Below, in pieces: positions 1-36,134 of a DNA stretch of 36,134 bases. Position 1 is the stretch's first letter, and each line of letters starts with the position of its first letter. The stretch is from Bacteroidia bacterium (GTDB lineage: Bacteria; Bacteroidota; Bacteroidia; Cytophagales; Cyclobacteriaceae): positions 1 through 36,134 of the forward strand of contig JAUIKU010000019.1 of NCBI GenBank assembly GCA_030430675.1, given 5' to 3'. The translations under genes were made by a program, and so were the position numbers. The notes below the pieces were generated by a model, which worked only from the letters and a program-made list of their open reading frames with translations, did no database searches and had not been told where the DNA came from.

Positions 1-1824
1 TGTTACATTATAGGTGCCTGCAGCCAGGTTGTTTAAGCCCGAGCCTCTGGCAGCACTGTTATTCCATTCGAACTCATATGGCTCCTGGCCACCAGTTACC
101 TGCAATTTTATGGCGCCGTCATTACTAGAACAATGAGCATCTTTGATCTCTGCCTCTGCCTTTAAGTTGGTGGTAATACCACCTACTACCAGGGTCTTAG
201 AGGAACTCCAGCCATTATTTCCGGTTACTACAACCTCGTACTGGCCATTGGGTACATTGGACAGGTCCTTACTGGTAGCCCCATTCGACCATAAGTAAGT
301 ATATGGACTGCTATTGCCGGCCACTGTCAACTTGATAGCGCCATCTTTGGCGTTGCAACTGGCATCTGTAACCTGTGCAGAAATACTGGGCAGGTCTTCC
401 GGATTCAGCACGAAGACAGAAATGTGATCACTACCCTCGGCACCACTTTTGTCATAGGCCTTCAATTTGAAAACATATCTGCCTGCCACCAGATTTTCTA
501 ACCTAATGGTGAGGCTTTCCGGATTTTCAATAGTCACGGTAGTGGGCCCGTCCGATTGCGTCCATATATGTTCTTCCACTGTATCATCTGCATCGGGATC
601 GGAAGTAATTCCAGTGATTTCCACACTATTTTCAGGTAAAACCAGCGTTATATTTGCTCCGGCATTGGTGGTTGGTGGACTGTTATCGCTTGACTTCACC
701 GTAAGCACCATATCGTCTGTATCAGTGGCCCCATTATCATCAGTGACCGTCAAACGCAGTATATAAACTCCCTCTTCAAGATTTTGAAAAGTAACTTCAG
801 CGGCACTTTGATTTACCAGGGTTAAGTCACCGGGTCCCGATACCTGAGTCCAGCGGTACCTCCTGATTTCTCCATCGGGATCATTTCCACTACCGGTTAT
901 TGTAACTTCCGTTTGTTCGTCAAGCGAAACACTCAAATCCGAGCCCGCATTGGCTGAGGGCTCCTTGTTGACCTGGGGGGAACTATTACTCAAAAAACCG
1001 TTTTTTTTTACGGCGATATCATCGTAAAACAGTAATCGTTCGGTAACTCCCTGGCGCCGGGAGAGGCTGACCCTCGATTGTTGCTTCCAATCCCATTTGT
1101 AAACCCCGAATTTTAAGTAAGGTCCGAGATTATCGTTGTACCCTGTAGGGCCTCCATAGTTGATCTTAATGTCGGAAGCCGTTGGTGGTTCACCCACCTT
1201 CATATAAAACTTCATAAACCCATTTCCATTGGAATTGTAATCCCAATGAACATCAACCACGAAGTAGTGCCATTTTCCAGGAACGATCTTTTCGGAAAGG
1301 GTCCAGGTTTTTTCTCGTTGATCGGCATTACTGGCAATTCTTTTTGATATCCACCGGTTGGTTACAGACAGGGTTTTACCCCTCAATCTGAGCGCCCAGG
1401 GGGGACTGGAGTAGGTATCCTCTTTATCTGGAACACTGTGATACTGAGCAATTATTTCTGCGCTGCTTTCATCTGGTTGAAAATCTTTGGGAAAGTAGAT
1501 GGCGAATCGTGTTCCGAAGGTATTTTTATTTGTCTGAAAATGTGGTACGCCTTTACCTCCTCTAAATCTTATCTCAGAACGTGCGTTGGAGTAGTTTTTG
1601 ATGGGAAGCCAGGAGCGGTAGGATTTTGAACCATTTAACGAGTGTTCTGAAGAAACCGAGTTGTGATGTCCCTCAAACGCCCAATATTCATCTCTTATTC
1701 CGTTCTCAAAACTTTCAGAAAATGTTTGTCCAAAAAATGGGTAGTGTGCAAAAACAACTACAACCAGGGTAAAAAAAATTTTCAGGAAGATTGCGCCAAC
1801 TTGATCGCCCGAAATATGCTGCAT
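1..1824 (-). CDS. Secreted heparinase-like polysaccharide lyase with PKD and SprB modules (C-terminus beyond window)
   Basis: The minus-strand frame is open from ATG at 1824 to the window edge (608 codons, no stop), so the gene continues to the left. A TAG at 1831-1833 lies in frame just upstream, which makes this the first possible ATG. Residues 1-33 form a signal peptide ending near FFGQ. Residues about 35-272 resemble the Polysacc_lyase family (PF14099: heparin-lyase and glucuronan-lyase-like jelly rolls), with segments FGTRFAIYFPKDF, PWALRLRG, GKWHYFVVDVHWDYN and GPYLKFGVYKW, closing with YDDIAV. Two PKD-type domains follow (about 285-380 and 385-475; each begins with NAG and one contains DPDGEI). 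Then come one complete and one partial SprB repeat (about 480-608, with WSNGATSKDLSN). A T9SS sorting domain is expected but lies outside the window. It is divergent from the EPS operon, so it may depolymerise that polymer; substrate is unknown. Family assignment is by recognition only. Confidence 0.82.
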   Translation of the reverse strand, partial: MQHISGDQVGAIFLKIFFTLVVVVFAHYPFFGQTFSESFENGIRDEYWAFEGHHNSVSSEHSLNGSKSYRSWLPIKNYSNARSEIRFRGGKGVPHFQTNKNTFGTRFAIYFPKDFQPDESSAEIIAQYHSVPDKEDTYSSPPWALRLRGKTLSVTNRWISKRIASNADQREKTWTLSEKIVPGKWHYFVVDVHWDYNSNGNGFMKFYMKVGEPPTASDIKINYGGPTGYNDNLGPYLKFGVYKWDWKQQSRVSLSRRQGVTERLLFYDDIAVKKNGFLSNSSPQVNKEPSANAGSDLSVSLDEQTEVTITGSGNDPDGEIRRYRWTQVSGPGDLTLVNQSAAEVTFQNLEEGVYILRLTVTDDNGATDTDDMVLTVKSSDNSPPTTNAGANITLVLPENSVEITGITSDPDADDTVEEHIWTQSDGPTTVTIENPESLTIRLENLVAGRYVFKLKAYDKSGAEGSDHISVFVLNPEDLPSISAQVTDASCNAKDGAIKLTVAGNSSPYTYLWSNGATSKDLSNVPNGQYEVVVTGNNGWSSSKTLVVGGITTNLKAEAEIKDAHCSSNDGAIKLQVTGGQEPYEFEWNNSAARGSGLNNLAAGTYNVT

Positions 1825-2231
1825 AAAAATCTAACTCGTCAAATGGAATATTTCAATAATTTTAAGTTAGTGCAATGTTACGGGCCACTTATAGCATAGA
1901 GTGTGCCAAATTAACTATTGATGTTAGTTATGTATATAACACATTGATAAACAGAAATATAAAATTTGTAGAAATACTATTTTGCAGATTGATGTTTCAT
2001 ATTGATAACAATCAGGTTTCATATTGATAAAATATGAAATTACTAAGAATTCATTGATTTTTAGTCAGAAATGATCGCTTGTTTCACCCCATATAGTATT
2101 GACTAATATTAAGATTTAATTGTGATTTTTTAATTATAATTAATTATATTGCGAGCTGTTTTTTGGTTGTTTTTAAGAAATTAAATCCATTAAAAGTTCA
2201 ATTTTTTTATTCCTAAGAGCTTGAGGTCTAA
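1825..2231. other. Divergent AT-rich intergenic region between lyase and EPS operon
   Basis: These 407 bases separate the minus-strand lyase from the plus-strand EPS operon and should hold both promoters. No perfect TAnnTTTG element was found on the plus strand. On the minus strand, plus-strand bases 1907-1914 read CAAATTAA, one mismatch from the complement of TAnnTTTG. The notable structure is a duplicated 15-mer plus palindrome at 1994-2039, listed separately. No coding ORF is convincing. A GAGG at 2223-2226 may serve as a weak ribosome-binding site for the gene starting at 2232. Confidence 0.6.
1994..2039. repeat. Direct repeat and palindrome, possible regulator-binding site
   Basis: The 15-mer gtttcatattgataa occurs at 1994-2008 and again at 2016-2030, a 22-bp spacing or about two helical turns. 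The second copy overlaps a perfect 9-bp inverted repeat: tttcatatt (2017-2025), loop gataa, aatatgaaa (2031-2039). It lies between the divergent lyase and EPS operon. A transcription-factor operator is an inference; the repeats themselves are directly visible. Confidence 0.6.
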
Positions 2232-3740
2232 ATGATAAGCATAAAATCAACGGATATCACTGGCTATAAAAGCTACAGTATTTCAATTAAATGGCTGGTA
2301 TTGACTTATTTTTTGCTCAGTTTGGGAATAAGTATTATCCTGAGAGCCAATACTGCGGCCGTAGACGGGTTTTTTGCGGAGTTGGGAAATGTTTCAGCAG
2401 CCCTGGCATCGGGTAGCGGATTTTCTAATGTTTTTGGACCAATGTCAGGCCCAACAGCTTGGTGTCCTGTGTTAAACGTCCTTTGTTATGCCGCAGTATT
2501 TAAAATTTTCGGAGTAAAGACGGTAGCGGCGTTCTGGACCTTGATCGTATGGCGATGCCTGTTATTTTCAATAAGTCTATGGTGGTTGCTCAAACTGGAT
2601 TACACCCCGCGATTCAATAATTTTAAAATTTGGTTATTGCCAATCTTTCTGGGATACACCACTTTAGTAATATTCAGAACTGGACCTAAAGATGCCATGT
2701 TCTCAATCTTTTTTTCCGTACTCACTATATATACCTTGGTTGGCTGCTGGAGAAATGGATTAGATCCTAATCGCTTGAATTTGTTTCTATTGGCCATTCT
2801 TCTACCTCTGACCAGTATTTCCCTGGCCATCGGGTTGGTGTCATTTCTGATATTTTTATTTCTGTTCAAAAAACTTAGCTTAAATAAAAGAGACCTGGTA
2901 ACCGCCGGGACTTTGCTGTTGTTGGTGTTTCTGTCATTCTCATCATGGGGCATTCGCAACAGTAAAGAATTGGGGAAATTCATCCCCTATAAATCCAACC
3001 TGTGGTTCGAGATGTATATTTCTAATGTTGTGGATGACGACGGACTGCTCAAGTATTCTAATTATCGAAAATACCATCCATATACCAATACGGAAGTAGC
3101 AGAGATCTACAGGTTAAAAGGAGAAGTGAGTTTTCTTCAGGGTTATCAAAACGCTTCAGTAGATTACTTAATTAATGATCCCCTGGATTTTATTTACAAA
3201 GTGGTTAACCGGGGTATTAACATTTTTATTTTCGCCAAATCGGAAAGAGATATTGAACTAGCCGACACTGAGAACTTCAATGCCCAAGATGTACATAAAC
3301 TGGAGCAGGCAGGTCTGGTAGTAAACAATTATTGGGTTTGCCTGGAAACTGAACCCGATGAGGTACAAGGTGCATTAAATGATCTTACCCTGGACGACCC
3401 AGGTTTGATACTATCCGATTGGAAGAAAAAGTCTGTTATCAGTCAAGCGAGAGTGAACAACATTCACGACCCTAATGAACTATTAAAAGGGCTGCTCACC
3501 AGTATTATCCCGACCCTGGCAATTATATTTGGATTGATTATACCGGAAATTCGAAAAAACACGGTGTTCCTGGTTGCACTGTTTTTATTCCTGCTAAGCA
3601 TAGGGCCCTATCTGGTTATATCCTGGACCCCGAGATACCAGTCATTCCAACTTGGCTTTTTTACGATATTTATTTTTCTGATGTTAGCGCATCTAATACA
3701 ATCTTATAAAGGATTCAGAAGCGGGGTAAAACCACAATAA
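2232..3740 (+). CDS. GT-C superfamily membrane glycosyltransferase-like protein (ArnT/PMT-like)
   Basis: The protein has 502 residues and many hydrophobic segments, the first at about 20-38. A periplasmic loop follows that carries AAVDGFFAELGN and then a GSGFSNVFGPMSGPTAWCP stretch. That pattern (GFSNPFG...GPTAW.PP) is typical of the dolichyl-phosphate-mannose-mannosyltransferase-like proteins of Bacteroidota and Cyanobacteria EPS loci. GT-C enzymes use polyprenyl-phosphate sugars and act on the periplasmic face of the membrane, usually with an acidic residue in the first loop; D45 of AAVDGFF is the candidate. A soluble insertion lies at about residues 255-405. It is the first gene of the plus-strand operon, with ATG preceded by GAGG at 2223-2226, and 27 nt separate it from the next gene. 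Donor and acceptor cannot be predicted, and a non-catalytic role is possible. Confidence 0.65.
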   Translation: MISIKSTDITGYKSYSISIKWLVLTYFLLSLGISIILRANTAAVDGFFAELGNVSAALASGSGFSNVFGPMSGPTAWCPVLNVLCYAAVFKIFGVKTVAAFWTLIVWRCLLFSISLWWLLKLDYTPRFNNFKIWLLPIFLGYTTLVIFRTGPKDAMFSIFFSVLTIYTLVGCWRNGLDPNRLNLFLLAILLPLTSISLAIGLVSFLIFLFLFKKLSLNKRDLVTAGTLLLLVFLSFSSWGIRNSKELGKFIPYKSNLWFEMYISNVVDDDGLLKYSNYRKYHPYTNTEVAEIYRLKGEVSFLQGYQNASVDYLINDPLDFIYKVVNRGINIFIFAKSERDIELADTENFNAQDVHKLEQAGLVVNNYWVCLETEPDEVQGALNDLTLDDPGLILSDWKKKSVISQARVNNIHDPNELLKGLLTSIIPTLAIIFGLIIPEIRKNTVFLVALFLFLLSIGPYLVISWTPRYQSFQLGFFTIFIFLMLAHLIQSYKGFRSGVKPQ

Positions 3741-3767
3741 TCAAAAACAGAGACTGATAAAATTCTA

Positions 3768-4961
3768 ATGAAGATAGCTTATTTCACCCAGAACCCGGTT
3801 TCTGTTTCAGAAACCTTCTTTTCTTTTTTGGTAAATGGTTTGAAAAGGAAAGTGGGGGCGGATAATATTATCCATGTGGTTGGTTCTAAATCTGGCAATC
3901 GGCTTATCGAGAATACTTTTTTTTCCAATTTCAACTTAAACTTTTTAGGCCTGAGGCTCCTGTATGAATTTGAAGAGCGATCGGGACTGAATACCGATCT
4001 CGCGTTGAGCCTGGCTCAGAGAGTAGCCAGCAATAGGTTGAGAAAACTCAAGAATATGGGTATGCCAGACGTAGCGCATGTAGAGTATGGGAATACCGCT
4101 GTGAAGGTTTACAAGTTTCTCGTTAAAAATAAAATACCTTTTGTAGTTCACTACCATGGAAAGGATGCTTCCGCTGAATTTATTTCGCCAACCTACACCA
4201 GGGAGAGCAGGAAGTTGTTTCAAAAGGCGGCCTATGTGGTAACCGCCTCCGAACACGTGAAAAGATTACTGGTGATCAGGGGTTGTGATGAAGAAAAAAT
4301 CAAAGTGATCCGGTACGGGGTCGAAACCAATAAATTAGACCCGATGACCTGGGAGGAGAGATTTAAGAGCAATCCCTCTCTGGTGTTTTTGGGAAGGTTG
4401 ACAGAAAAGAAAAACCCGCTGGCATTGATCCATGCATTCAAGCTGGTTTTAAGGGAGAGTCCGGAAGCAACACTTAGTATCATTGGCACTGGTAAGCTGG
4501 AAGGAGAAGTTAAGGCAAGAATCAGGCAGCTGAACCTTGAGAAGTCGGTCCAAATGTTAGGAAGTATGCCGCAATCCGAAGCATTAAAGGTGGTAAATCG
4601 ACATTGGGTCTTTACTCAGCATAATGTAACAGCGGTAGATGGTGACCAGGAGGGCTACTCTCTGGCCCCCGCAGAAGCTGCTGCCCTGGAGATTCCGGTG
4701 GTTTCAACGCTGCACAATGGCATACCTGAACATGTTGTTGATGGCAGTACAGGGTATTTGGTAAGGGAGTTCGATTTCGAAACCATGGCGCAGCGAATCG
4801 TTGAGTTGTTGCAAGACCGCAATAAAATGGTGGCCTTTGGTAAAGCTGGTCGACGAAATATACAACAGTTAAACGATCCCGACAGGAGAGTAAACCAGAT
4901 GTATGAGTTGCTGGCCCGCACGGCCAACGAAGAAATTGAAACATTAAATACAGCGGTTTGA
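3768..4961 (+). CDS. GT4 family glycosyltransferase (GT-B fold)
   Basis: This 397-residue cytoplasmic protein has an N-terminal acceptor domain (about 1-200, including HYHGKDAS) and a C-terminal Glycos_transf_1 domain (about 205-380). The donor-binding part includes VFLGRLTEKKNP and SIIGTG. The EX7E signature of retaining GT4 enzymes is E295 to E303, in QEGYSLAPAEA. The GIPEHVVDG loop is also typical. It is expected to add a sugar to the lipid-linked repeat unit from a nucleotide-sugar donor. Its TGA at 4959-4961 overlaps the TTG start of the flippase gene, which implies translational coupling. The exact sugar is not predictable from sequence. Confidence 0.9.
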   Translation: MKIAYFTQNPVSVSETFFSFLVNGLKRKVGADNIIHVVGSKSGNRLIENTFFSNFNLNFLGLRLLYEFEERSGLNTDLALSLAQRVASNRLRKLKNMGMPDVAHVEYGNTAVKVYKFLVKNKIPFVVHYHGKDASAEFISPTYTRESRKLFQKAAYVVTASEHVKRLLVIRGCDEEKIKVIRYGVETNKLDPMTWEERFKSNPSLVFLGRLTEKKNPLALIHAFKLVLRESPEATLSIIGTGKLEGEVKARIRQLNLEKSVQMLGSMPQSEALKVVNRHWVFTQHNVTAVDGDQEGYSLAPAEAAALEIPVVSTLHNGIPEHVVDGSTGYLVREFDFETMAQRIVELLQDRNKMVAFGKAGRRNIQQLNDPDRRVNQMYELLARTANEEIETLNTAV

Positions 4962-6238
4962 GCTTAAGGCAGCAAGTCATTGGTGGTGTGAAGTGGACCA
5001 CGGTTGCCACAGTCACTCAGGCAATAGTAGGTATTCTGAAGCTTTCAGTACTGGCCAGGTACCTGGATAAGGCTGATTTTGGATTGATGGCACTTGTGAT
5101 GTTCATCCTGGGATTTATGCAGCTGTTCATGGATATGGGAATTTCCACAGCAATTCTGCACAAACAAGAAATTTCCAAAGAGGAATACGGCAGCCTTTAT
5201 TGGATAAATTTTATTTTCAGTGCTTTGCTCTACGGGATTGTGTTATTGTTGACGGCCCCAATAGCTCATTTTTATAATGAGCCGGAACTGTCGGAGTTGT
5301 TACCCATTATGGGTATCAGCCTGATCCTAGCGGCCATAGGTCGACAGTTTCGGACTATCGAGCAGAAGGACTTGAACTTCAAGTTTATTGCCATAGTTAC
5401 CATTATAGGTTCGGCACTTTCCCTAATCGCTGCCATCATACTGGCGGTAGAAGGTTATGGCGTGTATTCTCTGGTATATTCAGCTTTGATTCAGCATATA
5501 ATTACCAATGCAATATTCTTCTTTATGGGAGTTAAAAGTAACGGTTTGCTGATGCGGCTGAATTTTACAGAGACCAGGCCATTTCTTAAAATTGGATTGT
5601 ACCACGTGAGTGGACAGGTGATAAACTACTTCAACAGGGATCTGGATATTCTGCTTATTGGAAAGTTTTACGGAGCTGAGATACTGGGTGGATACAGCCT
5701 GGCAAAACAACTGGTAATCCGCCCATTTAGAATAATAAATCCCATTCTAACCCGGGTGGCGGCACCATTACTGGCCAAGTTTCAGGGAAACATGACGGAG
5801 TTGCGAAACAATTTTTTGAAATTGCTTAATGCGGTATCTTCGCTGATAGTTCCGATCTACATTGGCTTGATTGTGTTGGCCCCGATTGCGGTGAAGATCC
5901 TGTATGGTCCTGGCTTTGAGGATATCGTGCTGCTGGTCAGAATCCTATCGGTTTATATGATTTTCAGATCCATTGCCAATCCACTGGGATCATTGATAGT
6001 GGCCACTGGAAGAACAGATTTAGGTTTTTATTGGAATCTGGTAACTTTAGTAATTATTCCAGTTGCGGTCATTGTGGGGAGTCAATTCTCCATCGAGTGG
6101 GTGGCGGTGTGTTTAACAATTGCAGTAGCGTTGTTGTATATTCCCAGTTGGTGGTTCCTGGTGAGAAAGATGATTTCTGTACGACTAGGCACCTATCTGT
6201 TCTGGACCATCCCCGGTGTATCACTACTTAGGAAGTAA
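4958..6238 (+). CDS. wzx: Wzx-type polysaccharide flippase (MOP superfamily)
   Basis: This 426-residue polytopic protein belongs to the MOP/Polysacc_synt family (COG2244, WzxC/TuaB-like). The N-terminus RQQVIGGVKWTTVATVTQAI followed by LARYLDKADFGLMAL is characteristic of this subgroup, where the amphipathic start precedes TM1. It is expected to flip the undecaprenyl-pyrophosphate-linked repeat unit to the periplasm. The start is TTG at 4958, forming a TTGA overlap with the stop of the previous gene. The first in-frame ATG is around residue 43, inside the conserved N-terminal region, so TTG is strongly favoured. At 426 residues it is slightly short for the family, but the last segment still looks like a membrane helix. 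Confidence 0.9.
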   Translation: MSLRQQVIGGVKWTTVATVTQAIVGILKLSVLARYLDKADFGLMALVMFILGFMQLFMDMGISTAILHKQEISKEEYGSLYWINFIFSALLYGIVLLLTAPIAHFYNEPELSELLPIMGISLILAAIGRQFRTIEQKDLNFKFIAIVTIIGSALSLIAAIILAVEGYGVYSLVYSALIQHIITNAIFFFMGVKSNGLLMRLNFTETRPFLKIGLYHVSGQVINYFNRDLDILLIGKFYGAEILGGYSLAKQLVIRPFRIINPILTRVAAPLLAKFQGNMTELRNNFLKLLNAVSSLIVPIYIGLIVLAPIAVKILYGPGFEDIVLLVRILSVYMIFRSIANPLGSLIVATGRTDLGFYWNLVTLVIIPVAVIVGSQFSIEWVAVCLTIAVALLYIPSWWFLVRKMISVRLGTYLFWTIPGVSLLRK

Positions 6239-6248
6239 TTGTAGTGCA

Positions 6249-7601
6249 ATGAAGAAGTTTAATTTTTTTAGGGTCATACTGTTAACGGTTCTGGTGTTGC
6301 CGTCAATATACAGTTACTTCATGATATTACCGGATGCCACAAAATATTTACTGGACTTACTGCTTCTGGTTTACATCCTATACTTTCAAAGGGTAACCAG
6401 GCAGACCTCGGGATTCATTAAAATTTATTTAATCTACGTATCGGTGGTTTTGATACTGAACGTATGTAGTATCATCATCCACCATGAGAGTATCACCTAC
6501 CTGATACCCGAGTTCAGACGATTGATCATTCCACTATTGCTGTATTATGTGCTGGCAGATGTTTTCAGAAGTTATCCGGGGGCATCAGTTGATGGCCATA
6601 AGTTGTTTATGATGATCATGCTGATACAGATACCAGTGACCATAGTTCAAACAGTCTTTTTCTCCACATTTGTTAAACTGGGGCTCTTTTCTGGCTACAG
6701 ACATTATTTAGATGCTGCTACCGGTACATTAGGTGGTGCCGGACATACCTATTTGGGAGTACTGATTCCGCTCACATTCTTATACCTGTACGACTTAAAG
6801 CTATTTAAATACATGATACCCTTTGCTATTCCCCTAATCCTCATTAATTCAGGGGGAGGGATCGTGTTGTTCGCCATCATATTTGCAAGTATCGGCGTCT
6901 ACTCCCTATTTGTCGGGTCTATTAAACAAAGGGTGGGCATAGTAATTGGTATCGGGGTATTTTTAGGGCTACTGGTGGTATTTTCCCAAACATCATTTTT
7001 TAAAACCAATTTCTACTCCTATACCAGGTCATTTGTATTCTTCAGTGAGAACTACATAGAAGGAGGCAGGGAAACCTTTGTGGGACAAGAACACAAGATC
7101 AGTAGGATCAATGGATATAAATTCTTAAAAAAGAGGATGGATCGATATGATTTTGAACAGCTGTTTGGCCTGGGATTTGAATTCAAGAACAATAAGGTCG
7201 GCGGATATGCGCTTAGTTTCAAGAATGATGTAAATAGTATAATAGCAGAACGGGGATTTCTGGGTCTGGTAGTTTACGTCCTTTTCATGATTGCATTTTT
7301 GTGGTATATATACTCAATGCTTAAACACCACAAATACAACCGGATCTTTGTGAAGATGCTGTTTTTTGGGTCATTTTTCATAGCAGGTATTTACAATCAA
7401 ACCAGTCGCTCATTTACCATTTGGTTGGTGATGATCTTCTATATGGTGTTGCTGGAGAACAAAGGCCAGTATCAGGCGTTATTGGAAGACCTCGGTTTAC
7501 GCAGAATTAGAAGGAAAGAGCGCAAAAATCGGCGTAAGGGACATATAATACAGCCATCATTAATGCAAACGTCTTATGATTCCTCAGGAAGTCAGTCATA
7601 A
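6249..7601 (+). CDS. wzy: O-antigen polymerase/ligase-like membrane protein (Wzy-type)
   Basis: The protein has about 450 residues and roughly ten or more membrane helices, with larger polar loops around GHTYLG and around residues 260-340. The C-terminal tail is strongly basic (RRIRRKERKNRRK). Wzy polymerases are recognised by topology more than by sequence. A multipass protein of this size directly after a Wzx, with a large extracytoplasmic loop, fits a repeat-unit polymerase. I place the start at ATG 6249 (MKKFNFFRVILL). A GTG at 6216 is in frame but would overlap the wzx end by 23 nt and add a polar extension before the first helix. A role as O-antigen-ligase-like enzyme cannot be excluded. 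Confidence 0.75.
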   Translation: MKKFNFFRVILLTVLVLPSIYSYFMILPDATKYLLDLLLLVYILYFQRVTRQTSGFIKIYLIYVSVVLILNVCSIIIHHESITYLIPEFRRLIIPLLLYYVLADVFRSYPGASVDGHKLFMMIMLIQIPVTIVQTVFFSTFVKLGLFSGYRHYLDAATGTLGGAGHTYLGVLIPLTFLYLYDLKLFKYMIPFAIPLILINSGGGIVLFAIIFASIGVYSLFVGSIKQRVGIVIGIGVFLGLLVVFSQTSFFKTNFYSYTRSFVFFSENYIEGGRETFVGQEHKISRINGYKFLKKRMDRYDFEQLFGLGFEFKNNKVGGYALSFKNDVNSIIAERGFLGLVVYVLFMIAFLWYIYSMLKHHKYNRIFVKMLFFGSFFIAGIYNQTSRSFTIWLVMIFYMVLLENKGQYQALLEDLGLRRIRRKERKNRRKGHIIQPSLMQTSYDSSGSQS

Positions 7602-7643
7602 AATGTGCCAACGATACCAAGCTTGGGGCGTCAACCTAATGCA

Positions 7644-8537
7644 ATGCACTCAATGGTAAGTGTAGTTGTACCCACCTATAATCGCCCTCAGGGTCTTAAA
7701 ACCGCGCTTGAGAGTATTCTGAAACAAACCTATGGTAATCTGGAGGTTTTAGTGGTTAATGACAGTGAAGAGGAAGAGAGCGTAAAAAATGTCATTGCCG
7801 GATTTAATGACCCCAGGCTATATTATTTGAGGAATAAGCGTACCAAAGGTGCCAATGGTGCCAGAAATACCGGGATCTTAAATTCACATGGATCCCTAAT
7901 TGCCTTTATGGATGACGATGATGAATGGTTGCCCGATAAGCTTCAAAATCAGGTAGACTATCTAAGTGACCATACCAATCATGTTGGCTTGTTTAGTGCT
8001 TTTGAAATATATGAATCCGGCAAGTGGCAGGTTAAAAAACAAAAGATCTCCAGTCTGAGTTTACGTGACTGCTTATTGAATACAATTTCCATCGGGTCAA
8101 GCTCCAGCTTATTGTTCCGAAGGGAAATTTTTGATACAGCGGGTTTATGGGACGAGTCATTGGTGCGCCAGCAGGATAAGGAGCTGTTAGTAAGAATTTT
8201 GGTCCACGGAACTATTGGACATGATCAGCGAGTACTGCTGCGGGTAAATGGGCATAATGACCCGCACCCGTTAAAGTCAATCCCCGGACATGAAGTTTAT
8301 TATCAAAAGGTGAGTCCATACCTGGAGCTTCTGGATAATGACTCGCAAAGGAAATTTCATTCCTTTCATTTCAGGAGACTTTGTATGTATTATCTCAAAA
8401 TGGGCGATTATAAGACAGCTCTAGAGCTTTATAATAAAGCGCTCAAGTATCAAAAAGTCCATTTGCGGAAAGATGTGAAGAATTTCATCTATTTGTTGAA
8501 AAGCATTGTATCAACCAAACCCTCAGTTACAAATTGA
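7644..8537 (+). CDS. GT2 family glycosyltransferase (GT-A fold)
   Basis: This is a typical GT2 enzyme of about 297 residues. VSVVVPTYNRP lies at the N-terminus and GANGARNTGI in the nucleotide-binding half. MDDDDEW near residue 90 supplies the DXD-type metal/nucleotide motif, and QQDKELLVR in the acceptor half fits the ED/QD-type motif. A short TPR-like helix pair follows at about 250-275 (YYLKMGDYKTALELYNKAL). It inverts configuration while adding a sugar to the growing lipid-linked oligosaccharide. I chose ATG 7644 because GT2 proteins normally begin just before the first beta strand. A GTG at 7605, 3 nt after the preceding stop, is in frame and would add 13 residues; ATG 7653 is also possible. 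The stop overlaps the next gene as TTGA. Confidence 0.88.
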   Translation: MHSMVSVVVPTYNRPQGLKTALESILKQTYGNLEVLVVNDSEEEESVKNVIAGFNDPRLYYLRNKRTKGANGARNTGILNSHGSLIAFMDDDDEWLPDKLQNQVDYLSDHTNHVGLFSAFEIYESGKWQVKKQKISSLSLRDCLLNTISIGSSSSLLFRREIFDTAGLWDESLVRQQDKELLVRILVHGTIGHDQRVLLRVNGHNDPHPLKSIPGHEVYYQKVSPYLELLDNDSQRKFHSFHFRRLCMYYLKMGDYKTALELYNKALKYQKVHLRKDVKNFIYLLKSIVSTKPSVTN

Positions 8538-9586
8538 GAATACTGATTCTGGTCCCCGACCTTTCATCTCCGGGAGGAGTTTCTGCATTTTTTGATAGCC
8601 TGAAAGGACATTTCAAGCAACATGAAACTGTATACTTTACTCGGGGAAGTAGAGCGCAAGTTGGATATTTTTGGCAAGGATTTATCAAACTATTCGATTA
8701 CATACGATTTGTCTACCTGTTGTCAACGAAAAGTTTTGACCTTATTCATGTAAATACTTCGTTGGGCACCAAGAATTTACTGCGGGACCCTTGGTTTGTA
8801 TTGATAGCTAAAATGTTCAGCAAGAAAGTGGTGGTATTTTTTCATGGCTGGAAACCGGAGTGTGTAACTGCTAAAAATCGCTGGCTATTGAATTTAATGT
8901 TAAAGTCGGATGGCATTATTGTATTGGCCAGGGAGTTTCAGGATTTATTAAAGGAATGGAATTACAAAGGAAGTACTTTTATTGAGCGCACAGTTGTTTC
9001 CAAGGAGCTGGAAAATTTGCTGGATGAAGTCGATACCCGTGTATTATCTGGTGTATTAAATATTTTGTTTTTGAGTAGAATTGAGGTTCCGAAAGGCATT
9101 TATGAAAGTGTACAGGCTTTTCAGAAATTTCAGGTAGCTACGGAGATTCCCGTAAGGATGACCATTGCCGGTGACGGTTCTGAGTTGGAAAAAGTCCGGG
9201 AGTACATTTCCCGGGAGGGAATTCAGAATGTAAGGTTTGTCGGTTATGTATCAGGAGTAGATAAGGCAAAGGAGCTTAAAGAGGCCGATATTTACTTGTT
9301 ACCCAGCTATAGCGAAGGAATGCCTATTTCGGTCCTGGAGGCAATGCTTGCCGGTATGGCGGTGGTAACTCGCAGTACAGGCGGATTGGTGGACTTTTTT
9401 GATGAAAGTATGGGCAGAATAACCAGTTCGAAGGATCCCGAGGTAATTGCAAATATGTTAATAAGCTTAATTTCCAATCCAGGTACTTTATCGGAGATTT
9501 CTGCTTTCAATCGGAATTACGCAAAGCACAATTTTACGGTAGATCCTTTCATCAGAAGATTAGAAGCAATCTATTCGAAGATATGA
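8534..9586 (+). CDS. GT4 family glycosyltransferase (GT-B fold)
   Basis: The protein has 350 residues. The N-terminus ILILVPDLSSPGGVSAF is the GT-B acceptor-domain opening with the glycine loop, and FFHGWKPE sits in the mid N-domain. NILFLSRIEVPKGI starts the C-terminal donor domain at about residue 173. The EX7E motif is E261-E269 in SEGMPISVLEAML, followed by TRSTGG. This is a retaining sugar transferase of the EPS assembly line. The start is TTG at 8534 overlapping the previous TGA (TTGA). There is no ATG before residue 97, and the N-terminal strand would otherwise be lost. Its own stop overlaps the next gene as ATGA at 9583-9586. Confidence 0.9.
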   Translation: MRILILVPDLSSPGGVSAFFDSLKGHFKQHETVYFTRGSRAQVGYFWQGFIKLFDYIRFVYLLSTKSFDLIHVNTSLGTKNLLRDPWFVLIAKMFSKKVVVFFHGWKPECVTAKNRWLLNLMLKSDGIIVLAREFQDLLKEWNYKGSTFIERTVVSKELENLLDEVDTRVLSGVLNILFLSRIEVPKGIYESVQAFQKFQVATEIPVRMTIAGDGSELEKVREYISREGIQNVRFVGYVSGVDKAKELKEADIYLLPSYSEGMPISVLEAMLAGMAVVTRSTGGLVDFFDESMGRITSSKDPEVIANMLISLISNPGTLSEISAFNRNYAKHNFTVDPFIRRLEAIYSKI

Positions 9587-10560
9587 CCGAAATTATCTTT
9601 ATTACCGGTTTGCCCAGGAGTGGCACAAAACTCCTGAGGGATCTGATGAATCGGCATTCCAGGATATCAATTCCACGGATTGAAACGGTATTGTTTCCAT
9701 ACCTGGTAAATAAGTATGGATTTCAACTCGACCTCAACAAAAAGGAAAACTACCAAATGGTAAAAAGGGAGATTGAGCAATCAACTTTTTATCTGAATTT
9801 TTCAAAACACGGGACTGAGTTTGATTTAGACTCCATTCAAACAAATTATAGCAAAATCAACTGGGCAATAGTATTTGAGGAATTGCTCAAGTTTTATGGA
9901 CCAAAAAACTACAGTGAAGGTATAATTATTGGCGATAAAACACCGGGATACATTGACCATACCGCTCTACTGCTTAAAATATGGCCGGATGCCAAATTCA
10001 TACATATTGTTAGAGACCCTCGGGATTACCTGTGTTCAGTGAATCAGGTATGGAATAAAAACATATATCGTGCAGCCGACAGGTGGAATCGAACCATATT
10101 GCAGCTGGAACAAAGTGATTGGTTAACTGCCGAAAACTTGCATACTGTTTACTATGAAAAGTTACTGGACCAGCCAAGGAACACCTTAACAGAAATTTGT
10201 CAGTATCTGAACATAGGCTTTGAAGAATCCATGTTGACATTGGAGGAATCGTCTGAGAAATTCGGAGCGGCAAGTGGAGCCAGAGAAATAGTTCGAAGTA
10301 ATAAACAGAAGTATAAAGAAAGACTTAGTTCCGCTGAAATATTTAAAATTGAACAATTGGTATGTGGCGGGGCCAGACTCCATGGCTATAATTTGGAAAA
10401 CCCCGATGTTAAACCCAAACAGCTATCCCGGTGGGCATTAATGGGTCATAAGTATAAGGATGGCTTAAATGCGTTAAAATTTCATATTAAGAACCGTGGT
10501 ATTCTGGAGGGATCCAGGTACTTTTTCAAGTTGAACAGGACCAATATAAAGAGCACATAG
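9583..10560 (+). CDS. PAPS-dependent sulfotransferase (Sulfotransfer_3-like)
   Basis: This 325-residue protein has both PAPS-binding signatures of sulfotransferases. The 5'-phosphosulfate loop is GLPRSGTKLL at residues 9-18, and the 3'-phosphate region is HIVRDPRDYLCS with R144, D145 and P146. The central WxxA..RWN stretch and the later RSNKQKYKERLS tail match the PF13469 (Sulfotransfer_3) group that modifies polysaccharides, lipids or proteins. The predicted reaction transfers sulfate from PAPS to a hydroxyl or amino group of the repeat unit in the cytoplasm. It starts with ATG overlapping the previous stop by 4 nt and ends with TAG whose G is the first base of the next GTG start. No PAPS synthesis genes are in the window. 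The acceptor is unknown. Confidence 0.88.
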   Translation: MTEIIFITGLPRSGTKLLRDLMNRHSRISIPRIETVLFPYLVNKYGFQLDLNKKENYQMVKREIEQSTFYLNFSKHGTEFDLDSIQTNYSKINWAIVFEELLKFYGPKNYSEGIIIGDKTPGYIDHTALLLKIWPDAKFIHIVRDPRDYLCSVNQVWNKNIYRAADRWNRTILQLEQSDWLTAENLHTVYYEKLLDQPRNTLTEICQYLNIGFEESMLTLEESSEKFGAASGAREIVRSNKQKYKERLSSAEIFKIEQLVCGGARLHGYNLENPDVKPKQLSRWALMGHKYKDGLNALKFHIKNRGILEGSRYFFKLNRTNIKST

Positions 10561-11783
10561 TGATTAGTAAGGATCAATCGGATATATCTCAAATTGAAAC
10601 TGCTATCAGCAAGTTGATGGATCATATGGTCCGGAATTCATATCGCGGCTATGATCCATATGACGTGCTGAGGTCTCCCGTTTTTAAGTGGCCTGTTATG
10701 CGTAGCAGGTTCTTTCGTTTCGGTGCACAACAAGTGACCAAGCGGGTGCCGTTTAGCTTTCGCAAACTATTGCAGGTGCCCAGGGGATTGAACCCGGTAA
10801 CATTGGGACTATCGTTGCAGGCCTATACTTATCTCCGAGAAACTTATCCAGATAGAGCACCTCAATTTGACCGAGAGATCGATAAAATAACGTCTTTATT
10901 AAAAGAGGTACGTTCCAATGGCTATAGTGGAATATGTTGGGGATACGATTTTGATTGGGAAGCCCGGTACACCACTATCAATGCATATGTACCAACCAGC
11001 GTAGCTACTGGGATTATTACCAATGCCATGTTTGAGAATTATCTCTTTACCGGTAATAAGGAGTTACTGGATATGTGTAGAGATGCCTGTAAGTTTATAA
11101 TGCATGACCTAAAGAAATCTTATGAAGGTGATTGCTTTTGCTACTCTTACTCCCCGGTAGACAAGCAATTCGTCTACAATGCCTCCATGAAAGCAGCTCG
11201 CCTGTTGTCCCAGGTATATTCGGTGGATGGTGACACAAGTATGCAAGAGGAGGCCTCTAAGGCAGTGGAATACGTAGTTACCAATCAGCAAGCAGATGGA
11301 TCATGGTCTTATTCCAATCATGATGCCAGAACCTGGTGCGACAATTATCATACTGGCTATATTTTGGATTGCCTTGATAGTTATATTTCTAACACCGGGG
11401 ATCAACGCTTCCGGTCTTCATTGGAGAAAGGATTTAAGTTCTACAAAGATCATTTTTTCGAAGATGACTCAATTCCCAAGTTTTATCACAATAAGACCTT
11501 TCCCATTGACACTACTGCAGCAGCTCAGTCCATTCTCACTCTTTCCAGATTCGAAGAGGTTGAGTTGGCAAATAAAGTTGCATCGTGGTTTATTACGTCA
11601 ATGCAGTCCAAATCCGGAGCATTTTACTTTCGCAAGCATCGGCACTATATAGATCGGCAAATCTTTATGAGGTGGTCCAATGCATGGATGTTTGTGGGAC
11701 TTAGTTACTTACAGTATAAGCTAAAGCTAGCCAGTCACCCCCGGAATACTCAATTGAATACACAGCATAATAGTCAAGAGTAA
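10560..11783 (+). CDS. Uncharacterised alpha/alpha-toroid protein in sulfated-EPS operon
   Basis: I do not recognise a characterised enzyme. The 407-residue protein has no signal peptide or membrane helix. Helical hairpins repeat through its length in the style of (alpha/alpha)6 or terpenoid-cyclase-like toroids. Conserved-looking aromatic and acidic patches are CWGYDFDWEARY (about 138), DGSWSYSNHDARTWCDNYHTGYILDCLDSY (about 246-275, split here only for description) and MRWSNAWMFVGL near the C-terminus. Similar proteins occur in archaeal and bacterial EPS loci under unhelpful names. By fold analogy it could be an epimerase such as a glucuronyl C5-epimerase, a lyase or a hydrolase; this is inference. 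The start is GTG at 10560, sharing one base with the preceding TAG. It sits between two sulfotransferase genes, which suggests it acts on the same substrate. Confidence 0.6.
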   Translation: MISKDQSDISQIETAISKLMDHMVRNSYRGYDPYDVLRSPVFKWPVMRSRFFRFGAQQVTKRVPFSFRKLLQVPRGLNPVTLGLSLQAYTYLRETYPDRAPQFDREIDKITSLLKEVRSNGYSGICWGYDFDWEARYTTINAYVPTSVATGIITNAMFENYLFTGNKELLDMCRDACKFIMHDLKKSYEGDCFCYSYSPVDKQFVYNASMKAARLLSQVYSVDGDTSMQEEASKAVEYVVTNQQADGSWSYSNHDARTWCDNYHTGYILDCLDSYISNTGDQRFRSSLEKGFKFYKDHFFEDDSIPKFYHNKTFPIDTTAAAQSILTLSRFEEVELANKVASWFITSMQSKSGAFYFRKHRHYIDRQIFMRWSNAWMFVGLSYLQYKLKLASHPRNTQLNTQHNSQE

Positions 11784-11785
11784 GT

Positions 11786-12505
11786 ATGAAGAAGAACATT
11801 TGTTTTATACATATTCCGAAGTGCGGTGGGACATCAATCAGGTCGTCGATGAAGAAGAGTTGGTTGAATTTGGCGTTGAATCGTAAAGTAAGCCTCAATC
11901 ATATAGCTTCCTCCAAAGCTGCAGACTCCCTGGGTAAGGAAGTATTGGCTTACCGGGAGGAGTTGCTTAGGTACTACCTTTATGATACTAAAGCCAAGTA
12001 CGTATTTGGACACTTCAAATGCACCTCTCAAACAAGAAATTTATTTCAGGATGACTGGACTTTTGTTACCTTGATAAGGGATCCGGTCAAACGATGGCTT
12101 TCCCATTATTTTTTCGACAAGTTTCGCGAGAAGAATATTGACTATAATAAAACCAGTCTGGATTTGGAAGAGTACCTGCATTCGGAGGAAGGTAAGCGCA
12201 ATGCCAATATGTTCCTAAGGCATTTTTCGTCTTACCAGCCAGGAATGAAGGTGCAGGATGATTTTGTTGAGGAAGCTATAGATAATATTAGAAATTTTGA
12301 TGTATTTGGTGTTTTAGAGGATATGACCTCCTTTGCAAAGTCCTATCGGGTTTCCACCGGAGTTAGCCTGAATATTGGGAAGTCCAATAAAAATCCCAAA
12401 AAGGGCTATGATCAGGATGCCATACCCTCTGCATTGATGCAGCAAATTGAAGAATATAACCAACACGATACAATTATTTATCAACAGATAAAAAACAGTC
12501 TTTAA
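11786..12505 (+). CDS. Sulfotransferase family 2-like (heparan/chondroitin-type) protein
   Basis: This 239-residue protein opens with FIHIPKCGGTSIRS. Residues 8-19 give the HIPKCGGTS 5'-phosphosulfate loop typical of PF03567, the family of heparan sulfate 2-O- and chondroitin/dermatan sulfotransferases and their bacterial relatives. The 3'-phosphate motif is LIRDPVKRWLSHYF, with R98, D99 and P100 and a serine at 104. It is compact compared with the animal Golgi enzymes and has no membrane anchor, so it should act in the cytoplasm on nucleotide- or lipid-linked sugar. It is the second sulfotransferase in the operon but from a different family from the one at 9583, implying two sulfation positions or two acceptors. 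Only 2 nt separate it from the preceding gene. Confidence 0.87.
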   Translation: MKKNICFIHIPKCGGTSIRSSMKKSWLNLALNRKVSLNHIASSKAADSLGKEVLAYREELLRYYLYDTKAKYVFGHFKCTSQTRNLFQDDWTFVTLIRDPVKRWLSHYFFDKFREKNIDYNKTSLDLEEYLHSEEGKRNANMFLRHFSSYQPGMKVQDDFVEEAIDNIRNFDVFGVLEDMTSFAKSYRVSTGVSLNIGKSNKNPKKGYDQDAIPSALMQQIEEYNQHDTIIYQQIKNSL

Positions 12506-12519
12506 ATAACACTTTAACC

Positions 12520-13617
12520 ATGAAGGTTTTAATTTATCTCAACCACCCGGCTCACTTTCATTTATTCAAAAATGTATTTATCGATCTTAAATCAAAAGGA
12601 ATTGATTTCCAGGTGGTTTGTAAGAAAAAGGATGTTCTTGAAGACTTGCTGAAGGGCTCCGGAACACCTTATATAAACGTCCAGGTTAAAGAACGAACCA
12701 CTGCCCTTTGGTCCATGATTAAAAGTGTAACCCGACGGGGGTTGCGAATTTTAAAGATTGTCCGTGACTATAAGCCTGATTTAATGATAGGCACTGCCTT
12801 TGAGCTTGCTCATATAGGAAAAATAACCGGCATCCCGTTTGTCAGCGTCAATGAGGACGATGCGGAGATGATACCACTATGGAGTAAGTACTCCTATCCC
12901 TGGGCAACCTACATTCTATCCCCCTATGTATGTGACAACGGAAAGTGGAATAATAAAACACTCAACTACGACAGTTATCATGAATTGGCTTATTTGCATC
13001 CTGATCACTTTATTCCCGATAGCGCGGTAGTGGAAAAATACTTCTCCACCAGAAATCCCTATGTGATCATGCGTTTTGCCCAGTTAACGGCACATCACGA
13101 TAGTGGCATCAGCGGAATAAACCTGGAGATTTCTATGGAGTTAGTGAAAATATTAAAACCACATGCTGATATCTATATTACTTCAGAGCGGCCGCTGGAA
13201 AAGGAGCTGGAACCGTATCGATTACAAATAGATCCCCTGGATATGCATCATGTAATGGCATATGCTACGCTCTATATTGGTGACAGTCAAACCATGGCGG
13301 CAGAGGCCGGGGTGCTGGGTACTCCGTTTATCCGTTTCAATGACTTTGTGGGAAAATTGGGTTATCTGGCGGAACTGGAGGATAAATATCAACTGGGATA
13401 TGGAATCGTTCCGTCTAACGTTCAGAAGCTTTATGAGACTACTGAGAAGTTGATTAACGACCCTAATCTTAAAGAGCTGTTCCAGGTGAGAAGACAAAAG
13501 ATGCTTGCGGAAAAATTGAATACTGCGGAATTTTTAAGTTGGTTTATCGAGAATTATCCGGATAGTGTTGATAAGATAAAAACCAAGAGCAGTGCCAAAA
13601 AACATCTATTGGTTTGA
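12520..13617 (+). CDS. DUF354 family GT-B-like protein
   Basis: The 365-residue protein matches the DUF354 group (PF04007), proteins with a GT-B-like fold found in EPS and archaeal polysaccharide loci. Visible signatures are the N-terminal IYLNHPAHFHLFKN, the PDLMIGTAFELAHIGK segment at about residue 86, VNEDDAE, and late in the protein a GDSQTMAAEAGVLGTPFIRFND motif that corresponds to the donor-site region of UDP-GlcNAc epimerase/GT-B enzymes. It is probably a sugar transferase or nucleotide-sugar enzyme of the pathway, but no biochemical activity is firmly assigned to the family. The ATG is 14 nt after the sulfotransferase stop; its TGA overlaps the next TTG start (TTGA). Confidence 0.8.
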   Translation: MKVLIYLNHPAHFHLFKNVFIDLKSKGIDFQVVCKKKDVLEDLLKGSGTPYINVQVKERTTALWSMIKSVTRRGLRILKIVRDYKPDLMIGTAFELAHIGKITGIPFVSVNEDDAEMIPLWSKYSYPWATYILSPYVCDNGKWNNKTLNYDSYHELAYLHPDHFIPDSAVVEKYFSTRNPYVIMRFAQLTAHHDSGISGINLEISMELVKILKPHADIYITSERPLEKELEPYRLQIDPLDMHHVMAYATLYIGDSQTMAAEAGVLGTPFIRFNDFVGKLGYLAELEDKYQLGYGIVPSNVQKLYETTEKLINDPNLKELFQVRRQKMLAEKLNTAEFLSWFIENYPDSVDKIKTKSSAKKHLLV

Positions 13618-15332
13618 ACTCATTTTTTAGGCGGGATTTTAGTACTAATTCGGTCATTTTTACTACCCTCAGTGCGGTATTGATTTCCCTTGCCGTATAT
13701 CACTTTGGTACGGGAAATCACTCTGTGATAATTCCCTTTCTAAAAGTAACCATTAACCCGGATTTATACCCCCACGATTATTTTGTAGACCAGGTGGAGT
13801 ATTACCACACGTTTCTTTGGGATGTATTAGCTTTTTTGGTAACATCTACCGGGCTCAGCATAGAATGGGTATTCTTTATCATGTACCTGGTTTGCATGAT
13901 AGCTTCCACCACTGCCATTTACGGTATCGCCGTGACCTTATTTGAAAACCCCAAAGTTGGTTATCTGGCGGTATTTATTCAATTGGTTTATTTCATACAC
14001 AATGCAGGCGTGGGGGATGAGTTCTTAATGGACCATTTGTTGAAAGAAAGTCAGGTTGCATTGCCACTGCTGTTATTTGCGGTTTACTTATTTCTGAATA
14101 AATCCTACAAACTCTCCTATTTTTTACTGGGATTGGGTTTTTTGATTCATGCCTTAAGCGCAATATATGTAATCGTTTTCCTCACCATATCGCTGCTTAT
14201 AACCGGATTTGCTGACTGGAAAAAAGCAGTAATGCCCCTGGTGATACTGGCGCTGGTTTCAATCCCGCTGGTAATGAGAAAGTTACAACATTCACCCGAC
14301 TCCATGCATATGTTTGAGGCTTACTTGGACTGGGTTGAGATGCTGAGAGCCCGGTATGCGGGTCATTCCTTTCCCTTTAGTTGGAGCATATGGAAATACG
14401 TTAAAGCAGCTGTATTGATCGGTCTTTTTATCTTTACCTGGAGATACAAGCCAAAAGATGACCTTCACAATGTGGTTAAATATGGGACCTTCACGGTTTT
14501 CGGATTGTGGTTACTGGGAGTAGTATTTACCGAGCTTTTGCCACTGCCCATTTTTATTCAATTACAACTTTTCAGGAGTTATACGTTGGTAAGTTTGTTC
14601 GCAGTTGTTTACTGGTCAAATTTCTTCGTATTATCCATGGAAAGTCCAATTTCACTGTGGAGGAAATGTTTGATTCTGGCTGCCACTATTGGCTTGATCA
14701 TAATGCTCCCTTCAGAAGGAAATCCCATAATTAATGAGATTCACCGGTCACCGGGTATCATTTGGAAGAATAATTATTTGTATATAATCATATTTGGGCT
14801 GATGCTAATGGTTTTTTCCACCTGGTTCCACAAGAGCCTGACCTTGCGCCACTGGTCCCTGATGTTATTGATATTAATGGTTTTGATCACTTCCAGAAAG
14901 CTGATGAAAGAAGGCCTGAGTATCAGTTCTCAATTGCCACATCATTGGGTGGATGTACAGCATTGGGCAAGAAACAATAGCAAACAAGACGATCTGTTTA
15001 TTGTGCCTCCGGACATGCGAGGGTTCAGGATTGACAGCGAGCGCTCCATTGTGGGAGATTATAAGGATGGAATCCAGATGTACTTCAACCCCGAATTTGG
15101 TTACCAATGGAAGCAGAGAATGGAACTACTGGGAGCAGGGAGTACCATGGCAGAAACAGATTTAGGACGAACATATTTAACCATGGATGAAGAGCGGATA
15201 ACAGCCATATCCGATAGCTTTTCAGAACAGCACACCACTATCTATATGGTATCATCGCAAGCTCGGAGTCCTGGGCTTGATTTCCCGTTGGTTTATGAAA
15301 ATGAGCAATATACAGTTCATAAGGTACGATAG
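13614..15332 (+). CDS. Large polytopic membrane protein, GT-C-like (DUF6798-like)
   Basis: The protein has 572 residues with about ten or more membrane helices in residues 13-430 and a soluble C-terminal part (about 435-572). The first extracytoplasmic loop contains NPDLYPHDYFVDQVEYYHTF, whose acidic residues (D in YPHDYF, or the DQVE pair) are where GT-C enzymes carry the catalytic base. The C-terminal segment FIVPPDMRGFRIDSERSIVGDYKDG resembles hypothetical membrane proteins annotated DUF6798. I infer a GT-C-like or other membrane glycan enzyme; the function is unproven. It starts at TTG 13614, overlapping the previous TGA. It is the second such protein in the operon, and 104 nt separate it from the phosphotransferase gene. 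Confidence 0.6.
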   Translation: MNSFFRRDFSTNSVIFTTLSAVLISLAVYHFGTGNHSVIIPFLKVTINPDLYPHDYFVDQVEYYHTFLWDVLAFLVTSTGLSIEWVFFIMYLVCMIASTTAIYGIAVTLFENPKVGYLAVFIQLVYFIHNAGVGDEFLMDHLLKESQVALPLLLFAVYLFLNKSYKLSYFLLGLGFLIHALSAIYVIVFLTISLLITGFADWKKAVMPLVILALVSIPLVMRKLQHSPDSMHMFEAYLDWVEMLRARYAGHSFPFSWSIWKYVKAAVLIGLFIFTWRYKPKDDLHNVVKYGTFTVFGLWLLGVVFTELLPLPIFIQLQLFRSYTLVSLFAVVYWSNFFVLSMESPISLWRKCLILAATIGLIIMLPSEGNPIINEIHRSPGIIWKNNYLYIIIFGLMLMVFSTWFHKSLTLRHWSLMLLILMVLITSRKLMKEGLSISSQLPHHWVDVQHWARNNSKQDDLFIVPPDMRGFRIDSERSIVGDYKDGIQMYFNPEFGYQWKQRMELLGAGSTMAETDLGRTYLTMDEERITAISDSFSEQHTTIYMVSSQARSPGLDFPLVYENEQYTVHKVR

Positions 15333-15350
15333 TAACTATATCTCTTTTAT

Positions 15351-15384
15351 TTGCCAACCGGACTATTTTTAATGATTACCTTTG
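15351..15384 (+). promoter_or_regulatory. Candidate Bacteroidota-type internal promoter
   Basis: TTG at 15351-15353 and TACCTTTG at 15377-15384 match the Flavobacterium-type consensus TTG/TAnnTTTG, with a 23-nt spacer at the long end of the accepted range. It lies in the only gap of about 100 nt in the operon, 52 nt before the phosphotransferase ATG. It would let the initiating enzyme be transcribed separately. Confidence 0.4.
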
Positions 15385-15436
15385 CCACTATTGTTTTTGA
15401 ATAACTAAAGGCAGGTATCCTGCAAATTGCTAAAGT

Positions 15437-16810
15437 ATGAAGACTCGGGAGGTATTGTTTATTCTGCTGGTAGTCGACCTGGTATTTTTAAACCTTTCCT
15501 TTTTAATAGTTGCATATTTACATTACGGACTTGGATACAACCGTTTTGATGTAATAACCGATACGTTCTGGCTTCTCAATTTTAGCTGGATCGTGACATT
15601 TTTAGTGTTTGTCACGGAAGATCCTCAAATGGAGAAACCACTTTCCAGAAGGATCATTGATCACGGCAAGAAATTCCTTTTATTTTTGGCGATTGCTTCG
15701 ATCCTGGCCTTAGGATTGAATATTTCCGACATTTCCAGGATTACATTCTTTGCTACCAGCACCTATTTTTTCATATTTTCATTCTTCTTTTCCAACTTTT
15801 TCCTCAACTACATTCGCATAAAAAAGGCCAAGCTCCACAACTACACGGAAGTTCTGGTAGTTGGAGCGGGTAAGTTAGGCCTGGAAGTAAAGAATTATTT
15901 CGACCAGAATCCCCATAGAGGAAAAGTTGTGGGCTTTCTGGACGACTTTAAGCTGCATTCGGATAAAGCGAATATTCTGGGCAGGGTATCGGATTTCCAG
16001 GAGGTCTATAATAACAATCGGTTCGACCAACTAATTATTGCTATTCCTATCAACAGCCGGGACAAGATTCGAAAACTAATTGACCTGGCGGAATTTAATG
16101 GAGTAAGACCCAGGGTTATTCCCGACTACTATAATCTGTTCAATAGAAACTTTGAAACTCAGCTGCTGGGTGAACTTCCGGTTGTGAATATCCGCGAATT
16201 TCCTCTGGAGATTTATGCCAACAGGTTCTGGAAAAGAGTTTTTGATCTGGTGTTTTCTACCACTGCTTTGATACTAGCCTCCCCCGTACTACTCCTGATT
16301 GCTATAGCGATTAAGCTGGACAGCAAAGGACCGGTCTTTTACAAGCCGGTAAGGCTGGGTCGAAGAGGAGAGGAGTTCGTTTTATACAAGTTCCGGTCAA
16401 TGTACAATAACGATGATCCCAGGATGGGCCAACAGTCGACCAGAGAAGACGATGACAGGATCACCAGAGTGGGTCGATTTATCAGGAAATATAGTCTGGA
16501 TGAACTGCCGCAGTTTATCAATGTGATCAAACACGATATGTCTGTGGTTGGACCGCGTCCTCATCGGGTAGTGCTCAATAAGATTCTACAGGAAAAATCC
16601 AGCAACTACCTGGTACGGCATTACGTACTGCCCGGGGTAACAGGTTGGGCTCAGGTAAATGGCTGGCGGGGTCCCACGGATACCAGGATACAGTATAAAG
16701 GGCGTACATTACACGACCTTTGGTATATAGAGAACTGGACCTTCCTGCTGGACCTTTACATTATTGTTCTTACTATTTTCGGTGTGAAATCCAGGAAGAA
16801 TGCCTTTTAG
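15437..16810 (+). CDS. Polyprenyl-phosphate sugar-1-phosphate transferase (WcaJ/PssY-like initiating enzyme)
   Basis: This 457-residue enzyme starts repeat-unit synthesis by moving a sugar-1-phosphate from a UDP-sugar to undecaprenyl phosphate at the cytoplasmic membrane. The N-terminal four to five helices are followed by a CoA_binding_3/Rossmann-like domain (VLVVGAGKLGLEV at about 140). The catalytic bacterial sugar-transferase domain (PF02397) starts at about 262 with a membrane segment. Key motifs are YKFRSM (about 318), the acidic SLDELPQ (about 353), VVGPRP (about 371) and GVTGWAQVNGWRG (about 400). This is the long WcaJ-type architecture; glucose or galactose is the usual sugar but cannot be read off. 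It is the last gene of the operon and converges on the wzc-like gene, with the stop codons 8 nt apart. Confidence 0.92.
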   Translation: MKTREVLFILLVVDLVFLNLSFLIVAYLHYGLGYNRFDVITDTFWLLNFSWIVTFLVFVTEDPQMEKPLSRRIIDHGKKFLLFLAIASILALGLNISDISRITFFATSTYFFIFSFFFSNFFLNYIRIKKAKLHNYTEVLVVGAGKLGLEVKNYFDQNPHRGKVVGFLDDFKLHSDKANILGRVSDFQEVYNNNRFDQLIIAIPINSRDKIRKLIDLAEFNGVRPRVIPDYYNLFNRNFETQLLGELPVVNIREFPLEIYANRFWKRVFDLVFSTTALILASPVLLLIAIAIKLDSKGPVFYKPVRLGRRGEEFVLYKFRSMYNNDDPRMGQQSTREDDDRITRVGRFIRKYSLDELPQFINVIKHDMSVVGPRPHRVVLNKILQEKSSNYLVRHYVLPGVTGWAQVNGWRGPTDTRIQYKGRTLHDLWYIENWTFLLDLYIIVLTIFGVKSRKNAF

Positions 16811-16826
16811 CTGTACTGCTAAAGGG
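16803..16826. terminator. Candidate bidirectional terminator overlapping both stop codons
   Basis: Bases 16803-16811 (ccttttagc) pair with 16818-16826 (gctaaaggg) over a 6-nt loop. The stem has nine base pairs, one of them G-U. It covers the TAG of the phosphotransferase gene and the stop of the convergent wzc-like gene. Only short T-rich tracts follow on the plus strand, so factor-independent termination is plausible but not certain. Confidence 0.45.
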
Positions 16827-19224
16827 TGACTTTCTGTTTCTTGGTTAGCCTGCTCTTGTAGTAATTGTTATAGTACTTCCCATAACCTCCATATTCGGCT
16901 TTGCTATAGTTGACAGCATTGAACAACAGGGCCAGATTGTTCAATTTGCGTTGCGAATAGATGTTATTCAAGTCCGCTATGTGCTTTTTAAGGGTATAGT
17001 TTTCGCGGGCAATGAAAATATTGACATCACATTTGTCCATTAATTCGAGGCCATCTGAAAGAATGCCGATTGGGGGCGTATCAATGATGATATAGTCGAA
17101 GTTAGATTTGGCAGAGCTCAATAACTGCTGAAACTTCCCGTTAATAAGCAGCTCTGATGGATTTGGTGGAATACCCCCTGAGGTAATAATATACAAGTTG
17201 GGGATATCGGTAGTCTTGATAATTCCTGTTTCGGTGGAAAGACCGGCCAGGAAATCACTGAGTCCTATACCTTCCTCTACTCCAAATTCTGAATAATCTT
17301 TGTCCTTTCTCATATCGGCATCCACCAGCAAGACCTTCTTGCCAAAGTTAGAAAAGACTACTGCCAGGTTATTGGCACAAAATGATTTGCCCTCCGCACT
17401 TACCGAAGAGGTAAGCAGGAAGGATTTACCTTCTGTTTCAGTGGATCCCAGCATATATCTTAGGTTGGATCTGATGGTACGGAAAGTCTCGGTGACCTCA
17501 GTTCTTACCTGTCCGTTTGTAATCAGGTTGTATTTACTTTTATTCTTGGCTATCATACCCAGATATGGGATCTGAGAAATGCTGAACAATTCATCTTTGG
17601 ATCGCACCTTGTTGTTCAAAAGGTCAGAAATGATTAGTACGCCAACCGGAAATACCAACCCAACTATTATTGCCAGCGCATAATTAAATAATGGTTTGGG
17701 CCTGATGGGTTTGTAGGGTGTCCTGGCAGAATTGATAACCCGGATATCCACACTGTTGGAGGCCTTGGCGATACCTGCTTCTGCTCTTTTTTGCATAAGA
17801 AACAGATACAAGTCTTCGCTTAAATTATAATTACGCTGAATTTTGATATACTCCCTTTCCGCCGTAGGCAAATTCTGCAGGGTACTCCTCATACCACCAA
17901 TCTGACTATTGATATTACCCATTGCCAATTGATTGGATGTTTTAAGGCTCTTTATGTTTTCAAGAACACTGGTTTTCAGAATTTCAATTCTCTGCTGATA
18001 TGATCGCACCACGGGATTTTTACTAGTGGGCCCGATGGTTTGTATCTGTAATTGCAGACTTACCAGATCTTGTATGGATCTGTTCAGTGCCGGATCATCG
18101 ATACCGATTGAAGAAGGGACAACAATCTCATCCAGGTTATTTTGGTTAATGTAACCTTCCAATTCAGTGAGGTAACGATTGTTTAGAATAAGTTCACTGC
18201 GGGCGGCTTCGAACTCCTGACTTTGTTGAAGGTAATCGCTTCCATCACTACTAATAGTTAGATCGGTATTTGATTTCTTAAATGATTCCAATCGGTTTTC
18301 AACTGAGCTCAAGGAATCGCTCATTAGCAGAATCTGGGTATCGATAAACCCAATAGTTTTTTCCGCGGTATTGTTCTTTCGATTTAATTCATCGTTGATA
18401 TATTTCTCAACCAATTTATTGGTAAAGTCACTGGCTTTTTGGTTGTGCGTACAAACCGTCGAAATCTCCAGGATTGACGCCTCCATTGATAAAGGGGTAA
18501 TGCTCAGGTTGGTTATATACTCAAAGGCCTGACTACCATAGTCCTGAATTTTGAAAAGAATTGGACCTTCTGGCACCGTGGCACCTAATAGATCAATCCG
18601 GAATCGAAACCCGTTAAAATCAAGATCCTCTCCAAAGGAAAATGTCCGGTTGGCAAACAGATCTTCCAGTTGATTGCTTTTAACCAGGTTCTTTACCTTC
18701 TCCAGGATGCCGTCACTGACTACTTCCAGTTTGAAAGAGCTATTGCTAACAAAGTTGCATCTGATCAGTCCCTGATAATAGATCATGGAGGATTCATCGA
18801 CGGTGACCTTGATGGGACTTGTTTTGTACAACTCTTCTTTTCTGACATTGTCCTCCAGATAATAGGTTACGTTCAGTTCCAGGTCTCTGAGAGTGTTTTC
18901 AACGTTGTCGAAGGATTGCAGTACAAATGCCTCATTTTCCAGGTTCATAGACATGGTTCCGAAGAACTCCTGTCCATAAAGCAGTTCGGAAACGGCATTG
19001 TTTACATCTTTTGGTTCCGTGACCAATAAAGAAGTAGTGGCCTTGTACAGAGGTTGCGACAGCCAGTTCACCAGGAATGCACATAACAAACTCAGGATAA
19101 GGCAGACCAGGAAGCCAGGCCACCAGTCAACTAACTTATCAACCATAGACCGCAGGTTAACGGTCTCTGACTCATAGCCATAGGTGTCGGTATTGTTCTG
19201 ATTTTTACTGTTCAGCATTTTCAT
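16819..19224 (-). CDS. wzc: Wzc-type polysaccharide co-polymerase and BY-kinase
   Basis: This 801-residue inner-membrane protein controls EPS chain length and export. It has a Wzz domain after TM1 (about 33-55), a long periplasmic coiled-coil region (about 285-480), and TM2 (about 520-545) after the proline-rich RTPYKPIRPKP. The cytoplasmic tyrosine-kinase domain follows. Walker A is SVSAEGKSF (about 605-616), Walker A' is LLVDADMRKD (about 632-641) and Walker B is YIIIDTPP (about 711). The C-terminus has a tyrosine cluster (seven Tyr between YSKAEYGG and NNYYK), the autophosphorylation tail of Wzc/BY-kinases. ATG 19224 is 19 nt after the wza-like stop, so the pair is one operon. No Wzb-type phosphatase is in the window. 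Confidence 0.94.
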   Translation of the reverse strand: MKMLNSKNQNNTDTYGYESETVNLRSMVDKLVDWWPGFLVCLILSLLCAFLVNWLSQPLYKATTSLLVTEPKDVNNAVSELLYGQEFFGTMSMNLENEAFVLQSFDNVENTLRDLELNVTYYLEDNVRKEELYKTSPIKVTVDESSMIYYQGLIRCNFVSNSSFKLEVVSDGILEKVKNLVKSNQLEDLFANRTFSFGEDLDFNGFRFRIDLLGATVPEGPILFKIQDYGSQAFEYITNLSITPLSMEASILEISTVCTHNQKASDFTNKLVEKYINDELNRKNNTAEKTIGFIDTQILLMSDSLSSVENRLESFKKSNTDLTISSDGSDYLQQSQEFEAARSELILNNRYLTELEGYINQNNLDEIVVPSSIGIDDPALNRSIQDLVSLQLQIQTIGPTSKNPVVRSYQQRIEILKTSVLENIKSLKTSNQLAMGNINSQIGGMRSTLQNLPTAEREYIKIQRNYNLSEDLYLFLMQKRAEAGIAKASNSVDIRVINSARTPYKPIRPKPLFNYALAIIVGLVFPVGVLIISDLLNNKVRSKDELFSISQIPYLGMIAKNKSKYNLITNGQVRTEVTETFRTIRSNLRYMLGSTETEGKSFLLTSSVSAEGKSFCANNLAVVFSNFGKKVLLVDADMRKDKDYSEFGVEEGIGLSDFLAGLSTETGIIKTTDIPNLYIITSGGIPPNPSELLINGKFQQLLSSAKSNFDYIIIDTPPIGILSDGLELMDKCDVNIFIARENYTLKKHIADLNNIYSQRKLNNLALLFNAVNYSKAEYGGYGKYYNNYYKSRLTKKQKVTL

Positions 19225-19243
19225 CGCTTAAGCCTGTTAAAAC

Positions 19244-20008
19244 TTAATCACCGGTTAAGTTATCAATGGCCAATATCAATGTTACCCCAGTGGCAATAGC
19301 CGACAGGATCAAAGCAATATTATTGGATGAATTCCTGCGAAAATTTTTGTTTTTCAACTGGTCCACGATAATAACATCGTTGGGTCTTATATAGTAAAAA
19401 TTGGAATTGGGCAGATTCGGGTCTAATAAATTTACTCCATGTAAGGTAGAAATACCATTATCCGATCGCAAAACTTTCACGGTTTCGTAATTGGCAAATT
19501 CGGTCAGTCCGCCTGCCATACCAACCGCTTCCAAAATATTGATCCGGTCTTCCAGAATCTCATATTTTCCTTGTCGCAAGACCTCTCCAACCACAGAAAA
19601 GTGAAAACTTACCAAACGGACGTCCACTGAAGGTGTATCAAGATAATCAACCAAAACGGTCCTGATTTTTTCCTGTGCTTCCCGTGATGTCAATCCGGAA
19701 ATGCGCACCGCACCAACTGCTGGTAGTACTACTGTACCATCATCCCCGATAAGGTTACCGGTCAATAACGGATCAGTCCGTAAATCGATATCTGATAGTT
19801 CACTAAAAAAATCAAACTCACCGGGAGTAAGGCTGTACACCTTTATCTGTACAATGTCACCAGGCTGAAGTCTATATTCCGATATGTTTTCGGTAAAAGT
19901 TCGGCCGGTGGTAGTCTCGTTAAAATACGTTTGCTTTCGAGCTGGTGCACATGAAAAAATCAATCCAATGAGTATTACACAGGAAGCAGAGAGTAAAAAT
20001 GATTTCAA
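19244..20008 (-). CDS. wza: Wza-type polysaccharide export lipoprotein
   Basis: This 254-residue outer-membrane exporter begins with a lipoprotein signal ending at LIFSC (Cys20). A Poly_export domain (PF02563) follows at about 42-130, with RLQPGDIVQIKVYSL and the DGTVVLPAVG strand. An SLBB domain sits at about 135-215 (FSVVGEVLRQGKYEI, ILEAVGMAGGL). A C-terminal hydrophobic helix at about 228-250 may replace the Wza C-terminal barrel helix, which is common in Bacteroidota. The start must be TTG at 20008: a TAA at 20018-20020 is in frame upstream, and no ATG precedes the signal peptide. It is transcribed divergently from the giant dehydrogenase gene, and a TAATTTTG element lies 41 nt upstream. 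Confidence 0.93.
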   Translation of the reverse strand: MKSFLLSASCVILIGLIFSCAPARKQTYFNETTTGRTFTENISEYRLQPGDIVQIKVYSLTPGEFDFFSELSDIDLRTDPLLTGNLIGDDGTVVLPAVGAVRISGLTSREAQEKIRTVLVDYLDTPSVDVRLVSFHFSVVGEVLRQGKYEILEDRINILEAVGMAGGLTEFANYETVKVLRSDNGISTLHGVNLLDPNLPNSNFYYIRPNDVIIVDQLKNKNFRRNSSNNIALILSAIATGVTLILAIDNLTGD

Positions 20009-20048
20009 AATACTTTCTTATTTAAATCATAAAAAACTGGACAAGTCA

Positions 20049-20056
20049 CAAAATTA
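20049..20056 (-). promoter_or_regulatory. -7 element for the wza-wzc operon
   Basis: On the minus strand these bases read TAATTTTG, a perfect match to TAnnTTTG, 41 nt upstream of the wza TTG start. The -33 region is only T-rich and lacks a clear TTG, so strength is uncertain. Confidence 0.55.
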
Positions 20057-20243
20057 TAAATTTATAATAAAAAATATAAACTTTTTAATAATTTTCTTTG
20101 TTTACCATCGACATATTGACACCAACCGTCTGGTAAAAGAGAAATATAGGAAGAATACCGCATCTCATGAAATTATCTTCCTATTAATCAACCAATTACC
20201 CTTTGTGATGGAAAATAATAAATTAGAATTCTATCAATTTTTA

Positions 20244-20272
20244 TTGAAAAAGTTATAATTATTGTAATTTTG
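20244..20272 (+). promoter_or_regulatory. Bacteroidota-type promoter for the giant dehydrogenase gene
   Basis: TTG at 20244-20246 and TAATTTTG at 20265-20272 are separated by 18 nt, matching the TTG-N17-23-TAnnTTTG promoter consensus described in Flavobacterium and Bacteroides. The element lies 148 nt before ATG 20421, giving a long 5' leader. Confidence 0.6.
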
Positions 20273-20420
20273 TGGGTTACCAAATCGAAGTTATAGCAAT
20301 TAAACAGTAACTTGCATCGATTTTCAACCTTTAATTAATAAAACAAGGAACAAACTATCGACCACACAACAAAAACTTTTTATCGAATAAACTAACGTCG
20401 TAAATCTTCTGACCATATTG

Positions 20421-23400
20421 ATGGATTCATTTTTTAATAAAATTAACAGGTTCTGTTTTGTTCTGCTGGTATGCTGGTCTCTGACGCTTACCCCGGGTAC
20501 TGTCTTTGCTCAATACCCTACTGAGTTTCAATTAGTGGAACTTATTGATGGCCTTAAGAATTCAGTAAACTTTGAATTTGCTCCTGACGGCAGGATTTTC
20601 ATTATCGACAGGTACGGAGAAATTATCATTTACAAGCCCGATTTGCAGGTTACCACGTCGGCAGGCACTATTCCGGTTTTCCATGAGTTAGAAGATGGAT
20701 TGTTGGGAATAGAGTTTGATCCGAATTTTCTTTCGAATAATTACGTCTATTTAAACTACTCACCTTTATCTCCCTCGGTAAATAGGGTTTCAAGGTTCAC
20801 CATGAACGGTGATCAGATAGATTTGGGTTCGGAGGTAGTTCTTCTGGAATGGGCCACTCAACGAGAGGTATGCTGTCATTCTGCCGGTGACCTGGCATTT
20901 GACTCACAGGGGAATTTGTACATCGCTGTTGGGGATAACACCACTCATAGTGATTACGCAACTTATGATGAAACAGACAGCAATAAAAGCTCGGAAAACA
21001 CCTCATCGAATACCAATGACCTGCGCGGAAAGATACTTCGTATAAAACCGCAGGCTAATGGTACCTATACCATACCCAACGGCAATTTATTTCCCGGGGG
21101 TGCAGGTGGTCTACCTGAAATCTACGTGATGGGTGCCAGAAATCCCTATCGTATTTACGTAGATAAAGAAAACAATGACTGGTTATACTGGGGAGAGGTG
21201 GGTCCGGATGCCGATAATGATGGCCCGGATGGCCCCAAAGGTCTGGATGAGATTAATCTTACCAAACAGGCGGGAAATTTTGGTTGGCCATATTTTTCAG
21301 GAAAGAATCAGGCATACCGGAATACCTATAGCAATCCTCCCTTTTTCTATAATCCGGCGGCACCGGTGAATATTTCAACCTGGAATACCGGTGCTACCAA
21401 TTTACCACCTGCGGAACCAGCCCTCATAGAGTTCTTTCATAACTGCTTACTGGCGGGACCAAGGTATTATTACGATCCCGGACTTACGGATGTCAAGAGG
21501 CTGCCTGTCGAATTCGATGAACGGTTTTTTTACTTCGACTTTAACTCAAGCCGGGTTTGGGTGGTAAAACTGACTGCTTCAGGAGCCATCTCCAACATAA
21601 ACCAATTAGCTCCGGAAGCATTTCCGGTTTCTAAAAATGGTTTTATCGATATGAAGGTTGGCCCGGATGACCACCTTTATATCCTGGAATATGGCGAGGG
21701 CTGTTGTCCCGATAATGCGGGTTCAGGAAAACTGGTCAGGGTTGATTATACAGGTATTTCATCAAACTCTTCTCCGGTAGTGGAAGTATCCGCCAGCCCT
21801 AACAATGGTTCATTACCTTTGTCTGTGGATTTTTCCAGCGAAGGAACTTTCGACCCCGACGGCGACCCGGTAACCTATGAGTGGGATTTTGATACTGATG
21901 GAACCGTTGACTCTTTCGATGAAAATCCCAGTTTTAATTATACCAACCAGGGAGAGTTCAATGCACAATTGAAGGTAACCGACAACCAGGGTGGGGTTAG
22001 TGTAAAAAATGTAACCATCTATGCCGGGAATAACGCAGCAACCTACAATTTCAACTCTCCGGTTGATGGAGGGTTTATCACCTGGAACCAGGAAATTCTG
22101 TTCGATGTTTCCGCAGTAGATGTGGAAGATGGGGCAGTGAGTTGTGCAGGTGTAAACCTGGTCCCTTCTTTGGGACACTTGAATCACTTTCACGATGATT
22201 TAACTATCGATGCTTGCCCAAAAACCATGATGATGGATCCCCTGGATCATGACATTCATGGCGAAATGGACATTTATTATGTACTGGGAGTTAACTTTAC
22301 CGACCAGGGTGGGTTGACTTCTTTTGATCAGATCCGCCTGTATCCCAAAAGAACAGAATCCGAGTTTTACGATGAAGAACAGGGAGTTGAAGTGATTCCC
22401 AACACAGATCCCTGGGGAGGAGGTACCAGTGCCATAACCATACAAAATGACGACTATATCGTCTATACCGGACGTAACCTTCTGAACATTGAGGCTGTCA
22501 GGTATCGCACATCTGCCATGTCTACCGGAGGGTCTATTGAGTTTAGATTGGATAGTTTGAATGGCACTTTATTGGCGACAACACAGGTACCAGCTACAGG
22601 CAGTGTTGCCAATTGGGTAGACTACGAAACCGAATTTGAGACCCCCGAAGGGAAGCATGACCTCTACTTTGTATTCAAACAAGACTCAGGAGCGGAGTTT
22701 AATCTGAATTGGGTAGAATTCATGGGTTCAGGTGTATCTAGCAGTTCTCCGGCCATTGCGATCGAGAATGTTGAGGCGCTGGCTCCGATAATCGTAGCGG
22801 TAGTGTTCGATCAGCCCATTGATGAGGCGACCGCGCAACGGGTTGAGAATTATACCATCGATAATAATGTGCAGGTTTCAGGTGCTTATCTGCAGCCTGA
22901 TCAACGAACGGTATATCTCGAGGTGTCCCCGCTGCAGGTTGGCACGCTTTACAGTATAGATGTGGGTGGTGCATTCCAGTCATCTTTCAGCTACGAAGGT
23001 TGTGGTGAGGTCGATTTCCCGGTGGAATGGGAAGAATTTTTGATCGATAACGCATTGCCCTATCGATCGGTATATATATTCCCGCATTACGACCTGGATG
23101 GGGACGGCTTTAGAGATATTGTCACCGGTGGCTGGTGGTATAAAAACCCGGGTGTCATAAGCGGTAATTGGGCCAAAAGCTTAATAGGCGCTCCATTGAA
23201 CAACGTGGCCTGGGTATATGATTTTGATGATGACGGTGATCTGGACTTGTTCGGGTCCCAGGGGCAGTATGAATCAGCTGATCTTGCCTGGGCAGAGAAT
23301 GATGGAAGCGGAAACTTTACTATTCACACCAATATTCCCTCGGGTACTACCAGTTATACGGAAATTTTTGTGGCCGGAGTTGCCGGCGGGGTATATCAGG

Positions 23401-24647
23401 ATGGAGGCCCATACCAGATGGCAATTACCTGGAATGGTGGCGAGGATGGCAGTTCCCAGGTACAAATGCTAACAATACCATCGGACCCTGTGGCAACTAC
23501 CTGGACTATTGAAAATATTCATCCTACATCGTTAGGTGAGGATTTGACCGCAGGTGATATTGATGGTGACGGGGACCTGGATCTTTTTCAGACCGGCAAT
23601 TGGTTAAGAAATGATAATGGTTCCTGGACTTTGTTCTCGACAGGGATTACCTACACCAGTACCTTTGATAGAAATGCTATGGCGGATTTTGACCTTGATG
23701 GTGATCTGGATGGTGTTGCCGGACAGTTGCTCAATAATCGGGAAATTGGGTGGTTCGAAGCACCTGACGACCCAACTCAACCCTGGACGAAACATACCAT
23801 TGATCCTTCAATTGATGGCTCCTTAAGTGTTGAGGTAGCTGATATGGATTTTGATGGCGATATGGATATCGTGGTGGGTGAATGGAAGGTAGCACATCTG
23901 ATGTTTGGTTTTGAGAATGATCTTAATAACAGCGGAACCTGGATAAAGCATATCCTGGATGATGGCGGTCCTTTGGATCATCATGACGGGGTGCAGTTGG
24001 CAGATCTCGATAACGATGGAGATCTTGATATAACTACGATTGGATGGGATGAAATCGTTCCCAGGATATTTGAAAATAAAAGTCAGGCCAGTAATTGTGC
24101 ACCGGTGATTGTAAATCCCGGAAATCAGTTCTACGATATCAATGATGACGTTCAACTTCAGATCCTTGCCAGCGATACGGATTCACAGGGTGGGCTCACC
24201 TATACCGCCAGTGGATTGCCGCCATCACTATCCATTGACTCCAATACCGGTTTGATTTCAGGAACTGTCACCACCGCTAACGGGGACTATTCAGTGACGG
24301 TCACGGTAAGCGATGGCTCTCTGTCTTCAGAGGAAACATTTTTGATAAGGATTGGTACTGTGACCGATTTGCCGGATCAGCCAAATGTAAGCAACCTGAA
24401 GGTTTACCCTAATCCAACCAATGACCTTGATGCCACCCTTCAGTTTTACCTCAACTCAGCGGATGAGTTAGAACTTCAGTTGTACGATATGATTGGCAGA
24501 TTGCAAATATCAAGCACCGAACAATTTGGAAGCGGGATCAATGAAAAAGTCCTGGACCTGTCCACTGTGGATGATGGAGTGTACTACCTCCGAATAATTT
24601 CCAAATCATCAAACAGCAAAGGAATCAAGATTGTTGTCAATCGATAA
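20421..24647 (+). CDS. Giant T9SS-secreted GSDH/PQQ-type sugar dehydrogenase with PKD, CBM6-like and VCBS domains
   Basis: The protein has 1408 residues from ATG 20421; a TTG at 20418 directly precedes it. Domains in order: signal peptide 1-30; GSDH beta-propeller about 32-445 (soluble glucose/sorbosone dehydrogenase type, PF07995); PKD about 455-535; a conserved linker domain about 540-640; a CBM6-like domain about 645-770 (IEFRLDSLNG, HDLYFVF); a Big_5/SbsA-like domain about 775-856; FG-GAP/VCBS repeats about 870-1221 with several D-x-D-x-D-G-D calcium loops; a He_PIG Ig-like domain about 1226-1310; and a T9SS sorting domain about 1321-1408 (LKVYPNPTND). The putative catalytic His153 and the R240-N241 pair of sGDH-type enzymes are present. 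It probably oxidises or binds extracellular glycans at the cell surface. It is paralogous to the next gene. Confidence 0.88.
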   Translation: MDSFFNKINRFCFVLLVCWSLTLTPGTVFAQYPTEFQLVELIDGLKNSVNFEFAPDGRIFIIDRYGEIIIYKPDLQVTTSAGTIPVFHELEDGLLGIEFDPNFLSNNYVYLNYSPLSPSVNRVSRFTMNGDQIDLGSEVVLLEWATQREVCCHSAGDLAFDSQGNLYIAVGDNTTHSDYATYDETDSNKSSENTSSNTNDLRGKILRIKPQANGTYTIPNGNLFPGGAGGLPEIYVMGARNPYRIYVDKENNDWLYWGEVGPDADNDGPDGPKGLDEINLTKQAGNFGWPYFSGKNQAYRNTYSNPPFFYNPAAPVNISTWNTGATNLPPAEPALIEFFHNCLLAGPRYYYDPGLTDVKRLPVEFDERFFYFDFNSSRVWVVKLTASGAISNINQLAPEAFPVSKNGFIDMKVGPDDHLYILEYGEGCCPDNAGSGKLVRVDYTGISSNSSPVVEVSASPNNGSLPLSVDFSSEGTFDPDGDPVTYEWDFDTDGTVDSFDENPSFNYTNQGEFNAQLKVTDNQGGVSVKNVTIYAGNNAATYNFNSPVDGGFITWNQEILFDVSAVDVEDGAVSCAGVNLVPSLGHLNHFHDDLTIDACPKTMMMDPLDHDIHGEMDIYYVLGVNFTDQGGLTSFDQIRLYPKRTESEFYDEEQGVEVIPNTDPWGGGTSAITIQNDDYIVYTGRNLLNIEAVRYRTSAMSTGGSIEFRLDSLNGTLLATTQVPATGSVANWVDYETEFETPEGKHDLYFVFKQDSGAEFNLNWVEFMGSGVSSSSPAIAIENVEALAPIIVAVVFDQPIDEATAQRVENYTIDNNVQVSGAYLQPDQRTVYLEVSPLQVGTLYSIDVGGAFQSSFSYEGCGEVDFPVEWEEFLIDNALPYRSVYIFPHYDLDGDGFRDIVTGGWWYKNPGVISGNWAKSLIGAPLNNVAWVYDFDDDGDLDLFGSQGQYESADLAWAENDGSGNFTIHTNIPSGTTSYTEIFVAGVAGGVYQDGGPYQMAITWNGGEDGSSQVQMLTIPSDPVATTWTIENIHPTSLGEDLTAGDIDGDGDLDLFQTGNWLRNDNGSWTLFSTGITYTSTFDRNAMADFDLDGDLDGVAGQLLNNREIGWFEAPDDPTQPWTKHTIDPSIDGSLSVEVADMDFDGDMDIVVGEWKVAHLMFGFENDLNNSGTWIKHILDDGGPLDHHDGVQLADLDNDGDLDITTIGWDEIVPRIFENKSQASNCAPVIVNPGNQFYDINDDVQLQILASDTDSQGGLTYTASGLPPSLSIDSNTGLISGTVTTANGDYSVTVTVSDGSLSSEETFLIRIGTVTDLPDQPNVSNLKVYPNPTNDLDATLQFYLNSADELELQLYDMIGRLQISSTEQFGSGINEKVLDLSTVDDGVYYLRIISKSSNSKGIKIVVNR

Positions 24648-24847
24648 TTCCTTCCCAACATCTCTTCCTGGCAATTCTCATTCTCAAAAATTCGTAATTT
24701 TGCCGAACATTTAGTATATTGAAATTTTATTATTTTAATAAAATATATAATTATTCTAATTGCATCTTAGTTGGTTAATAACAATCAGGTATATTACAAA
24801 TCTGGTAATTGAATGATTTGACCAATTTGGGCTGATTTGATTACATT
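24648..24847. other. Intergenic region between the giant paralogues
   Basis: The 200 AT-rich bases hold a TAATTTTG at 24695-24702, a perfect TAnnTTTG match but with no good TTG at -33. A 9-bp inverted repeat follows: attttatta (24724-24732), loop ttt, taataaaat (24736-24744). It could be a weak hairpin terminator of the upstream gene or a leader hairpin of the downstream gene. The two giant genes may therefore be transcribed separately or together. No coding ORF was seen. Confidence 0.45.
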
Positions 24848-27800
24848 ATGCACGACCTTGAAAAACCTATTGGTAGAATCATTTCTACGGTTTGCCTGTT
24901 GGTATTATTATCAGGCGTATCTGTGCAAGCCCAACAACTTCCCAATCAGTTTCAAAGGGTTGAACTGATTCAGGGGTTAAAAAACTCCGTTAATTTTGAA
25001 TTTGCTCCGGATGGAAGGATTTTCATCATCGACCGTTACGGTGAGGTTATTATTTATAACCCGAACACGCTTACCAGCACCTCGGCAGGGATAGTTCCTG
25101 TATTCCACGAGCTTGAAGATGGTCTTTTGGGAATTGAGTTTGATCCAAATTTTCTTTCAAACAATTATATCTACCTGCACTACTCGCCGGTAACTCCCTC
25201 TGTAAACCGGGTTTCCAGATTTACCATGAATGGGGACCAGTTGAACCTGGCAAGTGAAGTGGTTTTGATGGAATGGGCCACCCAAAGAGATATTTGTTGT
25301 CATGCCGCCGGAGACATGGACTTTGACTCACAAGGCAACTTATATATAGCTACCGGTGATAACACAAATCATAGTGACTATGCTACCCTGGACGAAACAG
25401 ATAGCAATAAAAGTTCAGAAAATACTGCTTCCAATACCAACGATCCACGGGGCAAAATACTAAGGATAACTCCACAAGCAGACGGTAGTTATACCATACC
25501 CAGCGGTAATCTGTTTCCAGGCGGTGCCGGTGGCCTACCTGAAATTTATGTTATGGGTGCACGCAACCCCTACAGAATTTTTGTCGACAGCGAAAACACC
25601 GATTGGTTGTTCTGGGGAGAAGTGGGGCCGGATGCCAACAATCCGGGAGTGGAGGGACCGGAAGGTATGGATGAGATAAATCTCACCAAGGAAGCCGGGA
25701 ATTTTGGCTGGCCTTACTTTTCCGGTGATAATCAGCCTTATCGTAATAACTATGCAGCAACTCCATTTTACTATGATCCTGCAGCGCCTGTAAACCTTTC
25801 ACAATGGAATACCGGAGCCACCAATCTACCTCCTGCCCAGCCCGCATGGCGTTCGTTTTTTCACAAATGTTTTTTGGCGGGTCCGCGCTATTACTATGAC
25901 CCTTCGAATTTGGACCAGCAGAAACTTCCTGTCGAATTTGATGAGGCCTTTTTCTATTTCGATTTCAATACCAGCAGAATCTGGGTAGTCCAGATGGATG
26001 AACAGGGGAACATTCTTGCCGGATATCCCAAGTTGCTGGCTTCTTCTCTTTTTCCGGCTTCCAAGGACGGGTTTATAGAACTAAAAATAGGGCCTGATGG
26101 TCATTTGTATATCCTGGAATATGGTGAAGGTTGCTGTGTGGACAATGCAGGTAGCGGAAAATTGGTGAGGTTGGATTACACTGGTATCGTTTCCAATGCT
26201 TCACCGGTAGTTTCATTAACTGCTGATCCCACCAATGGTTCACTTCCGTTATTGGTTACCTTTTCCAGTGCGGGAACCTTCGACCCGGATGGTGACCCTT
26301 TGACTTATGAGTGGGATTTTGACGGTGATGGCACAGTGGATTCTAACCAGGAAAATCCCACATACAATTATACTGTTGCCGGAGCCTTTGACGTGTTGCT
26401 TACTGTTAGAGATGATCAGGGAGGAGTAAGTGCAAAGAACGTCACCATACACGCAGGAAACAACGCAGCCACTTTCAACTTTGTATCACCACCGGATGGC
26501 GGACTTATTGGATGGGATGACGACATAAGTTTGGAAGTTAGTGGAATGGATGTGGAGGATGGAGTAATAAATTGCGCCGATATAAACGTGGTACCGTCAA
26601 TAGGCCATCTCAACCACTTTCATGATGATCTTACAGTTGACGGATGTGCCAAAACCATGCATCTGGATCCTCAGGACCATGATATCAACGGAGAAATGGA
26701 TATATTCTTTGTGCTGGGAGTAAACTACACAGATGCCGGAGGGTTAATATCTTTCGATCAGATCCTGCTACATCCTAAACGCAAGGAGGCAGAATATTAC
26801 GATTTACAAAATGACATTGTAGTAATTAACAACACAGATCCCTGGGATGGAGGTACTTCGGCAATCCGGGTAAATGACAACAGTTACATTGTATTTGAGG
26901 GGCGGAATCTGTCCGGAATTAATTCGGTAAAATACCGTGTGGCCTCAGGGGGGACAGGAGGAGATATTGAACTTAGGTTGGATAGTCCTACCGGAACCTT
27001 AATAAGCAGTACCGCGGTGGGAACTACCGGGGGCTGGAACAATTGGGTTGATGTGGAATCGGCTATTACTGACCCTGGTGGCAAACACGATCTGTATATA
27101 GTTTTTAAGAATACTCCCGGAGCCAAAGACCTGCTAAGTCTGAACTGGGTGGAATTTTCCGGAAATGGAGTATCTATGGATAATTCACCGCCCACGGTGA
27201 ATGAAGTTGCGGTGATCAATGAGACCAGTCTTTCCATTGAGTTTTCTGAACCGGTAACAAAGATATCGGCAGAGAATATCGGAAGTTACCAGATCGATGG
27301 TGGCATATTAATAAGTTCCGCAACACTACAGGAGGATGGACGTTCCGTTATTCTTAATATTAGCGCTCTAAGTGCTGGTCAGGATTATATAGTTTTCATA
27401 AATGGAGTTCAAAACCTTTCCGGGTTGGAAATAACCCCCGGAAACCATTCGTTTAGACTTTTTGATTCAATTAGAATCAATTCCGGTGGACCGCAGATTA
27501 CCGCCAATGGAGCGGTTTTTACTTCAGACCAGTATGCTGATGCAGGTGAGCTATTCGATAACACTGTGAATATAGACGGTACCTCCAATGATGCCTTGTA
27601 CCAAACGGAGAGATGGGGTGATTTTACTTACAATATACCGGTTACCAATCAGGGTACATTTGATATCAGGTTGCATTTCGCAGAGATCTACTTTGGGGTA
27701 GACATTAGCGGAGGGGTTGGCAGTCGGGTTTTCAATGTAAGCATAGAAGGAAACCAGGTGTTGTCAAATTTTGATATTCTGACAGAAGTGGCTCCGGCAA

Positions 27801-30800
27801 CTGCACTGGTCAAAGAATTTAATGATGTTGCAATTAGTGATGGATTTGCTTCTATACAATTTACCAGCCTGGTGGAGAACGCGAAAATTTCCGCTATTGA
27901 GATACTGGACCCCAATACTTTTGATGCAACACCTGATATCACCATATTAACCCCCGGTAATGGCGCCAGCGTGGGGCAACCTTTCTCGGTAGGATTCAGA
28001 GTTGATAACTGGGAGGTTCAGGAGGGCAGTACCCATATGCACTACTATATTGATGGACAGATGATTGGTCCTCATTACAGTTTGGACCCCATCTCCATTG
28101 ATGGTCTCAGCCTGGGATCTCATACCATTCGTATTGAACTGTTTGAAGCGGGTCACACCGGTACCGGTATTTACGACGAAGTTACGGTAACTGTCACCGA
28201 CCAGGTGTCATGTATCACCACAGAATTCCCCGACCAGTGGGATGAGCATTTGATCGACGGTGCCTTACCCTATCGTTCGGTATACATCCTGCCTCAGCAG
28301 GATATTGACGGCGATGGCTTGAAAGATATTGTAACCGGCGGCTGGTGGTACAAGAACCCAGGTAGTGCCGGAGGAAACTGGATTAGAAGTACTATAGGCA
28401 ATCCCTTCAATAACGTAGCCTGGATTTACGATTTTGACGGTGATGGTGATCAGGACCTTTTCGGCAGCCAGGGGGCCTACGAATCAGCGGACCTGGCCTG
28501 GGCAGAGAATGACGGCAGCGGGAATTTCACGGTACATACCAATATACCATCGGGGACCACCAATTTTGGCGAGATATTCATTGCGGGGGTAGCGGGAGGA
28601 GTATTCCAGACGGGTGGACCCTACCAGCTGGCACTGGCCTGGAATGGTGCGGAAGACGATAATTCCCAGATCCAGGTATTAACGATACCCGCTGACCCGG
28701 TAAATACTGCCTGGACTATAGATAACCTGCATCCGACCTCCCTGGGTGAAGCGCTGACAGCAGGAGATATCGATGGAGATGGTGATCTGGACTTATTTCA
28801 GACGGAGAACTGGTTGCGCAATGACCAGGGGAGCTGGACCCTGTTCAATACCGGCATAACCTATACCAGTCATGTGGACCGCAATGCGCTGGCTGATTTT
28901 GATCGCGATGGAGATCTTGATGGGGTAGCTGGTCAACTGCTGAACAACCGTGAGATAGCGTGGTTTGAGGCGCCTGAAGACCCCACTCAACTGTGGACCA
29001 AGCATACTATTCATCCCTCCATCGACGGATCGCTGAGTGTGGGGGTGGCCGATATGGATTTTGATGGAGACATGGACATAGTAGTAGGGGAGTGGAAGGG
29101 AGCGAACAAACTGTTTGGGTTTGAGAATGATCTGTGTGCCAGTGGTGACTGGATCACCCACACGATCGATGCGGGTGGCAATGGCCTGGATCATCACGAC
29201 GGATCGCAACTGGTGGATATCGATGATGATGGTGACCTGGACATAATCACCATAGGGTGGGACAACATCACTCCCCGCATATTTGAAAACTTGAGCGATC
29301 CTGTGGTTCAGAATTTACCTCCTGTGCTAAATGCCCCGTCAAACCAGTCCTTCCAGTCAGGAGCAGCTGTCAATTACCAGATAAGCGGTGCTGACCCGAA
29401 TCCCGGCGATGTGCTTACCTATAGTGCCACCGGTTTGCCTGGGAATCTGACCATTGACGGAACCACCGGTCTGATCAGCGGGCAGTTAACTGCAACGTTA
29501 GGAGACTACCCGGTCACCGTGCGCTTAACTGATCAGGATGGCTTGTTTGATGAAAAACAGTTTACTATTTCAGTCACCGGTGCCGGCAACGTAGCTCCGG
29601 AATTGACCAATCCGGGAAACCAGGTTTATAATGGAGGAAGTATTGTGAGCCTGCAAATCGAAGGAAGTGATCCCAATTCCGGTGATATCCTAAACTACAG
29701 CGCAACTGGATTACCCACCGGGCTTAGTATGGACGCCTCTAGTGGTTTGATTAGTGGAACGTTAACTGCCACAGCGGGGAATTATCCTGTTACAATCAGA
29801 GTTACGGATCAGGAAGGTCTGTTTGAAGAGGAGCAATTCACTATAGTTATCACTGATTTTGAAACGTTGCTCCGTATTAATTCAGGAGGACCGGGTTTCA
29901 CTTTTGGCTCTGAAAATTGGGCCCAGGATCAATATTTTAACAGTGGTGCTTTATTTAGTACCACCGCTGCCATAGCAGGAACTACCAATGATCAGCTATA
30001 CCAAACAGAACGATTTGCTGAAAACGGAACCATGAGTTATGCCGTCCCATTACCCGCGGGTGAATACCAGGTACGTTTACATTTTGCCGAGATTTACCAT
30101 ACCGCTGCGGGGGCCAGGATTTTTGATGTGGATATTGAAAACGGACAAGCCACACTTACCGACTATGACATATTTGTGGCTGCAGGAGGAGCTAATACTG
30201 CCAGAATAGAAACCTTTATGGTTACGGTTAATGACGGTACACTTAACATTGATTTTAGTTCAACAACAGAGTTAGCCAAGATATCCGGAATTGAGATCAG
30301 TGGAGCCGGAAACGTGGCCCCGGTAGTTTCCAACCCTGGAAATCAATACTATAATGTTGGCAGTATGGTGAGCTTACAACTTCAGGGTCAAGACTTGAAT
30401 CAGGGTGATGTACTGAGCTATTCAGCCTCAGGCTTGCCAGCCGGTCTCTCAATTAATGCCGGAAGTGGATTGATCAATGGTACCTTATCTGCTCCTGTGG
30501 GTGATTATCAGGTGGTAGTACGAGTTACTGATCAGGAAGGACTCTTCGATGAAGAATCATTCGTTATTTCAGTAACTGAATTTAACACCTTCCTTCGTAT
30601 CAATGCTGGCGGTCCGGGTTTTAGCTTTAATGGTGAAGAATGGATGGCGGATCAGTATTTCAACGGGGGAGAGGTATTCAGCACCACTGATGCCATCGCA
30701 GGAACATTAAACGACCAGCTGTATCAGACAGAACGTTTTAACGAAACCGGAGCGCTAAATTATGCGATCCCCGTCAGTTCAGGAGATTACCTGGTGGAAT

Positions 30801-32590
30801 TACATTTTGCTGAGATATATCATGAAAATGCCGGAGACAGGGTCTTTGATGTGGACATTGAATCGGGTCAGGGTACTTTAGTTGACTATGACATTTTTGT
30901 GGCCGCTGGTGGTGGCTACACGGCGATAATCGAAAGCTTTAATGTAACCGTGTCCGACGGGGTTTTGGATATTGCATTTAACAATAAAACTGAACTGGCG
31001 AAAATTTCAGGGATTGAGATCAGCGGGGTATCCTCTGACAATCAACCCCCGGAGGTAGTACCAGTAGTGGCTCAAACCGTGGCAGAAGGAGGAACACTGG
31101 AAGTGAATATTACCGCTACAGACCCCGATGGTGAGATTCCCTCTCTGATGGTGGATGTACTGCCGCCGTTCGCCAGCTTTACAGATAATTTAAACGGTAC
31201 CGGCAGCTTGAATTTAAGTCCGGGATTTAATGATCGGGGTACCTATAATATTACTGTTACCGCCACCGATCCTTCCGGGTTGACAGACAGCGAAATAATA
31301 ATCATACAAGTTATTGACGGGAACGGAGCACCTATATTGCAGCCTATAAGCAATGTTCTTATATCAGAGGGTGAACAGGTCAGCGTTCCGCTATCGGCTT
31401 CTGATCCGGATGGTGAGAAACTCACACTATCCATAAGCGATGCTCCGGATTTTGTGATTTTTAATGATCACAATGATGGTACCGGAGAGTTATTGATAAC
31501 TCCGGGATACCTGGATGCGGGAACATATAGCATGACGGTGGAAGCAATTGATCCGGAAGGTTTAAGGGCTGGCCAGGTAGTCAACATTACCGTTCAGGAT
31601 GTCAATGGACCACCGGAAGTTGTGGTTCAAACCAATATTACCGTTGAAGAAGGAACAACAGTACAGATTCCAGTGTCATCGGAAGATCCCGATGATGAGG
31701 TTCCGAGTTTCTCGTTAACTGATATTCCTCCATTTATTTCTATAATAGATAATGGCAATGGAACGGGTACGCTTGAAATTAGCCCTCCATTTAATGCTTT
31801 GGGAAGCTTCAGCTTTTCGGTACGAGCAACGGATGCCAGTGGATTTTTCGGTGAACAGGTGATACAGTTAGTGGTAACTGAAACCGGCAGCTCCGCCAAT
31901 TGGCAGGTTGAAGCACAAATAGCCAATGCCAATTGTCTGAATGAACTTGGGTCCATAGCGCTTACGGTTACCGGCGGTCTGGGAGAGTTGAGCTATCAGT
32001 GGTCCCATGGCGCAGAAACCAAGGATCTGCAGAACTTATCCGCAGGTGTGTATTCGGTAACTATTACTGACCAAAAGGACAATGTAACTACCAGATCATT
32101 TACCGTGAATGTTCAACCCGGACCACAAAAACCTACTATTAGCAATCAGGATGGCATACTGACATCGGAGGTAGTTGCTTTCAGTTACCAATGGCATTTT
32201 GATGGAGAGGAAATTGATGGAGCTACGGGCCGTACGCTGGAACCCACCCTGGCTGGAGAATATTCATTGGCAATTACAGATGACCTTGGCTGTGTTTCCC
32301 AGTCTGACCCCATCACCGTTGATTTTGAGTTAAACTCCCTCAGTTTTTACCCCAACCCCAGCAGTGGTGATATGAAGATGAGCCTGACCCTGGTCGAGGA
32401 CCAGCAGATTACCTTCAGACTGATAGATGATACTGGAAAAGATCACATTTTAGGTGTTTTTGACCTAAAAGCAGGCCGGCATGTGATAGACCTTACATTG
32501 GACGAATCACTGGCTAACGGAGCCTATACAATTCTAACGGATCAACCGGGATTTGAAAAGAGCGCATACCGCATACTTTTAATCAGATAG
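24848..32590 (+). CDS. Giant T9SS-secreted GSDH paralogue with three malectin, He_PIG, cadherin-like and SprB modules
   Basis: The protein has 2580 residues. Domains in order: signal peptide 1-28; GSDH propeller about 30-446 with H152 and R239-N240; PKD about 453-535; CBM6-like about 648-773; Big_5-like about 780-870; malectin 1 about 873-1021; an Ig-like domain about 1028-1118; FG-GAP/VCBS about 1128-1486; He_PIG 1 about 1488-1577. Then a 241-residue [He_PIG-malectin] unit occurs twice (1578-1818, 1819-2059). Three roughly 94-residue Ig/cadherin-like repeats follow (about 2065-2346), then SprB (about 2351-2420), an Ig-like domain (about 2421-2493) and a T9SS sorting domain (about 2495-2580, SFYPNPSSGD). 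Malectin and CBM6 bind sugars, so it is probably a surface or matrix glycan-binding oxidoreductase. The propeller has long stretches identical to the preceding gene, indicating tandem duplication followed by domain gain. Confidence 0.87.
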   Translation: MHDLEKPIGRIISTVCLLVLLSGVSVQAQQLPNQFQRVELIQGLKNSVNFEFAPDGRIFIIDRYGEVIIYNPNTLTSTSAGIVPVFHELEDGLLGIEFDPNFLSNNYIYLHYSPVTPSVNRVSRFTMNGDQLNLASEVVLMEWATQRDICCHAAGDMDFDSQGNLYIATGDNTNHSDYATLDETDSNKSSENTASNTNDPRGKILRITPQADGSYTIPSGNLFPGGAGGLPEIYVMGARNPYRIFVDSENTDWLFWGEVGPDANNPGVEGPEGMDEINLTKEAGNFGWPYFSGDNQPYRNNYAATPFYYDPAAPVNLSQWNTGATNLPPAQPAWRSFFHKCFLAGPRYYYDPSNLDQQKLPVEFDEAFFYFDFNTSRIWVVQMDEQGNILAGYPKLLASSLFPASKDGFIELKIGPDGHLYILEYGEGCCVDNAGSGKLVRLDYTGIVSNASPVVSLTADPTNGSLPLLVTFSSAGTFDPDGDPLTYEWDFDGDGTVDSNQENPTYNYTVAGAFDVLLTVRDDQGGVSAKNVTIHAGNNAATFNFVSPPDGGLIGWDDDISLEVSGMDVEDGVINCADINVVPSIGHLNHFHDDLTVDGCAKTMHLDPQDHDINGEMDIFFVLGVNYTDAGGLISFDQILLHPKRKEAEYYDLQNDIVVINNTDPWDGGTSAIRVNDNSYIVFEGRNLSGINSVKYRVASGGTGGDIELRLDSPTGTLISSTAVGTTGGWNNWVDVESAITDPGGKHDLYIVFKNTPGAKDLLSLNWVEFSGNGVSMDNSPPTVNEVAVINETSLSIEFSEPVTKISAENIGSYQIDGGILISSATLQEDGRSVILNISALSAGQDYIVFINGVQNLSGLEITPGNHSFRLFDSIRINSGGPQITANGAVFTSDQYADAGELFDNTVNIDGTSNDALYQTERWGDFTYNIPVTNQGTFDIRLHFAEIYFGVDISGGVGSRVFNVSIEGNQVLSNFDILTEVAPATALVKEFNDVAISDGFASIQFTSLVENAKISAIEILDPNTFDATPDITILTPGNGASVGQPFSVGFRVDNWEVQEGSTHMHYYIDGQMIGPHYSLDPISIDGLSLGSHTIRIELFEAGHTGTGIYDEVTVTVTDQVSCITTEFPDQWDEHLIDGALPYRSVYILPQQDIDGDGLKDIVTGGWWYKNPGSAGGNWIRSTIGNPFNNVAWIYDFDGDGDQDLFGSQGAYESADLAWAENDGSGNFTVHTNIPSGTTNFGEIFIAGVAGGVFQTGGPYQLALAWNGAEDDNSQIQVLTIPADPVNTAWTIDNLHPTSLGEALTAGDIDGDGDLDLFQTENWLRNDQGSWTLFNTGITYTSHVDRNALADFDRDGDLDGVAGQLLNNREIAWFEAPEDPTQLWTKHTIHPSIDGSLSVGVADMDFDGDMDIVVGEWKGANKLFGFENDLCASGDWITHTIDAGGNGLDHHDGSQLVDIDDDGDLDIITIGWDNITPRIFENLSDPVVQNLPPVLNAPSNQSFQSGAAVNYQISGADPNPGDVLTYSATGLPGNLTIDGTTGLISGQLTATLGDYPVTVRLTDQDGLFDEKQFTISVTGAGNVAPELTNPGNQVYNGGSIVSLQIEGSDPNSGDILNYSATGLPTGLSMDASSGLISGTLTATAGNYPVTIRVTDQEGLFEEEQFTIVITDFETLLRINSGGPGFTFGSENWAQDQYFNSGALFSTTAAIAGTTNDQLYQTERFAENGTMSYAVPLPAGEYQVRLHFAEIYHTAAGARIFDVDIENGQATLTDYDIFVAAGGANTARIETFMVTVNDGTLNIDFSSTTELAKISGIEISGAGNVAPVVSNPGNQYYNVGSMVSLQLQGQDLNQGDVLSYSASGLPAGLSINAGSGLINGTLSAPVGDYQVVVRVTDQEGLFDEESFVISVTEFNTFLRINAGGPGFSFNGEEWMADQYFNGGEVFSTTDAIAGTLNDQLYQTERFNETGALNYAIPVSSGDYLVELHFAEIYHENAGDRVFDVDIESGQGTLVDYDIFVAAGGGYTAIIESFNVTVSDGVLDIAFNNKTELAKISGIEISGVSSDNQPPEVVPVVAQTVAEGGTLEVNITATDPDGEIPSLMVDVLPPFASFTDNLNGTGSLNLSPGFNDRGTYNITVTATDPSGLTDSEIIIIQVIDGNGAPILQPISNVLISEGEQVSVPLSASDPDGEKLTLSISDAPDFVIFNDHNDGTGELLITPGYLDAGTYSMTVEAIDPEGLRAGQVVNITVQDVNGPPEVVVQTNITVEEGTTVQIPVSSEDPDDEVPSFSLTDIPPFISIIDNGNGTGTLEISPPFNALGSFSFSVRATDASGFFGEQVIQLVVTETGSSANWQVEAQIANANCLNELGSIALTVTGGLGELSYQWSHGAETKDLQNLSAGVYSVTITDQKDNVTTRSFTVNVQPGPQKPTISNQDGILTSEVVAFSYQWHFDGEEIDGATGRTLEPTLAGEYSLAITDDLGCVSQSDPITVDFELNSLSFYPNPSSGDMKMSLTLVEDQQITFRLIDDTGKDHILGVFDLKAGRHVIDLTLDESLANGAYTILTDQPGFEKSAYRILLIR
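29579..31024 (+). repeat. Tandem 723-bp duplication of a He_PIG-malectin module
   Basis: Within the 2580-residue protein, unit A (29579-30301) and unit B (30302-31024) each encode GAGNVAP, a He_PIG domain with VTDQEGLF, and a malectin domain with LHFAEIYH, YDIFVAAGG and AKISGIEISG. Start-to-start spacing is exactly 723 nt (241 codons). A further He_PIG without its malectin precedes unit A. The nucleotide copies have diverged, so this is an old in-frame duplication. Confidence 0.85.
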
Positions 32591-32714
32591 CGGTCAACCT
32601 TACATACCTCATTGCATATTGGATTTTAAATTTTTCCCCGGGCACAATTTTGTTTATTTTGCTCGTGAATCAATTAGATTGTAGTGTTATACATTCAGTT
32701 TTAGATAATTTTTT

Positions 32715-33680
32715 ATGAAGAAAAGAGTATTAATAACCGGGGGCGCTGGATTTTTAGGTTCTCATCTTTGTGACAGGTTCTTGAAGGAGGGCTTTAGTGT
32801 ACTTTGCATGGACAACCTGTTAACAGGGTCAAAAGATAATATAGAACACCTGGTGGGGAATGAAGACTTTCAATTTTTCCACAATAACGTTTCAGAATAC
32901 GTACACGTACCCGGAGAACTGGATTATATCCTGCATTTCGCTTCTCCCGCCAGCCCCATTGACTATTTGAAGATGCCTATCCAGACGTTGAAGGTAGGAT
33001 CACTAGGTACCTTGCACCTTTTAGGGCTGGCCAAACAAAAAAAGGCTACGATTCTGGTAGCCAGTACTTCAGAAATATACGGAGATCCATTGATACATCC
33101 TCAAACTGAGGATTACTGGGGTAATGTAAATCCAGTGGGGCCGCGGGGGGTATACGATGAGGCCAAACGCTTCCTGGAAGCTATAACTATGGCATATCAC
33201 ACCTTTCATGGATTGGATACGAAGATTGTGAGGATCTTTAATACCTATGGACCCAGGATGAGACTAAATGATGGCCGGGCACTTCCCGCCTTTATAGGCC
33301 AGGCACTAAGAGGGGAGGATATTACCGTGTTTGGAGATGGAAGTCAAACCCGGTCTTTTTGCTACGTGGATGACTTAATCGATGGCATTTACCGGCTGCT
33401 TCTCAGTGATTACAACCAACCTGTCAATATCGGTAATCCGGACGAGATTACTATTCTGGAATTTGCTGAGGAAGTGGTGAAACTCACCGGATCCAAATCC
33501 AAGATTATATTCAAGGATTTGCCCAAAGACGATCCCAAGCAAAGGAAACCGGATATAACGCGTGCTAAGGAAATATTGGGATGGTCTCCTAAGTTCTCAA
33601 GGTCGGAAGGCTTGATTCCCACCCTGGAATACTTCAAAAATAAAGTTGAATCGTTGGATAAGGCCGGACTGGAAGAATAA
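32715..33680 (+). CDS. uxs: UDP-glucuronate decarboxylase (UDP-xylose synthase)
   Basis: This 321-residue extended short-chain dehydrogenase converts UDP-glucuronate to UDP-xylose in the cytoplasm, with bound NAD. The nucleotide-binding motif is [10 protein letters not shown] (8-17). The catalytic Y147-xxx-K151 lies in [11 protein letters not shown], and the serine/threonine and glutamate of STSEIYGDP sit at 117-120. [11 protein letters not shown] and [10 protein letters not shown] are hallmarks that separate UXS from UDP-glucose epimerases. No UDP-glucose dehydrogenase is visible, so UDP-glucuronate must come from elsewhere in the genome. The EPS or a second polymer may therefore contain xylose. 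The gene follows the giant gene after 124 nt and converges on the second phosphotransferase. Confidence 0.9.
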
Positions 33681-33698
33681 CCAGGAAGCTCTTCTGAA

Positions 33699-35270
33699 TT
33701 ACTTCCCGGTACCCGACAGTACTACCGGGATAGTTTTCAGCAGAATGCGGAAATCCATCCAGATGTTGTAGTGATCGGTGTAAAAAACATCGGTGCTAAG
33801 TGCATCATCCAGTAACATGGAGTCATTCTGACGCCCGGTAACCTGCCATAAGCCGGTCATGCCGGGCTTCATCAGGAACCTTCTGTACTGCCACTCATTG
33901 TATCCTTCAAGTTCATACTTAAAGTAAGGCCGTGGTCCCACCAAGCTCATATCGCCCTTAAGTACATTTATGAGTTGAGGCATTTCATCCATTGAGTACT
34001 TTCTCAGGAATTTACCAAGACCGGTAATTCGGGGATCATTCGCTAATTTCCCGGTGTGAAGTCCATTTTTAGTACGGGTGGTGGCCATGATTTCGTGATG
34101 TGCGCCACTGTTTATTTTCATGGATCTGAACTTGTACATTTTGAACAGCTGGCCTTCTTTTCCCACCCGGAATGAAGTATGTATGGCTGGACCTTTTGAG
34201 GTAAGTTTGACTGCCAAGGCAATGATTATTGCCGGGATTAACGATACAAGCCCGATCAAAATAGCTCCTAGCACGTCCACCATACGTTTATAAACCAGAT
34301 CAAGTCTTTGATAGTCTCTTGAAATAAATGGAACTGTTTCTACTGATCTTTCTTTTTGGTTATAAACCCCTGTAAACATCATGTTATAGTGAGTTGAACT
34401 TATTTTCACCGGCAGGGATGTTTCTTTAGCTAATTGTACCAACTCTAACAGACGTTCTTTACTGATTTTATTGATTAGAACGCAAATTTCATCTGCTTTA
34501 AACGAGGCTGCTCTAAATGAGACATCCTGGGTTCTCCCCTCTACCGGGTAACCAAAAATGGTGGTCCCGTGCTTACCAGGATCATCATCCAGGAATACAA
34601 TGTCTTCTACGTCATTCCTGTCGTTTAGGATTCTGGCGGCATAAAGTTTAGCGGCGGACCCAGCACCCAAAATAATTATTCTACGGGGTGGTTTAAGCGT
34701 GCTCAGACTTTTGTTGCTCTTTATTAGATACCTGAAAATCATCCTACCGGTGAAGGTGAACAACACCCCACTTACGGTAAACCACATGATAAACTCACGG
34801 AATGTAGCGGTTAGTTGACCGTCTACGAAAAAGAATGCCAAAACGATAATGAATACATCGGCATAAAAAAATGATTTGACAATGTAAAAGAATTGCTTGG
34901 CTCGTGTTTGGATGACATGGTGAATATAGAGGCCACTATAAACAAATAGCGTTAAGATTATGAAAACCAAAGTGGCGTATAAAATGACCTTATCTATGTT
35001 GGTGGTCAGAAATGCCTCATTACCAAGTACGCCTTTGATTAATTTTGCCCGTGTGAATTCATAACAGGTAAATAGTACCAGGGTAATTGACACCAGATCA
35101 AACGTCATTATAGGAAAATACCTCTTAAACAAACGAAAATTGTCTGTTCCTTGAGATTCTGCACGATGTCCTACCACCGAACTGTTTGCCTTAATTCTTT
35201 CAGGCAAAGACATGGTTCTGGAACCTTCAATTACATCAACATCACTGGTATATTGGAAAACTTCCGGCAT
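33699..35270 (-). CDS. Second polyprenyl-phosphate sugar-1-phosphate transferase (EPS initiating enzyme)
   Basis: This 523-residue protein has a roughly 40-residue soluble N-terminus, then membrane helices, a Rossmann-like CoA_binding_3 domain (IIILGAGSAAKLYA at about 197-210) and a catalytic bacterial sugar-transferase domain from about 327. Its motifs are YKFRSM (about 377), SMDEMPQL (about 427), LVGPRP (about 445) and GMTGLWQVTGR (about 471). The last matches the GxTGLWQVxGR form, which differs from the GVTGWAQVNG of the enzyme at 15437. The two are therefore distinct paralogues, possibly with different sugar substrates or for different polymers. It carries its own promoter (35311-35342). 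It ends 18 nt from the convergent uxs stop. Confidence 0.92.
   Translation of the reverse strand: MPEVFQYTSDVDVIEGSRTMSLPERIKANSSVVGHRAESQGTDNFRLFKRYFPIMTFDLVSITLVLFTCYEFTRAKLIKGVLGNEAFLTTNIDKVILYATLVFIILTLFVYSGLYIHHVIQTRAKQFFYIVKSFFYADVFIIVLAFFFVDGQLTATFREFIMWFTVSGVLFTFTGRMIFRYLIKSNKSLSTLKPPRRIIILGAGSAAKLYAARILNDRNDVEDIVFLDDDPGKHGTTIFGYPVEGRTQDVSFRAASFKADEICVLINKISKERLLELVQLAKETSLPVKISSTHYNMMFTGVYNQKERSVETVPFISRDYQRLDLVYKRMVDVLGAILIGLVSLIPAIIIALAVKLTSKGPAIHTSFRVGKEGQLFKMYKFRSMKINSGAHHEIMATTRTKNGLHTGKLANDPRITGLGKFLRKYSMDEMPQLINVLKGDMSLVGPRPYFKYELEGYNEWQYRRFLMKPGMTGLWQVTGRQNDSMLLDDALSTDVFYTDHYNIWMDFRILLKTIPVVLSGTGK
33704..33730. terminator. Candidate terminator hairpin between convergent genes
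   Basis: Bases 33704-33711 (tcccggta) pair perfectly with 33723-33730 (taccggga) across an 11-nt loop. On the plus strand the hairpin is followed by a short tagtttt tract, suiting termination of the uxs gene. It lies inside the last codons of the convergent phosphotransferase gene, so it may also be chance coding sequence. Confidence 0.35.
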
Positions 35271-35310
35271 TAATAAAAATATTAATATATTTTCTTAAAA
35301 ATGTTCAATA

Positions 35311-35342
35311 CAAATATAACTATTATTATACAATATAACAAA
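35311..35342 (-). promoter_or_regulatory. Bacteroidota-type promoter of the second phosphotransferase
   Basis: On the minus strand TTTG (35342-35339) and TATATTTG (35318-35311) are separated by 20 nt and match TTTG/TAnnTTTG. The -7 element ends about 40 nt before the ATG at 35270, leaving a short AT-rich leader. Confidence 0.6.
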
Positions 35343-35365
35343 CCATAGATAAAATATCATTTAAG

Positions 35366-35421
35366 TTATTTTTACTAAAAAATAAACAATGGAACTAGGT
35401 TGGGGGTTTGCATCTCAACCC
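35366..35421 (-). terminator. Possible proC terminator region
   Basis: Just past the proC stop on the minus strand there is a small GC stem (gggtt 35404-35408 with aaccc 35417-35421). About 20 nt further on is an A/T-rich 8-bp hairpin (35366-35373 with 35378-35385, loop acta) with T tracts. Neither is a textbook terminator, so the call is weak. Confidence 0.3.
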
Positions 35422-35437
35422 GCGGCTTTGTCAAATA

Positions 35438-36134
35438 TCAGATTTTCTGAAAAGAGGTTACTATACCCTTAATCAAGGCACTGCTAAAACCCTGATGCTC
35501 CATTTCGTTGAGCCCTGCTATGGTACAGCCCTGAGGTGTGGTAACCAGGTCTATTTCACGTTCCGGGTGTTGCTTTCGCTCCATTACCAGAGAAGCTGCT
35601 CCTTTTGCGGTCTGGCAGGCAATTAGTTCCGCTGTTTTAGCATCAAAGCCTATTTCTATTCCTCCCTGAATAGCGGCCCTTATGAAGCGCAGTGCAAATG
35701 CAATGCCACAGGCCCCCAGTGCGGTAGCAGCATCCATCAGTTCTTCGTGGATCACCGCCACCTTCCCCAGATGCTCAAAAATGGCCTTTACCTGGTCCAT
35801 CTCCTCCTGTGTACTGTTCACGCTGCTGATGCAGGTCATAGATTCCTGAATAGCGATTGCGGTGTTCGGCATCACCCTGAATACTTTAATACCCGGCCCC
35901 ACTACCGATGCTATGTGACCCATGGAGATTCCGGTAACCACAGAGATCAACATTGGCTTACTGGCACCAATTACCTCCTTGATTTCATGCAATACCTCAT
36001 CGACTTGCTGGGGCTTTACTGCTACTATTACCATTTTGGCGGAACTGGCGGCTACCCGGTTATCCAGTGTGGTAACTACCCCCTGTGTTTTTAAGTGATC
36101 AATTCGAGCGAGTTTTCGACGGGTGACAATTAAA
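35438..36134 (-). CDS. proC: Pyrroline-5-carboxylate reductase (N-terminus beyond window)
   Basis: The minus-strand frame is open to the window edge (231 codons plus stop), and residues before M36034 (VAASSAKMVIVAVKPQQ) clearly belong to the same protein. So the real start lies about 30 residues upstream, outside the window, where the GxGxxG loop should be. ProC catalyses the last step of proline synthesis, reducing pyrroline-5-carboxylate with NAD(P)H. Diagnostic segments are VKPQQ, SVVTGISMGHI, VFRVMPNTAIAIQESMT, the dimer-domain ATALGACGIAF, and the signature TPQGCTIAGLNEME near the C-terminus. Length fits the usual roughly 265 residues. It marks the return to housekeeping sequence at the edge of the EPS locus. 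Confidence 0.94.
   Translation of the reverse strand, partial: LIVTRRKLARIDHLKTQGVVTTLDNRVAASSAKMVIVAVKPQQVDEVLHEIKEVIGASKPMLISVVTGISMGHIASVVGPGIKVFRVMPNTAIAIQESMTCISSVNSTQEEMDQVKAIFEHLGKVAVIHEELMDAATALGACGIAFALRFIRAAIQGGIEIGFDAKTAELIACQTAKGAASLVMERKQHPEREIDLVTTPQGCTIAGLNEMEHQGFSSALIKGIVTSFQKI

Follow-up and report, generated by a model that had tools for sequence, protein, structure and literature searches.

A Cyclobacteriaceae operon carrying two sulfotransferase families that likely makes a sulfated exopolysaccharide

Members of the Bacteroidota are known mostly for degrading sulfated polysaccharides. The making of such polymers is still called rare in bacteria outside the cyanobacteria (PMC13390465). 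The synechan xss cluster of Synechocystis PCC 6803 is of the Wzx/Wzy type, and sulfation of its exopolysaccharide (EPS) was shown chemically; it carries two sulfotransferases of distinct subfamilies, XssA and XssE, a plan closely resembling that of the locus described here (PMC8205485). The wps-1 cluster of Actinoplanes missouriensis is similar in combining Wzx/Wzy genes with a pair of sulfotransferases from different families, of which one is of the heparan-sulfate type, and sulfation of its product is predicted (PMC13390465). Further likenesses are found in the capsule clusters of Vibrio sp. KMM 8419 and Cobetia marina KMM 1449, which contain sulfotransferase genes amid glycan genes together with PAPS genes and whose sulfated polymer structures have been solved (PMC11641403, PMC11766843), and in Pontiella sulfatireligans, which has a putative sulfotransferase gene within a glycosyltransferase cluster and in which a sulfated glycosaminoglycan-like EPS was detected (PMC7356697).

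The present locus lies in a stretch of 36,134 nucleotides of a Cyclobacteriaceae genome (contig JAUIKU010000019.1), here called the window, and contains the following features.

1-1824, - strand: secreted polysaccharide lyase with PKD and SprB repeats (PF14099, 95.6 bits), running off the window's left edge
2232-3740, + strand: polytopic membrane protein, a GT-C, ligase or alternative Wzy candidate; no family match, 68.5% identical in the syntenic locus described below
3768-4961, + strand: GT4 glycosyltransferase (PF00534, 100 bits)
4958-6238, + strand: Wzx flippase of the MOP family (PF13440, 248 bits; NF007773, 378 bits, cut-off 273)
6216-7601, + strand: polytopic Wzy polymerase candidate, from its place after Wzx and about 10 hydrophobic segments
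7605-8537, + strand: GT2 glycosyltransferase (PF00535, 112.7 bits)
8534-9586, + strand: GT4 glycosyltransferase (PF00534, 96.7 bits)
9583-10560, + strand: ST3, Sulfotransfer_3 PAPS-dependent sulfotransferase, predicted cytoplasmic (PF13469)
10560-11783, + strand: TOR, predicted (alpha/alpha)6-toroid sugar-active enzyme (AlphaFold2 fold; 68 related loci)
11786-12505, + strand: ST2, Sulfotransfer_2 / heparan sulfate (HS) 2-O/6-O-sulfotransferase-like protein, predicted cytoplasmic (PF03567)
12520-13617, + strand: DUF354 GT-B-like protein, commonly found near TOR (PF04007, 37.9 bits)
13614-15332, + strand: polytopic membrane protein with DUF6798 (PF20604, 48.5 bits)
15437-16810, + strand: WcaJ-type undecaprenyl-phosphate sugar-phosphate (priming) transferase (TIGR03025, 390.8 bits, above cut-off; TIGR03023, 399.4 bits, slightly below the cut-off of 410.75)
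16819-19224, - strand: Wzc-type polysaccharide co-polymerase / tyrosine autokinase (PF02706, PF13807; TIGR01007, 160.6 bits, above cut-off)
19244-20008, - strand: Wza-type outer-membrane polysaccharide export protein (PF02563, 64.5 bits)

The three ORFs within 9583-12505, all on the + strand, encode proteins of 325 (ST3), 407 (TOR) and 239 (ST2) residues and are spaced by -1 base (ST3/TOR) and +2 bases (TOR/ST2). They sit in a same-strand (+) gene run from 2232 to 16810, in which gaps range from -23 to +27 bases apart from a single one of 104 bases that precedes the priming transferase, and which the Wzc and Wza genes on the - strand (16819-20008) face and adjoin. Two GT4 proteins, one GT2 protein and the DUF354 GT-B-like protein bring the glycosyltransferases of the operon to four, counting DUF354. 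As in the synechan type of cluster, Wzx, priming transferase, glycosyltransferases, Wzc, Wza and sulfotransferases are all found at one locus. A sequence-only reading had described a single tightly packed operon with Wzx, Wzy and several glycosyltransferases; the packing, the flippase and the glycosyltransferases stand, while the polymerase is assigned by position and hydrophobic segments only, the ORF at 6216-7601 being by its position the best candidate among three polytopic proteins besides Wzx, and giving no family match in the Pfam and NCBIfam searches. Por-type sorting domains were present in the family search and, together with the closest relatives, point to an organism within Cyclobacteriaceae or close to it; an Rfam search of the window returned no match, and promoter-like sites in the window occurred at chance level.

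ST3 contains both the 5'-PSB loop (GLPRSGT) and the RDP motif (RDPRD) and matches PF13469 at 110.5 bits against a Pfam gathering cut-off of 27 bits, so that by sequence it is a standard member of the Sulfotransfer_3 family. The solved structures nearest to it are those of CurM-type and tyrosylprotein sulfotransferases, found at about 1e-9 with the single sequence and at 1.8e-15 with a profile. These polyketide and protein-tyrosine enzymes are not glycan enzymes, and their specificity gives no firm pointer to the acceptor; the family takes in lipid and small-molecule enzymes as well.

ST2 contains HIPKCGGTS and RDPVKRW, and its PF03567 score of 23.3 bits, only 1.3 bits above the cut-off of 22 bits, is marginal when taken alone. 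Another genome of the family holds a relative at 37% identity, and a three-row profile recovered more of them in 6 additional genomes out of the 395 that were sampled from the phylum. A profile of nine homologues reached HS 6-O-sulfotransferase (5t03) at 8.1e-12 and HS 2-O-sulfotransferase (4ndz) at 1.4e-7, while individually six of the nine matched PF03567 (best 1.5e-9) and three matched Gal-3-O-sulfotransferase. The likeness to both HS enzymes extends to the P-loop Lys, the catalytic His and the 3'-phosphate Arg and Ser, since in the profile alignment K12, H76, R98 and S106 of ST2 fall on K83, H142, R164 and S172 of HS2ST, whose chain is counted such that K385 corresponds to K83. Among the nine homologues H76, R98 and S106 are invariant and position 12 is K or R. 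The H142A variant of HS2ST retains <1% activity (PMC6094399). Because of the profile matches to HS6ST and HS2ST together with the conserved catalytic His and PAPS-binding residues, ST2 is accepted as a carbohydrate-type sulfotransferase by sequence, with a similarity that is weak alone and genuine at the profile level. An AlphaFold2 model made from two sequences had a pLDDT of 34.5, too low to be of use. The sequence-only reading had named both families from these same motifs, and both names were borne out, the second firmly through the profile; two different sulfotransferase families with intact PAPS-binding motifs do occur in one Wzx-type operon.

The genome search for cysDNC and PAPS synthesis that had been proposed along with that reading found the genes, none of them within the operon itself. 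They comprise cysC-cysD-cysN with a divergent CysQ-like phosphatase gene, cysH, and a separate gene (L014, 6113-7825) for a fusion of Sat-type ATP sulfurylase with APS kinase, and by their gene content PAPS is predicted to be made by two routes in this genome. Four further Sulfotransfer_3 matches were found, including one within a second polysaccharide locus that has a Wzc gene.

The gene order from the lyase to Wzc is shared with another Cyclobacteriaceae MAG (contig JANQPK010000092.1, hereafter L016), in which every compared ORF is open, protein identity to the window is 63-91% (68% for ST3 and 72% for the PF14099 lyase) and both sulfotransferases keep their motifs. This conserved synteny supports a joint function of ST3 and ST2 with the operon. 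At the nucleotide level the identity is 64-75%, with saturated silent sites and a dN of 0.07-0.28, which, with the ORFs open, argues that selection has maintained both sulfotransferases. A same-genus genome lacks ST2 and TOR, so the locus is strain-variable, as is common for capsule and EPS loci. Elsewhere, relatives of ST2 occur among glycosyltransferase, Wzx, WcaJ or Wza-like genes in six loci, two of which also contain Sulfotransfer_3-type genes, and relatives of ST3 within the order occur in four glycan loci; in one of these, five sulfotransferase genes precede a sulfatase and another sulfatase-like ORF.

The AlphaFold2 model of TOR (pLDDT 94.8, pTM 0.93) is an (alpha/alpha)6 toroid, and in VIA-align comparisons its tied best matches were the GH76 mannanase 4v1s (Z 32.1, 3.0 A, 327 residues) and the cellobiose 2-epimerase 3wkf (Z 31.9, rmsd 3.6 A, 341 residues), at about 10% sequence identity. 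Pfam gave no AGE and no GH76 match, and GH88 scored 22.1 bits, below its cut-off of 26.6, so that Pfam scores place TOR in neither GH88/105 nor GH76. The only family match above cut-off in Pfam and NCBIfam was a partial one to Pec_lyase (25.4 bits, best stretch 44 residues), which is read as reflecting shared toroid repeats. Heparan C5-epimerase and other toroid families were not among the top fold matches, which does not exclude such identities. Residues invariant in the TOR family include D32, D35, W127-G128-Y129, F131, W133, D261, H264 and R371-W372, with H264 being the only invariant His. TOR is most likely an epimerase-like or glycosidase-like (alpha/alpha)6 enzyme; the narrower assignment as an epimerase is tentative and somewhat doubtful.

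Relatives of TOR were found at 68 loci in one scan, mostly in MAGs of Bacteroidota, Ignavibacteria, Calditrichota and the Chlorobi group. At about two-thirds of them TOR directly follows a fused zinc-dehydrogenase/GFO-IDH oxidoreductase of about 710 residues (at position -1, 45 instances), a place that is taken by ST3 in the window; Pfam ruled out a heparinase-type epimerase as the identity of this neighbour. In Aquiflexum-type loci TOR is preceded by UDP-glucose dehydrogenase, and a DUF354 cluster lies near TOR in 46 loci. Sulfotransferases, besides those of the window, stand beside TOR relatives in only 1 of the 68 loci, the syntenic L016. The tie between the sulfotransferases and the middle enzyme that the sequence-only reading had implied is thus not upheld, and TOR as a sulfation partner was rejected; because of this same distribution, TOR is regarded, from sequence, as a general, uncharacterised family of polysaccharide-locus enzymes.

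Taken together, these genes suggest that the operon likely makes a sulfated EPS, and we assign a probability of roughly 0.78 to the whole explanation that a Wzx/Wzy-type exopolysaccharide or capsule is produced, with sulfate being added to its repeat unit ahead of export. In such a pathway, the WcaJ-type transferase would prime undecaprenyl phosphate with a hexose phosphate, and the glycosyltransferases would then lengthen the undecaprenyl-linked chain. ST3 and ST2 could each transfer a sulfuryl group from PAPS to the undecaprenyl-linked oligosaccharide, presumably in the cytoplasm and before Wzx, since both enzymes are soluble, with no hydrophobic segments, and the donor is cytosolic. ST2 might act as the HS 2-O/6-O-sulfotransferases do, by in-line transfer with His76 as the base, and TOR could provide a separate cytoplasmic sugar-tailoring step. 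The two sulfation positions that the sequence-only reading drew from the presence of two families are conjectural. PAPS would be supplied by CysD/N with CysC and by the Sat-APS kinase fusion, and PAP would be removed by CysQ. After sulfation, Wzx would flip the unit, Wzy would polymerise it, and Wzc and Wza would export the product.

Other explanations could account for parts of this evidence. It is unlikely, though deserving of serious consideration, that only one of the sulfotransferases acts on the polysaccharide and that the other is inactive or has a different acceptor, be it a lipid, a tyrosine on a surface protein or some small molecule. The tyrosylprotein and CurM relatives of ST3 and the proximity of the ST2 score to the Pfam cut-off would fit this explanation, and so would the synechan system, in which deletion of xssE, one of the two sulfotransferase genes, brought no substantial change in bloom formation or EPS accumulation (PMC8205485); however, ST3 and ST2 are both conserved with their motifs in L016, and glycan loci house relatives of both. 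The adjoining genes for the Wzc autokinase and the Wza exporter mark EPS or capsule export and make it improbable that an LPS-like O-antigen or a glycolipid, and not a free exopolysaccharide or capsule, is the target, although O-antigen can be made by the same Wzx/Wzy machinery as EPS and no ligase could be distinguished among the polytopic ORFs.

Family names do not prove activity, and the polysaccharide might be unsulfated, with the sulfotransferase-like proteins being inactive or using another group donor; yet the PAPS motifs are intact, the genome has two PAPS-making routes, and the proteins are conserved despite saturated silent sites, so that we consider this very improbable. Even less weight is given to a heparan-like uronic-acid polymer, a Bacteroidota analogue of glycosaminoglycans on a Wzx/Wzy route, in which ST2 would O-sulfate uronyl or hexosamine residues, TOR would epimerise a sugar and the conserved PF14099 lyase alongside would be the dedicated depolymerase. 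The preferred explanation remains a sulfated exopolysaccharide or capsule.

The syntenic two-sulfotransferase operon of Cyclobacteriaceae and the presence of ST3 and ST2 relatives in several glycan loci of Bacteroidota suggest that EPS sulfation is under-recorded in the phylum, and soluble bacterial HS2ST-like enzymes could be of use in making sulfated glycans. A search of the accessible literature found no paper on a sulfated-EPS operon in Cytophagales. The statement of the sequence-only reading that few sulfated bacterial EPS pathways have been defined is fair, but two-sulfotransferase Wzx/Wzy clusters had already been described (PMC13390465, PMC8205485); the plan of a two-sulfotransferase EPS operon is therefore already known, and it is its presence in this phylum that seems undescribed.

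Compared with these known systems, the present operon has its own combination of features. The HS 2-O- and 6-O-sulfotransferases sit in the Golgi membrane and act on a polymer, whereas ST2 is soluble and similar to them at the profile level only. Pontiella belongs to the Kiritimatiellae, and its EPS differs in mostly carrying N-sulfation, with PF13469 enzymes only (PMC7356697). The wps-1 cluster is of actinomycete origin, also encodes a GH26-type enzyme, a methyltransferase and a kinase, and is required for sporangium formation (PMC13390465). The synechan cluster is cyanobacterial, with eight glycosyltransferase genes and regulators of its own (XssS/R/Q), and no toroid enzyme is mentioned in the accessible portion of its report (PMC8205485). 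The Vibrio and Cobetia capsules are exported by ABC transporters and have cys genes within the cluster (PMC11641403, PMC11766843), whereas here the export route is of the Wzx/Wzy type and the cys genes lie elsewhere in the genome.

The product of the predicted sulfated-exopolysaccharide operon may be depolymerised by a polysaccharide lyase encoded beside it, one of the following genes lying outside the operon:

window 1-1824, minus strand: secreted polysaccharide lyase (PF14099), adjoining the operon
window 20418-32590: a pair of adjacent secreted proteins, both very large at 1409 and 2580 aa
window 32715-35270: sugar-nucleotide epimerase and second WcaJ-like priming transferase, beyond the operon
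L014:6113-7825, same genome: bifunctional fusion of Sat-type ATP sulfurylase and APS kinase

The lyase is kept beside the syntenic operon of another Cyclobacteriaceae MAG (L016, 72% identity), and its lyase domain had no match among sequences of solved structures. The two large proteins, which have GSDH, PKD and CBM6 domains in common, are likely paralogues.

The fusion represents a second route to PAPS in addition to cysCDN, and the same genome holds a second polysaccharide locus (L012:1-16000) containing Wzc and a further Sulfotransfer_1/3 protein. Elsewhere, a Cytophagales glycan locus with relatives of the Sulfotransfer_3 enzyme (L131:1456-14275) carries five sulfotransferase genes; after them come a sulfatase and another ORF that is sulfatase-like. 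In a Wzx-containing locus, a relative of the Sulfotransfer_2 enzyme is broken across two frames (L112:9546-10200), which points to a pseudogene or to an error in the sequencing.

The protein encoded between the two sulfotransferases (window 10560-11783) forms, with its relatives in loci L016-L083, one uncharacterised family whose predicted fold is an (alpha/alpha)6 toroid. These genes occur in polysaccharide loci of Bacteroidota, Ignavibacteria and Calditrichota, and the relatives usually stand between a fused zinc-dehydrogenase/GFO-IDH oxidoreductase gene upstream and a DUF354 gene downstream.
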